The notes below the pieces were generated by a model. It searched no databases. It was not told the DNA's origin and was given only the letters and a program-made list of their open reading frames with translations. Shown here piece by piece: positions 1 to 63,942 of a stretch of DNA of 63,942 nucleotides (position 1 is the stretch's first letter; each line of letters opens with the position of its first letter). Source of the DNA: Oscillospiraceae bacterium (lineage in GTDB: Bacteria > Bacillota > Clostridia > Oscillospirales > Oscillospiraceae); the NCBI GenBank assembly GCA_017465745.1, contig JAFTVM010000085.1, forward strand, positions 1 to 63,942. The letters run 5' to 3'. The position numbers and the translations under genes were made by a program.

Positions 1-1406
1 TTGAGCTGGCCGATCTCATCGCCGGAATACAGCACGGGGATTCCGGACTGGAAGAGCATCATGGCGTGGAGCATGGTGATCTTCCGGATGGCGGTTTCCG
101 TGTCAGCCCCTTCCAGGCCGCACAGGGATGCGGTGGTACCGCAGAGCCGGGCGTCCTGGGTAATGGGGTCTTCGTTATACAGCTCGCCCCGGGCGTCGGC
201 GCCGGTGAGGCCACGGAAATAATCGTTCAGGTACTTCTTATGAGGAACCTCCTCGAAGCCCCAGTTTCGCAGCGTGGGATAATCCAGGCCCCAGCCGATG
301 TCGTCATGGCAGCGCAGGTAGTTCAGGAACACATGTTCTTTGGGCAGGCGGCTGACCACGTCCAGCTGCTGGCGCAGCAGGCGGACATCCTGGGTAGCCA
401 CGGTGTGCCAGGTGGTGGCCATGGTGGTGCAGTTATAGAGCAGGTGGCACTCGGGTTTCTCCACGGTGCCGAAATAGGGTGCCAGATACTCGGGCGCCAT
501 GACCACCTCGCCCAGCAGGATCACGCTGGGACAGACGATCTCACCGATGAGGCGCATCATGCGCATAATGGTGTGGACCTGGGGGAGGTTCCGGCAGGTG
601 GTGCCGATTTCCTTCCAGATATAGGGGGTCGCGTCCACGCGAACCACGTCCACGCCCCGGTTGGCCAGATACAGGAAATTGTACATCATCTCGTTGAAGA
701 CCACGGGATTGGCGTAGTTCAGATCCCACTGGTAGGGATAGAAGGTGGTCATGACATAATGCTCCGCATCGGGGAGCCAGGTGAAATTGCCGGGGGCGGT
801 GGTGGGGAAGACCTGGGGGACGGTCTTTTCGTAGGCGGCGGGAACGGAGGGGTCAGCGTAAAAGAAATAGCGGCTCATGTACTTGCCTTCGCCGGCTCTG
901 GCCCGCTTGGCCCATTCGTGATCCTCGGAGGTGTGGTTCATGACGAAGTCCATGCACACGTTCATGCCCTTTTCGTGACATGCGGCGGTGAGGGTTTCCA
1001 GATCCGCCATGGTGCCGAGGTCGGGACGGACTTTCCGGAAATCCGCCACGGCGTAGCCGCCGTCGCTGCGTTCCGGAACGGTGTCCAGGAAGGGCATCAG
1101 GTGGAGGTAGTTGACATTGGCCTTTTCGAGATAGGCCAGCCTCTCCCGGACGCCACGGAGGTTCCCGGCGAAATTGTCGATGTAGAACATCATGCCCAGC
1201 AACGCCTCGGACTTATACCAGTCGGTGCCTCCCTTGATCTCGTCCCGTCGCTTCAGATCCTCCCGGCGGCCATCGTAAAACGCCCGGAGGTTTTCGACCA
1301 ATGCCTGATACATGGCTTCGTTGCCGTAAAGGCTCAGGTAGAGTTCTTTCAGTTCGGATTCATGCCGTTCCAGACGGGAACGGAAAATGGATTCACAGGT
1401 GTTCAT
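1..1406 (-). CDS. Amylosucrase-like GH13 glucosyltransferase (C-terminus beyond window)
   Basis: About 468 codons are visible before the window edge; the C-terminal part is missing. The protein has the GH13 barrel order of amylosucrase or sucrose hydrolase (GH13_4): DFVMNHTS, then DVVRVDAT with the predicted nucleophile Asp near residue 258, LLGEV with the predicted acid/base Glu near residue 300, and CHDDIGW, the conserved histidine-aspartate motif of amylosucrases. Such enzymes transfer glucose from sucrose to alpha-glucan, or hydrolyse sucrose, and release fructose. No signal peptide is visible, so it is probably cytoplasmic. The ATG at 1406 has GGGAG about 8 bases upstream. It is the last visible gene of the lacI operon, 15 bases after the GH32 stop. 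Hydrolase versus polymerase cannot be decided. Confidence 0.85.
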   Translation of the reverse strand, partial: MNTCESIFRSRLERHESELKELYLSLYGNEAMYQALVENLRAFYDGRREDLKRRDEIKGGTDWYKSEALLGMMFYIDNFAGNLRGVRERLAYLEKANVNYLHLMPFLDTVPERSDGGYAVADFRKVRPDLGTMADLETLTAACHEKGMNVCMDFVMNHTSEDHEWAKRARAGEGKYMSRYFFYADPSVPAAYEKTVPQVFPTTAPGNFTWLPDAEHYVMTTFYPYQWDLNYANPVVFNEMMYNFLYLANRGVDVVRVDATPYIWKEIGTTCRNLPQVHTIMRMMRLIGEIVCPSVILLGEVVMAPEYLAPYFGTVEKPECHLLYNCTTMATTWHTVATQDVRLLRQQLDVVSRLPKEHVFLNYLRCHDDIGWGLDYPTLRNWGFEEVPHKKYLNDYFRGLTGADARGELYNEDPITQDARLCGTTASLCGLEGADTETAIRKITMLHAMMLFQSGIPVLYSGDEIGQL

Positions 1407-1421
1407 GATCAGAATCTCCCA

Positions 1422-2840
1422 TTATTGATACATTTCGATGTCGGAAAATACTGCCTGTCCCAGAGAGAACAGACCCAGGTTTCCGGCGGTCAGATCATAC
1501 ATCCGGAAGCTCAGGGCTGCTTCTGCGTTGACATAGGCGGTGGCGGCGCTGCCCTCCCAAATGACTTCCAGGGTGTATTTGTCGTCCACGGTTTTGCGCA
1601 GGGGCACTTCCATTTCCACATCATAGGGGAAGGTTTTTCCGCCCTCTTCGTACATCCGCAGCCAGGAGCGGTATACCAGGCGGTTCTGTTCCGGTTCCAG
1701 GCACAGGTAGTACCCCCTGCCCAGATCCTCCGCGGCCCGCAGAATGACGCCGGTCTGCCGGGCGTCGGTGGCGCGGATGGCCGCCCGGAGACAGCCGCGA
1801 TTTGGCATAGGCTGCATCAGCGCCAGGGATTGAGCTGCGGTGGAAACGGCACACAGTCCCTCCGGAGTTTCCTGCCAGCTGGGCGTACACAGACGGAGCT
1901 GATTTTCCACAGGTTTCCGGAACAAACGCCGCTTTCCGTCCGGCAGGCACAGGCCCAGATCGCCGTCGGGCAGCTGCCGCAGCTGATGGATCACCAGGCT
2001 GCCGCCCCAGTCCCAGGTGCGGTAGTCCTGCGCCTCCATCCGGTCAGGCCAGAAGCCGAAGATGTTTTCTTCCTTGGTGGGCAGCCAGCCGAAGAGGTAG
2101 CGTTCGGCTCCGTGTCCGGCGGTCTTGGCGGCGTAGAAGCCCCGGCTGTCCAGACGATGGTTCCGGGGGAGCTGCCACTGCTTGCTGCCCAGAGGGCGTT
2201 TGACATAGTAGTTGCCGAAGAGGGTGGTATAGGAAGAGAAGACCAGGTATTCCCAATCCCCCATGGAGAAGATATCCGGGCACTCGCAGGCGCCGTTGAA
2301 CCGCCGGGGGTAGTATTCCGGCTGCCGGTATTCCCAGTGCTTCAGGTCTTTGGAGACGCACAGGCCGACACAGCCGGTCTGGCTGTGGGACTCGTTGACC
2401 CGGGCGGCCAGGCGCATCCGGAATTCCCCGGCCTCCGGGCAGTACTCGATCCGGGGATCCCGCCAGTCGGAGGGATGGTAGATGACACCGTCAGGGCCGA
2501 AGGTGTCCGCCTCCTGCAGCGCCCAGTGATCCAGGGAACCGTCTTTGGAGATGTAGTGGGTCACCAGCTGCTTGCCGTCGGGGAAGATGCAGGCAAACAG
2601 GTGCCACTGTCCGTTGTGGAAGATCAGATCACCGGTGCCGCCCCGGACATGGATGGGGGTCTCCTGGCTCATATGCAGAAGATCTTTCGATTCCATCCGG
2701 TGCCAGCCGGGGACAAAGGCGGGATCGGAGCGGTCTGTCCAGTTTTTCAGATAAAACAGCTGGTAGGTACCGTCAATGTATTTGGGGATCACGTCGCCGG
2801 TGCGGGCATTGGGGGCCTGATAAAAAAGCTGGTCGTTCAT
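1422..2840 (-). CDS. Divergent GH32 family glycosidase, cytoplasmic
   Basis: A 472-residue protein with the GH32 five-blade signature in altered form. The usual NDPNG nucleophile box is replaced by GDVIP, with the candidate nucleophile Asp16 at the very N-terminus. WRDPR (Asp128, transition-state stabiliser) and CECPD (Glu186, general acid) are intact. A C-terminal beta-sandwich follows. There is no signal peptide, so it should act in the cytoplasm on imported beta-fructosides. It lies 9 bases downstream of another GH32 gene. The altered first box suggests a separate GH32 subgroup whose substrate preference cannot be read from sequence. Confidence 0.8.
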   Translation of the reverse strand: MNDQLFYQAPNARTGDVIPKYIDGTYQLFYLKNWTDRSDPAFVPGWHRMESKDLLHMSQETPIHVRGGTGDLIFHNGQWHLFACIFPDGKQLVTHYISKDGSLDHWALQEADTFGPDGVIYHPSDWRDPRIEYCPEAGEFRMRLAARVNESHSQTGCVGLCVSKDLKHWEYRQPEYYPRRFNGACECPDIFSMGDWEYLVFSSYTTLFGNYYVKRPLGSKQWQLPRNHRLDSRGFYAAKTAGHGAERYLFGWLPTKEENIFGFWPDRMEAQDYRTWDWGGSLVIHQLRQLPDGDLGLCLPDGKRRLFRKPVENQLRLCTPSWQETPEGLCAVSTAAQSLALMQPMPNRGCLRAAIRATDARQTGVILRAAEDLGRGYYLCLEPEQNRLVYRSWLRMYEEGGKTFPYDVEMEVPLRKTVDDKYTLEVIWEGSAATAYVNAEAALSFRMYDLTAGNLGLFSLGQAVFSDIEMYQ

Positions 2841-2849
2841 GGCGTTTCC

Positions 2850-4943
2850 TCAGTTTTCAGAGTAAGCGGAATCCATTTCCCACAGCATCAGACGGTCAAT
2901 CTCGCCGCTGACCTGGAAGAATCGTTCACCCTCCCAGTAGTTGCGCAGGGTCACGGATTTGGTTTCGTTCAGATAGAGTTCGATCATGGAGTGATCCAGG
3001 TAGCAGGTAAAGCGGATGGGATCATCCCCGATGTCCACATCGTCCACGCTGCCCCGGTACCGGCCCACGGGGTTACCTACGGCATCCAGAACCTCCAGAC
3101 GGCGGGCATGACGGTCATAGCGGACCTCCAGGCGGTGATCACCTGCACAGACAGATACGCTGGCGGTATCGCCCGGGGCGGTGACCTCCAGGGAGAGCCG
3201 GTCGCCGGGATGCTGTCTCAAGCCATCGTTGGCGGCGGTGGCTGCGTCCAGCAGGAGCCTGCTTCGCAACGTCTCCATCTCACGGATGGGGCGGACGCCC
3301 AGACCACCGTTTTTCCAGAACAGCTCCACCGGGATGCCGCCATTGTGGGCCCAGCCTGCGTGGAGTTCTTCCGGGTAGCGGCGGCGACCCTGGGCAATGG
3401 TGAACAGGATGCTTCTGCCGTCGGGGGTCACAAAACCACTGGGGCCTGTGAAACAGCCTCTTCCCAGATCAATAAGTCGGGCCTTTTCGTGGAGCTTTGT
3501 AAAGGACCGGTTCTCCGGATCCCAATGCCCCAGGAAATAGTAGGTTTCTACGATATCCCCTTCGATCTGGCAGGCGCACAGCAGGAGGGCATGGCAGACC
3601 ACAGTGCCGTATTCGTCCCGCAGGGGCAGGAGAACAGGCAGTTCCCATACGTGGCCCACCTCGGAATTGATGCTGTAATCGTAATCCACCAGCATGCCGT
3701 GACTGGTCCAGTCCATTCCGTCGGGGGAGGAATAGAGGGCTGCGTTGCCGCCGCCGTTGTTTTCGTCGCCGGTGCCGACCAGCATGAAGTAGGTGTCATT
3801 CTCCAGCCAGACAAAGGGGTCCCGGTATTCGCCCATCCAGCCGATGTCCTGGGTCTGGATGATCGCGGGGTGCTGGTTCCAGTGAAGCAGCTTTCCATCA
3901 TCCCGGGTGGCGGGAGTGGCCAGTGCCACAGCTTGATTGGGGAAAGCCTGATGGTTTCCGGCGGTGAAGTACAGACGGGGGACGCCGTCCTTGCCCACCA
4001 CGGAGGAGCCGGACCAGATGCCGTCGGGGGCGACGGCGCCGCCCTCGGGGGTCAGTGCCAGGGGGCAGTCCAGCCAGTGAACCATGTCCCGGCTGATGAG
4101 GTGGCCCCAGGCCAGATGATCCCAGATGGGGGCGTGGGGGTTGGCCTGATAGAAAATATGGTACCAGCCGTCAAAGTACATGGGGCCGTGGGGCTCGTTC
4201 ATCCATTTTCCCGGCGGAATCAGATGATAGGCAGGGCGGTGGCGGTCGGCGCGGTAGGCCTTGCGGTCTGGCATGCCCAGAGCCACGGTGCCGGCCTCGT
4301 ATTCGCCGGTGAAGTGACGGCGGTGGAGGGAAAGGACTTCCCCCTGGGTGAGTGCGGAATCGTCAAAGGTCACCCAATCCATAAAGCCGTAGTAGCAGCC
4401 TGCGAAGTCGTACTCCGTGAAGCGTTTGCCCAGATACCAGGGGCTTTGGGGCAGGCAGAGCAGCGTGTGGCGGCGGAACTGCTTGCGGTTGGAGAAAACG
4501 CCGTTGATGTAGAGATCGCACCAGCCGGCATTTCCCCGGAATATCAAGGTCAGAATATTAGTGACTCCCGGAAGCGCGTGGGCATTCCGGGAGGAAAAGG
4601 CGATGGTTTCACGGCCCAGACCCAGCCGGACATTGATAACGCCGCCCTTTTTCAGCAGGATCTGAAGACCTGCATGTTCCTTCTCCTCGCAGCAGCTGAT
4701 CAGGCCGTCGGTATGGGCAGAGAAGGTCAGGGGCAGAAAGCGCAGGCTGACGGAAAAGCATTCCCGGTCAGCCACAGGAAGGGTCTCTCCCCGGAAATAC
4801 ATGGAGTAGCCGTCAAAGAGCAGTCTGCCGCCGGTGAGAACGGTCTGCTGATTCCGGCAGCAGTCCGGACGAACCAGAGTCAGAGCCTGTTCTTCGCTGG
4901 CGCAGGTGAGGGTACCGTTGTGGTTGGAAAAGGTGAATATCAT
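2850..4943 (-). CDS. GH32 glycosidase with N-terminal lectin-like domain and Glu in the nucleophile box
   Basis: A 697-residue protein. Residues 1 to about 215 look like a concanavalin/LamG-type beta-sandwich (YINGVF, FMDWVTF). The GH32 propeller starts near residue 240, with WMNEPHG at 247-253, EYRDP at 372-376 and VWELP at 432-436, then a GH32 C-terminal sandwich. The nucleophile position, normally Asp in NDPNG, is Glu250. RDP and the acid Glu434 are present, although the usual EC pair reads EL. No signal peptide is seen, so it is predicted cytoplasmic. It shares the NEPH box and lectin-GH32 layout with the lipoprotein at 14731. Fructosidase activity is inferred from family and context. Confidence 0.83.
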   Translation of the reverse strand: MIFTFSNHNGTLTCASEEQALTLVRPDCCRNQQTVLTGGRLLFDGYSMYFRGETLPVADRECFSVSLRFLPLTFSAHTDGLISCCEEKEHAGLQILLKKGGVINVRLGLGRETIAFSSRNAHALPGVTNILTLIFRGNAGWCDLYINGVFSNRKQFRRHTLLCLPQSPWYLGKRFTEYDFAGCYYGFMDWVTFDDSALTQGEVLSLHRRHFTGEYEAGTVALGMPDRKAYRADRHRPAYHLIPPGKWMNEPHGPMYFDGWYHIFYQANPHAPIWDHLAWGHLISRDMVHWLDCPLALTPEGGAVAPDGIWSGSSVVGKDGVPRLYFTAGNHQAFPNQAVALATPATRDDGKLLHWNQHPAIIQTQDIGWMGEYRDPFVWLENDTYFMLVGTGDENNGGGNAALYSSPDGMDWTSHGMLVDYDYSINSEVGHVWELPVLLPLRDEYGTVVCHALLLCACQIEGDIVETYYFLGHWDPENRSFTKLHEKARLIDLGRGCFTGPSGFVTPDGRSILFTIAQGRRRYPEELHAGWAHNGGIPVELFWKNGGLGVRPIREMETLRSRLLLDAATAANDGLRQHPGDRLSLEVTAPGDTASVSVCAGDHRLEVRYDRHARRLEVLDAVGNPVGRYRGSVDDVDIGDDPIRFTCYLDHSMIELYLNETKSVTLRNYWEGERFFQVSGEIDRLMLWEMDSAYSEN

Positions 4944-4948
4944 GGCGT

Positions 4949-5713
4949 TCAGCTCCTTTCGGATTCGGCCTGGCGGAAGGATTCCTCGATCTCGAAGGCA
5001 TCATTCAGCCGGTCGTACAGCAGATGCTGGGAGAAAAAGACGGGATACCAGATGCCGATGACCGGCAGGACCAGCAGCGTCCAGGGGGCAAACAGCAGGA
5101 AGAAGGCGAAATAACCCAGCTGCAGCAGGGCAGTGCCGAAGACCCGGAGGAAATTCTGGAGGGTAAACAGCAGGCAGTTGCGCAGACGGATGAAGCCGCT
5201 CTGGCGGAACAGCACCAGCTGGGGCCAGTAGAGATTCACGATGGTCAGCGCCAGAAGCATGGACAGCAGATACAGCACGATGGTGCTGAGGGCAGGAGGG
5301 ACCACCGCCCACCAGAAGAGCATGCCCATGAAGCAGAACAGACCGGTCATGACACCCAGAATGGCGCCGGGGAGCAGACTGCCCAGGGCGTTCTGCTTCC
5401 AGCTTTTGGCGTAATTCATCCGCCAGGGCATGACGTCGTCCCGCATCCGGCGCAGCATGCTGTCATAAAGACCCGACAGGAAGGGGCCGAAGATCATGCC
5501 GCCCAGGGCCGAGCAGGGGATCAGCAGCAGGATGCTGGAGGCGGCGATGGAGATCAGGATGCCGCCCACAAGGGGCAGCGCACCCAGCAGGGTAATGGCG
5601 TTGATGACCAGCCATTCCTTGAAATGGCGCGACAACAGCTGCTTGTAGCGGTTGAAGCCAACCTGACGGCGCTCTTCGTTATATTCTCTGTCTTCCGGTA
5701 TCAGCAGTCCCAT
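4949..5713 (-). CDS. Polytopic membrane protein of a sugar locus (DUF624-like layout)
   Basis: A 254-residue protein with a short charged N-terminus and about six hydrophobic segments, including two long ones near residues 35-85 and 110-160. DUF624/YesL-type proteins of similar design often accompany LplABC importers, but the match is by layout rather than by a clear motif. It lies 14 bases after the lipoprotein gene and 5 bases before the GH32 gene, so it is co-transcribed with them. It may assist assembly or sensing of the importer; this is a guess from context. Confidence 0.6.
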   Translation of the reverse strand: MGLLIPEDREYNEERRQVGFNRYKQLLSRHFKEWLVINAITLLGALPLVGGILISIAASSILLLIPCSALGGMIFGPFLSGLYDSMLRRMRDDVMPWRMNYAKSWKQNALGSLLPGAILGVMTGLFCFMGMLFWWAVVPPALSTIVLYLLSMLLALTIVNLYWPQLVLFRQSGFIRLRNCLLFTLQNFLRVFGTALLQLGYFAFFLLFAPWTLLVLPVIGIWYPVFFSQHLLYDRLNDAFEIEESFRQAESERS

Positions 5714-5727
5714 GGATGACCCTCCTG

Positions 5728-6294
5728 TCAGTTTGCGTAATGGATATTGTTCAAAAAGTCAGTCAGAGTCTCCTGCAGATCCAGAGGGAAATCCTCTGCA
5801 CAGGAGATCTCGGCATTGACGGCATAGTTTCCGTGGATTCCGAAGGCGGAAATACCTGCGGAGAAGTGCCCGGAATCATCCGGGAAACGGTAGGGAAGCA
5901 GCGTGAAGCTTCCGGCGGGCACAGGCGCTTCGGCGATGTAGTTTTCCTGAGCCAGGGCCTGCCAGGCGTTCAGGCAGTCATCTGCCGCCTGGGGGGAGTC
6001 GCATTCCTGGAGCAACAGAAAGATCTGGGCGGGATAGACGGTCTCCCCATCGTCATTCTCGGCGGGCGTACCGCAGCTCCAGGCTGCAAAATACATACCC
6101 TCCGCAGCGAGGACATCCTCATTTCGCTGGGCAGTCCATCCATCCAGAGGTTCCACGCCTGCAACGGTGCCGAGATTGGTCCAGTCAGCACCCCAAGGGG
6201 TGCCGTCCGCGGCGGTTTCGGGCATCGCCTGGGGGGCGCAGCCCCCCAGCAGCAGACTGAAGATCAGACAGATGATGATGGTTCTCTTTTTCAT
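5728..6294 (-). CDS. Small lipoprotein of unknown function in the fructan operon
   Basis: A 188-residue protein with a Lys-rich start, a hydrophobic segment and a lipobox LLGGC, so it is predicted to be lipid-anchored outside the membrane. The mature part has no domain I recognise. Its ATG overlaps the stop of the upstream membrane-protein gene by four bases, which suggests translational coupling. The pair may work as one surface complex. No function can be assigned. Confidence 0.65.
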   Translation of the reverse strand: MKKRTIIICLIFSLLLGGCAPQAMPETAADGTPWGADWTNLGTVAGVEPLDGWTAQRNEDVLAAEGMYFAAWSCGTPAENDDGETVYPAQIFLLLQECDSPQAADDCLNAWQALAQENYIAEAPVPAGSFTLLPYRFPDDSGHFSAGISAFGIHGNYAVNAEISCAEDFPLDLQETLTDFLNNIHYAN

Positions 6295-6971
6295 ACGATA
6301 CTACCTTCTATCAGTTTGTTCCACAGCAGGCCGCATCCTTCGGCGAACTGGGTTTCGGTCTCTGTCCAGAAGCCCCGTCTGGCCAGGGCAAGATCTCCGT
6401 TTTCTTCCCGCAGGACGCCGGAGAGGGCAGGGCAGTTTTGCAGCAGAATATACATTCCTTCGGCAGACCGGTCGGAATCTTCCGGCAGTGTACCGTCCGG
6501 ATAGCACAGCGTGTGCATCTCCTTCTGAAATCCTTCCGGATCCTCCAGAAGGAAGAAATAGCTGTCACAGGCAGTGATGTCCGCGATCAGCTGGGCAGCC
6601 GCTGCCTGGGCATAGTAGAGGGAATCGGAATCACCGGTGGCGTAGCTGACGTATTGGTTCACCGCTACCTCAATATGACCGTCGCCGTTCTCGTCCCGTC
6701 CCAGGGCTGCGAATTCCTGCTTCAGCGCTTCCACAGTCTCTTCCGGCAGGGCAGTACTGCCCACATAGGCGATGGCGTAGTCGGGCTTCACCTGCCCGAT
6801 ACCAAGGGCGCTCCAGATCAGGCTCAGGACGATACCCAGCAGCACAACGCCGATGAGCACGTGATATTGATGGTAGTGCCACCAGTTTCTGCGCTTTTCC
6901 GCTTTGGTCAGTTCCCGCTTTTCTTCGGGCTTCACATCCCGGGCCAGCCATCTGTAATATTCTCCGGCCAT
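6291..6971 (-). CDS. Single-pass membrane protein with extracytoplasmic domain, unknown function
   Basis: 226 residues from ATG 6971. A basic cytoplasmic stretch (about 1-35) precedes one membrane helix near residues 37-58; an extracytoplasmic domain follows (from KPDYAIAYVG), with a D-x-N-x-D loop (DENGDGH) that could bind Ca2+. A GTG at 6980 would extend the protein by three codons, but GGGAG lies 8 bases before the ATG and touches the GTG, so ATG is preferred. The gene starts just beyond the lacI stop and overlaps the next lipoprotein by four bases. No family recognised. Confidence 0.6.
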   Translation of the reverse strand: MAGEYYRWLARDVKPEEKRELTKAEKRRNWWHYHQYHVLIGVVLLGIVLSLIWSALGIGQVKPDYAIAYVGSTALPEETVEALKQEFAALGRDENGDGHIEVAVNQYVSYATGDSDSLYYAQAAAAQLIADITACDSYFFLLEDPEGFQKEMHTLCYPDGTLPEDSDRSAEGMYILLQNCPALSGVLREENGDLALARRGFWTETETQFAEGCGLLWNKLIEGSIV

Positions 6972-6976
6972 GGCGC

Positions 6977-7969
6977 TCACTCCCGGGTGGTGCCGCCTGC
7001 GGCATAGCTGACGGGCAGGCAGATCATGGCAGGCACGGCGGAACGATCCTCGGTCAGAACCAGATTGACACAGGTCTGGGCGATCTGCTCCACCGGCTGA
7101 ACGATGGTGGAACAGTGAAGCTCCTGGTCACCGAACCGGCGCAGACCGTCAAAGCCGATGATCTGCACATCGCCGGGAACGGAAACGCCCATCTCTTCCA
7201 GCAAATTGCGAATGACAAATGCCATCCGGTCGGTGCCGCAGAAGATTCCGTCGATGGTCAGTTTACCGTCCACCAGATGCTCTCTGAGATACTGTTCGAA
7301 TCTGGGGTCAGTATCCTGGGCGTCAAAGAACTCCAGAATTTCATAATCCAGATTCTGAGAGATACAATAGGATTCAAATCCCTGCCGGCGCTTGTCGGTT
7401 TCGCCGGGGACGGAGGACGCGGTCCGCAAAAAGGCCAGCTTTTTGCAGCCAAGCTGATTCAATTTCTCGGCGGCCATTCTGCCGCCGCCGAAGTTGTCGG
7501 CGGCCACACAGGGGACGGTGGAGCTGAAATAGCGGTCGATGGCCACAAACGGCAGATTACCGTCCAATTTCAGATTCGGATTGTAGGTAAGACCGATGGC
7601 GCCGTCAACCTTATTTTGCTGCATCATCTGAATACATGCCTGTTCTGCCTGGGGGTCAAAGTCGGTGAGCAGCAGCATGGTGCGGTAATTGCGCTGGGCC
7701 AGGGCCTTGGTCAGCTCGTGCGTCAGCAGAGAGAAGTAGGGGTGGATCAGGCTGGGAATGATCAGGGCGATCGTATATGTTTTGTTGGTCTTCAGACCAC
7801 GGGCATAGTTATTGACCTGATAGCCCAGCTTCTTGGCGGCAGCTTCCACCTTCAGGCGGTAGCTTTCGCCCACGGGGAGACCGTTGATGACCTTGGACAC
7901 AGTGCCCAGAGCCACACCGGCTTCTTTGGCCACATCCTTCATGGTGGGCATGGAATTGCTGTTTTTCAT
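6977..7969 (-). CDS. LacI-family transcriptional regulator of the fructan/sucrose locus
   Basis: A 330-residue LacI/GalR regulator. The N-terminal helix-turn-helix and hinge are clear (TMKDVAKEAGV, LGTVSKVING, KKLGYQVNNYARGLK), followed by a periplasmic-binding-like effector domain from about residue 65 (IALIIPSL to GFDGLRRF). It is the first gene of the leftward operon and divergent from the importer genes. TGAAACGTT-type operators in the intervening region suggest that it represses both units and itself, released by a sugar or sugar phosphate. The effector is not known; sucrose or fructose derivatives are inferred from neighbours. Confidence 0.9.
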   Translation of the reverse strand: MKNSNSMPTMKDVAKEAGVALGTVSKVINGLPVGESYRLKVEAAAKKLGYQVNNYARGLKTNKTYTIALIIPSLIHPYFSLLTHELTKALAQRNYRTMLLLTDFDPQAEQACIQMMQQNKVDGAIGLTYNPNLKLDGNLPFVAIDRYFSSTVPCVAADNFGGGRMAAEKLNQLGCKKLAFLRTASSVPGETDKRRQGFESYCISQNLDYEILEFFDAQDTDPRFEQYLREHLVDGKLTIDGIFCGTDRMAFVIRNLLEEMGVSVPGDVQIIGFDGLRRFGDQELHCSTIVQPVEQIAQTCVNLVLTEDRSAVPAMICLPVSYAAGGTTRE

Positions 7970-7994
7970 AGAATCGTGTTCCTTTGTCTGTGCG

Positions 7995-8006
7995 TGAAAT
8001 GTTTCA
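7995..8006. promoter_or_regulatory. LacI-type operator between lacI and its promoter
   Basis: TGAAATGTTTCA, a near-perfect palindrome of the LacI-family type, lies 25 bases upstream of the lacI start codon and about 40 bases downstream of its predicted transcription start. This suggests autoregulation. The match to the two operators on the other side of the region supports it. Confidence 0.55.
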
Positions 8007-8049
8007 TGTAGTTTCGTTGTTATATAAATGAATAACCTTATTGATTCTA

Positions 8050-8077
8050 ATTATAATGAAAAAGCTGGAAAAGTAAA
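8050..8077 (-). promoter_or_regulatory. Promoter of the leftward lacI operon
   Basis: On the minus strand TTTACT and TATAAT are separated by 16 bases. Transcription would start near 8043 and read lacI and the six genes behind it. Confidence 0.5.
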
Positions 8078-8188
8078 GCGTGAAATTCATGAAACTGCGG
8101 TGAAACGTTATTCTTGTGGATTGTGTGCAAAAGCAACAATCTTTGTTTGTGTAAAAGATAAAAATAAGCGGAAAGGCAATAAAAAATC

Positions 8189-8217
8189 TTGACATTTGCA
8201 ACCGGAGAACGTATTAT
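8189..8217 (+). promoter_or_regulatory. Strong promoter of the rightward importer operon
   Basis: A perfect TTGACA (8189-8194), a 17-base spacer and TATTAT (8212-8217). Transcription would start near 8224, leaving a leader of about 265 bases that carries two operators and two palindromes. Confidence 0.75.
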
Positions 8218-8232
8218 TCTTTATAGAACTCG

Positions 8233-8244
8233 TGTAACGTTTCA
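8233..8244. promoter_or_regulatory. LacI-type operator, importer side, copy 1
   Basis: TGTAACGTTTCA, about 10 bases downstream of the predicted transcription start. It is the exact reverse complement of the operator at 8290-8301. Binding here would block initiation or early elongation. Confidence 0.65.
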
Positions 8245-8289
8245 TGCATGCAAAGCCGACAGGGATATGCGTGTTGTTTTTGAAAAGTG

Positions 8290-8301
8290 TGAAACGTTAC
8301 A
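8290..8301. promoter_or_regulatory. LacI-type operator, importer side, copy 2
   Basis: TGAAACGTTACA, centred on CG like the classical LacI-family consensus. Its centre is 57 bases from copy 1. The spacing would allow two dimers or a small loop. A further half-match, TGAAACGTT, lies at 8101-8109. Confidence 0.65.
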
Positions 8302-8368
8302 TGAGGAAAACTGGGGCAGCGTTGATCAGGCCGGGAAGGATTCGCGGCAGCACAGAAAAAACAGAAAA

Positions 8369-8415
8369 ATAAAGGGGTACCCCTTTATCATCTCCTGTTG
8401 GTAACAGGAGATGAT
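8369..8415 (+). other. Two adjacent perfect palindromes in the importer leader RNA
   Basis: A 20-base self-complementary sequence (8369-8388, centred on GGTACC) partly overlaps a 13-bp perfect stem (8387-8399 with 8403-8415) with a 3-base loop. Neither is followed by a U-tract, so this is not a normal intrinsic terminator. Both lie in the leader, about 75 bases before the first permease start. They could stabilise the mRNA, hold a protein-binding site or form alternative folds. The rest of 7970-8490 holds only the promoters and operators listed. Confidence 0.6.
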
Positions 8416-8490
8416 GGGCATCTGTCATCTGTGCGTCCTTTTTCGGTTCGACCTGTGGGCGACCCCCCGCAAAAAAAGGAAGTGAATCGA

Positions 8491-9441
8491 ATGCAAAAAA
8501 CACAAACCTCCGGCGCAACTCCGGCCGCAGCTGCAAAACGGCTGGGCAGGAAAGGGCTGGGGCAGCGGCTGAAGGATAACTGGCAGATGTATGTGCTGCT
8601 TCTTATTCCGGTTGTGCTGACGATCATTTATAAGTACATCCCCATGTACGGTATTCAGATCGCCTTCCGGGATTACCAGCCTGCCAAGGGTTTCTTCGGC
8701 AGTACCTGGGTGGGTTGGAAGTGGTTTGAACGGTTCTTCAACGCACCGACCTGCAGCAGAATGATCACCAACACGGTTCTCATCAGCTTCTATTCTCTGC
8801 TGTGGAGCTTCCCCATCCCCATCATTCTTTCCCTGATCATCAACCAGCTCCGATTCAAGAGATACAAGCGGATCGTGCAGACTGTCCTGTATGCACCTCA
8901 CTTTATCTCCATCATGGTCGTGTGCGGTATGATCCGCATCTTCCTGAGTCCCTCCGGCGGTCTGCTGAACCTGATCCTGGGCACCAACATCGATTTCCTG
9001 ACGGAATCCTCTGCGTTCAGAACCATCTATATCGCGTCGGGTATCTGGCAGGATGCGGGCTGGGGCTGTATCATCTATCTGGCGACCCTGGCCAATGTGG
9101 ATCCGGGTCTGTATGAAGCAGCCAAGATGGACGGCGCTTCCGTTTTCCAGCGGATCCTGCACATCGATATCCCCGAGCTGATCCCCATGGCAGTGCTGAA
9201 TCTGATCATGGCAGCCGGCGGCCTGATGAATGTGGGCTTCGAGAAGGTCTGGCTGCTGCAGACCGACCTGAACAAGGCGACCTCGGACGTTATCGCCGTC
9301 TATGTGTACCAGCAGGGCATCGAGAACGCCAAGTACAGCTACTCCACAGCGGTGGGCCTGTTCAATACGGCAGTGAATATCATCCTGCTGATCGTTGTCA
9401 ACAAGATCGCGTCCAAGCTCTCGGACGTGGAATTCGTGTAA
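8491..9441 (+). CDS. ABC sugar importer permease, LplB type
   Basis: 316 residues from ATG 8491, preceded by AGGAAG; an upstream in-frame ATG at 8398 lies inside the leader hairpin and lacks a ribosome binding site. Six membrane helices are visible. The family opening WQMYVLLLIPV-YKYIPMYG and the EAA loop (EAAKMDGAS) that contacts the ATPase are present. It belongs to the CUT1 oligosaccharide importers of the LplB group. No ATPase gene is nearby, so a shared MsmK-like ATPase elsewhere probably powers it. Predicted cargo is sucrose or fructo-oligosaccharide, from context. Confidence 0.92.
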   Translation: MQKTQTSGATPAAAAKRLGRKGLGQRLKDNWQMYVLLLIPVVLTIIYKYIPMYGIQIAFRDYQPAKGFFGSTWVGWKWFERFFNAPTCSRMITNTVLISFYSLLWSFPIPIILSLIINQLRFKRYKRIVQTVLYAPHFISIMVVCGMIRIFLSPSGGLLNLILGTNIDFLTESSAFRTIYIASGIWQDAGWGCIIYLATLANVDPGLYEAAKMDGASVFQRILHIDIPELIPMAVLNLIMAAGGLMNVGFEKVWLLQTDLNKATSDVIAVYVYQQGIENAKYSYSTAVGLFNTAVNIILLIVVNKIASKLSDVEFV

Positions 9442-9453
9442 GGGGGTAGACTC

Positions 9454-10356
9454 ATGGCAAAAAAGAATAAGAGTCTGTCCGCAGGCTTCTCTGACAGAAC
9501 CAGTGATATTATCCTGGTGGCCATCACCGCCATGGTTCTGTTCATCGTGGCTTATCCCCTGTATTACGTTGTGGTGGCGTCTGTTTCCAACCCCTACGAT
9601 GTCTACGCAGGCAAGACCTTCCTGCTGCCCAGCGGCTTCACCCTGGACGGCTACAAGGCGGTCTTTGCTGAGAAGACCATCGTCACCGGCTTCCTGAACT
9701 CCGTGCTGTACACCACCGTCGGCACCGTGTTCTCTGTGGTCATGCTCTACATCACCGCCTATCCCATGGCCCAGAAGGATCTGCCCGGCCGGAAATTCCT
9801 GAGCCTGTTCTTTATCATCACCATGTACTTCGGCGGCGGTCTGATCCCCACCTACCTGGTGGTCAAGAACACCGGCCTCATCGGCAATATGTGGTCTCTG
9901 TTCCTGCCCGGCGGCGTGGCGGTGGGCAACATGATCATCGTCCGCAACTATTTCCAGAACTCCATTCCCAGAGAACTGATCGAAGCCTCTGAGATCGACG
10001 GCTGCTCCAAGCTGCGTACCTTCATCGATGTGGTCATCCCCCTGTCCATGCCCATCCTGGCTGTTATGGCTGTGTTCAGCATGGTGGCTTACTGGAATGA
10101 CTGGTTCACCGCCATGATCTATCTGGGCGGCAAGGGTCAGCCCCTGCCCCTGGTTCTGCGCGGTATCCTGATCAAGAGCGCTGCCAGCTCCTCGCAGGCA
10201 GGCCTGATCTCCGGCGGCTACGCGGAGCTGAATAAGCTGACGGAAATGATCAAGTTCTGCTCCATGATCGTGGCTGCAGTTCCCATGCTGATCGTTTATC
10301 CCTTCGTACAGAAGTACTTTGAAAAAGGATTTATGTCCGGCGCCGTCAAGGGCTAA
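9454..10356 (+). CDS. ABC sugar importer permease, LplC/YtcP type
   Basis: A 300-residue second permease with six membrane helices. Family marks include YPLYYVVVASVS near the N-terminus, FFI-type helix with MYFGGGLIPTYL, and the EAA loop (EASEIDGCS). It starts 12 bases after the LplB-type gene with a GGGGGT site and should form the heterodimeric channel with it. Direct homologue of the protein at 23933. Confidence 0.92.
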   Translation: MAKKNKSLSAGFSDRTSDIILVAITAMVLFIVAYPLYYVVVASVSNPYDVYAGKTFLLPSGFTLDGYKAVFAEKTIVTGFLNSVLYTTVGTVFSVVMLYITAYPMAQKDLPGRKFLSLFFIITMYFGGGLIPTYLVVKNTGLIGNMWSLFLPGGVAVGNMIIVRNYFQNSIPRELIEASEIDGCSKLRTFIDVVIPLSMPILAVMAVFSMVAYWNDWFTAMIYLGGKGQPLPLVLRGILIKSAASSSQAGLISGGYAELNKLTEMIKFCSMIVAAVPMLIVYPFVQKYFEKGFMSGAVKG

Positions 10357-10385
10357 GGACAAAAAATAAAAAAGGAGAATGAAAC

Positions 10386-12011
10386 ATGAAAAAAGCGATT
10401 TCCATTCTGTTGGCGGTCGTCATGATGCTGTCCGTGCTGACTGCCTGCGGCGGCAATGAGACGGTTGTCGACGAAAACCAGACCGAGTTCAATGTCATCA
10501 GCGGCATTTCTGCTCTGTCCGGCGGCTATGAAGACAACGTGGTCCTGAATGCCATGCAGGAGACTGCCGGCATCAAGATCAACTGGGAGACCATGAGCGA
10601 CTCCCTGGCCGAGCAGGTCAACGTCCGCATTGCCGGCGGCGAGCTGCCCGACGCATTCCAGGCTGTTGGTTTCAGCAACTACGACCTGGCCCGTTACGGT
10701 GCGGAAGGCACCTTCATCGACCTGACCGAGTACATCACCCCCGAGATCATGCCCAACCTGTGCGCCATCTTCGAGAAGTTCCCCGAGTATAAGTCCGCTA
10801 TCACCCAGGAAGACGGCGGCATCTATGGTCTGCCCTCCGGCGGCCGTATGGGCACCGCTGCTACCGGCGCTGCTGAGGACTTCGACATCGGCACCATTCC
10901 TCAGTTCACCATGATCAACAAGCGTTGGCTGGATGAGCTGGGCCTGCCCGTTCCCACCACCACCCAGGAGCTGCACGACACTCTGGTTGCTTTCATTGAG
11001 AACGACATGTCCGCCAAGGTCTACGGCAACGAGCCCGGTACCACCATCGGCATCTCCTGCGGCTACGACCAGTGGTGCTGGGGCCAGGATATGTTCTACG
11101 CAGCATTTGGCTTCACCACCTGGAGCGATGTCTGCCGCGACCTGAACCTGCGCGCTGACGGCACTGTTGAGTTCCTGAGCGTTTCCGACAAGTACCGTGA
11201 AGCTGTCACCTACTACCATGACTGGATCGCCGAGGGCCTGTTTGACACTGAGATGTTCAGCCAGGACCACACCCAGCTGATCTCCAAGTGCTCCCAGGGC
11301 TACGTCGGTGTCGGCGTGTGGTGGGAGATCAACGAGCTGATGGGACCCTACGCTGAGGACTATGTCTACCTGCCTCCTCTGGAAGGCCCCAACGGTGACT
11401 GCAACGTTACCCTGAAGTCCGGCGGCGGTATCGGCTCCGGCAACCTGTCCATCACCTCCGCCTGCGGCAATCCCGCCAACCTGCTGAAGTTCTACGACCA
11501 GTGGTACACCGGCGAGACCGTCATGCAGCTGGAGTACGGCCCCATCGACGTCTTCTACACCGGTAAGGGTGACGACGGCATGTGGATCTCCATCACCGAC
11601 GAAGAGGCTCAGGAGAAGTACGGCAAGAGCGCCGGCGAGCTGAAGGGCGTTCACGAAGTCTACGGCCCCAAGCTGATCCTGTCCGAGTACTACTCCAATG
11701 TCTGGCACATGGAGAATCGTGCCATGGAGCGTCTGCTGGATCTGGAGAACTTCTGGTTCAACTATGTTGACGAGAAGGTCGTCTACCCCGGCGACGTGGT
11801 CTTCACCAGCGAGGAGCTGGACACCATCGACATGTACAAGGCTGACTTCCAGACTCAGGTCGCTGAGCAGGAAGCTCTGTGGCTGAAGAACGGCGGCCCC
11901 ACCGACGAAGAGTGGGAAGCTTACAAGCAGTTCCTGGCTGACAGCTGCGGCATGAACGAGCTGCTGGATATCTACCAGGCCGCTTACGACCGTTACGTCG
12001 AGGCACAGTAA
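10386..12011 (+). CDS. Extracellular solute-binding lipoprotein, LplA type
   Basis: 541 residues with signal peptide and lipobox VLTAC, so it is tethered to the outer face of the membrane. The large two-lobed fold is typical of LplA/YtcQ-type binding proteins, which are longer than most CUT1 binding proteins. AAAAGGAG lies close before the ATG. Codon use is visibly biased to a narrow set (GGC, CTG, GAG, AAG) compared with neighbours, a sign of high expression. A stable hairpin follows the gene. It probably captures the fructan breakdown products; ligand unknown. Confidence 0.9.
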   Translation: MKKAISILLAVVMMLSVLTACGGNETVVDENQTEFNVISGISALSGGYEDNVVLNAMQETAGIKINWETMSDSLAEQVNVRIAGGELPDAFQAVGFSNYDLARYGAEGTFIDLTEYITPEIMPNLCAIFEKFPEYKSAITQEDGGIYGLPSGGRMGTAATGAAEDFDIGTIPQFTMINKRWLDELGLPVPTTTQELHDTLVAFIENDMSAKVYGNEPGTTIGISCGYDQWCWGQDMFYAAFGFTTWSDVCRDLNLRADGTVEFLSVSDKYREAVTYYHDWIAEGLFDTEMFSQDHTQLISKCSQGYVGVGVWWEINELMGPYAEDYVYLPPLEGPNGDCNVTLKSGGGIGSGNLSITSACGNPANLLKFYDQWYTGETVMQLEYGPIDVFYTGKGDDGMWISITDEEAQEKYGKSAGELKGVHEVYGPKLILSEYYSNVWHMENRAMERLLDLENFWFNYVDEKVVYPGDVVFTSEELDTIDMYKADFQTQVAEQEALWLKNGGPTDEEWEAYKQFLADSCGMNELLDIYQAAYDRYVEAQ

Positions 12012-12043
12012 TCTCTGATACTCCTTCTTTTGGTCATATCACC

Positions 12044-12073
12044 GGGCCGCACCGCCTTCGGGCGGTGTGGCCC
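12044..12073 (+). other. 13-bp hairpin with TTCG loop after the binding-protein gene
   Basis: A 13-bp stem (one G-U pair) closed by a TTCG tetraloop, with no U-tract after it. This is typical of mRNA-stabilising hairpins that let the binding protein be made in excess over downstream genes, or of an attenuator. Confidence 0.55.
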
Positions 12074-12179
12074 AAGATGTAAAACAGGGTGTACAGGAGC
12101 GCAGAAATGTGCTATTTTTTATAAATGGTATATTTGTGCACTTCAAAAGCGAAATCTAACATTATCGGAGGATAAACCT

Positions 12180-13673
12180 ATGATCAGCAACAAGCTTCAG
12201 CAGGCCCGTGGATTTGAAGAGAACTGGCTCTCCCGAATCCCGGAGACGGACCGTCCTGCCTTCCATGTGACCGGCAGCGTGGGCTGGATCAACGATCCCA
12301 ACGGTTTTTCCTGCTATAACGGTGAGTATCACCTGTTTTTTCAGTATCATCCCTATTCCAATGACTGGGGTCCCATGCACTGGGGTCATGTGAAGACCAG
12401 GGACTTCATCCGCTGGGAGCGGCTTCCCGTTGCCCTTGCGCCCGACATGGAGTACGACAAGGACGGCTGCTTCTCCGGCAGTGCTGTGCAGACGCCTGAC
12501 GGAAAGCATCTGCTGATGTACACCGGCGTTCGCAGCGTGATCACCGAGCGCGGTGAGAAGGAGGACCGCCAGATCCAGTGCATCGCCATGGGCGACGGCA
12601 TCAACTATGACAAGGTGGCGGAAAACCCCGTATTGACCGGCGCGGACATTCCGGAAGGAAGCAGCGTCAAGGATTTCCGGGATCCCAAGCTCTGGTACGA
12701 TCCGGCAGAAAAGGTTTACTACAGCGTCATCGGCAATCGCTCCGCCGACGGAAGCGGTGCGGTGCTGCTCTACCGCTCCGAAGACGGTATCCACTGGCAG
12801 TTTGTGACCGTATTGGATGAATGCCGCAATGAATACGGCCGGATGTGGGAGTGCCCTGACTTCTTTTCTCTGGACGGGGAACACGTGCTGCTGGTCAGTC
12901 CCCAGGAAATGAAGCAGATTGGCCTGGAGTTCCATGTAGGAAACGGCACGGTCTGCCTGATGGGTGATTACGATAAGAAGAATCACAGGTTCGAACGCAA
13001 GCGGCTCCACGCCATCGACTACGGCCTGGACTTCTACGCGCCCCAGACCCTGGAAACGCCCGACGGACGCCGGATCATGATTGCCTGGATGCAGAATTGG
13101 GCTACCTGTCATTCCCAGCCGGATAAGATCCGCTGGTTTGGTGAAATGACACTGCCCAGAGAGCTGTCTGTTCGCAATGGTCGGCTGTACCAGGTTCCCG
13201 TCCGGGAGCTGGAAAATTACCGGACAAATCCTGTGGTACATAAGGACGTTGTTGTTTCCTCCGATACCACGCTGGAGGGCGTCCGCGGAAGAGTTCTGGA
13301 TATGAACGTGAAGATCCGCCCCGCAGATGAAAAGGGCTACCGGAAGTTCAAAATGTATTTGGCCAAGGGCGACGGCAATTTCACCAGCGTCAGCTACCGT
13401 CCCGCCTCCGGCAAGGTTCGCATGGATCGCACCTTCAGCGGCTTCGGCTATGACATTGTCAATAACCGCAGCTTCCTGGTGGATGCAGGTCAGGAGCTGA
13501 CTGTCCGGGTGGTCATGGACCGTTTCAGCATCGAGCTGTTCTTTGGCGACGGCAAGCAGGCCGCCACTGCGGTCATCTACACCCCGCAGCATTGTGACGG
13601 CATCAGTTTCGAGGCCGAAGGCAATGTGCTGATGGATGTGGAAAAGTACGACCTGCGCTTTGATAAGGAGTAA
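12180..13673 (+). CDS. Canonical GH32 beta-fructosidase (sucrose-6-phosphate hydrolase/invertase type)
   Basis: 497 residues from ATG 12180, which has GGAGG 9 bases upstream; the frame is open further upstream without a better start. All three catalytic boxes are canonical: WINDPNG with nucleophile Asp39, FRDPK with Asp168, and WECPD with acid Glu224, followed by the C-terminal sandwich. It has no signal peptide and is cytoplasmic. It hydrolyses the beta-fructosyl bond of sucrose, sucrose 6-phosphate or short fructans. As the importer is an ABC type, free sugar is the likelier substrate. It is translationally linked to the fructokinase that follows. Confidence 0.92.
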   Translation: MISNKLQQARGFEENWLSRIPETDRPAFHVTGSVGWINDPNGFSCYNGEYHLFFQYHPYSNDWGPMHWGHVKTRDFIRWERLPVALAPDMEYDKDGCFSGSAVQTPDGKHLLMYTGVRSVITERGEKEDRQIQCIAMGDGINYDKVAENPVLTGADIPEGSSVKDFRDPKLWYDPAEKVYYSVIGNRSADGSGAVLLYRSEDGIHWQFVTVLDECRNEYGRMWECPDFFSLDGEHVLLVSPQEMKQIGLEFHVGNGTVCLMGDYDKKNHRFERKRLHAIDYGLDFYAPQTLETPDGRRIMIAWMQNWATCHSQPDKIRWFGEMTLPRELSVRNGRLYQVPVRELENYRTNPVVHKDVVVSSDTTLEGVRGRVLDMNVKIRPADEKGYRKFKMYLAKGDGNFTSVSYRPASGKVRMDRTFSGFGYDIVNNRSFLVDAGQELTVRVVMDRFSIELFFGDGKQAATAVIYTPQHCDGISFEAEGNVLMDVEKYDLRFDKE

Positions 13674-13678
13674 TGGAT

Positions 13679-14641
13679 ATGCGTAAATTTGATGTGATGG
13701 CGCTGGGTGAGCTGCTGATCGATTTTACTGACAACGGTACCAGCGCCCAGGGCAACACCCTGTTCGAAGCCAACCCCGGCGGCGCACCCTGTAATGTACT
13801 GGCCATGCTGCGAAAGCTCGATAAGTCCTGTGCCTTTGTGGGCAAGGTGGGCAATGATATTTTCGGTCACCAGCTCCGGGGCGTGGTACAGGAAGCCGGG
13901 ATCAATGTGGACAGCCTGGTGATGGACGACGATGTCCGCACCACCCTGGCAATTGTCAAAAATTACCCCAACGGCGACCGGGATTTCAGCTTCTACCGCA
14001 ATCCCGGCGCGGATATGATGCTCCGGGAAGAGGAGCTGCCCCTGGATATGATCGCAAACTGCCGCATCTTCCACTTCGGCACCCTGTCCATGACCCATGA
14101 GGGTGTCCGCAAGGCAACCATGAAGGCCATCGAAGCTGCCAAGCGGGGCGGCGCGCTGATCTCCTTCGATCCCAACCTCCGGCCTCCCCTGTGGAAGAGC
14201 CTGGAGGAAGCAAAGGAGCAGATCGCAGTCGGTCTGGGCCTGTGTGACATTCTCAAGATCGCTGACAATGAGATCGAATTCATGACGGGCGAAAAAGATT
14301 TCGACAAGGGCGCCGCCATCCTCCGGCAGAAGTATCCCAACATCAGGATCCTCAATGTCACCGCAGGTGCCGATGGCAGCTATTCCTACAGCTGCGGCCA
14401 TCGGGTCTTCGTGCCTTCCTTCAAGCTGGGCGGTACCATCGAAACCACCGGTGCAGGCGACACCTTCTGCGCCAGTGTACTCAATTTCGTTCTGGAAAAT
14501 GGTGCGGCAGGTCTGACAGAGGATGACCTGACCCGGATGCTGCGCTTTGCAAATGCGGCTGCTTACCTCGTCACCACCAAGAAGGGCGCCATTCGCTCCA
14601 TGCCCGAGAGGGCCGATGTGGACGCCATCCTGAACACGTAA
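13679..14641 (+). CDS. scrK: Fructokinase, PfkB family
   Basis: 320 residues. A PfkB/ribokinase-fold kinase with GELLIDF and the glycine-rich NPGGAPCNV near the N-terminus and the C-terminal anion-hole/catalytic motif TTGAGDTFCAS with the base Asp. It phosphorylates fructose, probably to fructose 6-phosphate. The ATG at 13673 overlaps the GH32 stop but sits only 2 bases after AGGAG; ATG 13679 has 8-base spacing and is preferred. The position directly behind a beta-fructosidase supports fructose as substrate over other sugars. Confidence 0.88.
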   Translation: MRKFDVMALGELLIDFTDNGTSAQGNTLFEANPGGAPCNVLAMLRKLDKSCAFVGKVGNDIFGHQLRGVVQEAGINVDSLVMDDDVRTTLAIVKNYPNGDRDFSFYRNPGADMMLREEELPLDMIANCRIFHFGTLSMTHEGVRKATMKAIEAAKRGGALISFDPNLRPPLWKSLEEAKEQIAVGLGLCDILKIADNEIEFMTGEKDFDKGAAILRQKYPNIRILNVTAGADGSYSYSCGHRVFVPSFKLGGTIETTGAGDTFCASVLNFVLENGAAGLTEDDLTRMLRFANAAAYLVTTKKGAIRSMPERADVDAILNT

Positions 14642-14680
14642 CATTTTCGTGCGGCGTATTCGACGCCTGTTTCTCCTCCG

Positions 14681-14710
14681 GGGAACGCCGTAACAGGCGT
14701 TCCCTGTTTT
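14681..14710 (+). terminator. Hairpin with short T-tract after fructokinase
   Basis: A 9-bp perfect stem, six-base loop and TGTTTT. It is a weak intrinsic terminator, so read-through into the lipoprotein GH32 gene 20 bases later is likely. Confidence 0.55.
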
Positions 14711-14730
14711 CATTGGAAAGGAGCCCGATT

Positions 14731-17082
14731 ATGAACAACAGCAAGCTGTTAGCCCTGCCGCTGGTGATCCTGCTGCTGGCGGCACTTCTGGCCGGCTGCG
14801 GCGGAGAAAAGGATCTTCTGCTTCATCTGACCTTTGACGAAGGCACTGGAACCACCGTCACCGATGCTTCCGGCAATGCCGGCACGGCGGAGGTTTCCTA
14901 TCTGTTTACCAATCCCGCCTATAATACCGCTCAGGATCCCCAGTGGCGGGACAGCGGCGTTGCCGGCGGCTGTTTGCTGTTCGACGGTTGCTCCAACGCC
15001 GTCAGTATCAAGCCCGAAGTGCTGTGCGTGGAGGGGGATGCCTTCACCATCAGCGCCTGGGTGGCGCCCAGAGCCTTCGAGTGGGATGATCCCAATGCGG
15101 CGGACCGGGGCGAGGAGAGTCTGACTGCCATCGCAGGTCAGTACAACAGGGATAAGAAGCAGGGCTTCCTGCTGGGCTACCAGCGTTTTGGAAGGCTGTG
15201 CTTCCAGGTCGGTACCGGCGACAAGTGGCTGAAGGTGTGGGCGGATGACGCCTGCCTGAATAAGTATGCATGGAACCATGTTGCTGCTGTTTTTGACGGT
15301 AAGGCCGGCGCCATGACAGTGTACCTCAATGGCGAAACGGTGGGCAGCAGGTCTGTTGCCGCCGGTTCCGCCATGGCGCCTGCGGAAAATCAGGCGCTCC
15401 TGGTGGGCAAAAATGCGCATGCCCAGACCATCGCTGCCGGAACCTGGAATATGTTCAGCGGTCTGATGGACGAGGTGAAACTCTACGGCCGGGTATTGTC
15501 TGCTGAGGAACTGGTTCCGGGCGAAGCTCCTGAAATAGCTTACCAAGACATTGCGCTTCAGAATGTGCTGACGGAGGATGTTTACAAGACCCAGTACCAT
15601 GGCGGTCCCTACCAGCATTGGATGAACGAGCCCCATGCGCCGATGTACTACAATGGTATGTACCATCTGTTCTTCCAGCAGAACATGGTGGGCACCTACT
15701 GGCGCAATATCTGCTGGGGGCATCTGGTCAGTGAGGATCTGGTGAACTGGCGGCCTGTGAAGGAAGCCATCACGCCTACGCAGGATTCCGTAGTCCCTGA
15801 CGGCGTCTGGTCCGGCTGCGCCGTGACGGATGTGAACGGCGTCCCGCTGCTGTTCTTCACTGCCGGCAATGACAGCTTCGCCAGGGAGCGGATGGTGTCC
15901 AATCAGAACATCGGCGTGGCCTATCCTGCTGATCTGAATGATCCCGAACTTATCGACTGGGTCATCTATCCCAAACTGGCGGTTCAGCAGCAGGCCGGCC
16001 AGGGCCGCTCCGGTGAGTTCCGTGACCCCCACATCTGGAAAGAAGGCGACAGCTGGTTCATGCTGATCTGCTCCGGCAGCACCGTCACCAGCGGCGGCAG
16101 TGCGCTGCTGTATGAGACCAAGACCCTGGAGCTTCTGGCCGACGGCACCATCGACATGGACTGGGTCTACCGGGGGCCTGTCTTTGAGATGGAGGATCCT
16201 CCCATCATGTACGGCACCAGCTGGGAGCTGCCCATCCTGCTGCCCCTGACCAACGAGGCGCAAACGCTTCAGAAGTACGTATTCATCTTCTCTCCGGCCC
16301 CCGCCGGTGTGGGCGATAACAAGATCTACTACTATCTGGGCGAATTTGACGCCGGGTGTGGTAAGTTCACCCCCGACTTTGAGGAGCCGAAGCTGCTGGA
16401 CTACGGCAGCAACGTATTCACCGGCCCCAGCGCCTTCCGTGACCCCGTCAGCGGCAATACATATATCTTCAGTATCATGCAGGATCAGCGCAGCGGCGCG
16501 GAAGAGGGCGCGGCCGGCTGGGCCCACTGCGTCGGCCTGACCCGGCGGATCTGGCTCAATGATGCCGGTACGGATCTGAAGATGGAGCCGGTGGAGGCGC
16601 TGAAGAATCTGGAGGAAGAACCGCTGGTCTTGGGCAGCGACATGACCCTGGAGCAGGCCAATGACGCCCTGACAGCTGCCGATGCGGATATGTACTGCCT
16701 GCGGCTGGTGGCGGATGTTTCCCGGGCGGAGAAGTTCTCCGTGATCCTGAAAACGGACGGCAAGCGTGACAATACCACATTTACCTATCAGCCGGGATCC
16801 ATCTCCGCCATGACCCGCAACCGGGGCAGTGCGGCGGGAATCGGCAATGTCAATGGACCGCTGACGGTGGAAGATGGCCTGCTGTCCCTGGAGATCTACG
16901 TCGACCGCTCCCTGGTGGAAGCTTTCTTCAATGATACCAAGTCCATCAGTGTCCGTTCCTACAGTGACTACGCGTCCAGAGGCATCTGCCTGGAAGCCGA
17001 GGGCCCGGTTGAGATCCGGGAGCTGTATCTGGCGCCCATGGACTCCATTTATGAGAACGCTTTCCAGGAAGCTGCAGATTGA
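14731..17082 (+). CDS. Surface lipoprotein: LamG lectin domain plus GH32, Glu in the nucleophile box
   Basis: 783 residues from ATG 14731 (AAAGGAG upstream). Signal peptide with lipobox LLAGC, lipidated at Cys23. A LamG/concanavalin domain spans about residues 28-260 (WNHVAAVFDG, MTVYLNG, MDEVKLYGRVLS). The GH32 propeller starts near residue 290 with HWMNEPH: Glu300 replaces the canonical nucleophile Asp. EFRDP (Asp432) and SWELP (acid Glu499) follow, then the C-terminal sandwich. It is the only secreted GH32 here, so it probably trims external fructan to pieces for the importer. The lectin domain may hold the polymer. Resembles the cytoplasmic protein at 2850. Confidence 0.88.
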   Translation: MNNSKLLALPLVILLLAALLAGCGGEKDLLLHLTFDEGTGTTVTDASGNAGTAEVSYLFTNPAYNTAQDPQWRDSGVAGGCLLFDGCSNAVSIKPEVLCVEGDAFTISAWVAPRAFEWDDPNAADRGEESLTAIAGQYNRDKKQGFLLGYQRFGRLCFQVGTGDKWLKVWADDACLNKYAWNHVAAVFDGKAGAMTVYLNGETVGSRSVAAGSAMAPAENQALLVGKNAHAQTIAAGTWNMFSGLMDEVKLYGRVLSAEELVPGEAPEIAYQDIALQNVLTEDVYKTQYHGGPYQHWMNEPHAPMYYNGMYHLFFQQNMVGTYWRNICWGHLVSEDLVNWRPVKEAITPTQDSVVPDGVWSGCAVTDVNGVPLLFFTAGNDSFARERMVSNQNIGVAYPADLNDPELIDWVIYPKLAVQQQAGQGRSGEFRDPHIWKEGDSWFMLICSGSTVTSGGSALLYETKTLELLADGTIDMDWVYRGPVFEMEDPPIMYGTSWELPILLPLTNEAQTLQKYVFIFSPAPAGVGDNKIYYYLGEFDAGCGKFTPDFEEPKLLDYGSNVFTGPSAFRDPVSGNTYIFSIMQDQRSGAEEGAAGWAHCVGLTRRIWLNDAGTDLKMEPVEALKNLEEEPLVLGSDMTLEQANDALTAADADMYCLRLVADVSRAEKFSVILKTDGKRDNTTFTYQPGSISAMTRNRGSAAGIGNVNGPLTVEDGLLSLEIYVDRSLVEAFFNDTKSISVRSYSDYASRGICLEAEGPVEIRELYLAPMDSIYENAFQEAAD

Positions 17083-17110
17083 TCAGAATGGCTTGATGAT
17101 ACCAAGATAG

Positions 17111-17150
17111 AAAAGACGTGAGCGACACATAGTCGTTCACGTCTTTTTTA
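17111..17150 (+). terminator. Intrinsic terminator closing the rightward fructan operon
   Basis: A 15-bp stem (one G-U pair), 7-base loop, and a run of six T that overlaps the stem base. Confidence 0.85.
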
Positions 17151-17215
17151 TTGGATACAAAGCCGGATATGAAATGCGAAGCGCGTTGCCCATGGTCTGT
17201 GCCGACGTGGGCATA

Positions 17216-17254
17216 GAAAAAGTACCCCGGCAATTCCAGGTGGATTGCCGGGGT
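17216..17254 (-). terminator. Intrinsic terminator of the Pr6Pr gene
   Basis: On the minus strand a 10-bp GC-rich stem (17224-17233 with 17245-17254) is followed by ACTTTTT, 15 bases past the stop codon. Confidence 0.75.
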
Positions 17255-17268
17255 GGAGGGGAACGGGG

Positions 17269-17916
17269 TCACGTGTGTTTGACTTTTCTGCGGAAAAGAA
17301 GGCGATCCAGTGCCACAAGCACAAGACCCATGAGAAGGAATGCGACTCCCATTGCTGCGTCGATCAGCAGCAGTATTCCGATGCCGCCAACCTGTCCCGG
17401 GTCCATGAAGTAGTAGGGATACACCTGACCGTAAGGTCCCAGAACAGCGCCGCAGGCCACAGCGATATATACAAAAACCGCGTACACCAGGGGAGCCAGA
17501 TTCCAGAGGAAGGCCATTTTCCAGGTATAGATGCCCTTTTCGTCAAATAACAGCCAGCTCAGATTGACGCCAATGGGGGCCACATAATGCAGCAGCATGT
17601 TGGAAAGCGCCAATGTTCCCTGCATCTCAAATTTTCCTGCCAGCATCACATGGTACACAACGCCGGTCACGGTCATGCACATCTGCAGCGCGCCTTTCAG
17701 CCCGGGCAGCAGGAGCCTGCCGGTCCGGTACTCAAAGATTGCTGCAGCGGCAAAGTAGAGCGCGGTGCCAATGTTGCTCATCAGAGTGAAATAGGTCAGC
17801 ACCGAAAAATCGGGTTTTCCACTGAAAATACCACACTGAAGCAGAATGCCCAGCGTTGCACTGAGGGCAATCAGAGCTTTGAAAATGACGGAGAGAAGAT
17901 TTCTTTTCGGATTCAT
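17269..17916 (-). CDS. Pr6Pr-family integral membrane protein
   Basis: 215 residues from ATG 17916, which has GAAGGAG 9 bases upstream; the ATG at 17934 overlaps that site. Six hydrophobic segments are visible, with FTLMSNIG, HYVAPI and YPYYFMD, features I associate with the Pr6Pr (FAR-17a/AIG1-like) family. Biochemical role in bacteria is not established. It stands alone between two terminators. Confidence 0.7.
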   Translation of the reverse strand: MNPKRNLLSVIFKALIALSATLGILLQCGIFSGKPDFSVLTYFTLMSNIGTALYFAAAAIFEYRTGRLLLPGLKGALQMCMTVTGVVYHVMLAGKFEMQGTLALSNMLLHYVAPIGVNLSWLLFDEKGIYTWKMAFLWNLAPLVYAVFVYIAVACGAVLGPYGQVYPYYFMDPGQVGGIGILLLIDAAMGVAFLLMGLVLVALDRLLFRRKVKHT

Positions 17917-17948
17917 GGATATGTACTCCTTCATAACTACAATGAACA

Positions 17949-17980
17949 GGACCCACTGCGGTCAATACCGCAGCGGGTCC
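17949..17980 (-). terminator. Hairpin after the surface-protein gene
   Basis: A 13-bp stem with one mismatch starts 11 bases past the stop codon on the minus strand. The following T-tract is poor, so termination is probable but not certain. Confidence 0.45.
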
Positions 17981-17991
17981 CAGGTAAAGGA

Positions 17992-20670
17992 TCAGATCAT
18001 CTTTCTGCGCTGTACAGCGATCATCACTGCGGCGCCGGAAGCGACCATCATCAGAATCCAGAACAGAATGCTGGAATGGTCGCCGGTCTGGACGGAGCCG
18101 TTTCCGCTGTTGCCGTCGTTGTCGCCGCCGTTACCGCCGTTGTCGCTGCCGTCATCGGGCTCGGTGGGCTCGACAGGATCAGCAGGATCGGTGGGATCAG
18201 CAGGATCGGTGGGATCGGCAGGATCGGTGGGATCGGCAGGATCGGTAGGATCGGCAGGATCGGTAGGATCGGCAGGATCGGTGGGATCGGCAGGATCGGT
18301 AGGATCGGTGGGATCGGTAGGATCGGTAGGATCGGCAGGATCGGTGGGATCGGTAGGATCAGCAGGATCGGTGGGATCGGTAGGATCAGTGGGATCGGTG
18401 GGATCGGTGGGATCGGTGGGATCGGTAGGATCGGTGGGATCGGTAGGATCGGTGGGATCAGTAGGATCGGTGCCTTCCTCTACACGGGGCTGGTCAGCAT
18501 CGGAGCTCATCAGCCACAGCTGAGTGCCGAAGTAGGGGTTTGCGGTACCCATGAACACACCGTACTCGGTGGAGCAGATGGTACGCAGGCCGTGGTTGGA
18601 GTAGTCGCCGAAGCCGTCGCGGGTGATGGCGTCGAAGTTGATGCCGTCATTGGACACCAGCAGGTCGAAGCCCTTCTCGCACTGCTGTGCGTAGTAGTTA
18701 CAGCCGAAGTAGTAAACGAAGTTATGGATGGTCTCGTCGTAAACAGCCTCATCCATGACTGCGAAGATCTCGTCCACAGCTTCGCGGACAGAAGCCTTCA
18801 GGTCATCCAGGAAGCCGGCGGGAGCAGCCTCGGGATCGGCGTACATCATTACGCCGGTCTGCTCCTGATAGTCCATCAGGAAGGTGCTGCGGCCCAGATA
18901 GGTATCCAGCATGCCGTAGATCTCTTCCTTGAAAGCCTCGTAGTCAGCCAGCATCTCGCGGTAAGCGGGAACGGGATTCTTGTCTGCGGACATGTCGGTG
19001 GCGAAGCCTGCCAGATCCTGATACAGGCCGGTGGTGAAGTCGGAGAAGAGTGTATTCTCCAGGAACCAGACCAGATAAGCGTTGTCGTGAGCCTGCAGCA
19101 CTTCCAGGAGCGCATCCTGCAGCATATCGGCACGGCCGCTGATGTCTTCGTATTCCATGTTGGCTACCTGACCGTCGGTGATCTGGGTGAACTGATAGGT
19201 CAGCGTGGAGGTGTCGTAGGTACCGATGTACAGTTCGTCGTTATGGACGCCGTAACGCCAGACGTACTGGTTGGAGTTGTTGCCCAGGCCTGCGCCCAGG
19301 TTGCCGATGGGGCCGTTGGGGAAGTTGGGGTTATCGTTCTTGCCGCCGATCTGCTGGAAGTTCTCGTTGGCATCCATCCGGTACAGATAGATGGAGTGAT
19401 CCAGGTCGTTGTACAGCAGCTCGAAGTCGCCGGAGGTGGGGATTGCAGCCAGGTCCAGCATGGGATCGTTGTAGGTGCCCAGGTACAGATGGTCGTCATA
19501 GACCCACATGTTGCAGGACATGGAGTAATCGATGCCCAGACCGAAGCCATAACCGCTGGTGCCGTGGTCACCGATGACCTGGGTCCAGGAGAAGTTGCCG
19601 GAGGCGTCCTTCTCGCCGCGGTACATGGCAAAGCCCTGCTTGTTGATCTGGCCGTCGACAGCCTTATCGGTGACGACAGTGACGTACAGGTAGCCGTTGT
19701 ACTCGATGATGTCCCAGATGCCGCCGCCATTCAGGCCGTCGGTGGTCATGATTGCGGGCAGGCCGTCGAAGTCGTCCTGGTCAGCGATAACGCGCCACTC
19801 GTCCAGGCCGGCGCTGGGATCGGAACTGGCGACAATGATGCCGCCGGGAGTGCCGTTTCCGTCATAGTTGTCGGTAGCCAGGCACATCAGGATCTCGCCT
19901 TCGTAAACCAGCAGGCCGTGGACACCGCAGGAAACACCGCGGGTCTTGTTGACGTTGTAGTAGACGATATTGGCTTCGTTGGTAGCGGGGTCAATTTCCA
20001 CCAGGGTAGCGGTGGGGTTGCCCATGCCGGCGAAATACAGCTTGCCGTTGAATTCGAAAGCCATACGGTAACCGGACAGGTAGTTCTTGGTGGCCAGATA
20101 GGGAGAGTAGCCGGGGAAGATGTCGGGGTACTGGCTCCAGATATCACGCTCGCAGAAGACAACCTCGGCTTCGCCGGTGATCTTGTTGACAGCGATGATG
20201 ATGGGGCGCCAGTCGTTCATGCCGGTCTCGTCGAAGGTGTCCACGCCGAACATGACTTCCACGATATCGGTGGCAACCCGGTTGCCGTCGATTTCGCTGC
20301 CCAGGATACCCTGGTTCTGGAAATTCTTGATGGCAGTGGTCAGGTTGTTGTGGAAGATGTAGAAGGTGGAGTTGTAGCAGGTGCCGATGTAGACATAGTC
20401 ACCGGACTCGGCCATGGACCAGGAATAGCTGTTGCCCCGGTCCTGATCCGCGCCGGTCAGGATTGCGTCGACCTCGCCGGAACCCAGAGTGGGATGGGAG
20501 ATCTTTTCGACGGTGTAGCCGCCGTTGGAGTGGATGCCCTGCTCGAAGGGCGTGTAGCTGATATTGCCGTCCTCATCACGGGTGATTCCGTTATAGGCGG
20601 AAGCGCCGATGACGCAGGTGAACATCAGGCACACAACCATAAACAGAGCAGCAAGTCTCTTGGTGGTCAT
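17992..20670 (-). CDS. Large surface protein with propeller-like repeats and Asp-Pro-Thr stalk
   Basis: 892 residues from ATG 20670 (GAGGAG upstream). A signal peptide (ends near ASAY) leads a large domain with recurring blade-like motifs such as YVYIGT, YLYVTV, DHLYLGTY and DELYIGTY, suggestive of a beta-propeller. Near residue 790 begins a stalk of about 33 D-P-T or D-P-A triplets, then a Gly/Asn/Asp-rich linker, VQTGD, a hydrophobic helix and a final RRKMI tail. The tail resembles a degenerate sortase signal, so wall or membrane anchoring is likely. No catalytic motif is recognised. It has its own promoter and is monocistronic. Function unknown; adhesion or ligand binding is possible. Confidence 0.75.
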   Translation of the reverse strand: MTTKRLAALFMVVCLMFTCVIGASAYNGITRDEDGNISYTPFEQGIHSNGGYTVEKISHPTLGSGEVDAILTGADQDRGNSYSWSMAESGDYVYIGTCYNSTFYIFHNNLTTAIKNFQNQGILGSEIDGNRVATDIVEVMFGVDTFDETGMNDWRPIIIAVNKITGEAEVVFCERDIWSQYPDIFPGYSPYLATKNYLSGYRMAFEFNGKLYFAGMGNPTATLVEIDPATNEANIVYYNVNKTRGVSCGVHGLLVYEGEILMCLATDNYDGNGTPGGIIVASSDPSAGLDEWRVIADQDDFDGLPAIMTTDGLNGGGIWDIIEYNGYLYVTVVTDKAVDGQINKQGFAMYRGEKDASGNFSWTQVIGDHGTSGYGFGLGIDYSMSCNMWVYDDHLYLGTYNDPMLDLAAIPTSGDFELLYNDLDHSIYLYRMDANENFQQIGGKNDNPNFPNGPIGNLGAGLGNNSNQYVWRYGVHNDELYIGTYDTSTLTYQFTQITDGQVANMEYEDISGRADMLQDALLEVLQAHDNAYLVWFLENTLFSDFTTGLYQDLAGFATDMSADKNPVPAYREMLADYEAFKEEIYGMLDTYLGRSTFLMDYQEQTGVMMYADPEAAPAGFLDDLKASVREAVDEIFAVMDEAVYDETIHNFVYYFGCNYYAQQCEKGFDLLVSNDGINFDAITRDGFGDYSNHGLRTICSTEYGVFMGTANPYFGTQLWLMSSDADQPRVEEGTDPTDPTDPTDPTDPTDPTDPTDPTDPTDPTDPTDPADPTDPTDPADPTDPTDPTDPTDPADPTDPADPTDPADPTDPADPTDPADPTDPADPTDPADPVEPTEPDDGSDNGGNGGDNDGNSGNGSVQTGDHSSILFWILMMVASGAAVMIAVQRRKMI
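18176..18471. repeat. Tandem nine-base repeat coding the Asp-Pro-Thr/Ala stalk
   Basis: About 33 copies of a nine-base unit (plus strand GGATCGGTG/A, with GCA variants). Units differ by single bases, so copy number can change by slippage or recombination in whole codons. It keeps long frames open on both strands, which explains apparent antisense ORFs here. Confidence 0.95.
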
Positions 20671-20769
20671 TCTGTTCTCCTCACATTCTTTCAGATATAG
20701 ATGATCCGGAATCTGAGAACGCATGGACGGCGGAAACCGCGCATACTCCCCATATTCCATTCTGAACAT

Positions 20770-20798
20770 AGGATACATGATAAAGTTGAAAAAGTCAA
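20770..20798 (-). promoter_or_regulatory. Promoter of the surface-protein gene
   Basis: Minus strand TTGACT, 17-base spacer, TATCCT. A GTTGA-n5-TCAAC inverted repeat at the -35 could be an operator. The leader would be about 90 bases. Confidence 0.5.
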
Positions 20799-20990
20799 CG
20801 GATTTGGAGAAAAAATCTTCCAAAACAAGGGGTGTTTTTTGGTGAAATCTAATCGAAATTTTGATCATTCAACGTTTGACGTGTTTCGCGCTTCCGGCAG
20901 TCCCGTGTCCCTGTTGACGGCGACAGACCCTCAAAGCTGTCTGAGGACGGAAGCGGCAGCGCCGGGGCGCCGGGTTGTACTGATGCGGTA

Positions 20991-21042
20991 AAAATCCATA
21001 TCACGATATATGAGATTGTCCACACCGTCGTATATGGATTTT
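20991..21042. other. Long imperfect stem-loop in the 20671-21249 intergenic region
   Basis: An 11-bp stem (20991-21001 with 21032-21042) followed inward by a 4-bp ACGA/TCGT stem and a 22-base loop. It lies between divergent transcription units and is far from both starts. I see no gene in 20799-21181; the remainder is unstructured to my eye. Confidence 0.4.
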
Positions 21043-21181
21043 ATGTGCATCTCGTCTTAAGAAGTGCTGCCTTCGAAGTGCTGCGTTCCTGTTTTATAGT
21101 TGTACGCCCGGGCTGACTCCGGCTGGCTGAAAAAAGACATTTATTTTTGGTCATTAATGCCAATAATCTGAAAGGAAATGA

Positions 21182-21210
21182 TTGACTTTTGTTTAACATA
21201 TTGATATAAT
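21182..21210 (+). promoter_or_regulatory. Promoter of the AtuA-like/importer operon
   Basis: TTGACT (21182-21187), 17-base spacer and a perfect TATAAT (21205-21210). Transcription would start near 21217, inside the palindrome that follows. Confidence 0.75.
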
Positions 21211-21212
21211 CC

Positions 21213-21227
21213 AATTGTTCAACAATT
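21213..21227. promoter_or_regulatory. 15-base palindrome at the transcription start, likely repressor operator
   Basis: AATTGTT-C-AACAATT is a perfect inverted repeat just downstream of the -10 box. Size and TTGT/ACAA arms fit FadR-subfamily GntR operators. The GntR gene at 31875 near the end of this cluster is the obvious candidate to bind it; that link is inferred. Confidence 0.6.
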
Positions 21228-21249
21228 AAAAGGAAAGAAGGGAGCGTTC

Positions 21250-22617
21250 ATGCGTAACCAATTGAAAATTCTTTCTCCCTGTGGAATCCTGGGTTATGGA
21301 TTTCCGCAGGAATCCTTCGTGCGTGGTATTGCACAGCATCCGGATGCCATTGTGGTGGATGCCGGCTCTACCGATGCCGGCCCCCATAAGCTGGGTGCTG
21401 GTGTAGCCATCGTCAGCCGTATGGCAATGTATCAGGACCTGAAAATGTTCGTTGACTATGGTGTCAAGGCAGGTATCCCGGTGGTGATCGGCTCCGCTGG
21501 CGGCGCCGGTGCGGATGTTCATGTCCGCTGGACGCTGGATATCCTCAACGACGTCCTGAAGGATGCCGGCGTCACTGCCAAGGTGGCCATCGTCCATGCG
21601 GATATCCCCCACGCGGCAGTCATGGGGGCAGTGGAGGATGGGCGTATCCTGTCCATGGGTGCCAACATTCCGATGCTGGACCAGCAGATCGTAGATGCCA
21701 CCGGCGATATCGTGGCCCAGATGGGCCATGAGCCCATCGTCCGCGCTCTGGACACCGGTGCGGATATCATCGTGGCCGGCCGGGCCTATGATCCCTCCAG
21801 CTTTGCCGCCGTGTGCATCCGCCGGGGCTTCGATCCCGGTCTTGCCTACCACATGGGCAAGGTCCTGGAGTGCGGCGCCCTGTGTGCCGAGCCAGGCACC
21901 ACCAAGGACTGCATCATGGGCACCATCTACGACGATCATTTCGTGGTGGAGGCCCTGAACCCCATCCGCCGCTGCACCGTCACCACGGTTGCGGCCCACA
22001 CCTTCTACGAGAAGGAGAACCCCTGCGTGCTCCATGGCCCCGGCTTTACCCTGGATCTGACGGCCTGCCGGTTCGAGCAGGTCTCCGACCGGGCGGTGGC
22101 TGTCTACGGAAGCCGCTATGAGAAGGCCCCGACCTACAACATCAAGCTCGAAGGCGCCAGCCGGGTGGCCTACCGGACCTTCGTGGTGGCCGGTATCCGG
22201 GATCCGCTGCTGATCTCCCAGCTGGAGGAAGTGGAGGAGCTGGTCAAGCAGAGCGTCCGCACCCAGCTGCGCCAACTGGATCCCGACAGCTACCAGATGA
22301 ATTTCCTCAACTACGGCATCGACGGCATCATGGGCTCCACCGAGCCGGACCGAAGCCCGGGGCATGAGGTCTGCGTCATGTTTGAGGCCCTGGCCGAGAC
22401 CCAGGAGATCGCCAATACGGTCTGCTCCTCCATGCGCTCGACCCTGCTGCACTACGGCTACGAGGGCAGAAAGTCCACCGCCGGCAATCTGGCATTCCCC
22501 TTCGCACCCAGCGACGTGCCCTTCGGCCCGGTCTACCGTTTCTCCGTCTACCACCTGATGCAGATCCCTGATCCTCTGGAGCTGTTCCCGGTGGAATGCG
22601 TACAAATGCCGAGGTGA
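21250..22617 (+). CDS. AtuA-like DUF1446 family protein
   Basis: 455 residues. The opening (GYGFPQESF, DAGSTDAGPHKLG, GSAGGAGAD) and ADIIVAGRAYDPS are typical of the DUF1446/AtuA-like family, named from the Pseudomonas acyclic terpene utilisation cluster. Their reaction is not established. No signal peptide, so cytoplasmic. GGGAG precedes the ATG. It is the first gene of the cluster, behind a strong promoter and palindrome, with the DUF4387 gene 4 bases downstream, a pairing I know from other genomes. It probably acts on the imported compound or a derivative. Confidence 0.82.
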   Translation: MRNQLKILSPCGILGYGFPQESFVRGIAQHPDAIVVDAGSTDAGPHKLGAGVAIVSRMAMYQDLKMFVDYGVKAGIPVVIGSAGGAGADVHVRWTLDILNDVLKDAGVTAKVAIVHADIPHAAVMGAVEDGRILSMGANIPMLDQQIVDATGDIVAQMGHEPIVRALDTGADIIVAGRAYDPSSFAAVCIRRGFDPGLAYHMGKVLECGALCAEPGTTKDCIMGTIYDDHFVVEALNPIRRCTVTTVAAHTFYEKENPCVLHGPGFTLDLTACRFEQVSDRAVAVYGSRYEKAPTYNIKLEGASRVAYRTFVVAGIRDPLLISQLEEVEELVKQSVRTQLRQLDPDSYQMNFLNYGIDGIMGSTEPDRSPGHEVCVMFEALAETQEIANTVCSSMRSTLLHYGYEGRKSTAGNLAFPFAPSDVPFGPVYRFSVYHLMQIPDPLELFPVECVQMPR

Positions 22618-22621
22618 GAAC

Positions 22622-22948
22622 ATGAAAACACTCTACGACATCGCCAAGGTCATCCGCAGCAAGAATGCGGGACCCTTTTCCATCACCCTGGACGTCCTGT
22701 TCGATGACGCACAGACCTACCGGAAGGTGAAGGAAGCCAATCTCATCAACAAACCGCTTATCGCAAAGCTCTACCAGATCCCCGAAGACAGCATTACGGA
22801 GCTGGTCTACTTCGACCAGGCCTACGGCATCAAGGTAACCTACGACCGCAAGATTTCCTCCGGCACCATCGGAGATCGGGACGTGTACGGCGCTCAGCAG
22901 CATGCCCCTCTGATGCTCCTGCCGGTGGACGATGTGGTCTGCGGATAA
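22622..22948 (+). CDS. DUF4387 family protein
   Basis: 108 residues, close to the usual length of DUF4387 proteins. Recognisable parts are IAKVIRSKNAGP, LDVLFDD and DVYGAQQHAPL. In AtuA-related loci this small protein accompanies the DUF1446 protein and may be its second subunit. It begins 4 bases after that gene stops (GAGGTGAGAAC ribosome site spans the junction). Function unknown. Confidence 0.8.
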   Translation: MKTLYDIAKVIRSKNAGPFSITLDVLFDDAQTYRKVKEANLINKPLIAKLYQIPEDSITELVYFDQAYGIKVTYDRKISSGTIGDRDVYGAQQHAPLMLLPVDDVVCG

Positions 22949-22968
22949 ATAAAAGGAGATGAGAAAAC

Positions 22969-23919
22969 ATGAGTGCACCCCCGAAAAATGCTGCAGCCCC
23001 GGGTAAAACCGGCAGGCTGCTGCGCAAGGCCTACAGTCAGCGCGTATTGTTCCTGATGGTCATTCCCTGCATCATCCTGGTGGCAATCTTCTACTGCGGC
23101 CCCATGTATGGCTGGCTGATGGCTTTCGTCAACTACAAGCCGAAGCTGGGCGTCTTCGGCAGCGAGTTCGTCGGTCTGAAGTATTTCAGGCAGTTCTTCA
23201 ACGATCCCGCCATTGGACGGATCCTGCGCAATACCGTGGCCATGAGCGGCATGAACATCATTGCCCACAGCATCCTGCCCCTGCTGCTGGCGCTGATGAT
23301 CAACGAGGTTGGCAACAAGTATTTCAAGAGCGCGGTGCAGACCCTGACGTATCTGCCCCACTTTATTTCCTTTGTTGTCGTCTCCAACATCTTCCTGGAG
23401 CTGATGGGCACGGAAGGCCCCCTGAACCAGGCGCTGCTGAACATGAACATGACCGAGGCCGCCATTAAGTTCTGGCAGGAGCCTTCCTGGTTCTGGCTGC
23501 TGGTCACCATCATCCGTGCCTGGAAGGAAGTGGGCTGGGACGCCATCCTCTACCTGTCCGCCCTGGCCGCCATCGACACCACCCAGTATGAAGCCGCTGC
23601 CATCGACGGCTGCGGCCGGTTCCGCCGGATCTGGTATGTGACCATCCCCGGCCTGATGCCCACCGTGGTGACGCTGTGGGTGCTGAACATGTCCGGTATC
23701 TTCGCCGCCAGCTTCGACGCTTCCTACATGCTGGGCAACGCCATCACCTCCGATGTGGCAGAGGTCATCGAGACCTACGTCTACGACATCGCGCTGGCCA
23801 ATGGCAGCCAGTATTCCTACTCCACGGCCATCAGCCTGCTGCAGACCGTAATTGGCTTTATCATGGTGTGGCTGACCAACAAGCTGTCGCAGAAGACGAC
23901 AGAATATTCTTTGTGGTAA
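22969..23919 (+). CDS. ABC importer permease, LplB type (second system)
   Basis: 316 residues with six membrane helices, the LplB-type start (RVLFLMVIPC, CGPMYGWLMAF) and an EAA loop (EAAAIDGCG). AAAAGGAG lies before the ATG. It is paralogous to the permease at 8491 but clearly diverged, so it should serve a different solute. No ATPase gene is present in the cluster. Confidence 0.92.
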   Translation: MSAPPKNAAAPGKTGRLLRKAYSQRVLFLMVIPCIILVAIFYCGPMYGWLMAFVNYKPKLGVFGSEFVGLKYFRQFFNDPAIGRILRNTVAMSGMNIIAHSILPLLLALMINEVGNKYFKSAVQTLTYLPHFISFVVVSNIFLELMGTEGPLNQALLNMNMTEAAIKFWQEPSWFWLLVTIIRAWKEVGWDAILYLSALAAIDTTQYEAAAIDGCGRFRRIWYVTIPGLMPTVVTLWVLNMSGIFAASFDASYMLGNAITSDVAEVIETYVYDIALANGSQYSYSTAISLLQTVIGFIMVWLTNKLSQKTTEYSLW

Positions 23920-23932
23920 GGAGGTCCGTGCA

Positions 23933-24847
23933 ATGGCAAGAAAAAATATGGGTATCCGCAAGGGCCCCGGCGAGATCGCCTTTGAGATCGTAAACTATAC
24001 CATCCTGGCGGTGGTCGCCGTTTCCATGCTGTACCCCTTCATCTATGTTCTGGCGATCTCCCTGAACGACGCCAACGACAGTCAGCTGGGCGGTATCTGG
24101 CTGTATCCCCGGGTGCTGTCCTTCGAGAGCTACAAGATCATCTTCAGCGATCCCTCCCTGCTGCAGGCCCTGGGCATCAGCGTGGCCCGTACCGTCATCG
24201 GTACCGTGCTGACGGTGATCGGCTGCTCCATGTTCGCCTATGTGTTTACCCGCAACGAGTTCGTGCTGTATAAGCCGCTGAAGGGTTTCTTCTTCTTCTG
24301 CATGTTCTTCGGCGGCGGCGGCCTGATCCCCACCTACATGCTGTATCTGGATCTGGGCCTGTACAACAGCTTCTGGGTATATGTCATCCCGACGATCATC
24401 AACCTGTGGTATGTCACCCTGTTCCGCACCTATTTCCGCTCCATCCCCGGCGAGCTGCTGGAGGCCGCCCGGATCGACGGCGCCGGTGAATTCCAGGTGT
24501 ATCTGCGGGTGCTGATGCCTGTATCCAAGCCCATCATCGCCACCATCACCCTGTTCTCCGCCGTGGCCCAGTGGAACTCCTACCGGGATACCCTGTACTA
24601 CACCACCGACAAGAATCTGCGCTCCCTGCAGTACATCGTCATGGAGATCATCAAGAAGGCTGAGGGCAGCCACATGATCGACCGCAAGGAAATGATGGAG
24701 ATGTTCCACGGCGACGCTTCCACCGCCGACCCCGTTTCCCTGCGCATGGCCATCACCATCTGCACCGTGCTGCCCATCATCATGGTGTATCCGTTCCTGC
24801 AGAAGCATTTCATGAAGGGCATGATGGTTGGCTCCATGAAGGGCTGA
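23933..24847 (+). CDS. ABC importer permease, LplC type (second system)
   Basis: 304 residues, six membrane helices, MFFGGGGLIPTYM and EAA loop EAARIDGAG. Starts 13 bases after the first permease with AAGGAGG. Partner of the LplB-type permease. Confidence 0.92.
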   Translation: MARKNMGIRKGPGEIAFEIVNYTILAVVAVSMLYPFIYVLAISLNDANDSQLGGIWLYPRVLSFESYKIIFSDPSLLQALGISVARTVIGTVLTVIGCSMFAYVFTRNEFVLYKPLKGFFFFCMFFGGGGLIPTYMLYLDLGLYNSFWVYVIPTIINLWYVTLFRTYFRSIPGELLEAARIDGAGEFQVYLRVLMPVSKPIIATITLFSAVAQWNSYRDTLYYTTDKNLRSLQYIVMEIIKKAEGSHMIDRKEMMEMFHGDASTADPVSLRMAITICTVLPIIMVYPFLQKHFMKGMMVGSMKG

Positions 24848-24874
24848 TCCGCCATATCCGAAGGAGGAAAAACA

Positions 24875-26599
24875 ATGAAACACACACTGAAAACCCTGCT
24901 GTGCCTGACGCTGGTGCTGGCAACCCTGCTGTCCATGACCGCCTGCGGCGGCCGCGGCGGCAGCGCGGTCGAGGAAGTGACCTACGCCGGTCAGGAAGAT
25001 ATGACATTTGAAGAGCTGCTGGAGCTGGACCGCCAGAACCCCATCACCATCCAGATCTATGTGGCTGACATGACCGATATTCCTGCCTCCGATTCTGCCG
25101 TTCTCCAGGCCATTGCCGAGCGGACCGGCACCACCATCGAGCTGGTGGGCATCGAGTCCGACCGCCTGCAGATGCTGCTGGCTTCCAGCGAATATCCCGA
25201 CGTCATGGTCATGAACCGCAACGCCACCTTCTATGATTATCTGGAGTCCGGCGACCTGGCCGACCTGGCCCCCCTGCTGCAGCAGTGGGCCCCCACCGTC
25301 TGGGAAATGAACGGCGAGATGATCGACCTGTTCACCAATGCCGACGGCGAGCTGCTGTACCTGACCGAGAACAACGACCTGCTGCGCCCCGGTGAGAAGC
25401 ATCCCGAAGACGCCACCGATCCCAACCGTGCCCAGGACGAGCTGCCCTGGCACTCCACCATCTATGTCCAGTACCCCATGGTCAAGGAGATCTACGGCAA
25501 GGCCATCACCACCTTCGATGAGTACGTGGAAGCCCTGGACGCCTTCATGGCAGAATACGGCGACAACGAGAAGATGTACGCCATCAGCTACGACAAGGAT
25601 TCCGCCGGCGATATCCTGTGGGCCGGCCTGTCCATGTATGGCTACAAGTGCATGTACAAGGGCGGTCTGTACGTCACCAAGGACGGCGAGAACTATTCCT
25701 ACGGCTTCAAGACCCCCGAAGCCAAGGAATGGCTGATGTTCCTGAACCGGCTGTACCGGGAGGGCTACATCTACACCGACGCTTCCGTCCAGTCCTATGA
25801 CCAGTTCAGCCGCCAGATGAACCGCTGCAACGTGTTCTCCTTCATCGGCAACTACTACGCCATCTACGAGACCAACAAGACCCTGGCTGCCAACAATATC
25901 ACCGACTGCTACATCCCCCAGAAGGTCATGGCCGACGGCGTTGAGCAGGTCTACCAGTACAATTCCGCCTACACCGGCGCCGGCGCTTTCATGATCATGG
26001 ATTCCAGTCCCAACAAGGCCCGGATCTGCCGCCTGCTGGAGTACCTGTACTCCGACGAGGGCTCCATCCTCCACGGCTGGGGCATCGAGGGCGAGGACTA
26101 TGTGGTTGACGCCAACGGCATCCGCGACATCACCAAGGAAGTGGCCGACCAGAAGGCCAACGAGGATTACGACCTGACCCGCGGTATCCGCTCCCTGTAC
26201 TCTGTCATCAACCTGCCCACCTACACCACCGACGGCCAGCCCGCGTTCGCCCGCTACGCTCCCTACTACAGCAGCGAGGGCGGCATCACCGCCAGCGACG
26301 CCATCATCCGGGAGGATCCCGTATACAACTGGCACGAGGACTGGAAGGGTACATTCTACTCCGACCTGTCCGAGATGGATATCGTCATCGCCTCCGGCAC
26401 CGACGCTGCCATTGCCAGCGCACAGTGCGCCTCCCTGATCAAGGATAAGATCAACAAGCTGATCATGGCTGCCACCGCTGAGGAAGCCGAAGCGATCTAC
26501 GAGGAAGCGCTGAAGGAATTTGAGGCTTACGGCATCTCCGCCTGGGAAGAGGAGATCAACAGACAGATCCACGAGAAGCGTGAAAAGCTGGGTCAGTAA
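24875..26599 (+). CDS. Extracellular solute-binding lipoprotein (second system)
   Basis: 574 residues with signal peptide and lipobox SMTAC. Large LplA-type binding protein, longer than its counterpart at 10386, with an acidic surface. AAGGAGG precedes the ATG. It delivers the unknown solute to the permeases upstream in the same operon. The C-terminal helix is rich in Glu/Lys. Confidence 0.9.
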   Translation: MKHTLKTLLCLTLVLATLLSMTACGGRGGSAVEEVTYAGQEDMTFEELLELDRQNPITIQIYVADMTDIPASDSAVLQAIAERTGTTIELVGIESDRLQMLLASSEYPDVMVMNRNATFYDYLESGDLADLAPLLQQWAPTVWEMNGEMIDLFTNADGELLYLTENNDLLRPGEKHPEDATDPNRAQDELPWHSTIYVQYPMVKEIYGKAITTFDEYVEALDAFMAEYGDNEKMYAISYDKDSAGDILWAGLSMYGYKCMYKGGLYVTKDGENYSYGFKTPEAKEWLMFLNRLYREGYIYTDASVQSYDQFSRQMNRCNVFSFIGNYYAIYETNKTLAANNITDCYIPQKVMADGVEQVYQYNSAYTGAGAFMIMDSSPNKARICRLLEYLYSDEGSILHGWGIEGEDYVVDANGIRDITKEVADQKANEDYDLTRGIRSLYSVINLPTYTTDGQPAFARYAPYYSSEGGITASDAIIREDPVYNWHEDWKGTFYSDLSEMDIVIASGTDAAIASAQCASLIKDKINKLIMAATAEEAEAIYEEALKEFEAYGISAWEEEINRQIHEKREKLGQ

Positions 26600-26609
26600 G
26601 GAGGCTGCC

Positions 26610-27638
26610 ATGAAGATTCGCATGTCTGCACTTCTCCTTGCTGTGCTCCTGCTGCTGACGGCCTGTGCCACCGGCCCGGCTGAGGATACCCAGCCTACGC
26701 CCTCCCAGGAATCCCACAACACAGCCCAGACTGATTCTACAGAAGGGGAGGAAGAAGCTTTGGATTATTTTGGCATCCTGTACCCCGAAGATGGCACCAT
26801 TCCCAGAGGGAAGGACCTGACGGAGTATGTCCAGCAGCTGGCCGACAACACCAGCCGCATCAGCCAGATCAACTACACCTGGAAGAACGGCCGCCCCTCC
26901 ATGGAGGTCCTGGCCGGTACCTACGACGAGTACCACAGCTATGAAGCCCCCGCCGGGAGCCCCCTGGAGCTGGTCTATGACGAGAGCGAATTCTATGACT
27001 ACGTGCTCTACCTGCCCGAGGGCTACGATCCCGCCGACACCGACAAGGAGTGGCCCGTGATCTACTTCTTCCACGGCATTGGTGAGCGGGGCAGCGATTT
27101 GAACGTGCTGCTGCCCTACGGCGTCCTGCGCTACCTGGGCAGCGGCGGCAAGCTGGACGCCATCGTCATCGCGCCCCAGTGTCCTGCTGAATCCCACTGG
27201 GCGGACACCAATGACGAGGTGGAGAAGCTGGTTCAGTTCGTCCCCGAGATGACCGCCAAGTACAACATCGACACCGACCGCATGTATCTGACCGGCCTGT
27301 CCATGGGCGGCCGCTGCACCTGGAAGCTGGCGCTGGCTATGCCCGACGCCTTTGCTGCCATCGCCGTGGTCTGCGGCAGAACGGATACCTATGAGTTCGA
27401 CACCCTGGCGGATATGCCCATCTGGATGTTCCACGGTGTGCAGGACGGCACCGTGTCCTTCAACAACATCACCAAGAATATCCTCCCGGTTCTGGATGAG
27501 GTGGGTCACCGCTATTACAAGCTGACCATCTTCCCCAGCATGAGCCATGAGATCTGGAACACGGTCTATGACCGGGCGGATGTCTATGACTGGCTGCTGT
27601 GCCAGTCCCTGTCCAACAATCATAATGATAATCAATAA
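26610..27638 (+). CDS. Surface lipoprotein with alpha/beta-hydrolase (esterase) domain
   Basis: 342 residues from ATG 26610 (AAGGAGG upstream), 10 bases after the binding-protein gene. Lipobox LLTAC is followed by a Gln/Thr/Ser/Glu-rich linker and a hydrolase domain from about residue 115. Catalytic elements are visible: YFFHGIGERG oxyanion region, GLSMGG nucleophile elbow, HGVQDGTV with the acid, and MSHEIW with the His. It resembles feruloyl/acetyl esterases and polyhydroxybutyrate-depolymerase-like carboxylesterases. It would remove an ester group outside the cell before import. Confidence 0.82.
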   Translation: MKIRMSALLLAVLLLLTACATGPAEDTQPTPSQESHNTAQTDSTEGEEEALDYFGILYPEDGTIPRGKDLTEYVQQLADNTSRISQINYTWKNGRPSMEVLAGTYDEYHSYEAPAGSPLELVYDESEFYDYVLYLPEGYDPADTDKEWPVIYFFHGIGERGSDLNVLLPYGVLRYLGSGGKLDAIVIAPQCPAESHWADTNDEVEKLVQFVPEMTAKYNIDTDRMYLTGLSMGGRCTWKLALAMPDAFAAIAVVCGRTDTYEFDTLADMPIWMFHGVQDGTVSFNNITKNILPVLDEVGHRYYKLTIFPSMSHEIWNTVYDRADVYDWLLCQSLSNNHNDNQ

Positions 27639-27673
27639 AAAGATTTCATTCGCAGAATTGAAGCTTTTTATAT

Positions 27674-27753
27674 GAAGATCATAATGAGACGGGATTCTGT
27701 GATTTTCTGTTCCGAAAATCACAGAATCGACAGCGCCGTCAGGCGATGTCTTT
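27674..27753 (+). repeat. Intergenic palindromic repeat A, copy 1
   Basis: An 80-base element with a perfect 14-bp stem (ATTCTGTGATTTTC and its complement) and a second small hairpin (GACA-g-CGCC-gtca-GGCG-a-TGTC) ending in TCTTT. The second copy is at 60857-60936, the same length and about 85% identical. Both lie 30-50 bases upstream of a gene in the same orientation. It fills most of the 27639-27802 gap and could also terminate the upstream transcript (T-tract 27749-27755). Confidence 0.85.
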
Positions 27754-27802
27754 TTCATTAAAAATTAGTATCAGAACGAAGCGAAATAATGGAGGCAACT
27801 GA

Positions 27803-28789
27803 ATGCTTACAAGAAACGATCTGATCCGGGACCCCGCGCTGGCCAGGGACAAGGCCCTGGGCGCTCTGGCCGGCCTTGCCATCGGCGACAGCTTCGGTGA
27901 TGCAGGCCGTGTGCCGGAAAATCATCAGAACTACGGCATGATCCTGTCCTTCGACACCGGCAAGTGCTGGAGCACCGATGATACGGAATTTGCCATCTTC
28001 ACCGCCAAGATGCTCATTGACCACAACGCGGACCCCACCCACCAACAGCTTGCCGAAGGGTGGCTCAAGTACATCGCTGCCCAGGATGATTTTCCCAGAG
28101 GCGGCAACAGCGAGATCGAAGCCGCCGAGAACCTGAAAAAGGGCCTGCTGCCCCCTGAATCCGGCCGCCGCAGCGTCTACGGCTTCAGCGACGGCGCCTG
28201 TATGCGCATCTCCCCCGTGGGCATCGTCTGCGCCGGTGATGTGGAGCGGGCGAAGGCGCTGGCAAAGCGGGACGCCGAGGTCAGCCATCACACCAGCGGC
28301 ATCTGGGCGGCTCAGGCGGTGGCCGCTGCCGTGGCCACCGCCATGGTCAGCGGCACCGATGAGGAGATCATCGACGCTGCCATGAGCTGCATCCCCACCG
28401 ACTGCTGGCTCTATGACAATATGAAGCACATGCTGGAGCTGGTGGAGCTGGCGGAAACGGATTTCTGCACCGCCTGGATGGCGCTGCATGACGACTTCCG
28501 CACCCGCTACAAAGCCGCTGTGGAGGAAGCCATTCCCCAGGCCTTCGCGCTGTTCCTGCTGAGTAAGGGCGATTTCCGCCGGGGCATCATTCTCGCGGCC
28601 AACTTCGGCCGGGACGCCGATACCATCGGCGCCGTCCTGGGCGCTGTCCGGGGTGCCCAGCTGGGCGCTTCTGCCATCCCCGAAGCCTGGATCGAGCGTA
28701 CCGGCTATCCCAGCGGCACCTGCCTGCAGTTCACCAAGGGCCTGACCATCCGCGGCCTTGCGGCGGATCTGGCTGCCCTGATCCGCTGA
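27803..28789 (+). CDS. ADP-ribosylglycohydrolase family protein
   Basis: 328 residues. ARH/DraG-type all-alpha hydrolase with the di-magnesium motifs in order: GLAIGDSFGD (about 23-32), STDDTEF (about 62-68) and GRDADTIGAV (about 272-281). Family members cleave N- or O-glycosidic bonds of ADP-ribose; bacterial paralogues in sugar clusters have uncertain substrates. No signal peptide. Preceded by GGAGG and repeat A. Followed 10 bases later by a second family member. Confidence 0.88.
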   Translation: MLTRNDLIRDPALARDKALGALAGLAIGDSFGDAGRVPENHQNYGMILSFDTGKCWSTDDTEFAIFTAKMLIDHNADPTHQQLAEGWLKYIAAQDDFPRGGNSEIEAAENLKKGLLPPESGRRSVYGFSDGACMRISPVGIVCAGDVERAKALAKRDAEVSHHTSGIWAAQAVAAAVATAMVSGTDEEIIDAAMSCIPTDCWLYDNMKHMLELVELAETDFCTAWMALHDDFRTRYKAAVEEAIPQAFALFLLSKGDFRRGIILAANFGRDADTIGAVLGAVRGAQLGASAIPEAWIERTGYPSGTCLQFTKGLTIRGLAADLAALIR

Positions 28790-28799
28790 GGTGGCGCCT

Positions 28800-30914
28800 A
28801 TGGCAACCATGCTGGAACGGATCTACGCCGGCTTTCTCGGCATGAATGCGGGCATCCGTCTGGGTGCCCCCGTGGAACCCGCCGCCTGGGATTTTGACCG
28901 CATCGCCCAGTTTTACGGGGAGATCCGGGGATATGTCCGGGATTATAAGAACTTCGCTGCCGATGACGACGTCAACGGTCCCGTCTACTTCCTGCGGGGC
29001 CTGCTGGACAACGGCATCCGCGAAGAACTGACCCCCCAGGCCGTGGGCGAAGCCTGGCTCAACTACGCCCGGGACGGCATCGGCCTGTACTGGTGGGGTG
29101 GCGAGGGGGTCTCCACGGAGCACACGGCCTACCTCAACCTGAAAAAGGGAATCCCCGCCCCCCGGTCTGGCTCCATCGAGCAGAACGGCATCGTCCTTGC
29201 CGAACAGATCGGCGGTCAGATCTTCATTGATACCTGGGGCCTGATCAACCTGGGGGATCCCCACCGGGCCGCTCAGATGGCAGCCGCCGCTGCCAGCGTC
29301 TCCCATGACGGCAACGGCCTGTACGGCGCTGCTTTCATGGCTGCCTGCATCGCCGCTGCGTATACCGCCGGGAGCGTGGATGAGATCCTGGATGCCGGCC
29401 TGGCGGAGATCCCCGCAGACAGCACCTATGCCGCCGTGGTGGGGGCCGTCCGGGCCTTCCACGCGGCCCATCCCGGCGACTGGCGCAGCTGCATGCGGAT
29501 GCTGATCAGCCAGTGGGGTTACGACAAGTATACCGGCGTCTGCCACATTATTCCCAACGCAGGCGTGTGTATCCTGTCCATGGTCTACGGCGGCGGCGAC
29601 TTCGCCCGCACCATCGAGATCGCATCCATGTGCGGCTGGGATACCGACTGCAATGCGGGCAATGTGGGCACGATTCTGGGTGTGTACTGCGGCCTGGAAG
29701 GAATTGCTGACCATTACCGCAAACCCATGAACGATTTCATTGCGCTGTCCGGTGTCTCCGGCTGCCTGAACAATCTGGACGTGCCCACCTACTGCAAGTT
29801 CCTGTATCAGCTCTACCGGCTGACCCACGGCATGGAGGAGGACCCCGGGGTCCGGCTTCCCCGGGGCGGTGAGCAGCTGTTTGACTTCTCGCTCCCCGGC
29901 TCCACCCACGGTCTGCGGCTGAGCAATCATCTGCGGTTCATGACCCATACCGACGAAAGCGGCCTGAAGCTCATTGTGGACCGGGTGCTGCCTGCCGATA
30001 ACTGCGACATTTACTACAAGCCCTTCTACCGCCGCCATGATTTTGATGACGAGCGGTACAAGCCCGTCTTCTCTCCCACGGTTTACAGCGGCCAGACCCT
30101 GCGCCTGCGCCTGGTGCCCCATGTCTATCCCGACGGCCAGCGGATCTCCGACGGTCAGCTGTTCCTGCGGCCCTACATCCGCACCGCTGTCCGGGAGGAA
30201 CGGTATGAAGGTGCCGTCCAGTGGCTGGAGTCCGAAAAAGAGGTGGAAGTCAGCTTCCGGATCCCTGATACCGGCGGCGACTGCGTGGCAGAGGTGGGCT
30301 TCCATGTAGAGGCATCCGCCAACACCACTGTCCGGCTCTTCGCCATGCTGGAGCTGAAGGAAATGACCATCACCGGCAAGCCCAGCTACCGGATTGCCAC
30401 CGCCCTTTGCCGGGAGGAATTTCTCCAGCAGACACCCTTCTCCCTGAATCACGGCGCCTGGCGCACCGATAGCGGCGCGCTGCTGTGCAGCACGGCGGAG
30501 CCTGCCCAGGCCTTCACCGGCAATTACTACGCCACCGATGTGGCCCTTACCGCCCAGGTGACGGCAGCGCCCGGCACCTGCGTCATGGCGCGGGCCGCCG
30601 GTACCCGGCGGTATCTGGCGGCCGGTTTCCTGGCAGAAGGGAAGGTGGGCCTGCGGGTCCACGAAGCAGGTGCCGTCACCGACTACACCGCCGACTTCCC
30701 CTGGGAAGCAGGCCGGGGCTACGAGACGTCTCTGGTCGTGCGCGGCAGCGAAGCAACCCTGATTTTGGATGGTGAACCCATCCTGACGGCGCAGATCCCC
30801 AACCTGGCCTCCAGTGGTATGGTAGGCTTTTCCCAGGAGTGTCCCGGCAGCGGCCGCTGGCGTGACCTGTTCGTCCGTGAAAGCGGCCCCTATTCCAGCC
30901 TGATCCCCCAATAA
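28800..30914 (+). CDS. ADP-ribosylglycohydrolase-family protein with long C-terminal extension
   Basis: 704 residues from ATG 28800 (GAGGTGG 7 bases upstream; a GTG at 28791 lies in the site). Residues 1 to about 350 show a divergent ARH fold: GMNAGIRLGAP, AADDDVNGP and GWDTDCNAGNVG occupy the metal-motif positions. The remaining half is beta-rich (from about 370), with a final sandwich resembling a LamG or DUF1080-like domain (LRVHEAGAV, ATLILDGEPI). Such two-domain ARH proteins are larger than the usual 300-400 residues. It probably acts with the smaller homologue upstream. No signal peptide. Confidence 0.78.
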   Translation: MATMLERIYAGFLGMNAGIRLGAPVEPAAWDFDRIAQFYGEIRGYVRDYKNFAADDDVNGPVYFLRGLLDNGIREELTPQAVGEAWLNYARDGIGLYWWGGEGVSTEHTAYLNLKKGIPAPRSGSIEQNGIVLAEQIGGQIFIDTWGLINLGDPHRAAQMAAAAASVSHDGNGLYGAAFMAACIAAAYTAGSVDEILDAGLAEIPADSTYAAVVGAVRAFHAAHPGDWRSCMRMLISQWGYDKYTGVCHIIPNAGVCILSMVYGGGDFARTIEIASMCGWDTDCNAGNVGTILGVYCGLEGIADHYRKPMNDFIALSGVSGCLNNLDVPTYCKFLYQLYRLTHGMEEDPGVRLPRGGEQLFDFSLPGSTHGLRLSNHLRFMTHTDESGLKLIVDRVLPADNCDIYYKPFYRRHDFDDERYKPVFSPTVYSGQTLRLRLVPHVYPDGQRISDGQLFLRPYIRTAVREERYEGAVQWLESEKEVEVSFRIPDTGGDCVAEVGFHVEASANTTVRLFAMLELKEMTITGKPSYRIATALCREEFLQQTPFSLNHGAWRTDSGALLCSTAEPAQAFTGNYYATDVALTAQVTAAPGTCVMARAAGTRRYLAAGFLAEGKVGLRVHEAGAVTDYTADFPWEAGRGYETSLVVRGSEATLILDGEPILTAQIPNLASSGMVGFSQECPGSGRWRDLFVRESGPYSSLIPQ

Positions 30915-30973
30915 CCTGTGCTCCCGCAGCGCCTGCTGCAAAGAAATAATTACACTTTTAGGAGGAAAAACAA

Positions 30974-31747
30974 ATGAGAAGAATCATGTCCCTGCTGATG
31001 GCCCTCATGCTGCTGGCTTCCCTGCTGTGCGCATGCGGCGGTGATCCCGCTACTGAGACCAATCCCCCCGAAAACAATGTATCCGAAAACAATGAGGCTG
31101 AAACCAATGGCTCCAACAATGGAGCTGAGGATCCCGATGCCGGCTCCGCTGAAACGAAGGAGATCGTCGTTTCTGATTACCTTGCTGACGACAGCAAGTG
31201 GGAAGATGACGGCGGCTACCACGAGCGGGACGAGTCCAAGCTGTACTTCGACAACTACATGGCCGGCGACTACTGCGCCGTCCGTCTGACCGAGGAAGCA
31301 CAGAACGTCACCTACAAGTTCGACCTGACCATCAGCCAGCTGGCTGAGGTCTCTATGGAAGACTTCACCTGGTGGGATTCCGAGCTGCTGATCATCGCCC
31401 GCTCCGCCATTCCCGCTGCCAGCTGGTATGACGACGGCACCCAGACCGGCTACACGCTGACCTCCTGGGGCGACATGAGCACCGTGTTCATCGGCCGCGC
31501 CGGCTATGACGACGCCTTCGGCGAGTTCGAGTGGAACGTCAACGACGGCCAGCCCCACGCCGTTGAGCTGAGCGTTGTCAACAACGAGGACAACACCGCT
31601 GTCACCATCACCCTGGTGGTGGACGGCGTCGAGATCGCATCCGTTGTGGACGACGGCACTCTGATTAAGAACGAGCGTCCCGGCATGTACCCTGATGCCG
31701 GCGGTCTGACTATCCGCTGCAAGTGGCTGGAAGCTACCATCGAGTAA
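30974..31747 (+). CDS. Lipoprotein with beta-sandwich domain, unknown function
   Basis: 257 residues. Lipobox LLCAC, then a low-complexity Asn/Glu/Thr-rich linker (about 25-60), then a domain with jelly-roll-like strands (YCAVRL, YKFDLTIS, AVELSVVNN, ITLVVDGVEIASV) similar in style to LamG/DUF1080 folds. AGGAGG precedes the ATG. It could be a surface carbohydrate-binding protein of the cluster. Confidence 0.65.
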   Translation: MRRIMSLLMALMLLASLLCACGGDPATETNPPENNVSENNEAETNGSNNGAEDPDAGSAETKEIVVSDYLADDSKWEDDGGYHERDESKLYFDNYMAGDYCAVRLTEEAQNVTYKFDLTISQLAEVSMEDFTWWDSELLIIARSAIPAASWYDDGTQTGYTLTSWGDMSTVFIGRAGYDDAFGEFEWNVNDGQPHAVELSVVNNEDNTAVTITLVVDGVEIASVVDDGTLIKNERPGMYPDAGGLTIRCKWLEATIE

Positions 31748-31756
31748 TCTGAACCC

Positions 31757-31792
31757 TTTTGCGCAGCGCCGCGTTGCCGGCGCTGCGCAAAA
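31757..31792. other. 14-bp symmetric hairpin at the end of the importer/ARH operon
   Basis: Stem 31757-31770 with 31779-31792 and an 8-base loop. The T-run is part of the stem on either strand, so it is terminator-like but lacks a free U-tract. It probably separates this operon from the regulator unit. Confidence 0.6.
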
Positions 31793-31797
31793 ATAGC

Positions 31798-31826
31798 TTG
31801 CGAAAGCGGCACAATTGGCATATAAT
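31798..31826 (+). promoter_or_regulatory. Promoter of the GntR regulator unit
   Basis: TTGCGA, 17-base spacer, perfect TATAAT. I see no copy of the 21213 palindrome here. Confidence 0.65.
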
Positions 31827-31874
31827 AGTTCCATATACTTATTTTTACAATATAAATGATAAAGGGGACTATGT

Positions 31875-32573
31875 ATGAAGGACTTCCTGCCTTTGGACAA
31901 CAAGTGTCGTTCAGAGCAAGTGGCAGAACGTATCATCAAGATGATTGAAAGCGGACAGCTGCGCGAAGGCGATAAGCTGCCCAACGAACCGGAACTTGCC
32001 CGCCAGCTGGGCATCAGCCGCGGCATCCTCAGAGAGGGCATGGCGCAGCTGAAGGCCCAGGGCATTATCAGCCGAAAGCCGAAGGACGGCACCTATATTC
32101 TGCCGCTGAAGACCAGCCAGGGGGAATTCACCCGCTCGACGCTGCGTTTGATCAAAACCTCATCCTTCCGCAACATTATGGAAATGCGCGACGCCATTGA
32201 GCAGAAGGCCGCCGTGCTGGCAGTGGACCGGGCTGCCGATGAAGAGCTGGAGGAGCTGCGGGAGATCGCGCTGAAATGCGAACAGCATTCCGGTGAGGAT
32301 GACCTGGATTATTATTTCCATTACCGTCTTGTGGAGTTGTCCGGCAACTCCATTTTTATGGGTATCGTGAATACCTACTTTGAAGAAATCCGCCAGATCC
32401 GGGACAACAATATCCGTGCTCCCGGCCATCGGCAGGAGGTCTGCGATGAACATCTGGCCATCGTGGACGCTATCAGCCGCCGGGATCGGGATATGGCCAA
32501 GGCCGCCGTGGAGAACCACATGCGGCAGATCTGGGATAGATGGCAAAACCGCCATACCGCAGAGGAATCTTAA
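31875..32573 (+). CDS. GntR-family regulator, FadR subfamily (FCD domain)
   Basis: 232 residues. The N-terminal winged helix is typical (MIESGQLREGDKLP, ELARQLGISRGILREG, GTYILPL), followed by an all-alpha FCD ligand domain from about residue 90 with the expected metal/ligand residues in D-x-D-YYFHYRLVEL, DEHLAIVDAI and ENHMRQIW. FCD regulators usually sense organic acids or sugar acids. It heads a short unit with the DUF624 and deoB genes and probably controls the 21250 operon through AATTGTTCAACAATT. Confidence 0.88.
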   Translation: MKDFLPLDNKCRSEQVAERIIKMIESGQLREGDKLPNEPELARQLGISRGILREGMAQLKAQGIISRKPKDGTYILPLKTSQGEFTRSTLRLIKTSSFRNIMEMRDAIEQKAAVLAVDRAADEELEELREIALKCEQHSGEDDLDYYFHYRLVELSGNSIFMGIVNTYFEEIRQIRDNNIRAPGHRQEVCDEHLAIVDAISRRDRDMAKAAVENHMRQIWDRWQNRHTAEES

Positions 32574-32576
32574 AAT

Positions 32577-33215
32577 ATGTTTCAGATTTTTTCGCCTGAC
32601 AGCATCTTCGGCCGCTGGATAGGCTTTCTTTTTGATGCGCTGCTGATCAGCATTGCCTGGGCTGTCTGCTGTTTGCCCGTGGTGACCATCGGCGCGTCTA
32701 CCGCCGCGCTGCACCGCGTGGCGATGAACTGGATGCGCCGCCGGGCAGACTGCGACCTCAAAAACTTCTTCGCCGCCCTGCGGGACAATTTCTGCAGCGG
32801 CACCGTGATTTGGCTGCTGCTGCTCGTGCCCCTGGCGCTGATCGTGTTCAGTGCTTACGCAGTGTGGATTGCCCTGGTCCCCGCTTCTGCGGCGGTCAAG
32901 TGGATGATCCTGGCCGCTGCACTGATCTGGACTGCCACGGCGGTCTACGCGTTTTCCCTGCAGGCGGTCTTTGAAAATACGCCTGTCCGTACCGTGTTCA
33001 ATGCGCTGCGCATTGCGCTGTGTAATATCGGCACCACGGTGATCCTGATCGCCATGATCGCCCTGGCGGTCTTCTGTACCCTGGTGCTGCCTTACGGGGC
33101 GTTTATCTACATTCCGTTCTGTGCGTTCCTTTCGGCACGGCCGGTATGGAACATCTTTGCCGCCATCATGCGCAATCCGGATGTCATTGTGGATGGTATC
33201 GACGAAAGCAAATAG
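32577..33215 (+). CDS. DUF624/YesL-type membrane protein
   Basis: 212 residues, about five or six membrane helices; N-terminal FGRWIGFLFDALLIS and CCLPVVTIGASTAAL are typical for DUF624, a family regularly found beside LplABC importers. It starts 3 bases after the GntR stop. Role unknown. Confidence 0.8.
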   Translation: MFQIFSPDSIFGRWIGFLFDALLISIAWAVCCLPVVTIGASTAALHRVAMNWMRRRADCDLKNFFAALRDNFCSGTVIWLLLLVPLALIVFSAYAVWIALVPASAAVKWMILAAALIWTATAVYAFSLQAVFENTPVRTVFNALRIALCNIGTTVILIAMIALAVFCTLVLPYGAFIYIPFCAFLSARPVWNIFAAIMRNPDVIVDGIDESK

Positions 33216-33236
33216 GCAAAAGAAAGTGGAAGCAAT

Positions 33237-34406
33237 ATGGCAAAACGAGTATTTTTAATTGTTCTCGACAGCGCCGGCATCGGCGCTGCGAAGGATGCCG
33301 CCAAATTCCATGATGCAGGCTGTGATACCATGGGCACCTGTGTCCGCAGCGGCAGACTACACGTTCCCAACATGGAAAAGCTGGGCCTGTTTCATATCGA
33401 CGGCACTTCCTTCCGTAAGGAAAGGGGCGTTGTGACCGGCTGCTACGGCAGGCTGGTGGAGCAGTCCGCCGGTAAGGACACCACCGTGGGACACTGGGAG
33501 CTGGCGGGCGTGATCTCCGAGCAGGCGATGCCCACCTATCCCCGGGGCTTCCCCCGGGAGGTCATGGAAGAGTTTGAGCGCCGCACCGGCCGGGGCACCC
33601 TCTGCAATCTGCCCTATTCCGGCTCCGAGGTCATCAAGGACTACGGCCGGGAGCACATCGCCACCGGCAAGCTGATCGTGTATACCTCTGCCGACAGCGT
33701 GTTCCAGATCGCTGCCCATGAAGATGTGGTGCCCGTGCAGGAGCTGTACCGGTATTGCCGGATCGCGCGGGATCTGCTCCAGGGTGAGCACGGCGTCGGC
33801 CGTGTCATCGCCCGTCCTTTCGTGGGCGGACATCCCTACACCAGAACGGTCAACCGCCACGATTTCTCCCTGACACCGCCCAGAGATACCATTCTGGATA
33901 CCCTGGTGGCTGCCGGCAAGAGCGTCATCGGCATCGGCAAGATCTACGATATTTTTGCCGGTCGGGGTGTGTCCGAGACCTATCCCAACAAGGGTAACGA
34001 CGCCAACATGGAACAGCTCCTCCAGTGCATGGAGCAGGAATTTGAGGGCCTGTGCTTCGTGAATCTGGTGGACTTTGATATGATGTACGGTCACCGCAAT
34101 GATATTGCGGGCTATACCGATGCCCTGAACCGGTTCGATGAGCAGCTGGCCTCCGTTCTGGAAAAGCTGCGTGATGACGATCTGCTGATCATCACTGCCG
34201 ACCACGGCTGCGATCCCGGTTTCCCGGGCACCGACCACACCCGTGAGGATGTGCCCTGCCTGTGCTGTGGAAAGAACCTGAAGCAGGGCATCAATCTGGG
34301 CGTCCGCAGCAGCTATGCGGATATTGCCCAGACTGTTGCCGATTATTTGGCGGTATCCTTTGGCGGCGACGGTTCCAGTTTCCTGTCACTGATCATGGAT
34401 CGCTGA
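33237..34406 (+). CDS. deoB: Phosphopentomutase
   Basis: 389 residues, the normal DeoB length. Alkaline-phosphatase-fold metal and catalytic motifs are present: IVLDSAGIGAAKDA, GKDTTVGHWELAG with the phosphorylated Thr, DIFAGRGVS, NLVDFDMMYGHRND and TADHGCDPGFPGTDHTRE. It interconverts (deoxy)ribose 1-phosphate and ribose 5-phosphate in nucleoside salvage. It lies 21 bases after the DUF624 gene in the regulator unit, which points to ribosyl metabolism for the cluster. Confidence 0.95.
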   Translation: MAKRVFLIVLDSAGIGAAKDAAKFHDAGCDTMGTCVRSGRLHVPNMEKLGLFHIDGTSFRKERGVVTGCYGRLVEQSAGKDTTVGHWELAGVISEQAMPTYPRGFPREVMEEFERRTGRGTLCNLPYSGSEVIKDYGREHIATGKLIVYTSADSVFQIAAHEDVVPVQELYRYCRIARDLLQGEHGVGRVIARPFVGGHPYTRTVNRHDFSLTPPRDTILDTLVAAGKSVIGIGKIYDIFAGRGVSETYPNKGNDANMEQLLQCMEQEFEGLCFVNLVDFDMMYGHRNDIAGYTDALNRFDEQLASVLEKLRDDDLLIITADHGCDPGFPGTDHTREDVPCLCCGKNLKQGINLGVRSSYADIAQTVADYLAVSFGGDGSSFLSLIMDR

Positions 34407-34508
34407 ATGAGCGTTCCCCGTTGCCCCCGGACGCTGCCGGGATCACGAAGGGGCTGAATTGGCAGAGGGAATGGTACTTTACTGAGTATGGAATTAAGCG
34501 AATGAAAA

Positions 34509-34536
34509 ATGGCACTGCCTTTTGGGGCAGTGCCAT
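34509..34536 (+). terminator. Candidate terminator of the GntR/deoB unit
   Basis: An 11-bp perfect stem with a six-base loop, followed by ATAAAATTTT. It lies about 100 bases beyond deoB. The T-tract is delayed, so efficiency is uncertain. Confidence 0.55.
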
Positions 34537-34687
34537 AAAATTTTATGCATGCTTCCACCTCCGGGCGGCACATGGGTGTGCCGGCAGAAATACAGGACAG
34601 GGACTGCCGCCGGGAACGATGGAATCAGCCGCCCAGCCTCTCGCCGAAGGTGATCCGGGGCCTGGTGAAGAGAAATGAACTATAAGC

Positions 34688-34717
34688 GCCCGCGTTCTGA
34701 ACGGAACGCGGGCTTTT
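34688..34717 (+). terminator. Intrinsic terminator between convergent units
   Basis: A 10-bp GC-rich perfect stem, six-base loop and TTTT. It lies just past the end of the oppositely oriented transporter gene and may serve both. Confidence 0.7.
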
Positions 34718-34723
34718 GATCCG

Positions 34724-35278
34724 TTACAATCCGTACAGGAGAATACCAAGGAAGGCAGAGAGGACGATCAGGGCGATGGGGCTGAGCTTCTTTTTCCGCA
34801 GCTTCCGGAAGACAGCCATGGCCACCACCAAAAGGGCGGCGATGGTGATGGCGGAAAAGTCTGCCTGTCCCGCCGGGACGCAGTTCGTCAGGAGCATCCG
34901 GATACCGGTGGCGGCGATGATGCCGGTGATGCCGGGCTTCAGTCCCCGCAGTGCTGCCTGCATATAAGGATGCTTCAGCAGGCTTTTCAGCACCGCCGTC
35001 ACCAGCAGGATGATGAGGAAGGAGGGCAGCACCACTGCCGCCGTGGCGGTGAGGGCGCCTGGGAGACCGGCCTGGCTGCTGCCGACGTAGGTGGCCATGT
35101 TCACCATGATGGGGCCGGGTGTGCTCTCGCTGACGGCGATCATGTCCGTCAGGGCACTTTCACTGAGCCAGCCCCGGGACATGACCACATCCCGGATCAG
35201 AGGGATCGCGGCGTAGCCGCCGCCGAAGGTGAAAAGGCCCACCTGCAAAAAGGCCAGAAACAGTTCCAGACAGATCAT
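34724..35278 (-). CDS. chrA: Chromate-transporter family half-protein (CHR), C-terminal partner
   Basis: 184 residues. LFTFGGGYAAIPLI, SESTPGPIMVNMATYVG and a run of hydrophobic helices are typical of a single CHR domain. Short CHR proteins work as pairs made by adjacent genes. It overlaps its partner upstream by four bases. The family moves chromate or sulfate-like anions; the true substrate here is unknown. Confidence 0.88.
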   Translation of the reverse strand: MICLELFLAFLQVGLFTFGGGYAAIPLIRDVVMSRGWLSESALTDMIAVSESTPGPIMVNMATYVGSSQAGLPGALTATAAVVLPSFLIILLVTAVLKSLLKHPYMQAALRGLKPGITGIIAATGIRMLLTNCVPAGQADFSAITIAALLVVAMAVFRKLRKKKLSPIALIVLSAFLGILLYGL

Positions 35279-35829
35279 TTGCAGCCCCCTTTCCGCTGGG
35301 CGGCGAAGACGGCCAGGCCCACCGCTCCCGCCGCCAGCATCACGGCGATGGAGGAGATGTTCCGGCCCAGGAGGGCGCCCAGCAGCATGATTCCGGCGGT
35401 GCCTGCCGTGAGGAACCGGGAAAGGGGCGATTTTTCTCCCTTTTTCAGCATGTTCACAGCGGCCTGAAGGATCAGCAGACCCACGGCGATGCGGATGCCC
35501 CGGAAGGCGCTGGCAATGAAGCCGATCTGCAAAAACCGGTCCAGAAACCGGGAGATGAGGAAAATGATCACAAAGGACGGCAGTACCACGCCCACCGTGG
35601 CCGCGGTGGCACCGGGCAGTCCCGCCCGGGCCAGGCCCACGAAGGTGGCACAGTTGATGGCGATGGGGCCGGGCGTAGACTCAGCCACCACGGTGATGTC
35701 CATCATTTCCTCGTGGGTGATCCACTTCTTCTGCTCTACACACAGGTGCTGGATCATCGGGATCATGGCGTAGCCGCCGCCGAAGGTAAACAGGCCGATC
35801 TTCAGAAAGGTCACAAAGAGTTCAGTCAT
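35275..35829 (-). CDS. chrA: Chromate-transporter family half-protein (CHR), N-terminal partner
   Basis: 184 residues from ATG 35829, with GGGAGG 8 bases upstream; the frame is open further but without a site. LFTFGGGYAMIPMI and AESTPGPIAINCATFVG mark the CHR domain. It starts the two-gene operon and should form a heterodimer with the following gene. Confidence 0.88.
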   Translation of the reverse strand: MTELFVTFLKIGLFTFGGGYAMIPMIQHLCVEQKKWITHEEMMDITVVAESTPGPIAINCATFVGLARAGLPGATAATVGVVLPSFVIIFLISRFLDRFLQIGFIASAFRGIRIAVGLLILQAAVNMLKKGEKSPLSRFLTAGTAGIMLLGALLGRNISSIAVMLAAGAVGLAVFAAQRKGGCK

Positions 35830-35865
35830 AGGGCGCCTCCCTGGAATGGTTTTTTGTACGCTGCT

Positions 35866-35895
35866 ATTATACACAGCGGCCCGGCTGCCCGTCAA
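35866..35895 (-). promoter_or_regulatory. Promoter of the chromate-type transporter pair
   Basis: Minus strand TTGACG, 18-base spacer, TATAAT. Confidence 0.65.
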
Positions 35896-36006
35896 GACCG
35901 GCGGGTAATAACCGCTGGGGGTATGGGGGATACTGGTTGCCCCCGTATTCGGATCTCACCTGTATATGGGATTACAATGGATCCCCTTTCTTTTTCCCGG
36001 CGGATG

Positions 36007-36035
36007 TTGCGGGAAAGGGGCATCCGTGGTAGAAT
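36007..36035 (+). promoter_or_regulatory. Promoter of the large helicase gene
   Basis: TTGCGG, 17-base spacer, TAGAAT, giving a short leader of about 30 bases to the ATG at 36073. Confidence 0.5.
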
Positions 36036-36072
36036 GACCATATATCATCTTTTCACGTCTGGGGGGAAGACC

Positions 36073-39000
36073 ATGACACCTGAATCTGAAAACGCAGCTG
36101 CATCCGCCCCTGTGAAGCTGGAGTACAATGTGCTGCCGGTGATCAATTACGCCCTGCAGCATAACGGGATCCCGGCAGTCCGTTCTGTGACCCTCACCAA
36201 CACCACGGCTGTGGATCTGGAGGATCTGGAGCTGACCATTTCTGCCGTGCCGGAATTCGTCCTGGAATTTACCAGCCATATCGACTGCCTGCCCGCCGGC
36301 CGGGCTATGACGCTTACAGGACCCGCCCTGCTGCTCAGCGGCGAATTCCTGGCAGGATTGACGGAGAAGGTCACGGGCCTGCTCCGCTTTGAAGTCCGCC
36401 GGGGGAAAGCTGTGCTGGCGTGTGCCCATGCGGAAACCACCGTGCTGGCCTATGACCAGTGGCACGGTCTGGGATTCTACCCGGAGCTGCTGGCGGCCTT
36501 CGTCACGCCCAATCACCCGGCGCTGCCGCCCATCATCCGCCGGGCGGCGGAATTTCTGGGACAGTGGACGGGGGATCCATCCATGGATGCCTACCAGTCC
36601 CGGAATCCCAACCGGGTGGTCAGCCAGGCGGCGGCCATTTTCTCCGCATTGCAGGAGCAGGCCATCGCCTACGCTGTGCCCCCTGCCAGCTTCGGGCAGA
36701 CGGGCCAGCGGGTGCGGCTGTGCGACGCGGTGCTTCAGCAGAAGCTGGGCACCTGCCTGGATCTGACGCTGCTGTATGCCGCCTGCCTGGAAGCAGTGGG
36801 CCTGCACCCGCTGCTGATCACCACCGAGGGGCATATTTTCGCCGGCGTCTGGCTGGAGGAGCGGATGTTTCCCGAGTGCGTCCAGGATGACGCTGCCCTC
36901 ATCACCAAGCGTCTGGCCTCCGGTGTCCACGAAATCGCCGTGGCGGAGACCACCTGCATGACCGCCGGCAAGGATGCCGCCTTTGACGACGCCCGGGCCA
37001 TTGGCGAGCGCAGCCTCGCTACCCGGGGCGTGGAATACATCATCGACGTCCGCAGGGCACGGCTCAGCGGCATTTCGCCCCTGCCCCAGCGGGTGGCGTC
37101 CGCCGGGGGCTGGCAGATCGCGGCGGAAGTGAAGGCCGGGGCACAGACACTGGCCGCGCCCCGGGATCTGCGGGAGACCATCCGGATCGATCCCGACACC
37201 CCGGACGACAATATTCCCAAGAAAGTACAGTGGGAGCGCAAGCTCCTGGATCTGGGGATGCGCAATACCCTCATCAACCTGCGGCTCACCCGCACCCAGC
37301 TGCCGATCCTGACGGATTCCCTGGACCAGCTGGAGAACGCCCTGGCGGTTGGCGGTGACTTCACCATCCGGCCCCGGCCGGCGGACTGGCAGGCGGGAGA
37401 GGTCACTTTTGAAAACCTGCGGGAGCTGGGCGCCGCCCCGGTGATCCGGGCGGAATTTGAAAACAAGCGCCTGCGTACCGTGCTGACGGAGGCGGAGCTG
37501 AGCAAGACCCTCAAGGATCTCTACCGCACCGCCCGGACGGCCCTGGAAGAAAACGGCGCCAACACGCTGTATCTTGCCATGGGTCTGCTGCGCTGGTACG
37601 AGAGTACCCGCAGCACCAAACCCCGCTACGCCCCCATCATCCTGCTGCCCATTGAGATCATCCGCCGCTCCGCCGCCCAGGGCTATGTGATCCGGCTCCG
37701 CGACGACGATCCCCAGATGAATATCACCCTGCTGGAAAAGCTGAAGCAGGACTTCGGCATTCAGGTATCCGGCCTGGATCCGCTGCCTCTGGATGACCAC
37801 GGCGTGGATATCCGCCGGGTGCTGACCATTATGCGCAAGGCCGTTATGGATCAGCCCCGCTGGGATGTGCTGGAGACCGCGGGTATCGGTATTTTCTCCT
37901 TCTCCCAGTTTGTCATGTGGAATGACATCCGCAGCCGCACCGACGATCTGCTGCACAATAAAATTGTCCGCAGCCTGATGGAGGGGAAGCTCGCCTGGGA
38001 CGCCAGACCCCTTCAAATGGGGCAGCGGGTGGAAGAGGACGGCGTGCTGCTGCCCATGAGCGCCGACGCCTCCCAGCTTTACGCCATCCAGACCGCCTGC
38101 GCCGGGGAGAGCTTCGTCCTCCACGGCCCGCCGGGCACCGGCAAATCCCAGACCATCACATCCCTGATCGCAAACGCCCTGGCCCAGGGCAAGCGGGTGC
38201 TGTTTGTGGCCGAGAAGATGGCCGCCCTGGAGGTGGTGCAGAAGCGGCTGGACAGCATCGGCATCGGCCCCTTCTGCCTGGAGCTGCACTCCAACAAGTC
38301 CAAGAAGAAGGCGGTGCTGGAGCAGCTGCGGCAGGCCAGCGAGGTGACGAAAACCGTCTCTGCGCAGGATTATGCTGCCCGGGCAGACCGGATCGCCCAG
38401 GCCCGGGCCGGGCTGGATGTGTACGCCCGCCAGCTCCACCAGCCCCTGAACTGCGGCGGCGACCTGTACGCCCTGATCAACGAATACGAAACCTGCAAGC
38501 ACGCGCCTGAGCTCGTGCCGTTTTCCCGGGAATTCATCCGCAGTCTGGACGCCGCCGCCATCGAGAACCATCAGCTTGCCGTGGAGCGGCTTGCGGCCGC
38601 CGGACGGGAAGCGGGCCATCCCAGGGGCCATCCCCTGGCTGATGTGGGCTGCACCCGGTATACCCAGAGCCTGCGCAACGGCCTGCCCGATGCGGTGGCC
38701 CGCTGCCGCACGGAACTGAAAAGGGTACAGGCATGGACCGATGTTCTGATCCCCGCCCTGCGGGAGCAGCCCATCACCTGTGCAGAGGATGTGCAGCGGC
38801 TGGCGAGGACTGCGGATGCCCTGTCCGTCTGGTACGCCATGCCCCCGGCCTGGGCAAAGGCTCCGTCTCCCCAGTTCTATTTCGGGGAAGCAGGCCGCAT
38901 GGCGGCTCACTATGAAAAAGCGGCTGCTCTGGAAGCGGGGCTGCTGGAAATCTTCCGCCCCGAATTCCTGGACCAGGATGGTCAGGCGCTGTGGGATGAA

Positions 39001-41853
39001 TACAATGCCCTCTCTGAAAAATGGTTCCTGCCGAAGCTGCTGGGTATGAACAAGCTGGCAGGCAGGGTCAATGCCTTTGCAAAAATGCCCGTTGACACAA
39101 ACGCCCTGGCGGATCACCTGGCCGCCCTGCGCAGCTATCAGGCACAGACAGCTGCCGGCGATCAGCTCCGGAGTCAATACGGCCGGGATCTGGGGCATTT
39201 CTACGACGGTAAAAACACTGAATGGGCATCCATCGCCCGGCTGGCAGAACAGGCCGGAGCCAGTGCCCGTACCCTCTGGGAAATCTACGGTACCGATGAA
39301 TTCCTCCACACCCACGGCGGCGATCCCGTGATCCGGGAAGCGGTGGCGGGATTGTCGGCGGACTTTGCCGCCTTTACGCAGGCAAAGCAGAATTTCGACC
39401 AGCTTCTGACCATTCGGCAGCGGACCGAAGAAAACTGGCTGTCCGGCCAGATTGCACTCTGCGACGCCGTCGAAGCCAACGCCGACGGCCTGAAGGAGTG
39501 GATCAGCTACGTATCCACCGCCCGGGAACTGGAAGAGATGGGCCTTGCCAATGTGGTGGCAGGCTACGAATCCGGCATCTGCGCCGATGATCCGCTCACC
39601 GCCTGGCGCAAGGCGCTGCTGCAGGGACTGATCTGCGATGCCATCGACGATTCCACCGCCCTGAATGCCTTTTCCGGCCCGGTGTTCAACAGGAAGATCG
39701 AGCAGTACAGGCGGATGGATCGGGAATGGACGGAACTGTCCCGGCAGGAGATCTACTGCCGCCTGGCGGCGAAGGTGCCCGATTTTACCCGGGAAGCTGC
39801 CCAGAGCTCGGAGCTGGGCATTCTCCAGCGCTGTATCCGCAGCGGCGGCTGGGGCGTCAGCATCCGCCGGCTCTTCGATCAGATCCCCAATCTGCTGCCC
39901 CGGCTCTGTCCCTGTATGCTCATGAGCCCCATTTCCGCGGCCCAGTATCTGGACCCCGGCCGGGAGCCCTTCGATATCGTGGTCTTCGACGAAGCTTCCC
40001 AGCTGCCCACCTGCAAAGCCGTGGGCGTTCTGGCCCGGGGCAGGGACGCGGTGATCGTGGGCGATCCCAAGCAGATGCCCCCAACTTCCTTCTTTGCCGC
40101 CAACACCGTGGACGAGGATAATCTGGATATTGAGGATCTGGAGAGCATTCTCGACGACTGCCTTGCCCTGAATATGCCCCAGTCCCATCTGCTGTGGCAC
40201 TACCGCAGCCGACACGAGAGCCTGATCGCCTTCAGCAACACCCGCTTTTACCAGGGCAGGCTCTACACCTTCCCCTCCGTCAACGACCGGGAATCCAGGG
40301 TGCGGCTGGCCCCCGTGGAAGGCGTTTTCGAGCGGGGCAGGGGCCGCCGCAACATGGCGGAAGCCAAGGCCGTGGTGGCGGAGCTGCAGCGCCGCTGCGC
40401 TGATCCTGCCCTGTCCAAGCAGAGCGTGGGCGTGGTGACCTTCAACATCCAGCAGCAGCACCTCATCGACGATCTGCTCAGCGATGCCTGCGCCGCCGAT
40501 CCGGCGCTGGAAAAATGGGCGTTTGGTTCCCCGGAGCCTGTCTTTATCAAGAATCTGGAAAATGTCCAGGGCGACGAGCGGGATGTGGTCCTCTTCTCCA
40601 TCGGCTACGGCCCTGATGAGAACGGGAAGGTGTCCATGAATTTTGGTCCCCTGAACCGGGAGGGCGGCTGGCGGCGGCTGAACGTGGCCGTATCCCGGGC
40701 CCGGTGCGAGATGGTGGTGTTCTCCACCCTTCGGCCGGACCAGATCGACCTGAACCGCACCAAGGCCGAGGGCGTGGCGGCCCTCCGGGGCTTCCTGGAA
40801 TACGCCCAGGGCCGGGAGATGGCCATGGACGCAGCCGGAGGTTATCGTCCCGGCAAAGCCGGCATAGCCGCAGCCATTGCCTCCGCATTGAAAGAACAGG
40901 GCTTCGATTCTGATCTGAATGTGGGACGCTCCGCCTACCGCATCGACATCGGCGTGGCGGACCCTGACAAGCCTGACCGCTACATCCTGGGCATCATGCT
41001 CGATGGTGACAGCTATGGCGGCGCCAGAACCACCCGTGACCGGGAGATCGGCCAGATCGGTGTCCTGAAGGGGCTGGGCTGGAACATCCTGCGGGTCTGG
41101 TCCATGGACTGGTGGGATAACAGCGCCAAGGAGCTGAAGCGGATCACCGCCCGGCTGGAGGAGCTGCGCAGGGGGATCCATGAAACGGTGGAAACGCCTC
41201 CGCAAATGCCCCGCACGCTGGCCGCCAATGTGCCGGTGCAGAAAAAGTTTACCCTCCCTGTCTATCAGGCGGCCGTACTGGCCGGGGACAGCCTCTGCGC
41301 CGAGGAATTCACGGATTCCAGGTACGTGGCCATGCTGAAAAAGAAGATCCGCGCGGTCATTGATGCAGAAGCTCCCGTCAGCGCCGGGCTGCTGACCCGC
41401 CGGGTGGTCCAGAGCTGTGGTATTACCCGCGCCGGCAGCCGCATCCAGGCCCACATGAATGCCATCCTGGGGAAGATGAATCTTCCCGTTACACCACAGG
41501 GGGATGCCCTGTTCTACTGGCGCAGCGACCAGGATCCGGACAGCTACGCGATCTTCCGCACCGCCGGGGAGGGCGAGAGCCGCCGGGATATCCGGGATGT
41601 CAGCCGCCAGGAGGCAGCCAATGCCGTCTGTGCGGTGCTTCACGAGCAGGTGGGCATGGGAATGGAGGACCTGCTGCGGGAGACCGGACGGAAGCTGGGC
41701 TACACCCGCCTGGGCGGCAATGTCCAGTCGGCCCTGGAAGCGGGCGTTGCCCACGCCCTGGCCCGGGGATTCATCGCCTGGGACAGCGATACCTGTGTGC
41801 TGACCCCCGCCGGTACCCAACGGGCGGAGGAGACAATTGCCCAATCCGAATAA
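36073..41853 (+). CDS. Giant DUF4011-type helicase with restriction-endonuclease-like and DUF3320 domains
   Basis: 1926 residues from ATG 36073, preceded by GGGGGGAAG. Order: N-terminal transglutaminase-like/DUF4011 region (to about 620); superfamily 1 helicase with Walker A GPPGTGKSQT near 687 and DEASQLPT near 1306; helicase C-half with QGDERDVVLFS and RRLNVAVSRAR; a restriction-endonuclease-like domain of the MTES_1575 type near 1610-1690 (RIDIGVADPD, GLGWNILRVWS); and a DUF3320-like end near 1750-1810. The nuclease core reads GIMLDGDSY where I expect an acidic residue before the Asp. It may act in nucleic-acid defence or repair. It stands alone with its own promoter and terminator. Confidence 0.85.
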   Translation: MTPESENAAASAPVKLEYNVLPVINYALQHNGIPAVRSVTLTNTTAVDLEDLELTISAVPEFVLEFTSHIDCLPAGRAMTLTGPALLLSGEFLAGLTEKVTGLLRFEVRRGKAVLACAHAETTVLAYDQWHGLGFYPELLAAFVTPNHPALPPIIRRAAEFLGQWTGDPSMDAYQSRNPNRVVSQAAAIFSALQEQAIAYAVPPASFGQTGQRVRLCDAVLQQKLGTCLDLTLLYAACLEAVGLHPLLITTEGHIFAGVWLEERMFPECVQDDAALITKRLASGVHEIAVAETTCMTAGKDAAFDDARAIGERSLATRGVEYIIDVRRARLSGISPLPQRVASAGGWQIAAEVKAGAQTLAAPRDLRETIRIDPDTPDDNIPKKVQWERKLLDLGMRNTLINLRLTRTQLPILTDSLDQLENALAVGGDFTIRPRPADWQAGEVTFENLRELGAAPVIRAEFENKRLRTVLTEAELSKTLKDLYRTARTALEENGANTLYLAMGLLRWYESTRSTKPRYAPIILLPIEIIRRSAAQGYVIRLRDDDPQMNITLLEKLKQDFGIQVSGLDPLPLDDHGVDIRRVLTIMRKAVMDQPRWDVLETAGIGIFSFSQFVMWNDIRSRTDDLLHNKIVRSLMEGKLAWDARPLQMGQRVEEDGVLLPMSADASQLYAIQTACAGESFVLHGPPGTGKSQTITSLIANALAQGKRVLFVAEKMAALEVVQKRLDSIGIGPFCLELHSNKSKKKAVLEQLRQASEVTKTVSAQDYAARADRIAQARAGLDVYARQLHQPLNCGGDLYALINEYETCKHAPELVPFSREFIRSLDAAAIENHQLAVERLAAAGREAGHPRGHPLADVGCTRYTQSLRNGLPDAVARCRTELKRVQAWTDVLIPALREQPITCAEDVQRLARTADALSVWYAMPPAWAKAPSPQFYFGEAGRMAAHYEKAAALEAGLLEIFRPEFLDQDGQALWDEYNALSEKWFLPKLLGMNKLAGRVNAFAKMPVDTNALADHLAALRSYQAQTAAGDQLRSQYGRDLGHFYDGKNTEWASIARLAEQAGASARTLWEIYGTDEFLHTHGGDPVIREAVAGLSADFAAFTQAKQNFDQLLTIRQRTEENWLSGQIALCDAVEANADGLKEWISYVSTARELEEMGLANVVAGYESGICADDPLTAWRKALLQGLICDAIDDSTALNAFSGPVFNRKIEQYRRMDREWTELSRQEIYCRLAAKVPDFTREAAQSSELGILQRCIRSGGWGVSIRRLFDQIPNLLPRLCPCMLMSPISAAQYLDPGREPFDIVVFDEASQLPTCKAVGVLARGRDAVIVGDPKQMPPTSFFAANTVDEDNLDIEDLESILDDCLALNMPQSHLLWHYRSRHESLIAFSNTRFYQGRLYTFPSVNDRESRVRLAPVEGVFERGRGRRNMAEAKAVVAELQRRCADPALSKQSVGVVTFNIQQQHLIDDLLSDACAADPALEKWAFGSPEPVFIKNLENVQGDERDVVLFSIGYGPDENGKVSMNFGPLNREGGWRRLNVAVSRARCEMVVFSTLRPDQIDLNRTKAEGVAALRGFLEYAQGREMAMDAAGGYRPGKAGIAAAIASALKEQGFDSDLNVGRSAYRIDIGVADPDKPDRYILGIMLDGDSYGGARTTRDREIGQIGVLKGLGWNILRVWSMDWWDNSAKELKRITARLEELRRGIHETVETPPQMPRTLAANVPVQKKFTLPVYQAAVLAGDSLCAEEFTDSRYVAMLKKKIRAVIDAEAPVSAGLLTRRVVQSCGITRAGSRIQAHMNAILGKMNLPVTPQGDALFYWRSDQDPDSYAIFRTAGEGESRRDIRDVSRQEAANAVCAVLHEQVGMGMEDLLRETGRKLGYTRLGGNVQSALEAGVAHALARGFIAWDSDTCVLTPAGTQRAEETIAQSE

Positions 41854-41857
41854 AATG

Positions 41858-41888
41858 AACCGGCACAGCCATTGGCTGTGCCGGTTTT
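41858..41888. terminator. Bidirectional terminator between the helicase and sbcC
   Basis: A 13-bp perfect stem with a 3-base loop and T-rich flanks on both strands, between two converging genes. Confidence 0.8.
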
Positions 41889-41895
41889 GCTGTAT

Positions 41896-44658
41896 TCATA
41901 CCCGGATCTCGGCCTTGCTGCCGCCGGATTTTTCCTTGGTGACCACGATCTGGCGGTCGATTTTTTCCTTCAGCTCCGCCACGTGGGAAATGATGCCCAC
42001 CAGCCGGTTGCCCTCCGTCAGGCCCGCCAGGGTGCGGTAGGCCTGGTCCAGGGATTCGGGGTCCAGGGAGCCGAAGCCCTCGTCAACGAACATGGTGTCC
42101 AGCCGGATGCCGGTGGACATCTGCACCTCGTCGGACAGGCCCAGAGCCAGGGCCAGGGAGGCCTTGAAGGACTCGCCGCCGGAAAGGGTGCGGACGCTGC
42201 GCTCGGTGCCGTTGTAGTGGTCGATGACATCCAGCTCCAGTCCGCTCTGGCTCTGGTTGTTCTGGGCCACCAGCCGCCGTTTCAGATCGTACTGGCCGCC
42301 AGTCATCTTCATCAGCCGCACATTGGCCCGGGCCACGATCCGGTCGAAATAGGTGGTCTGGATGTAGGTTTCCAGCATGATCTTCTCCTTGCCGCTGATC
42401 TGGCCGCCCGCGGTGGCGGAGAGGGCACGCATCCAGGTCAGGCGCTCTTCCAGCTGCGTCAGTTCCTGGGCCTTGGCCAGGATGCTGCGGTGGGCCGTCT
42501 CATTGGCGGTGCGGCGGGCGTGGACAGCTTTCAGCTTGTCCAGAATGGAGGCCTTCTCCTGCTGCAGCTGGGTCTGCCGGAGGGTTTGGACGTCGGCGTC
42601 GATGGCGGGGGCATCCGCCAGGGACTGGCGCAGCTGCGCGACCTGTCCTTCCAGGGCGCTGACTTCCTTTTCACAGGCGGAGAAATCCTTTTCCGCCTGT
42701 TTCAGGGCCTGATCCAGGGCAGCGGCTTCCCGGTCCAGCCGGCGCTTTTCCGTTTCCGCAGCAGCCTTGCTGCCGAAGGCAAGCTTGGCGGCCTGGGCTT
42801 CGATCTGCCTGCCCAGTTCCTCTGCGGAGGCCGCGAACCGGGCGATGCCGGCTGCGGCGTCGGTGCGGGAGGCTCCGGCGGCAGTCAGCGCCTGTTCCTT
42901 GAGGGGGAGCTGCTGATCCAGCGCGTCCCGCCGTTTTTCACCCTGCTCTGCCAGAGCGATCTGCTTTTGCAGCCAGGTTGCCCGGGCATCCAGCCGCACA
43001 GCCTCTTCCCCGGCTTTCGGGATGGCGTCGGCTCTGGGGAGATCCCCCAGCAGCCGCCGGATGACGCCGGTCAGGGCCTCGGCGGCGGCGGTGACGGCGC
43101 CGTTCTGGGTGCCGGCAGTCCGGCTGGCCCGCTCCATTTCCTGCTGCGCCTTGTCGGCGGCTTTCTGGGCTTTCTTCACATCGGCTTCCGTGGGGGCGCC
43201 GGGGGAGAGCCGGGCGGGGGCGGGATGGGAAGTGGCGCCGCAGACGGGGCAGGGCTTCCCTTCGGCCAGCGTACCCGCCAGGATACCCGCCTGCTCATCC
43301 AGAAACGCCCGGTTCAGGGCGGCATGGGTGTCCCGCAGGGCGTCGGCGGTCTGCTTCTTTGCCAGATAATCCGCCTGGGCGTCCTTCAGCAGCCGCTCCT
43401 GCTCAGCCAATGCTTCCCCGGCCCGGATCAGCTCCCGCAGCTGCCGGGCCCGTTCCAGGCAGTCCTGTTTTTCGTGGGTCAGCTTCTGCTTTTCCGCGCC
43501 GGCGTTTTCCAGCGTCTGCCGCTCCTGTTTCATGGCGGCGATGGCAGCCGACAGGGCATCGCAGGCGGATTTGGCGGTTTCTTCGGCGGTTTTGGCCCTG
43601 GAAAGACCTGCTTTGGCGGTTTTCAGGGATTTCTTCAGTTCATCCAGCTCGTCATAGGCGGGCAGCCCCAACTCCAGCTCCGTGATGGTCTGCCGCAGCG
43701 CTTCCCGCCGGGGCTGATTGGCCCGCTGCGCCTCCAGGGCCGCTTTCAGTTCGGCGCAGCGGACGGTCTTTGTATCCAGGCCAGCCTGGGCCTGGCGAAG
43801 ATTGTATTCCTGCTGATTCCGGGTTCTGGCGTAGTTCAGCAGGGTCACCACGGTCTGCAGCATCTGTTCACTGTCGGCCAGCTCCTTATCCAGCGCCCCG
43901 CTGGCGGAAGCGTCCTCTGCCAGCAGATTTTCCAGCAGTGTTACCACATCCTCCGTGGGCAGCTGGCCCTCCCGGGCTTTGGCCACATCCGGGGCAAGCA
44001 GGGAGTGTTCATCACAGGTGATGCCGTCGATGTACTGGCGGATGGACTGCCGGGCGGCTTCCCAGTCGCTGCGGAGGGTGGCGGTATTCTCGCTGAGCTT
44101 CTTCTGCAGCGTCACGTAGAGCCCGGTCTTGAAGATGCCCCGGAAGATCTCCTGCCGCTCCCGGGTGCCCGCCAGCAGCAGCCTCAGGAAATCGCCCTGG
44201 GCGATCATGGCCACCTGGGAAAACTGGTTCCGGTCCAGGCCGATGATGTCCAGCAGGGCGGCGTTGACGTCCCTGCGCTTGGTGATGGGGGTGCCGTCGG
44301 GCAGGGTCAGCAGGGCATCGGCCTTCTGGGTGGTGAGGCCCGCGCCGCTTTTCTTGGCCCGGTCATACTCGGGATTGCGTTTGATGGTGTATTCCTTTCC
44401 GTCGTAACGGAAGGTCAGCTCCACCTCCGTGGGGGTGGCGGGGTCGGCATATTTGGAGCGGAGCATCCCGGGTTCCCGGCTGCTGCCGCTGGCTTCGCCG
44501 TAGAGGGCGAAGGAGATGGCGTCGAAAATGGTGGTCTTGCCTGCGCCGGTGTCGCCGGTGATCAGGTACAGGCCGCTCTCGCCCAGCTTATCAAAGTCGA
44601 AGGTCACCCGGCCTGCGTAGGGGCCAAAGGCGGAAATGGTCAGTTTCAGGGGTCTCAT
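41896..44658 (-). CDS. sbcC: Exonuclease SbcCD subunit C
   Basis: 920 residues. Rad50/SbcC-type ABC ATPase: Walker A GDTGAGKTT near residue 37, QGDF Q-loop near 155, two long coiled-coil arms, a zinc-hook CPVC near 470, then signature LSGGE and Walker B MFVDEGFGSLD near the C-terminus. With SbcD it opens and cleaves DNA hairpins and processes blocked ends. Start overlaps the sbcD stop by four bases. Confidence 0.96.
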   Translation of the reverse strand: MRPLKLTISAFGPYAGRVTFDFDKLGESGLYLITGDTGAGKTTIFDAISFALYGEASGSSREPGMLRSKYADPATPTEVELTFRYDGKEYTIKRNPEYDRAKKSGAGLTTQKADALLTLPDGTPITKRRDVNAALLDIIGLDRNQFSQVAMIAQGDFLRLLLAGTRERQEIFRGIFKTGLYVTLQKKLSENTATLRSDWEAARQSIRQYIDGITCDEHSLLAPDVAKAREGQLPTEDVVTLLENLLAEDASASGALDKELADSEQMLQTVVTLLNYARTRNQQEYNLRQAQAGLDTKTVRCAELKAALEAQRANQPRREALRQTITELELGLPAYDELDELKKSLKTAKAGLSRAKTAEETAKSACDALSAAIAAMKQERQTLENAGAEKQKLTHEKQDCLERARQLRELIRAGEALAEQERLLKDAQADYLAKKQTADALRDTHAALNRAFLDEQAGILAGTLAEGKPCPVCGATSHPAPARLSPGAPTEADVKKAQKAADKAQQEMERASRTAGTQNGAVTAAAEALTGVIRRLLGDLPRADAIPKAGEEAVRLDARATWLQKQIALAEQGEKRRDALDQQLPLKEQALTAAGASRTDAAAGIARFAASAEELGRQIEAQAAKLAFGSKAAAETEKRRLDREAAALDQALKQAEKDFSACEKEVSALEGQVAQLRQSLADAPAIDADVQTLRQTQLQQEKASILDKLKAVHARRTANETAHRSILAKAQELTQLEERLTWMRALSATAGGQISGKEKIMLETYIQTTYFDRIVARANVRLMKMTGGQYDLKRRLVAQNNQSQSGLELDVIDHYNGTERSVRTLSGGESFKASLALALGLSDEVQMSTGIRLDTMFVDEGFGSLDPESLDQAYRTLAGLTEGNRLVGIISHVAELKEKIDRQIVVTKEKSGGSKAEIRV

Positions 44659-45791
44659 AGGGCATCCTCCCAGATGGATTCGATCAGATCCTGGATATAG
44701 GCTTCCTGAACGCTGCTCATGGGCTGGTTGTTCTGCAGCTCGTACAGCTCCCGGAACAGGTCCAGGGGAGACTTGCGCTGGATATCCTCCACGCTGCCGA
44801 TGGCCTGGCTGCTGCGGGTGCGGGCGTTGTCATAGCTCAGCTTCATGATGTTGGGGTAGATGCAGCGCAGGCGGCCCATGGCTTCGGGGACGTCCTCTTC
44901 GTCGGTGAGGGTGATGTGGAGGTAGTCCTCCAGGCTGGTGCCTTCGTAACTGCGTTTGTCGGTGAGCGCGCCATAGGTGCCCCGGATGCGGCGCATGTCC
45001 CGCCGGGGCGTCAGGGCGGCGGTACGGACCGTCAGGCTGCCCTTCTCCTCCAGTTCCACCACGGTGACGCTCTTGCAGTGATCGGCTTCGGAGAAGGAGT
45101 ATTTCAGCGGCGTGCCGCAGTAGCGAATGCGCGGGCTTCCGATATTCTGGGGGCCGTGGATATGGCCCAGGGCCACATAATCGAAGAGATCAAAGACGGA
45201 CGCATCCACATTATCCGTGCCGCCCACGGAAATATCTTCGGATTCACAGCGGCTTGCGCCGGTGACGAACTGGTGGGTCAGCAGCACATTCCGGACGCCG
45301 GGATCGATCTGCATCTGCGCCACTGCCACCCGGCAGGCGTCGGTGTAGCTTTCGATGGCCGCATCGGCATGGAAATGCCGCACGTGGGCGGGCTTGATAA
45401 AAGGCAGCAGGTAGAAATTTACGATACCGTGGTCGTCAGTGAGGGAAATGGGGGACACGGTTCCGTCATAGACCGGGGAAACGTGGATGCCGGCTCCGGT
45501 CATGAGCCGGCTGCCGAAGGCCAGGCGCTCCGGGGAATCATGGTTGCCGCTGATGATGAAGACCGTCAGCTTCCGTTTCGTCAGGCTGTAGAGGAAATCG
45601 TCCAGCAGCGTCACCGCCTCGGCGGAGGGGACGGATTTGTCGTAGACGTCTCCGGCGATCAGGACGGCCTGAGGCTGCTCTTCGTCGATGATTCGGATGA
45701 TCTGCTCCAGGATATATGCCTGATCGTCGATCATGGAGACTTCGTTGACCCGCTTGCCGATGTGCAGGTCGGATAAATGGATCAGCTTCAT
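44655..45791 (-). CDS. sbcD: Exonuclease SbcCD subunit D
   Basis: 378 residues from ATG 45791 (GGGAGG upstream; the upstream in-frame start overlaps the promoter). Mre11-type metallophosphatase motifs are complete: SDLHIG, AGDVYDK, SGNHDSPERL, LTHQF and ALGHIHGPQ. It is the nuclease subunit partnering SbcC. Confidence 0.96.
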   Translation of the reverse strand: MKLIHLSDLHIGKRVNEVSMIDDQAYILEQIIRIIDEEQPQAVLIAGDVYDKSVPSAEAVTLLDDFLYSLTKRKLTVFIISGNHDSPERLAFGSRLMTGAGIHVSPVYDGTVSPISLTDDHGIVNFYLLPFIKPAHVRHFHADAAIESYTDACRVAVAQMQIDPGVRNVLLTHQFVTGASRCESEDISVGGTDNVDASVFDLFDYVALGHIHGPQNIGSPRIRYCGTPLKYSFSEADHCKSVTVVELEEKGSLTVRTAALTPRRDMRRIRGTYGALTDKRSYEGTSLEDYLHITLTDEEDVPEAMGRLRCIYPNIMKLSYDNARTRSSQAIGSVEDIQRKSPLDLFRELYELQNNQPMSSVQEAYIQDLIESIWEDAL

Positions 45792-45818
45792 GGGTACCTC
45801 CCAAACGTATTTTGTCCC

Positions 45819-45847
45819 ATTATAGCAAAAAAAGGCGGAAGCTGCAA
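45819..45847 (-). promoter_or_regulatory. Promoter of sbcDC
   Basis: Minus strand TTGCAG, 17-base spacer, TATAAT, 28 bases upstream of the sbcD ATG. Confidence 0.7.
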
Positions 45848-45863
45848 CGCTCCGCAAAACACA

Positions 45864-45887
45864 CGGCCGCCGGAGATCCGGCGGCCG
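45864..45887 (-). terminator. Terminator of niaR
   Basis: A 10-bp GC stem with 4-base loop, 6 bases past the niaR stop, followed on the minus strand by TGTGTTTTG. Confidence 0.65.
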
Positions 45888-45893
45888 TTCTTA

Positions 45894-46409
45894 TCATAAT
45901 AAGAATCCCTTTTCCCGCAGCTCGGTCTCGATGATATCCAGCAGCTTTTCCGAGGGGGCGGCCACAGTGTGGGTGTGGCAGTCGTCGGTGAGGACCTTCA
46001 GGGGATTGTCCCGGCAGCGGGCCAGGCGGTCCATGAAATCCCGGGCGTCCCGGGGCGTCTCGATCAGCAGATCCACCCGGATCTGGCCGTAGAGATCGTG
46101 CTCCACCGCCACATCCAGCACCGTACCGCCCAGTTCCGTGACGGTGAGAAACTCGTCCAGCACCTGCTCGGTGGTGTGCTTGACAAAGAAGACCCGCTTG
46201 GGCTGCCGGATGTCACCGCTGTCGGCGCGGAAGAGGTAGCCCTTGTTGGTGGAGAGAATGCCGTGGTTTTCCGCCCGGATCAGGGCGATATCCTGGACGA
46301 TGACCTGGCGGCTGACGCCGAATTCTTTGGCAAGAGCCGTGCCGGACAGGGGGATGTCCTGGGTCTTCAGCAACTGTAAAATTTTCGTTCTGCGTTCCTG
46401 GCCTGTCAT
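45894..46409 (-). CDS. niaR: Niacin-responsive repressor NiaR (3H domain)
   Basis: 171 residues from ATG 46409; AAAGGA lies about 10 bases before it, whereas the in-frame GTG at 46418 is too close. N-terminal HTH_11 (LKTQDIPLSGTALAKEFGVSR is split over residues about 13-35) and C-terminal 3H domain with its named histidines (VKHTTEQ, VEHDLYG, CHTHTV). NiaR represses NAD-precursor uptake and synthesis genes when niacin is present. It is divergent from an EIIC-like transporter with a shared palindrome between them. Confidence 0.9.
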   Translation of the reverse strand: MTGQERRTKILQLLKTQDIPLSGTALAKEFGVSRQVIVQDIALIRAENHGILSTNKGYLFRADSGDIRQPKRVFFVKHTTEQVLDEFLTVTELGGTVLDVAVEHDLYGQIRVDLLIETPRDARDFMDRLARCRDNPLKVLTDDCHTHTVAAPSEKLLDIIETELREKGFLL

Positions 46410-46464
46410 TTTTGGCACATCCTTTCACCATGATGTCCTTTCTTTGTACCACAATCGGGGAGGA

Positions 46465-46485
46465 TTGTCAAATATTTCTTGACAA
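46465..46485. promoter_or_regulatory. Perfect inverted repeat over the -35 box, likely NiaR operator
   Basis: TTGTCAA, 7 bases, TTGACAA. The right arm contains the -35 hexamer of the transporter promoter, so a bound repressor would block it. Further TGACAA half-sites occur at 46509-46514 and 46522-46527. Confidence 0.6.
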
Positions 46486-46506
46486 CGGAGAGAAGGGGTG
46501 TATAAT
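46479..46506 (+). promoter_or_regulatory. Promoter of the EIIC-like transporter
   Basis: Perfect TTGACA and TATAAT with a 16-base spacer. Confidence 0.75.
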
Positions 46507-46558
46507 AATTGACAATGCGACTGACAAGACACCTAAGTTTACAGAAAGGAAGCATTTT

Positions 46559-47638
46559 ATGAAAGAGTTCTTGAAACGCAAAAATATCGTATTCTCCGCC
46601 AAGCGCTACGGCATTGACGCGCTGGGCGCCATGGCGCAGGGTCTGTTCTGCTCCCTGCTCATCGGCACCATCGTCAAGACCCTGGGCCAGCAATTGGGCC
46701 TGCAGTTTCTGGTGGACGTGGGCAATTACTGCGCCGCCATGAGCGGCCCCGCCATGGCCCTGGCCATCGGCTACGCCCTGCAGACCCCGCCGCTGGTACT
46801 GTTCTCCCTGGCAACCGTCGGCTATGCCGCCAATGCCTTGGGTTCCGTGACCCTGGACGGCAGACCCGCCGCAGGCGGTCCTCTGGCGGTGCTGTTCATC
46901 GCCGTCATCGCCGCCGAGTGCGGCAAGGCCGTGTCCAAGGAGACCAAGGTGGACATCCTGGTGACACCCCTGGTGACCATCCTGGCTGGTGTGGGCCTGT
47001 CCGCCCTGACCGCCTCCGCCATCGGCACTGCTGCCACTGCCATCGGCGAGGTGGTGAAGCAGGCCACGGTGCTCCAGCCCTTCTGGATGGGCATTTTCGT
47101 CTCCGTGGTCATCGGCGTTGCCCTGACGCTGCCCATTTCCTCCGCCGCCATCTGCGCAGGCATCGGCCTGACGGGTCTGGCCGGCGGCGCGGCGGTGGCC
47201 GGCTGCTGTGCCCAGATGGTGGGCTTTGCCGTGCTGAGCTTCCGGGAAAACCGCTGGGGCGGCCTCGTCAGCCAGGGGCTGGGTACCTCCATGCTCCAGA
47301 TGGGCAACATTGTCAGGAACCCCCGGATCTGGATCCCCGCAACCCTGGCTTCCGCCATCACCGGTCCCATCGCCACCTGCGTGTTCAATTTCCAGATGAA
47401 CGATCCCGCCGGCGGTGTGGCCTCCGGCATGGGCACCTGCGGCATGGTGGGACCCATCGGCGTTTACGCCGGTTGGGTCAATGACGTTGCCACCGGCGCG
47501 AAGGCAGCCATCACCGGCATGGACTGGCTGGCCATGGCACTGATCTGCTTCATCCTCCCCGCAGTCCTCACCTGGCTCATCGGCATCCCCTGCCGGAAGC
47601 TGGGCTGGATCAGGGAAGGCGATCTGAAGCTGGACTGA
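46559..47638 (+). CDS. PTS_EIIC_2-family membrane transporter, probably niacin-related
   Basis: 359 residues, about ten hydrophobic segments, Gly/Ala-rich, matching the EIIC-like family PF13303 (opening KRYGIDALGAMAQGLF, and FNFQMNDPAGGVASGMGTCG). No EIIA or EIIB domain is present, so it is not a working phosphotransferase unit. Position opposite niaR and an operator-like repeat in its promoter suggest NiaR control, hence a role in nicotinate or nicotinamide uptake. That is inference from context. Confidence 0.78.
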   Translation: MKEFLKRKNIVFSAKRYGIDALGAMAQGLFCSLLIGTIVKTLGQQLGLQFLVDVGNYCAAMSGPAMALAIGYALQTPPLVLFSLATVGYAANALGSVTLDGRPAAGGPLAVLFIAVIAAECGKAVSKETKVDILVTPLVTILAGVGLSALTASAIGTAATAIGEVVKQATVLQPFWMGIFVSVVIGVALTLPISSAAICAGIGLTGLAGGAAVAGCCAQMVGFAVLSFRENRWGGLVSQGLGTSMLQMGNIVRNPRIWIPATLASAITGPIATCVFNFQMNDPAGGVASGMGTCGMVGPIGVYAGWVNDVATGAKAAITGMDWLAMALICFILPAVLTWLIGIPCRKLGWIREGDLKLD

Positions 47639-47647
47639 ATAAAAAAG

Positions 47648-47673
47648 CGGCATCCGTCTGGATGCCGTTTTTT
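47648..47673. terminator. Bidirectional terminator
   Basis: An 8-bp stem CGGCATCC/GGATGCCG with A-run before and T-run after, between converging genes. Confidence 0.88.
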
Positions 47674-47674
47674 G

Positions 47675-49063
47675 TCAGTATTGGTATTTCTTCTGCTTTC
47701 CAATCAGGAACACCACCGTCACTGCCACGGCCATGGCTTCCGCTGTCACGATGGACAGCCAGATGCCGTCCAGCTCCCATACCAGGGGGAACAGCAGCAC
47801 TGCGGTGATCTGGAACACCAGGGTACGCAGGAAGGAGATGGCGGCGGACACCAGGCCGTCGTTGAGGGCGGTGAAGAAGGAGGAGCCAAAGATGGCGAAG
47901 CCGGCGAAGAGGAAGGAGAAGGAATAGATGAAGAAGGCCCGCAGGGTCATGTCCAGCAGACCCGGATCGTATCCCACGAAAACCAGGGACAGGGGCCGGG
48001 CCAGAACCTCCGCCGCGGCGAACATCAGCACGGCGAAGATGCCGGTGATGACCAGACTCTTGCGCCGCAGACTGCGCAGCTCCCCGTGGTTCTGGGCGCC
48101 GTAGTGAAAGCTGACCACCGGGGAGGTGCCCACGGAATAGCCGATGAACACGGCGATGAAGACCATGTTCACATACATCAGCACGCCGTAGGCGGCGATG
48201 CCGTCCTCTCCGGCATAGTGCAGCAGCTGTACATTGTAGAGCATGCTGACCACGGACATGGAGATATTGCTCAGCAGCTCGGAGGAGCCGTTGACGCAGG
48301 TGCGCAGCAGGGCTTTGCCGTCGAACCGGGTCTTGCCCAGCCGCAGCAGGCTGCTGTTGGGCCGGGCGAAATAGACCAGGGGGATGATACCGCCGACGCA
48401 CTGGCTCAGCACCGTGGCCGAAGCCGCGCCCACCAGGCCCAGGGGGAATACGGCGATGAGTACCGCGTCCAGTACAATATTGGTCAATCCCGCTGCTACC
48501 GTCACGTACAGGCCCAGCTGGGGCTTTTCCGCCGTGGCGAACAGGCACTGGAATTCGTATTGGAGCACATAGGCGGGGATGCCCAGCAGCAGGACGCGGC
48601 CGTAGGTCACGGCATCCTCCAGCAGACGCCCCTCCGCGCCCAGGGCGGCACAGACGGGCCGGATCACCAGCAGACCCGCGATGGTCAGCACCACACCGCA
48701 GCCCAGAGAAACATAGATCAGCAGGGAAAACAGCCGGTTGGCCTCTTCCCGGCGGCCCTCGCCCATGGTCTTGGCGATGAGGGCGCCGCCGCCGGTGCCG
48801 AACATGAAGCCCACGGCACCCAGGATCATCAGAAACGGCCAGACAAAATTCACCGCGGTGAAGGGCGTCTTGCCCACGAAATTGGACACGAAGAAGCCGT
48901 CTACCACACCGTAGACGGAGGTGAATACCAGCATGATGATGGACGGCAGGGTAAAGCGCAGCAGGCGGCGGTAGGTGAAATGATCCGAAAGCTGGATGAT
49001 CTCACTGCCCTGGCAGACGGGTTTTCCGCCGAAGCCGCCCCGGCGCAGGAATTTCTTTTTCAT
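47675..49063 (-). CDS. MATE-family efflux protein
   Basis: 462 residues from ATG 49063 (GGAGG upstream). Twelve membrane segments in two similar halves with MATE marks such as LPSIIMLVFTSVYGVVDGFFVSN (residues about 35-57, split here by function) and FGTGGGALIAK. Exports drugs or metabolites by Na+ or H+ antiport; substrate unknown. Confidence 0.9.
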   Translation of the reverse strand: MKKKFLRRGGFGGKPVCQGSEIIQLSDHFTYRRLLRFTLPSIIMLVFTSVYGVVDGFFVSNFVGKTPFTAVNFVWPFLMILGAVGFMFGTGGGALIAKTMGEGRREEANRLFSLLIYVSLGCGVVLTIAGLLVIRPVCAALGAEGRLLEDAVTYGRVLLLGIPAYVLQYEFQCLFATAEKPQLGLYVTVAAGLTNIVLDAVLIAVFPLGLVGAASATVLSQCVGGIIPLVYFARPNSSLLRLGKTRFDGKALLRTCVNGSSELLSNISMSVVSMLYNVQLLHYAGEDGIAAYGVLMYVNMVFIAVFIGYSVGTSPVVSFHYGAQNHGELRSLRRKSLVITGIFAVLMFAAAEVLARPLSLVFVGYDPGLLDMTLRAFFIYSFSFLFAGFAIFGSSFFTALNDGLVSAAISFLRTLVFQITAVLLFPLVWELDGIWLSIVTAEAMAVAVTVVFLIGKQKKYQY

Positions 49064-49121
49064 AACGACCTCCGATGGAAAAGGGCAGGGCCGCCGGCCC
49101 TGTCCCTGTGCGTATTTTTTC

Positions 49122-49149
49122 ATTATACCAGAGCGTATGGGAATGTCAA
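49122..49149 (-). promoter_or_regulatory. Promoter of the MATE gene
   Basis: Minus strand TTGACA, 16-base spacer, TATAAT. Confidence 0.75.
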
Positions 49150-49160
49150 CACAGCGCGCC

Positions 49161-49191
49161 AAAACGCCCCCGGCCATTGCTGCCGGGGGCG
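49161..49191 (-). terminator. Terminator of the DUF4430 lipoprotein gene
   Basis: A 10-bp GC stem followed by TTTT on the minus strand, 13 bases past the stop. Confidence 0.82.
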
Positions 49192-49203
49192 CTGCTGATT
49201 GGA

Positions 49204-49626
49204 TTATTCTGCCTTGAATGTGTAGGTGGCGCCGTCGGTGATGGCGGTTTGGTCCACACCGGTCAGGCCGTACTCGCCGTTCTCGTAGAAGGCCCAGTAC
49301 TTGCCGTCGGTCTCGTAGTCCAGGGTGATCCCGTCCACGGTCTTGACGTACAGGCCGTACTCGCCCTCTTCGCCGTCGATCAGGCCCTCGGCCATCAGGG
49401 CTGCGCCCACGGTGTCGGCGTCGGAGGTGATCTCCCGGGTGGTCTCATTGCCCTCGGCATCCACCACGACGAAGGTGAAGGTGGCGGCGGCGTGGGAGTA
49501 GGTGGGATCGGAGGAACCGCCGGGGATACCGGTGTCGGTGCATCCCGCTGCAATCAGTGCCATAGCCGCAATCAGCACCACGCAGAGGACGACGGACAGC
49601 TTGTTTTTCATGCTGTTTCGTTTCAT
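49204..49626 (-). CDS. DUF4430-domain lipoprotein, candidate corrinoid-binding protein
   Basis: 140 residues from ATG 49626 (AGGAG upstream). Lipobox IAAGC, short linker, then a DUF4430 domain (about 48-140) with ALMAEGLI, YGLYVKTVDGI, KYWAFYENGEYGLTGVD and the closing TYTFKAE. DUF4430 is related to the C-terminal domain of transcobalamin-type proteins and often accompanies ECF vitamin importers. The divergent ECF operon next door fits a capture role for cobalamin or a precursor. Longer frames upstream run through the leader and lack a site. Confidence 0.8.
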   Translation of the reverse strand: MKRNSMKNKLSVVLCVVLIAAMALIAAGCTDTGIPGGSSDPTYSHAAATFTFVVVDAEGNETTREITSDADTVGAALMAEGLIDGEEGEYGLYVKTVDGITLDYETDGKYWAFYENGEYGLTGVDQTAITDGATYTFKAE

Positions 49627-49882
49627 TGTGCATTTCTCCTGTTGAATTGGATTTCCCGTTCTGCCGGATTTCGCAGCAGGGGGCGGGATGGGGGTCAACG
49701 GATATTCCGGCTGCGGCGCATCCATTTCCGGCCTTCTCAGTTTCCCAATGGCGGTTCTCCGGGCTGCGGCGCCCGGATCAGGAGATGGATTCTTTATGCG
49801 CCTCACGGCGACGAACTCGCGCAGGATTGAAGGAATCGCTGACGCAATCATCGATTCCTTGACACCTGCTTCCCCGTTTGAC
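49627..49882 (-). promoter_or_regulatory. Long structured leader of the DUF4430 gene
   Basis: About 255 bases of 5' leader. On the minus strand it carries a perfect 9-bp inverted repeat AAGGAATCG/CGATTCCTT with 13-base loop near 49830-49860, a CCGGGC/GCCCGG hairpin, and GGGAA followed by GGTG as well as AGCCCGGAGA, which recall pieces of cobalamin riboswitches. The core CCCGCCACTGT block is not visible. No intrinsic terminator precedes the gene. A riboswitch is possible but unproven. Confidence 0.35.
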
Positions 49883-49888
49883 AGGGGT

Positions 49889-49917
49889 ATTATACCACAT
49901 CGGCCTGCCGGATTCAA
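49889..49917 (-). promoter_or_regulatory. Promoter of the DUF4430 gene
   Basis: Minus strand TTGAAT, 17-base spacer, TATAAT. Confidence 0.68.
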
Positions 49918-49960
49918 CGGAAATATCGCGGTTTTATCGATAAAGGAGAAGCGATTGTAC

Positions 49961-49989
49961 TTGAAAAATAGCCGCCCCGGTGTTATGAT
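49961..49989 (+). promoter_or_regulatory. Promoter of the ECF importer operon
   Basis: TTGAAA, 17-base spacer, TATGAT; transcription would start near 49996. Confidence 0.6.
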
Positions 49990-49995
49990 ATTCAA

Positions 49996-50200
49996 AAGTA
50001 CATATCCTAAAGCAGAGCGCATGGATTGGAATGGGAAAATCCCAACGGTACCAAGCCGCCGTAGACGGACACAAAGCCGTTTTTGTCATTGGTTCACACC
50101 GAGAAGACAGGAACACCAGGGCGTCCGGAGTCGGAATACAGCATGCCCTCGAAGGAACGCAGGACTCTTGGGGGCTGTCCGGCGGCTGTTTTGTTGTCTG
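49996..50200 (+). promoter_or_regulatory. Leader of the ECF operon, candidate riboswitch upstream of a terminator
   Basis: About 205 bases of leader lie between promoter and a clear intrinsic terminator that precedes the first gene, the layout of a transcription-attenuating riboswitch. A segment at 50034-50080 (AAAATCC, ACGGTACC, GCCGCCGTAGACGG) and one at 50100-50125 (GAAGACAGGAACACC) resemble, loosely, the cobalamin aptamer core and B12 box. The match is incomplete, so the ligand call is weak. Confidence 0.42.
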
Positions 50201-50224
50201 AAGTCCCCGTATGGGGACTTTTTT
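50201..50224 (+). terminator. Leader terminator before ecfT
   Basis: An 8-bp perfect stem (AAGTCCCC with its complement), 4-base loop and a six-T run, 20 bases before the ecfT start. Its place inside the leader implies conditional termination. Confidence 0.8.
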
Positions 50225-50243
50225 ATTTTCTATCGGAGGCGCT

Positions 50244-51122
50244 ATGAAACGTGACGCATTTTCCGGCTTTCACCCGGCGGTGAATTTCATATTCTTCCTG
50301 GGTGCCATCGGCTTCGGCGTGGTGATCCAGCATCCGGTGTATCTGGCGGTGGGCTGCGTCGGGGCCGCGGCATATTATCTGCTGCTGACCGGGCGGAAGG
50401 GTCTTCGCATGCTCCTGGGAATGCTTCCGCTGTTTGTGCTGCTCAGTGTCATCAATCCGCTGTTCAACCACCTGGGAGAGCGGGTTTTGTTCCATATTTT
50501 CGGCAATCCCTACACCTTCGAAGCCCTGTGCTACGGCATGGCGGTGGCGGCTATGTTTGTGTGTATGATGCTCTGGTTCGGCTGCTACAACGCCGTCATG
50601 ACCAGCGACAAATTTACGAGCCTCTTCGGCAACCTGATCCCCTCGCTGTCGCTGCTGCTGGTGATGGTCTTTCGCATGGTGCCCAACCTCATCCGCAAGA
50701 CCCGGCAGATCAGCGGCGCCCGGCGGTCCGTCGGCAAGGGCGCGGGGGAGGGCGGCAGGTCACAGAAGATCATGGGCGGCATGACCGTCCTGGGCGCCCT
50801 GACGGACTGGGCACTGGAGGGCAGCATCGTTACCGCTGACTCCATGCGTTCCCGGGGGTACGGCAGCGCCAAGCGCAGCAGCTTCATGATCTATCGCATG
50901 ACCGCACGGGATTGGGCGCTGCTGACGGTGGAGATTTTTCTGGCTGCGGCGGTCATGGCATTTGCCGCCGGAGGCGGCATCTCTGCGGCCTACACCCCTG
51001 CCATCGAGATCGCGCCCCTGCGTGTCCCCGGCTTTGCCGCGTACTGCACATATCTGCTGATCCCCACTGTACTGCAAGTAAAGGAGGTGCTGCAATGGCA
51101 CATTTTGAGATCCGGGATCTGA
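50244..51122 (+). CDS. ecfT: ECF transporter transmembrane subunit EcfT
   Basis: 292 residues from ATG 50244 (GGAGG upstream). Membrane helices with HPAVNFIFFLG, then the coupling-helix motif region (ISGARRSVG and ADSMRSRGYGSAKR, matching the Ala-Arg-Gly boxes of EcfT). It links the ATPases to the substrate-binding S component. Overlaps the ATPase gene by 28 bases. Confidence 0.88.
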   Translation: MKRDAFSGFHPAVNFIFFLGAIGFGVVIQHPVYLAVGCVGAAAYYLLLTGRKGLRMLLGMLPLFVLLSVINPLFNHLGERVLFHIFGNPYTFEALCYGMAVAAMFVCMMLWFGCYNAVMTSDKFTSLFGNLIPSLSLLLVMVFRMVPNLIRKTRQISGARRSVGKGAGEGGRSQKIMGGMTVLGALTDWALEGSIVTADSMRSRGYGSAKRSSFMIYRMTARDWALLTVEIFLAAAVMAFAAGGGISAAYTPAIEIAPLRVPGFAAYCTYLLIPTVLQVKEVLQWHILRSGI

Positions 51123-52750
51123 CCTTTTCCTATCCCGCCGCATCCGGACCTTCTCTGGACGGCGTCAGTCTGAATATCGCCCGGGGCGAATATGTGGTGC
51201 TGTGCGGCAAATCCGGCAGCGGCAAGACCACGCTGCTGCGGCACCTGAAATCCGTCCTGACGCCCTATGGCCGACGCAGCGGCTCCATCTGTTTTGGCGG
51301 CGCGCCCCTGGAGCAGGTGAGCGCCCGGGATCAGGCGGCGAAGATCGGCTACGTGATGCAGAATCCCGACGACCAGATCGTCACAGACAAGGTCTGGCAC
51401 GAGTTGGCCTTCGGCCTGGAGAGCCTGGGCTGCGACCCGGCGGCCATGCGGGCCCGGGTGGCGGAAATGGCCTGCTATTTCGGCATCCAGGACTGGTTCC
51501 ACCGGGATGTGGCGGACCTGTCCGGCGGTCAGAAGCAGCTGTTAAATCTGGCGTCCATCATGGCCATGCAGCCCGAAGTGCTGATCCTGGACGAGCCCAC
51601 CAGTCAGCTGGATCCCATTGCTGCCTCGGATTTTCTCAATACGGTGCGCAAGATCAACATCGAACTGGGCACCACCGTCATCATCACCGAGCACCGTATG
51701 GAGGATATCTTCCCCTATGCCGACCGGGCCATTGTCATGGACCACGGCCGGATCATTGCCGACGATACCCCCCGGAACATCGGCAGAGCGCTGTGGGAGC
51801 AGAAAAACGATATGTTCGCCGCCATGCCCACCCCGGTGCGGGTGTTCTACGGCGCAGGCGGGGCCGGGGAATGTCCCCTGACGGTGCGGGAGGGCCGCAG
51901 CTGGCTCAGCCGGGTATTTGCGGAAGAACCGAAATGCATGTCTCTCCCGGAGGCCCCCCTGAAAGAGCCGCAGGCTGTGGCCCTGAGCCTGAAGGAACTC
52001 TGGTTCCGCTACGAAAAGGATACCCCCGACGTCCTCCGGGGCGTCAGCGCCCGGATCCCCGCCGGGAGCCTCTGTGCCATCGTCGGCGGCAACGGCGCGG
52101 GAAAGTCCACCACCCTGAAGGCCATTGCCGGGATCTGCCGTCCCTACCGGGGAAAGGTGAAGCTTTTCGGCAAGCCCATTGAAAAATACAAGTCATCAGA
52201 GCTGTTCGATCACTGCCTGTCCATGCTGCCCCAGGATCCCAAGAGTCTCTTCGTCAAAAAGACCGTCCGGGAAGATCTGGAGGAGATGACGCGGGATCAG
52301 GCGCTCATCGCTGAGATCGCAGCGACCTGCGAGGTGGCCCATCTGCTGGACGCCCATCCCTATGATCTGTCCGGCGGCGAGCAGCAGCGGGCGGCTCTGG
52401 CGAAAGTCCTGCTGACCAGTCCCCGGCTTTTGCTGCTGGACGAGCCCACCAAGGGCATCGACAGCTTCTTCAAGGAAAAACTGGCGCGAATTTTATGTAA
52501 ACTGAAGGAGCAGGGCATCACCATCATCATGGTCTCCCACGATGTGGAGTTCTGCGCCCGGTACGCAGACCTTGTCTCCATGTTCTTCGACGGCCAGCTG
52601 CTGACCACGGATACCCCCCGCCGGTTCTTCGGCGGCAACAGCTTCTACACCACCGCCGCCAACCGCATGAGCCGCCATGTGTTCACCCAGGCTGTCACTG
52701 CGGAGGATGTGACCGAACTTTATCGCCGCAATCAGGAGGGTGGGGCATGA
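51095..52750 (+). CDS. Fused ECF ATPase (EcfA-EcfA')
   Basis: 551 residues from ATG 51095 (AAGGAGG upstream). Two ABC domains in one chain: Walker A GKSGSGKTT, LSGGQKQ and LILDEPT in the first half, GGNGAGKST, LSGGEQQR and LLLDEPT in the second. Most ECF modules code these as two genes; here they are fused. Overlaps the S-component gene by four bases. Confidence 0.9.
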   Translation: MAHFEIRDLTFSYPAASGPSLDGVSLNIARGEYVVLCGKSGSGKTTLLRHLKSVLTPYGRRSGSICFGGAPLEQVSARDQAAKIGYVMQNPDDQIVTDKVWHELAFGLESLGCDPAAMRARVAEMACYFGIQDWFHRDVADLSGGQKQLLNLASIMAMQPEVLILDEPTSQLDPIAASDFLNTVRKINIELGTTVIITEHRMEDIFPYADRAIVMDHGRIIADDTPRNIGRALWEQKNDMFAAMPTPVRVFYGAGGAGECPLTVREGRSWLSRVFAEEPKCMSLPEAPLKEPQAVALSLKELWFRYEKDTPDVLRGVSARIPAGSLCAIVGGNGAGKSTTLKAIAGICRPYRGKVKLFGKPIEKYKSSELFDHCLSMLPQDPKSLFVKKTVREDLEEMTRDQALIAEIAATCEVAHLLDAHPYDLSGGEQQRAALAKVLLTSPRLLLLDEPTKGIDSFFKEKLARILCKLKEQGITIIMVSHDVEFCARYADLVSMFFDGQLLTTDTPRRFFGGNSFYTTAANRMSRHVFTQAVTAEDVTELYRRNQEGGA

Positions 52751-53451
52751 AAAAGACCACCTTGTTCACACTTCTGACGGCCTTTGTGCTGATCCCGGCC
52801 ACAGTGCTGCTGGGTTCCCGGCTGCCGGGCCGGTGGTACTATCTCACCAGCACCCTGGTCATCATTGAAATACTGATCCCCTTTTTCCTGGCCTTTGAAT
52901 CCCGCCGGCCTCAGGCCCGGGAGCTGGTGCTGCTGGCGGTGCTGTGCGCCCTGGCGGCGGCATCCCGGGCGGTGGTGCCGCTGCCCAATTTCAAGCCCAT
53001 TTTCGGCGTCATCATGATCGCGGGTATGGCCTTCGGTTCCCAGGCGGGCTTTCTGGTGGGGGCGGTCAGCGCCTTCGCCAGCAATTTCATCCTGGGCGGT
53101 CAGGGCCCCTGGACGCCCTGGCAGATGATGGCCTACGGCGTGGCAGGACTGCTGGCCGGTGCGGTGACGCGGCGTGGCTGGCTGCCGAAAAAGCCCTGGG
53201 TGCTGGCGGCCTTTGGCTTCATCGCCATGGTAACGGTGGTGGGTCTGCTGCTGGACTGCTGCACGATTTTCACCAGCCTGACCACCATCAAGTGGTCGTC
53301 GGTGCTGCTGGTGTTGTCCATCGGCCTGCGGACGAATATCAGCCACGGGATTGCCACTGCCGTGACGCTGCTGCTGTTTGCAAAGCCCCTGCTGGAAAAA
53401 CTGGACCGGGTGAAATTAAAATACGGACTGATTGGTTCGGGAGATTTGTAA
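52747..53451 (+). CDS. ECF transporter substrate-binding S component
   Basis: 234 residues, six membrane helices, with FASNFILGGQGPWTPWQMMAYG (about 115-136) that matches a group of S components I associate with cobalamin or precursor uptake, and a following GLLAG. Being in one operon with its own EcfT and ATPases makes it a dedicated group I system. The substrate is not proven. The stop codon lies within the start of repeat B. Confidence 0.82.
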   Translation: MKKTTLFTLLTAFVLIPATVLLGSRLPGRWYYLTSTLVIIEILIPFFLAFESRRPQARELVLLAVLCALAAASRAVVPLPNFKPIFGVIMIAGMAFGSQAGFLVGAVSAFASNFILGGQGPWTPWQMMAYGVAGLLAGAVTRRGWLPKKPWVLAAFGFIAMVTVVGLLLDCCTIFTSLTTIKWSSVLLVLSIGLRTNISHGIATAVTLLLFAKPLLEKLDRVKLKYGLIGSGDL

Positions 53452-53536
53452 ATTGTAGCTTATCGCTCCGATGAGAGATGTGCTGCGAACCAGGTATGTC
53501 ATTGCGTTGTTTGAAGCAGAACGAGAAACTACAATT
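53450..53536 (+). repeat. Intergenic palindromic repeat B, copy 1
   Basis: An 87-base element bounded by AAATTGTAGCTTATC and GAGAAACTACAATT, whose ends form an 8-bp inverted repeat. It starts in the stop codon of the S-component gene. Copy 2 is at 56975-57059 with the same ends and a different centre. Confidence 0.75.
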
Positions 53537-53555
53537 CGAATTCCCCCCATAACAG

Positions 53556-53588
53556 AGAACCGGTGCAGCCAGAAGCTGCACCGGTTCT
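53556..53588. terminator. 14-bp hairpin between ECF operon and rubredoxin
   Basis: A perfect 14-bp stem with CAGAA loop between converging genes; T-rich on the plus side (GCTTTATTT). Confidence 0.75.
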
Positions 53589-53595
53589 GCTTTAT

Positions 53596-53751
53596 TTACT
53601 CCTCAGAGAACTGATCCTTACCGGCCATGCACAGGGGGCACTCGAAATCCTCGGGGACATCCTCCCATTTGGTGCCGGGGGCAATGCCGCCCTCGGGGTA
53701 GCCCAGTTCCTCGTCATATTCCCAGCCGCACAGGTCGCATACATACTTCAT
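53596..53751 (-). CDS. Rubredoxin
   Basis: 51 residues, standard rubredoxin length. Two Cys pairs bind one iron: CDLCGWEYD and CPLCMAGKDQF, with GTKWEDVPEDF between. A small electron carrier for peroxide or superoxide reduction in anaerobes. AAGGAG lies 9 bases before the ATG. Single gene. Confidence 0.96.
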   Translation of the reverse strand: MKYVCDLCGWEYDEELGYPEGGIAPGTKWEDVPEDFECPLCMAGKDQFSEE

Positions 53752-53823
53752 AATCGATTTCTCCTTTTGTTTTTCTTGATGGCCTCAGTATAGCAGATAT
53801 TCCTGCTGTCTTCTGTGACTTTA

Positions 53824-54570
53824 TCACGTTCTTGCCATGCCGTCGACGCTGAGCACCACACCGGTGATATAGCTGGCTTCGTCGGATGCCAGGAAGACGA
53901 AGGCGTTGGCGATGTCCTCGGGTTTTCCCAGCCGGCGCAGGGGGATCCGAGCGATCATGGGATCGATGACCTCTTTGGGGACGGCCTTCATCATGTCGGT
54001 CTCGATGATGCCGGGGGCCACGGCGTTGACCCGGATACCCTTGGGGCCCAGCTCCCGGGCCAGGGACACGGTCAGGCCGTTGACGGCGAATTTGGAGGTG
54101 GGATAGGCCAGGCCGCTGGGCTGGCCGGAGATGCTGACCATGGAAGAGGTGGACAGGATGACGCCGCTGCCCCGGTATACCATGCAGTCACAGGCCGCCC
54201 GGATGGTATTGAAGACGCCCTTGACATTCAGATCCATAACACGGTCGAAGGTCTCCTGGGTGTACTCCAGGAAGGGTGTGCTCTCAGAAACACCGGCGTT
54301 GTTCACCAGGATATCCACACAGCCGTACTGGGCGGTGGCAATGATGAAGGCGTTGCGGACGGAGTCCAGATCCGCAAGATTCGGACTGATGCCCGCGATG
54401 ACGGAATCGGGATATTTTTCCTTGAGTTTTGCCACGGCCTTATCGGCAGAGTTCTGGGAGGAGGCGGTGAGGATCACCTTTGCACCCTCCCGCAGGAATG
54501 CGTCGGCTGTGGCGAAGCCGATGCCCCGGCTGCCGCCGGTGATGATGGCAACTTTATCTTTCAGTCTCAT
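53824..54570 (-). CDS. Short-chain dehydrogenase/reductase (FabG-like)
   Basis: 248 residues from ATG 54570 (GGAGGG upstream). TGGSRGIG nucleotide motif, NNAG, catalytic Ser in STSSMVS and YPTSK, and the C-terminal SYITGVVLSVDGG-like end (here SVDGM). NAD(P)H-dependent oxidoreductase. The usual YxASK is YPTSK. Substrate unknown; no fatty-acid genes are nearby. Confidence 0.9.
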   Translation of the reverse strand: MRLKDKVAIITGGSRGIGFATADAFLREGAKVILTASSQNSADKAVAKLKEKYPDSVIAGISPNLADLDSVRNAFIIATAQYGCVDILVNNAGVSESTPFLEYTQETFDRVMDLNVKGVFNTIRAACDCMVYRGSGVILSTSSMVSISGQPSGLAYPTSKFAVNGLTVSLARELGPKGIRVNAVAPGIIETDMMKAVPKEVIDPMIARIPLRRLGKPEDIANAFVFLASDEASYITGVVLSVDGMART

Positions 54571-54683
54571 ATGGATCCCTCCTGTGAAATGTTTTTGTAG
54601 CGTTATTATATCCCAAAGACGGCTCTTTTTCCGTGATAAAATCACCAACCCGGGCATAGGGTAACGGGAAAGGAGGAGATCCT

Positions 54684-55742
54684 GTGGAGTTTCTCATCAT
54701 GTGGGCCATCGGCGGTGCGCTGATTTATCTTGCCATTGCGCGGAAGATGGAGCCAGCCCTGCTGCTGCCCATGGGCTTTGGGGCGATATTGGTGAATCTG
54801 CCGGATTCCGGCGCCGGGGCGGTGCTGGAGCACCTGTTTCAGCTGGGCATTGCCGGGCATGAGCTGATGCCCCTGATGCTCTTCATCGGCATCGGCGCCA
54901 TGATCGATTTTGAGCCATTGCTGGCAAATCCCAAGCTGATGCTCTTCGGGGCGGCGGCACAGTTCGGAATCCTGTTCACCCTCTGCGCGGCGGTGCTGCT
55001 GGGGTTTGCGCTGAAGGACGCGGCCTCCATCGCGGTCATCGGGGCGGCGGACGGACCCACATCCATTTTCGTATCCCAGGCATTGGGATCGAACTACACC
55101 GCCGCCATCCTGGTGGCGGCCTATTCCTACATGGCGCTGGTACCCCTGGTGCAGCCGCCGGTGATCCGCCTGTGTACCAGCGAAGCGGAGCGAAAAATAA
55201 AGATGCCCCTCGCAAAGACCGGCGTATCCCGGCCGACAAAGATCCTGTTCCCCATTCTGGTGACCGTGGTGGTGGGGCTGGCCGCCCCGCAAGCGGCGGC
55301 GCTGGTGGGCTTTCTCATGTTCGGCAACCTGATCCGGGTCTGCGGAGTACTGGACTCCCTGTCGGACACCGCCCGAAACGTGCTGGCGAATCTCATCACC
55401 ATTTTCCTGGGACTGACCATCTCGGCCCGGATGACGGCGGCGGAATTCCTGCGGCCGGAAACATGGATGATCCTGGCCCTTGGACTTGTGGCATTCGTTA
55501 TGGATACCGTGGGCGGCGTCCTGGCGGCGAAATGCATGAATCTGTTCCTGCGGGAGAAGATCAACCCCATGCTGGGGGCTGCCGGGATCTCAGCGTTTCC
55601 CATGGCCGCCCGGACGGTGAATAAGCTGGGCCTGGAGGCCGACTGTACCAATCATCTGCTGATGCACGCCGTGGGCGTGAATGTGGCGGGGCAGATCGCC
55701 TCGGTGGTGGCGGGCGGCATGATTTTGTCGCTGCTGTCGTGA
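54684..55742 (+). CDS. Sodium-pumping decarboxylase beta subunit (OadB/GcdB family)
   Basis: 352 residues from GTG 54684, with AGGAGGA 8 bases upstream and no ATG better placed. About nine membrane segments and the family motifs GAADGPTSIFVSQALG and ISAFPMAARTVNKLG, which line the Na+ path. The family couples decarboxylation of oxaloacetate, glutaconyl-CoA or methylmalonyl-CoA to Na+ export. No carboxyltransferase alpha or biotin carrier gene is nearby, only a tiny membrane protein, so partners must be elsewhere. Confidence 0.88.
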   Translation: MEFLIMWAIGGALIYLAIARKMEPALLLPMGFGAILVNLPDSGAGAVLEHLFQLGIAGHELMPLMLFIGIGAMIDFEPLLANPKLMLFGAAAQFGILFTLCAAVLLGFALKDAASIAVIGAADGPTSIFVSQALGSNYTAAILVAAYSYMALVPLVQPPVIRLCTSEAERKIKMPLAKTGVSRPTKILFPILVTVVVGLAAPQAAALVGFLMFGNLIRVCGVLDSLSDTARNVLANLITIFLGLTISARMTAAEFLRPETWMILALGLVAFVMDTVGGVLAAKCMNLFLREKINPMLGAAGISAFPMAARTVNKLGLEADCTNHLLMHAVGVNVAGQIASVVAGGMILSLLS

Positions 55743-55752
55743 GGAGGGGAAT

Positions 55753-55869
55753 ATGGGAGAATTTCTGACCGCACTGTCCATCGCAGCCCGGTGCGCCGCC
55801 GGGATCGCCGGGGTGACGCTGATGCTGATTGCCGCCGTGACGGCACTGAACCGGTTTGGCAGCCGGTAA
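55753..55869 (+). CDS. 38-residue single-helix membrane protein after oadB-like gene
   Basis: A short frame with GAGGAGG upstream, 10 bases behind the OadB-like gene and before a terminator. One hydrophobic helix (IAGVTLMLIAAV) and a charged tail. It may be a minimal gamma/delta-type subunit of the sodium pump. Too short for homology-based proof. Confidence 0.5.
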   Translation: MGEFLTALSIAARCAAGIAGVTLMLIAAVTALNRFGSR

Positions 55870-55874
55870 TAAAA

Positions 55875-55902
55875 ATCAGCCCCATCCATACCGGATGGGG
55901 CT
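55875..55902 (-). terminator. Terminator between the pump unit and a small membrane gene
   Basis: A 10-bp stem AGCCCCATCC with its complement, followed on the minus strand by GATTTTT. It serves the minus-strand gene and perhaps also the pump unit. Confidence 0.78.
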
Positions 55903-55912
55903 GTGCAGTGTA

Positions 55913-56137
55913 TCAGATAATGCATTTCAGCAGGCCGAGGGCGATGATGACGAGAGCCACGGGGATCAGCAGAAGCAGACCGCCGGCGAACATCAGACCG
56001 CCGATCAGTGTGGCGGCCGCAATGGTCAGCAGTGCGGATGCGATAAACTTGGTCAGACCCCAGGCAGCCCGGAAAAACAGCCCCAGAACCTTGAAGAAAA
56101 GCCAGATGAACACGACGGTGATGATCAGCTCGAGCAT
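55913..56137 (-). CDS. Small hydrophobic membrane protein
   Basis: 74 residues from ATG 56137 with a very strong purine-rich site (GAGGAGGAGG). Two hydrophobic segments separated by a short Gly/Ala turn. No family recognised. Confidence 0.65.
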   Translation of the reverse strand: MLELIITVVFIWLFFKVLGLFFRAAWGLTKFIASALLTIAAATLIGGLMFAGGLLLLIPVALVIIALGLLKCII

Positions 56138-56204
56138 ATCCTTTTCCTCCTCCTCGTTTCTGTAACACCAGTATATCAGAAAAAATAAGAAAGATGTGGA
56201 TGAA

Positions 56205-56233
56205 TTGTAACATTTGCGGATCTGTGGTATAAT
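56205..56233 (+). promoter_or_regulatory. Promoter of the methyltransferase gene
   Basis: TTGTAA, 17-base spacer, TATAAT, 21 bases before the ATG. Confidence 0.68.
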
Positions 56234-56254
56234 CGGGAAAAAGGAGGGCGGGTC

Positions 56255-56962
56255 ATGTACAGCGACGTATTCTGCAAGGTGTATAACGAGTTCGGATGGA
56301 ATTATTACCCCGAGGCATTTGGGGAGCAGCTTCTCAAATGGCTGGCAGCCAATGCCCTGTGCCCCGGAACAGCCCTGGATCTGGCCTGCGGTACGGGTGT
56401 GCTGTGCCAGATCCTGGATCAAAACGGCATCAAGGCCTCCGGCATGGATTTTTCCGCCGGGATGATCCGAATTGCCGCCTCCCGGGCGCCCCATATTTCC
56501 TACGAGGTGGCGGATATGATCACCTACCGTCCCCACCGGCAGTTTGATCTGGTGACCTGTACCGGCGACGCTCTGAACCATATCCACAGCCTGTGTGATG
56601 TGGGGCGGATCTTTGAGAATGTGTATGCCTATCTCAATTCCGGCGGGTATTTCATCTTCGACATCCTCAATGAGAACGAGGTCTCCACCAGTGAGCCTTT
56701 CGAGATGGACTTTTCTGACCGGATTCGGGTGTGGTTCCGGATGGTGCGGCCGGAGCCTGAGATGGTACAGCTGCAGATCCGGGTCTATGAGGACGGCGCG
56801 CTGCAGTTCGAGGAACGGATCACCGAGAAGCTCCACGACCCGGCCACTGTCTGCGGCCTGCTGCGGCAGGCGGGCTTTACGGTGGTCCGGTGTGCGGATA
56901 CCCTGCTGGATGACCCGGACGCCCACGGCACCACCTGGTTCGTCATCGCCAAGAAAGCATAA
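56255..56962 (+). CDS. Class I SAM-dependent methyltransferase
   Basis: 235 residues. Motif I ALDLACGTGVL near residue 40, GMDFSAGMI (motif II) and DLVTCTGDALNHI (motif IV). Rossmann-fold small-molecule methyltransferase; substrate unknown. AAGGAGG precedes the ATG. Monocistronic with repeat B behind it. Confidence 0.88.
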   Translation: MYSDVFCKVYNEFGWNYYPEAFGEQLLKWLAANALCPGTALDLACGTGVLCQILDQNGIKASGMDFSAGMIRIAASRAPHISYEVADMITYRPHRQFDLVTCTGDALNHIHSLCDVGRIFENVYAYLNSGGYFIFDILNENEVSTSEPFEMDFSDRIRVWFRMVRPEPEMVQLQIRVYEDGALQFEERITEKLHDPATVCGLLRQAGFTVVRCADTLLDDPDAHGTTWFVIAKKA

Positions 56963-56974
56963 CAAAGCAGCGGC

Positions 56975-57059
56975 AAATTGCAGCTTATCTTACGGTCCGA
57001 CTTGGCTCTCCCTCTGGGAGAGCCAGGCGGAGTGCGCAACAGACCGAGAAACAACAATT
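56975..57059 (+). repeat. Intergenic palindromic repeat B, copy 2
   Basis: An 85-base element with the same ends as copy 1 (AAATTGCAGCTTATC and GAGAAACAACAATT). The centre contains a perfect 9-bp hairpin GGCTCTCCC/GGGAGAGCC. It begins 12 bases after the methyltransferase stop and fills about a quarter of the 56963-57286 gap. Confidence 0.75.
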
Positions 57060-57134
57060 TCCGCCCCAGACCGGGTGGGGTGTCGATCTGGCACCTGATA
57101 TATCAAAATATGTAAAAGAAATCCACTTGGGGAC

Positions 57135-57163
57135 TAGCGAACAGGAAATGCATGTGCTATACT
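57135..57163 (+). promoter_or_regulatory. Weak promoter candidate of the methylene-THF reductase operon
   Basis: TAGCGA, 17-base spacer, TATACT. The -35 is poor. The leader to 57287 is about 115 bases with no terminator seen. Confidence 0.35.
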
Positions 57164-57286
57164 ATTAGTGTGTTATGTATCGATAACACAGGACGAATTG
57201 GCTGAACCTGTTTTGAAAACCGAAGTGCAGAAAGGCAAAACAGACAAGCATACTGTGAACCACCATTTTGTAAGGAAGGTGAGCAA

Positions 57287-59248
57287 TTGGAAAACTATAC
57301 CAAGTATAAGTTGAAGGCCGCAGAAGAGCTGGCCGGTGTCCTGGCCGGTACCGACAAGCTGTTCGTCGTCGCCTGCAACAAGTGTTTCAAGGCGTTTGAA
57401 ACCATGGAAGAACCTGATTGCGAAGCGTTCGTGAAGATCGCTGCCGAGCAGGGCAAGACCGTCGTGGGCACCGCGCGGATCGATTTCCTGTGCAACAAGA
57501 CCCAGACCGTCAAAAAGCTGCCCGATCTGATCCCCGATGAGGCCGAGAGCATCTTCGTCTGCGCCTGCGGCCTGGGCATCCAGACCGTGGCTGAGATGGC
57601 CGACGTGCCCGTCTACGCCGCTGCAAACTCCATCAACTATACCGGCCACCATGGCATGGCGCTGACCAAGAAGGCCTGTGACGCCTGCGCCCAGTGCTAT
57701 CTGAATATGACCGGCGGCATCTGCCCCATCGTGGACTGCTCCAAGAGCCTGGTCAACGGCCAGTGCGGCGGCGCCAAGAACGGCAAGTGCGAGGTCGACC
57801 CCAACAAGGACTGCGCCTGGGAGAATATCCAGCAGCGCCTTGCCAAGCAGGGCCGCCTGAACGAGCTGCTGAGCCAGCCCGTCCAGCTGCGTGATTATTC
57901 CAAGGTCAATTTCAAGGTCATTCAGGACTATGTCAAGTCCATCCGCGAAAACCGTTTCGAGGGCTACTACGGCGGTGTCCATCCCGTGGAGGGCAAGGAG
58001 CCCACTGAGCACCTGGCTCTGGTGAAGTTCCCCGCACCCAAGACCGTCGTGATCCCCATGTCCATGCACCTGGGCGCACCCGCCAACCCCATCGTGGCTG
58101 TGGGCGACAGCGTCAAGGTCGGTCAGAAGGTCGGTGAAGCCGCCGGCTTCATCTCCGCTCCCGTCCATTCCAGCGTCAGCGGTACCGTCGTCGCCATCGA
58201 GGAGCGTCCCCACGCCACCCGCGGCACCTGCCTGAGTGTGGTCATCGAATCCGACGGCCTGAATACGGTCCACGAGTCCGTGAAGCCCAACAAGCCCCTG
58301 GAGGAGCTGGAGCCCAAGGAAATCGTTGAGATCGTCAAGAACGCCGGCATCGTGGGTATGGGCGGCGCCGGCTTCCCCACCTACGTCAAGCTGATGCCCA
58401 ACAAGCCCATCGAAGCCGTTCTCATCAACGGCTGTGAGTGTGAGCCCCTGCTGACTGCCGACCACCGGCTGATGCTGGAGTACGCCGACGACATCATTTT
58501 CGGTCTGAAGGCTGTCATGAAGGCGGTCAACGCCCCCAGAGGCGTCATCGTCATCGAGGACAACAAGCCCGATGCCATCGAGCTGATTCAGAGTAAGCTG
58601 GAAGGCCAGGAAGGCATGGAGGTCTGTGTCGCCAAGACCAAGTACCCCCAGGGCGGTGAGAAGATGCTCATCAAGCGCGTCATGGGCCGCATGGTTCCCT
58701 CCGGCGGTCTGCCTGCCGATGTGGGCGCTGCCGTCAGCAACGTGTCCACCGTCAAGGCCATTGCCGACGCCATCAAGACCGGCATGCCTCTGATCGAGCG
58801 TGTCACCACCGTCACCGGTCCCTACATCGCCAACCCCGGCAACTTCATCGTCAAGATCGGCACCTCCGCTTCCGAGCTGGTGGCTGCCTGCGGCGGCATC
58901 ACCAATACCGACGCCACCGTCAAGGCTGGCGGCCCCATGATGGGCTTCCCTCAGGACACCCTGGATACTCCCATTATGAAGGGCTCCAACGGCATCATCG
59001 CCATCGATACCGACAATGCCGAGCCTCAGGAATGCATCAAGTGCGGCCGCTGCGTGGATGTGTGTCCCATGTCCCTGAAGCCCCTGTACTTCTTCAAGCA
59101 CGTGGGCGTCGGTGACTGGGCTGCCTGTAAGGAAATGAACATTATGGACTGCATGGAGTGCCGCTGCTGCGAGTACATCTGCTCTTCCAAGCTGCCCCTG
59201 GTCACCATGATCAAGATGGGCAAGAACGGTGTAAGGGGGATGAAGTAA
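57287..59248 (+). CDS. MetV-like domain fused to RnfC (RnfC2-type NADH-oxidising subunit)
   Basis: 653 residues, starting with TTG 57287 behind AGGAAGG; no ATG is suitable. Residues 1 to about 205 are homologous to the MetV protein coded next (shared CYLN-TGGICP, CSKSL-NGQCGGAK, KCEVDPN). From about 215 the chain is an RnfC: barrel-sandwich domain, GMGGAGFPTYVKL flavin/NADH region, INGCECEPLL, and two ferredoxin clusters CIKCGRCVDVCP and CMECRCCEYIC. Typical RnfC is about 440 residues. It would pass electrons from NADH to MetFV for methylene-THF reduction, as proposed for acetogens. Soluble by sequence. Confidence 0.87.
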   Translation: MENYTKYKLKAAEELAGVLAGTDKLFVVACNKCFKAFETMEEPDCEAFVKIAAEQGKTVVGTARIDFLCNKTQTVKKLPDLIPDEAESIFVCACGLGIQTVAEMADVPVYAAANSINYTGHHGMALTKKACDACAQCYLNMTGGICPIVDCSKSLVNGQCGGAKNGKCEVDPNKDCAWENIQQRLAKQGRLNELLSQPVQLRDYSKVNFKVIQDYVKSIRENRFEGYYGGVHPVEGKEPTEHLALVKFPAPKTVVIPMSMHLGAPANPIVAVGDSVKVGQKVGEAAGFISAPVHSSVSGTVVAIEERPHATRGTCLSVVIESDGLNTVHESVKPNKPLEELEPKEIVEIVKNAGIVGMGGAGFPTYVKLMPNKPIEAVLINGCECEPLLTADHRLMLEYADDIIFGLKAVMKAVNAPRGVIVIEDNKPDAIELIQSKLEGQEGMEVCVAKTKYPQGGEKMLIKRVMGRMVPSGGLPADVGAAVSNVSTVKAIADAIKTGMPLIERVTTVTGPYIANPGNFIVKIGTSASELVAACGGITNTDATVKAGGPMMGFPQDTLDTPIMKGSNGIIAIDTDNAEPQECIKCGRCVDVCPMSLKPLYFFKHVGVGDWAACKEMNIMDCMECRCCEYICSSKLPLVTMIKMGKNGVRGMK

Positions 59249-59249
59249 G

Positions 59250-59849
59250 ATGCTGATTACCGAAATGAAATCCCGTGAAGTGCTGGACGCTCTGACGGCT
59301 GGCAAGAAGGTCTTCGTTATCAATTGCCACGGCTGCAAGGAGATCCGTTTCCCCGAGGCCGAGGCTTCTGAATACCAGAAGACTCTGGACGTCACCGGCA
59401 TCCTGACCACCGATTACATCTGCAACCCCGAGAACCTGCAGATCCGTCTTGAAAAGTACGCCGCCCAGATCGAAGCAGCCGACATGGTGCTGGTCTTCTC
59501 CTGCGGCGTCGGCGTCCAGACCGTGGCATCTGCCCTGGATACCATGAAGGTCTGTGCCGCCTGCGATACTTATGCGCTGCCCGGTTACCAGGGCGTGACC
59601 CCGCTGGAGCATGACTGCGACCAGTGCGGCCAGTGCTACCTGAACCTGACCGGCGGTATCTGCCCCCTGACTGCCTGCTCCAAGAGCCTGATCAACGGCC
59701 AGTGCGGCGGCGCCAAGAAGGGCAAGTGCGAGGTGGACCCCAATATGGACTGCGGCTGGGAGCGCATCTACCAGCGCCTGAAGAAGATCGGCCGCCTGGA
59801 TGTGCTCAAGTGCCCCGTCCAGCTGCGCAATTACGCCATCGATAAGTAA
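59250..59849 (+). CDS. metV: Methylene-THF reductase zinc/iron-sulfur subunit MetV
   Basis: 199 residues. Cys-rich C-terminal half: CDQCGQCYLNLTGGICP, CSKSLINGQCGGAKKGKC and DC, typical of the MetV/methylene-THF reductase C-terminal family; NCHGCKE at the N-terminus. It starts 1 base after the RnfC-type gene (GGGGGATGAAG site). Partners MetF. Confidence 0.9.
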   Translation: MLITEMKSREVLDALTAGKKVFVINCHGCKEIRFPEAEASEYQKTLDVTGILTTDYICNPENLQIRLEKYAAQIEAADMVLVFSCGVGVQTVASALDTMKVCAACDTYALPGYQGVTPLEHDCDQCGQCYLNLTGGICPLTACSKSLINGQCGGAKKGKCEVDPNMDCGWERIYQRLKKIGRLDVLKCPVQLRNYAIDK

Positions 59850-59882
59850 TGACAAATTTACATAGAGTAGGAGTCTTATATT

Positions 59883-60761
59883 ATGAGAATTACTGAACTG
59901 TTCGATCGCGGTGAATTTGTCGTTACCGCAGAAGTTGGCCCTCCCAAGGGTATTCATCTGGAGCATCTGGTGGACGAGGCCAAGACCTACCTCAGCGGCA
60001 TTACCGCCGTCAACGTCACCGATAATCAGTCCTCCGTCATGCGTACCTCCACCCTGGCTACCTGCGTGGCCATGAAGAACGCCGGCCTGAACCCCATCTA
60101 CCAGGCCACCTGCCGTGACCGCAACCGTCTGGCACTGCAGTCCGATCTGCTGGGCGCAGCCGCCATGGGCATCGACAACATCCTGTGCCTCACCGGCGAC
60201 CACACCCGCATGGGCGACCATCCCGGCGCCAAGCCCGTCTTCGACCTGGATTCCGTGTCCCTGCTGTATGCCGCTTCCCAGCTGGAGAAGGGCGTTGACC
60301 TGGCCGGCATCGAGCTGGTGGGCGAGCCCCCCAAGTTTGCCAAGGGCGCAGTCGTGTCCCCCATCTCCGACTCTGTGGATGCACAGCTGGCAAAGATGGA
60401 GCGCAAGGTCATGGCCGGCGCTGACTACTTCCAGACCCAGGCTGTCTTCGAGCCTGAGAAGTTCATCCAGTTCATGGAGCGGGCCAAGCAGTTCGGCAAG
60501 CCCGTGCAGCTGGGCGTCATCATCCCCAAGAGCGTGGGTATGTGCAAGTTCATGAACAACAACGTGGCCGGCGTCCATGTCCCCGACGAGATGCTCGACG
60601 AGCTCCGCGCCGACAAGGAAAAGACCAAGGCCGGTATCACCGGTGTTGAGATCGCTGCCCGCATCATCCGCGAGTGCCGTCCCTACTGCCAGGGCGTGCA
60701 CATCATGGCGCTGGGCTGGGAAGCCAAGGTTCCCGCCCTGCTGGAGCTGGCTGGCATCTAA
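59883..60761 (+). CDS. metF: 5,10-methylenetetrahydrofolate reductase
   Basis: 292 residues, a flavin TIM barrel: FVVTAEVGPPKG with the conserved Glu, VTDNQSS, LCLTGDH (usual motif LALRGDP altered as in the acetogen-type enzymes) and DYFQTQAVFE. Reduces methylene-THF to methyl-THF for methionine synthesis or the methyl branch of the acetyl-CoA pathway. Third gene of the operon, 33 bases after metV. Confidence 0.94.
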   Translation: MRITELFDRGEFVVTAEVGPPKGIHLEHLVDEAKTYLSGITAVNVTDNQSSVMRTSTLATCVAMKNAGLNPIYQATCRDRNRLALQSDLLGAAAMGIDNILCLTGDHTRMGDHPGAKPVFDLDSVSLLYAASQLEKGVDLAGIELVGEPPKFAKGAVVSPISDSVDAQLAKMERKVMAGADYFQTQAVFEPEKFIQFMERAKQFGKPVQLGVIIPKSVGMCKFMNNNVAGVHVPDEMLDELRADKEKTKAGITGVEIAARIIRECRPYCQGVHIMALGWEAKVPALLELAGI

Positions 60762-60776
60762 GCGAATAAACAGCGA

Positions 60777-60806
60777 GAGCGGCGTGGATCTCCACGCCGC
60801 TCTTTT
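60777..60806 (+). terminator. Terminator of the rnfC/metV/metF operon
   Basis: An 11-bp GC stem, 4-base loop and TTTT. Confidence 0.88.
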
Positions 60807-60856
60807 GTAAATCGGAATGTAGGAGGCGGCGCCCTCGACGCCCCGTTTCGATGAAC

Positions 60857-60936
60857 GAAGATCAGAATGAGACAAGCTCCCGTGATTTTCTAACCCGAAA
60901 ATCACAGAATCGACAACGCCGCCAGGCGGTGTCTTT
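60857..60936 (+). repeat. Intergenic palindromic repeat A, copy 2
   Basis: 80 bases aligning end to end with 27674-27753. The central stem is GTGATTTTC/GAAAATCAC (9 bp); the second hairpin has GACA-a-CGCC/GGCG-g-TGTC, so the internal mismatched pair g-a of copy 1 is a-g here. It ends 30 bases before the acetyltransferase ATG. Confidence 0.85.
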
Positions 60937-60965
60937 CAATGCCAGGAAAAGGAGGGTGAACGGAC

Positions 60966-61397
60966 ATGATGTACCGCAGGATGCAGGAATCTGATATTGA
61001 AAAGGTGATCCCGTTTTATATCGAATATTACAATGCCCGAGGGGATGAATGGACGGAAGAGAGCGTCCGTCACCGCATATGGCAGGTGCTGGGTTCGCCG
61101 GATTCCTACTGCCTGATGGCGGAGGATGGGGAGAATGTGATCGGTTTTGCCATGGGACGATTTGAGCGGTTCTATGACCTGACGGCGTATAATCTGGTGG
61201 AGATCATCATTGGGGAACCCTTCCAGAACCGGGGGCTGGGAACGGCACTGATGCAGGAACTGGAACGCCAGGTGAAGGAAGAAGGGGCAGCCCTGGTGCA
61301 GCTGATGGCGGTCAACGATGACGCCCATAACCGGTTCTATGGACGGTTGAATTACCAGGACACCACGAACCTGGTTCTGAAGGGTAAATTCCTGTAA
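60966..61397 (+). CDS. GNAT-family N-acetyltransferase
   Basis: 143 residues. The GNAT fold is shown by the acetyl-CoA loop FQNRGLGTALM and the C-terminal AHNRFYGRLNY. Substrate unknown. GGAGGG precedes the ATG; a second ATG follows at once and is equally possible. Confidence 0.88.
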   Translation: MMYRRMQESDIEKVIPFYIEYYNARGDEWTEESVRHRIWQVLGSPDSYCLMAEDGENVIGFAMGRFERFYDLTAYNLVEIIIGEPFQNRGLGTALMQELERQVKEEGAALVQLMAVNDDAHNRFYGRLNYQDTTNLVLKGKFL

Positions 61398-61439
61398 TCA
61401 TACTGATACTCAATATCAATGCCCCATAAACAGTCAATT

Positions 61440-61462
61440 CCCCCATCCGCTGCGGATGGGGG
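61440..61462. terminator. Hairpin between converging genes
   Basis: A 10-bp GC stem with 3-base loop and no strong T-tract, just beyond the stop of the minus-strand reductase gene. Confidence 0.5.
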
Positions 61463-61468
61463 AATGTG

Positions 61469-62155
61469 TTATTTCCTGTAGTTCAGCCACAGGGCGGTGC
61501 CGCAGGGTTTGGCTTCCACCAGGCGGTAGGTCTCCATGTGGGCGTTGTTGCACAGGGGCTTGCCCATCTCCGCCATGATGGGCGCCACCACCAGACTCAG
61601 TTCGTCAATGACGCCGGCCCGCTGGAACGCGCCGTCCAGGATGCTGCCGCCCTCCAGCAGGAGCTTGTTGATGCCGAAGTACTTCTTCAGCTTCTGCAGG
61701 GCTTCTTCGATGTCCAGCTCCTCCTCACCGGCGAAGATGTAGGGGATGCCGGAGACCTGCAGGTAGCGCAGATAGCGGGGATCCACCTGGCGGGTCAGGA
61801 CCTCGATGATCTGTGCCTTGTCGTAGCCGGGATCCTCGTCGATGATGGTGGTGCCCCGCCAGCCCAGACGGCCGTGGGGGTCGAAGGCCACGGCGTAGAA
61901 GCCGGAACGTTCCTCCACCAGGAAGTCGGAAATGTCATACAGGGGGGCGTAGACGCTCAGGTCGGGATACCATCCGCCGGTGAAGCTGCCCTCCATGGTG
62001 ACCCGGCCGCAGGCGTAGGCGTCGGCCCTGAAGTCCCGGTTCATCTGGTAGTAGGTTTCGGTGGCGTCGTGACATTCGTGGGAATAAAGGAATTTGCCGG
62101 TGACCTTGCCGTCGATGGAAGTCACCATGTGGCAGATGATGTAAGGTCTGTTCAT
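61469..62155 (-). CDS. RibD C-terminal/dihydrofolate-reductase-fold protein
   Basis: 228 residues. Opening IICHMVTSIDGKVTG and later LLLEGGSILDGAFQRAGVIDELSLVVAPI (about 165-195) are typical of the RibD_C family, which has the DHFR fold and uses NADPH. No deaminase domain is attached, so it is not a full RibD. AAGGAGCG precedes the ATG. Substrate unknown. Confidence 0.88.
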   Translation of the reverse strand: MNRPYIICHMVTSIDGKVTGKFLYSHECHDATETYYQMNRDFRADAYACGRVTMEGSFTGGWYPDLSVYAPLYDISDFLVEERSGFYAVAFDPHGRLGWRGTTIIDEDPGYDKAQIIEVLTRQVDPRYLRYLQVSGIPYIFAGEEELDIEEALQKLKKYFGINKLLLEGGSILDGAFQRAGVIDELSLVVAPIMAEMGKPLCNNAHMETYRLVEAKPCGTALWLNYRK

Positions 62156-62185
62156 ATATGTTCGCTCCTTTTTCGTATTGGGGGG

Positions 62186-62653
62186 TTAGTAGGGCTTGGT
62201 GATGGGTAATACCCAGGGAAGCAAAAAATCAATCTCAATCTGAATGACCGGGTGTGGGAAGCCCTCCTCCAGAAGATGGATTTCGTCTGTGATGAAGATG
62301 GAATATCCATCGCAGAGATCGACCCGGTACTGTTCGTCAAAGCGGAAATGCTTTTCATCAACTTTGATCCAGGGGGATTTCCCCTCCAGAACCGTTCCGC
62401 AGACATGGTAGAAGCCGCCGTAACCGGCAGTATCCTGGGTGGGTGCGGAATTGACATATACCTCCGCCGGCTTGGCCGGATCAATGCCAAACTGCCGGAA
62501 AAGCTCCAGAACGGGGGAAGGAAGAACGGCAACGGCTTTCGCGTAATTCCGGCAGCCGTCACAATCACAGCTGATCCCGTCGGCTTCGGCGTAAAATGCC
62601 GCTGTTCGTTCCGGATCGATATCCAGCTGATAAATTCCCAGATCGATGATCAT
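62186..62653 (-). CDS. Conserved-looking hypothetical protein with Cys cluster
   Basis: 155 residues. An N-terminal C-x-C-x2-C group (CDCDGC near 29-34) and a folded acidic body (YGGFYHVCGTVLEG, FITDEIHLL). GGGAGG lies upstream of the ATG. Thirty bases before the RibD_C gene, so co-transcription is likely. I do not recognise the family. Confidence 0.6.
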   Translation of the reverse strand: MIIDLGIYQLDIDPERTAAFYAEADGISCDCDGCRNYAKAVAVLPSPVLELFRQFGIDPAKPAEVYVNSAPTQDTAGYGGFYHVCGTVLEGKSPWIKVDEKHFRFDEQYRVDLCDGYSIFITDEIHLLEEGFPHPVIQIEIDFLLPWVLPITKPY

Positions 62654-62719
62654 ACCGGCCGCCTCCCTTCATTTGATACCATTATAGCGCAAAATCCGGT
62701 AAAAAGCTATATCCCCCGC

Positions 62720-63006
62720 AAAAAAGTACCCGCCGAAGCGGGTACATGGGCGATGTGTACAGTCAGACACCTCAGGCTCCGGGAGCCCCTGCCGGCGAAC
62801 GTGTCGAAGACCTTTCCATGACAGGCTCGGGAAAGCGCCGGTTTTGCAGCTGTCGCGGGGGCCGTAGCGCCATCCATGGAAATCGGCGTTAAACAGCGGC
62901 TTGCTGGTCTGCACCGGAGATTCCCGCTGGATGAAGCATAACAGCCAAGTTTCATCTCATCGATCTTTTCGGGGTGCTGGACCCGGAAGCAGTTGTGCGC
63001 ATAAGT
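62720..63006 (-). ncRNA. Candidate structured noncoding RNA, about 287 nt
   Basis: A near-consensus promoter and a clear intrinsic terminator (GTACCCGC-cgaa-GCGGGTAC then six T on the minus strand) bound this stretch. No convincing gene lies inside: the longest minus-strand frame from 62955 runs past the terminator and has no good ribosome site. The transcript has nested stems, for example GACAC/GTGTC enclosing CAGG-GGCTCC/GGAGCC-TG, a CTTTCC/GGAAAG stem and GATGAA/TTCATC. It does not match tmRNA, RNase P, SRP or 6S features I could look for. Identity open. Confidence 0.55.
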
Positions 63007-63012
63007 TTTAAC

Positions 63013-63040
63013 ATTATATCATTTGCCCTGTCATTGTCAA
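63013..63040 (-). promoter_or_regulatory. Near-consensus promoter of the candidate RNA
   Basis: Minus strand TTGACA and TATAAT with a 16-base spacer. Confidence 0.75.
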
Positions 63041-63099
63041 GTTCTCACCCCGGAGCAGTGCAGAAAAAGGACGGGTGGACAGTTTTGGGGTATACAGAA

Positions 63100-63553
63100 G
63101 AACCCGAGTTGCCGCCTGACCCGCCAGCGGGTGGAAACCATCTTCCGGAAGGGCAAGGCCCGGGAGTTCTTCGAGCCCATGAAGGTCTCGGATCTGATCG
63201 AGGTTCTGAACCACATCCACTGCGTCAACTAGATCCTGGATCATGTGATGGAGGATCAGGACCGATTTGAAGCCCAAATCCACCTGGCTACCCAGCAGCC
63301 AAACCATCCCGACAATGCGGAGAGCATCCTGGAGGTGCTGTTCGACGCCTATAACGAATCCAGCGGCTTCGATAACGCAGTCATCAAAGCCAACTTCGAG
63401 GAACTCTACCGACTCATGAACGGGAAGCCCCTGAAGGAAATCGATGAGATCATCTATGCCGTCTGTGCCCTCTGCAGGGATCATGAAAAGGCAGGATTTA
63501 TTAAAAGCGTTAAGGTTGGAGGACAACTGATGCAAGAGATATCTGCCAGGTAA
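63100..63553 (+). pseudogene. Broken gene with in-frame TAG; C-terminal part DUF6809-like
   Basis: One reading frame continues across a TAG at 63230-63232. The upstream part (TRQRVETIFRKG, EFFEPMKVSDL) has no credible start because its 5' end overlaps the RNA promoter. The downstream part (from 63245; EIIYAVCALCRDHEKAGFI, VKVGGQLMQEI) is similar in style to small DUF6809-type proteins of mobile elements. Nonsense mutation plus lost start suggests decay. A short downstream product from ATG 63248 could still be made. Confidence 0.5.
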
Positions 63554-63569
63554 TAAGAATTATGTTGGT

Positions 63570-63899
63570 ATGCCTTGTAGTCCTTCCTACTTCTCCGAGC
63601 GGTTTAAGGAAGCGAGTGGAAATGTGAAGGATGTCCTTGTACTGACGCCACATTGCTGTCGCCACACCTATGTCTCTCAGATGCAGGTACTGGGCGTATC
63701 TGTGGAAACCATTCAGAGCATTGTTGGCCACGTGGATATGGACATGACCCGGCACTACCTCCACGTGCAGAAAAGTGTCCGCAAGGAAGCTGTGGACCGG
63801 TTCAGCGAGGCGCTTTCCAGGAACGGCAAGGGAACCTTTGGAAACGTATTGGACTATAAAAATCGTCCTGATCCAAGACGAATTGTATCGGGCAAATGA
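63570..63899 (+). pseudogene. Tyrosine recombinase C-terminal fragment
   Basis: 109 residues corresponding to the last third of a phage-type integrase: HCCRHTYVSQM (box II His-x-x-Arg), IVGHVDMDMTRHYLHV with the second His and the nucleophile Tyr. The N-terminal DNA-binding part and box I Arg are missing; stops lie just upstream in frame. A remnant of an integrated element. Confidence 0.8.
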
Positions 63900-63942
63900 G
63901 GTGTATCGAGGTGGTTTGAAAATCACCCCGATATAGGGAAAA

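Follow-up and report, generated by a model that had tools for sequence, protein, structure and literature searches.

The question raised by this locus is which compound is broken down by the products of a gene set that combines an acid lyase pair, an importer, a secreted esterase and two proteins of the ADP-ribosylglycohydrolase (ARH) family. The window, that is, the whole 63,942-nucleotide stretch of Oscillospiraceae DNA that was analysed, belongs to a draft genome with 7% contamination, and the genomes used for comparison are also drafts. All of the genes listed in an earlier note on this DNA are present on the + strand at 21250-34406, a span of twelve genes with intergenic gaps of 1-164 bp, and no known RNA family was found at the gathering threshold within positions 17000-36000.

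Gene content and conservation of the cluster

The cluster opens with genes for CmlA (21250-22617) and CmlB (22622-22948), homologues of citramalate lyase subunits A and B that were assigned by Pfam (AtuA/DUF1446, 86 bits; DUF4387, 133 bits) and by PDB matches. These are followed by an LplB-type permease (22969-23919) and an LplC-type permease (23933-24847), both recognised by Pfam BPD_transp_1 and conserved order, and by the solute-binding lipoprotein of the importer (24875-26599; Pfam SBP_bac_1, conserved order), with no ATPase gene in the cluster. The next gene encodes a secreted lipoprotein esterase of the alpha/beta-hydrolase type (26610-27638), assigned by Pfam and conserved order, which has a lipoprotein signal (by eye) and esterase 3doh as its closest solved relative, and which scores 67.8 against the NCBIfam short-chain PHA depolymerase model, below the cutoff of 150. 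ARH1 (27803-28789) and ARH2 (28791-30914) precede a lipoprotein recognised by conserved order (30974-31747), whose fold is without known relative (no Pfam match and no credible PDB match, best E 0.11) and which is duplicated in two other module loci, L105 and L106. The span is completed by a GntR/FCD regulator (31875-32573; Pfam GntR and FCD), a YesL membrane protein (32577-33215; DUF624 by Pfam, with a MusI-like NCBIfam match below cutoff), found elsewhere among the module loci in L102/L029 and L107 only, and the phosphopentomutase DeoB (33237-34406; NCBIfam above cutoff), a neighbour whose membership in the module is unsupported. The lipoprotein, YesL and the promoter/operator region at 21182-21227 had been absent from the earlier gene list.

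The cluster is real and its genes are functionally linked. A collinear module running CmlA-CmlB-LplB-LplC-binding protein-esterase-ARH1-ARH2-lipoprotein, accompanied by the FCD/GntR regulator, is found in five other loci, and the cluster is beyond chance because this order is identical in hosts from two phyla (Oscillospiraceae-type, Lachnospiraceae, other Clostridiales and Chloroflexota draft genomes). These are five of the six loci retrieved with CmlA; the sixth, L103, stops within the binding-protein gene, and its CmlA is nearly identical to that of L102, which itself lies inside L029. The proposal that the genes form one catabolic system is supported, and the genes recur together beyond the window.

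When genomes were picked by ARH1 alone, an acid lyase was present in the cluster in 12 of 13 other genomes, as CmlAB in eight and as the CitDEF type (CitE/CitF) in four; in the thirteenth, G274, where no lyase was found, ARH1 lies on an 8.3-kb contig. By comparison, CmlAB or CitDEF was found in none of 15 non-module ARH loci (Fisher p 4e-7, a value that is overstated because the ARH1 loci are related to one another and not independent, with G864-G882 in one family, G749 and G895 in one genus, and G290 and G274 in one family). The counts of lyase, ribokinase, esterase and DeoB at ARH loci were obtained by tblastn (E up to 1e-5) over stretches of at most 20 kb. The control loci came from 16 of 69 other ARH-matched genomes, mostly the best-scoring; one of them, L086, was reassigned once it was recognised as a module, which gives the 15. 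Two of these, L087 and L091, are shortened by contig ends. Extra ARH contigs of G868 and G882 (L164, L167) have no lyase in view and are both cut where the lyase would lie, and the ARH1-search match in G648 is closest to another ARH subgroup (ARHa).

A sigma-70-type promoter (TTGACT-17-TATAAT; 21182-21210, + strand) lies 5' of CmlA, in an arrangement shared by all seven module loci, with a -10 box of TAAAGT in L105 and TATAAT in the other six. Just 3' of the -10 box is the palindrome AATTGTTCAACAATT (21213-21227, no strand), the sole site of its kind in the window when up to 2 mismatches are allowed, whose core TTGTYNAACAA is present in 7/7 module loci (L102 and L103 being nearly identical to each other). 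This is the predicted operator at which the FCD/GntR protein probably binds as a repressor, and repression of the operon would be lifted once the regulator has bound an acid or sugar product.

The acid lyase and the ARH proteins

The DUF1446/DUF4387 pair, which had been called unexplained, matches both subunits of the solved citramalate lyase CmlA/CmlB (PDB 9erq/9evf). CmlA aligns with 9erq_A over its full length (residues 3-445) at 48% identity (E 6.8e-138), and CmlB aligns full length with 9erq_B (E 2.7e-27). Among positions defined on 42 other CmlA rows, with 9erq_A left out, 37 of 41 near-invariant and 31 of 32 invariant residues are identical in 9erq_A. Placement of the window pair in the CmlAB family is well supported and, by this homology, the pair is predicted to cleave citramalate. 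The suggested processing of an acid-like group by these proteins was correct in outline. The two genes, 4 bp apart in the window, adjoin in 26/26 other loci of the class too, and CmlAB is taken to be a general lyase because it is found in 26 class loci without an ARH match, some of them on short contigs.

In the CmlA tree, the PDB sequence clusters with CmlA proteins from glutamate-mutase-linked loci (glutamate-mutase genes adjoin CmlAB in L030). The CmlA proteins of window-type loci (7 rows) fall into one clade and those of the other ARH loci (9 rows) into a second. CitDEF-linked ARH1 proteins in turn occupy two places in the ARH1 tree, and these two patterns together indicate that the lyases were recruited more than once. 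That CmlAB and CitDEF have replaced each other repeatedly suggests that the acid is of a single kind, and the missing substrate can therefore be sought chemically. A passage in PMC4682846 places CitDEF, and likewise DUF1446, at the end of glutamate-mutase clusters and regards the CitDEF found there as citramalate lyase.

ARH1 and ARH2 match Pfam PF03747 with 174 and 168 bits, respectively, against a cutoff of 26.2. The fitness of the metal residues, on which the earlier proposal had hinged, is upheld for ARH1, in which D29, T58, D59, D60, D271, D273 and T274 are invariant in 19/19 aligned rows (L102 is among them; L120 duplicates L086 and was excluded) and align with the motifs of DraG and its relatives. 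We take these GD, TDDT and DxDT motifs to be the dinuclear-metal motifs of the family. In ARH2, DDD (58-60) and DTD (284-286) are invariant in 12/12 rows, and the first GD reads GMN (by eye). The C-terminus of ARH2 gives profile matches to the levanase structures 4b1m, 4b1l and 4azz (E 1.1e-7 to 2.4e-7), whose binding domain is presumably CBM66, a furanoside-binding domain. No signal peptide was seen by eye in either ARH protein, and both may be intracellular.

A ribosyl bond, the other element of the earlier outline, is made plausible by the CitDEF-type sister clusters, which carry ribokinase in 4/4 cases, above cutoff in L086, L117 and L166 and as a fragment in L119. At two further ARH loci (L095, L096), a ribokinase gene also adjoins the ARH gene. 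None was found by tblastn in any CmlAB-type cluster, that of the window included, within stretches of up to 20 kb. The host's best ribokinase candidate, with 225 bits, falls below the cutoff of 299.65 and adjoins a ribose-type binding protein (by eye).

Candidate substrate and rival readings

We give about an even chance to the reading that the module catabolises a conjugate in which a ribosyl group is joined to citramalate or to a closely similar 2-hydroxy-2-substituted dicarboxylic acid. The secreted esterase lipoprotein would trim or depolymerise material outside the cell, the binding protein and LplBC would take up its product, and ARH1 and ARH2 would then cut ribofuranosyl bonds intracellularly. 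CmlAB would cleave the released citramalate to give pyruvate and acetate, and the ribose would pass through the host's ribokinase to pentose metabolism. Counting against this reading are the CmlAB-type clusters in which no ribokinase was found, the GMN of ARH2, the CmlAB loci without an ARH match, the two ARH contigs with no lyase in view, the citrate-lyase score of the L086 CitE and the open-access search that turned up no ribosyl citramalate or citrate. A rather unlikely extension, offered tentatively, is that the source is an undescribed class of natural material, an ester-joined ribofuranosyl-citramalate polymer or oligomer in anaerobic guts and digesters, which the extracellular esterase depolymerises and from which ARH proteins, a family best known for ADP-ribose, would as ribosidases feed CmlAB or CitDEF. 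Methanopterin contains an alpha-riboside and a hydroxy acid, 2-hydroxyglutarate; it was considered as a substrate and rejected, as this acid is unfit for a citrate- or citramalate-style lyase.

The same architecture could serve another acid joined to ribose, such as citrate, 3-hydroxy-3-methylglutarate or another 2-substituted malate, which we regard as a real but minor possibility. Citrate is possible in the L086 cluster because its CitE passes the citrate-lyase model (445 vs 443.4) and because E. coli cells high in citrate lyase activity are described, in a passage of PMC4682846, as having no citramalate lyase activity; the module CmlA, moreover, is 48% identical to the solved enzyme and sits in a clade of its own. 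However, 3/4 CitE proteins miss the citrate-lyase cutoff, and the two lyase types have citramalate in common, as judged from the PDB name and the PMC4682846 passage. It is unlikely that the sugar is other than ribose, with the ARH proteins acting as general furanosidases on plant or bacterial glycan and the lyase handling an acyl substituent freed by the esterase. The levanase-CBM-like domain of ARH2 is consistent with such a role. So are the CmlAB clusters that have no ribokinase in the loci searched, and the ARH2-type proteins that occur without a lyase next to importers and, in L090, next to a GH38-like gene (by eye). Against it stand the ribokinases that pass the cutoff, found in three CitDEF clusters and next to two further ARH genes, and retention of the lyase where the esterase is missing, the esterase having been found only in window-type loci and L116, bar a weak 26% match beside L167.

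The version of the earlier note, in which ribose from a nucleoside, ADP-ribose or a ribosyl conjugate leaves as ribose 1-phosphate by way of DeoB, is very improbable. DeoB does lie 21 bp 3' of YesL on the same strand and is atypical for the genus (median 58% identity, vs 71-78% for the others), and the L117 cluster is flanked by purine biosynthesis genes on one side and pyrimidine biosynthesis genes on the other (by eye). However, DeoB was not found at any of the other module loci examined, its exact place being covered in G001 only (L029, 5 kb beyond YesL) because L104-L107 end 1-935 bp past the last module gene, and deoB is a general gene, present in 37/41 genus genomes; conservation gives no support to DeoB as a pathway member, within the limit that most window-type loci end early. 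ARH enzymes hydrolyse their substrates, and such hydrolysis would give ribose, not ribose 1-phosphate. DeoB aside, no nucleotide-handling gene is among the twelve of 21250-34406, and ARH1 is far under the NCBIfam equivalog cutoffs for DraG (54.4 vs 337) and Tri1 (49.1 vs 490), models that ARH2 does not match. These scores also weigh against a de-ADP-ribosylation or anti-phage defence cassette, an extremely unlikely reading to which the ARH family name and metal motifs might lead: ARH1, ARH2, CmlA and the esterase have no PADLOC match, and the neighbours are an importer, an esterase and an acid lyase. Of the earlier outline, then, the ribosyl bond and the acid stand as partly right, while the DeoB step and the nucleoside or ADP-ribose substrate are left unsupported.

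Relation to known systems

In the open-access papers searched, nothing was found for DUF4387 or for ARH with polysaccharide utilization, and neither ribosyl citramalate nor ribosyl citrate was found. Among the matches listed, none for citramalate lyase since 2020 concerned CmlAB, PDB codes and CmlAB gave nothing relevant but PMC4682846, and citramalic acid with ribofuranosyl gave unrelated matches only; the passages matched for ARH with citrate lyase were all unrelated. The module offers a joint, testable role for two poorly understood families, the DUF1446/DUF4387 citramalate lyase outside glutamate fermentation and the ARH proteins, which, if the ribosyl-citramalate reading is true, would include catabolic ribosidases beyond the ADP-ribosyl hydrolases.

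The closest characterised relative of the lyase is CmlAB (PDB 9erq, 9evf), in which both subunits are homologous over their full length and the genes are likewise adjacent; the solved CmlA groups with glutamate-mutase clusters, whereas the window pair shares its cluster with importer and ARH hydrolase genes. The methylaspartate clusters of glutamate fermentation show the same CitDEF-or-DUF1446 alternative, according to the PMC4682846 passage, whereas the acid in the window would be expected to come from a glycoside, and neither glutamate mutase nor methylaspartate ammonia-lyase is among the twelve genes. Carbohydrate importers that we take to be of the LplABC/YtcP type, with YesL, similarly have two permeases and a binding lipoprotein and no ATPase gene, and the window importer differs in having an acid lyase and ARH proteins as its partners. 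With DraG, ARH3 and Tri1, the window proteins share the sequence family and metal motifs but differ in falling far under the DraG and Tri1 cutoffs and in their catabolic neighbourhood. Lastly, the E. coli yegTUV operon (L198) resembles the module in combining the ARH-family YegU with a transporter, the sugar kinase YegV and a GntR regulator, and a passage of PMC10819704 gives the function as unknown; it differs in its MFS transporter and in having no acid lyase within the stretch viewed, and the module may hint at the role of this uncharacterised operon.

A conserved module in a twelve-gene cluster and its probable operator

Spanning an entire contig, the window comes from a draft genome of 2.73 Mb (completeness 95%, contamination 7%). 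At 21250-34406 its plus strand carries twelve genes, separated by 1-164 bp, in the order CmlA (AtuA/DUF1446), CmlB (DUF4387), LplB, LplC, a binding lipoprotein, an esterase lipoprotein, the ADP-ribosylglycohydrolase-family (ARH) proteins ARH1 and ARH2, a further lipoprotein, a GntR/FCD regulator, the YesL (DUF624) membrane protein and the phosphopentomutase DeoB. When a species-genome collection was scanned once with the window's CmlA, six loci were returned, one of which (L103) stops inside the binding-protein gene. The co-occurrence in other genomes that the earlier note expected was borne out by the other five, which are collinear from CmlA to the lipoprotein (gene-by-gene identity 42-93%) and come from uncultured Eubacteriales (a genus relative), Oscillospiraceae, Lachnospiraceae, another Clostridiales and Anaerolineaceae (Chloroflexota; a draft genome). 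The module is patchy in the genus, with DUF4387 in 1 of 36 other genomes; the relative's contig, L102 of genome G001, carries a CmlA near-identical to that of a Candidatus Faecousia record. Just upstream of the module, transposase-like and IstB-like genes were seen by eye in L102 (259-1683) and L103 (237-983), which fits gain by transfer.

All seven loci have a TTGAC-type promoter ahead of CmlA, with a -10 of TATAAT in six and TAAAGT in L105, and after it a palindrome, TTGTYNAACAA. L104 and L105 carry additional upstream copies of this palindrome, and L106 a less exact one. The window's own 15-bp palindrome is unique in the whole stretch when up to two mismatches are allowed. The regulator gene lies downstream of the module in L102 and L107, and is divergent and upstream in L104-L106 (36-38% identity). 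Between esterase and ARH1, a perfect 15-bp inverted repeat with a 6-bp loop (27693-27728), without a T run after it, may form a hairpin for RNA processing or attenuation.

The flanks hold a separate fructan-type cluster just upstream (6977-17082), in which Pfam identifies a PfkB kinase and two GH32 enzymes, one of them carrying Laminin_G_3, and a LacI regulator, LplBC and a binding protein were recognised by eye; a large minus-strand surface-type protein that matches no Pfam family and has a long PTDPTD-like repeat (17992-20868); and, after deoB, two adjacent minus-strand chromate-transporter halves, one of them tested (34724-35895).

DeoB (33237-34406), through which the earlier note routed ribose 1-phosphate, is not supported as a pathway step. 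It is absent from all other module loci examined, a thin test for the window-type loci (L102-L107) because L104-L107 end 1-935 bp past the last module gene; its exact place was tested in G001 only, the one such locus that runs on (5 kb past YesL), where deoB is on another contig. The gene is general in the genus (37/41 genomes, the window's counted), and the window's copy, the only one found in its genome, is an outlier: compared with 29 of the other 36 copies in the genus, its median identity is 58%, as opposed to medians of 71-78% for those 29. This atypical copy could reflect local gain or a contaminant contig.

The acid lyase and its exchange

The DUF1446/DUF4387 pair, previously regarded as unexplained, is given a function by homology to both subunits of a solved citramalate lyase. 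In phmmer searches against solved structures, CmlA matched one entry, subunit A (9erq_A; E 6.8e-138, 48% identity over 440 aligned positions), and CmlB one, subunit B (9erq_B; E 2.7e-27), and 37 of 41 positions near-invariant in 42 other CmlA sequences agree in 9erq_A. The name CmlAB rests on the PDB entry, since the open-access literature searched gave no paper on it. DUF4387 is present in 22 of 393 class genomes (the window's counted) at 27 places, and CmlA adjoins CmlB at all 26 others, each inspected. Five of these are glutamate-mutase clusters; in L030, genes for a B12-binding protein, MutL, MutE and methylaspartate ammonia-lyase were confirmed. The 9erq CmlA groups with CmlA of such clusters (54-57% identity), which fits citramalate as the last acid of that pathway, as described in sections of PMC4682846 and PMC8473912. 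CmlAB of L048-L054 has a two-part class I fumarase as its neighbour, of which one part each was tested in L048 and L045; this would be expected were citramalate formed there by hydration of mesaconate. The CUT1-type cluster of L118 also encodes, beside CmlB, a protein with an FGE-sulfatase-like domain (4381-6453).

With ARH1 as the sole query, against 398 genomes of the phylum, 393 of the class and three smaller collections of 32, 72 and 38, 13 genomes were found besides the window's, 12 of which have an acid lyase in the same cluster: CmlAB in G624, G749, G864, G866, G868, G870, G882 and G895, and CitE/CitF in G290, G648, G715 and G924. The exception, G274, shows no lyase on its 8.3-kb contig, and further contigs of G868 and G882 (L164, L167), with ARH genes and no lyase, are both cut at the lyase end. 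Where contigs are long enough, each cluster has 2-4 ARH-family genes; of the proteins checked by Pfam, eight matched PF03747 and one DUF4387, besides one other protein. In 9 of the 13 the importer is another CUT1-type, not the Lpl type. Neither CmlA nor CitE was found in 15 other ARH loci (Fisher p 4e-7, overstated because the loci are related to each other); the link does not run the other way, since none of the class's 26 further CmlAB loci, a few on short contigs, has an ARH match. In G715, the CitDEF-type cluster is flanked, by eye, by genes of purine biosynthesis on one side and of pyrimidine biosynthesis on the other (L117, 140-3038 and 18115-19899).

Judged from gene content and trees, the acid lyase is exchanged between related ARH1 clusters, CmlAB versus CitDEF. 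ARH1 proteins linked to CitDEF occupy two separate positions in the ARH1 tree, and non-module CmlA is placed between two ARH-linked CmlA clades, one of window-type loci (7 sequences, support 100/99) and one of other ARH loci (9 sequences including the Lpl-type L116, support 100/100). The same alternatives appear in glutamate-mutase clusters: PMC4682846 interprets CitDEF-CitCXG of Clostridia as a citramalate lyase, reports DUF1446, called unknown, in the enterobacterial clusters, and found no citramalate lyase activity in E. coli whose citrate lyase was active. Together with CitE scores below the citrate-lyase cutoff of 443.4 in three of four proteins (340, 363, 290), these alternatives make citramalate the most economical candidate for the acid common to both lyase types. 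Citrate is possible instead, above all in L086, whose CitE passes narrowly at 445.

The proposed ribose moiety and pathway

The metal residues of the ARH proteins, which the earlier note needed to be fit, are so for ARH1, with motifs kept in 19 of 19 sequences; the ARH2 C-terminal domain resembles a levanase binding domain. Ribose as the sugar is favoured by a ribokinase gene in all four CitDEF clusters (three above the equivalog cutoff, at 363, 346 and 324 versus 299.65, and one fragment). Against it, no CmlAB-type cluster has such a gene within the stretches examined. On a separate contig, the window's host carries a ribokinase-like gene that scores 225 bits, under the cutoff, and adjoins a ribose-type binding protein by eye.

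We infer, at roughly even chances, that the module imports and breaks down a ribosyl citramalate conjugate, which would yield ribose, pyruvate and acetate. The predicted lyase step is well supported by homology, and the ribose step moderately so. Apart from a weak 26% match beside L167, the esterase was seen only in window-type loci and L116, which suggests that their substrate arrives as an ester or polyester. Ribose is also favoured by L095 and L096, two lyase-free ARH loci in which ribokinase lies directly beside the ARH gene (327 and 329 bits); these are possibly simpler riboside systems. The uncharacterised E. coli operon yegTUV likewise combines a transporter gene with genes for an ARH protein and a sugar kinase.
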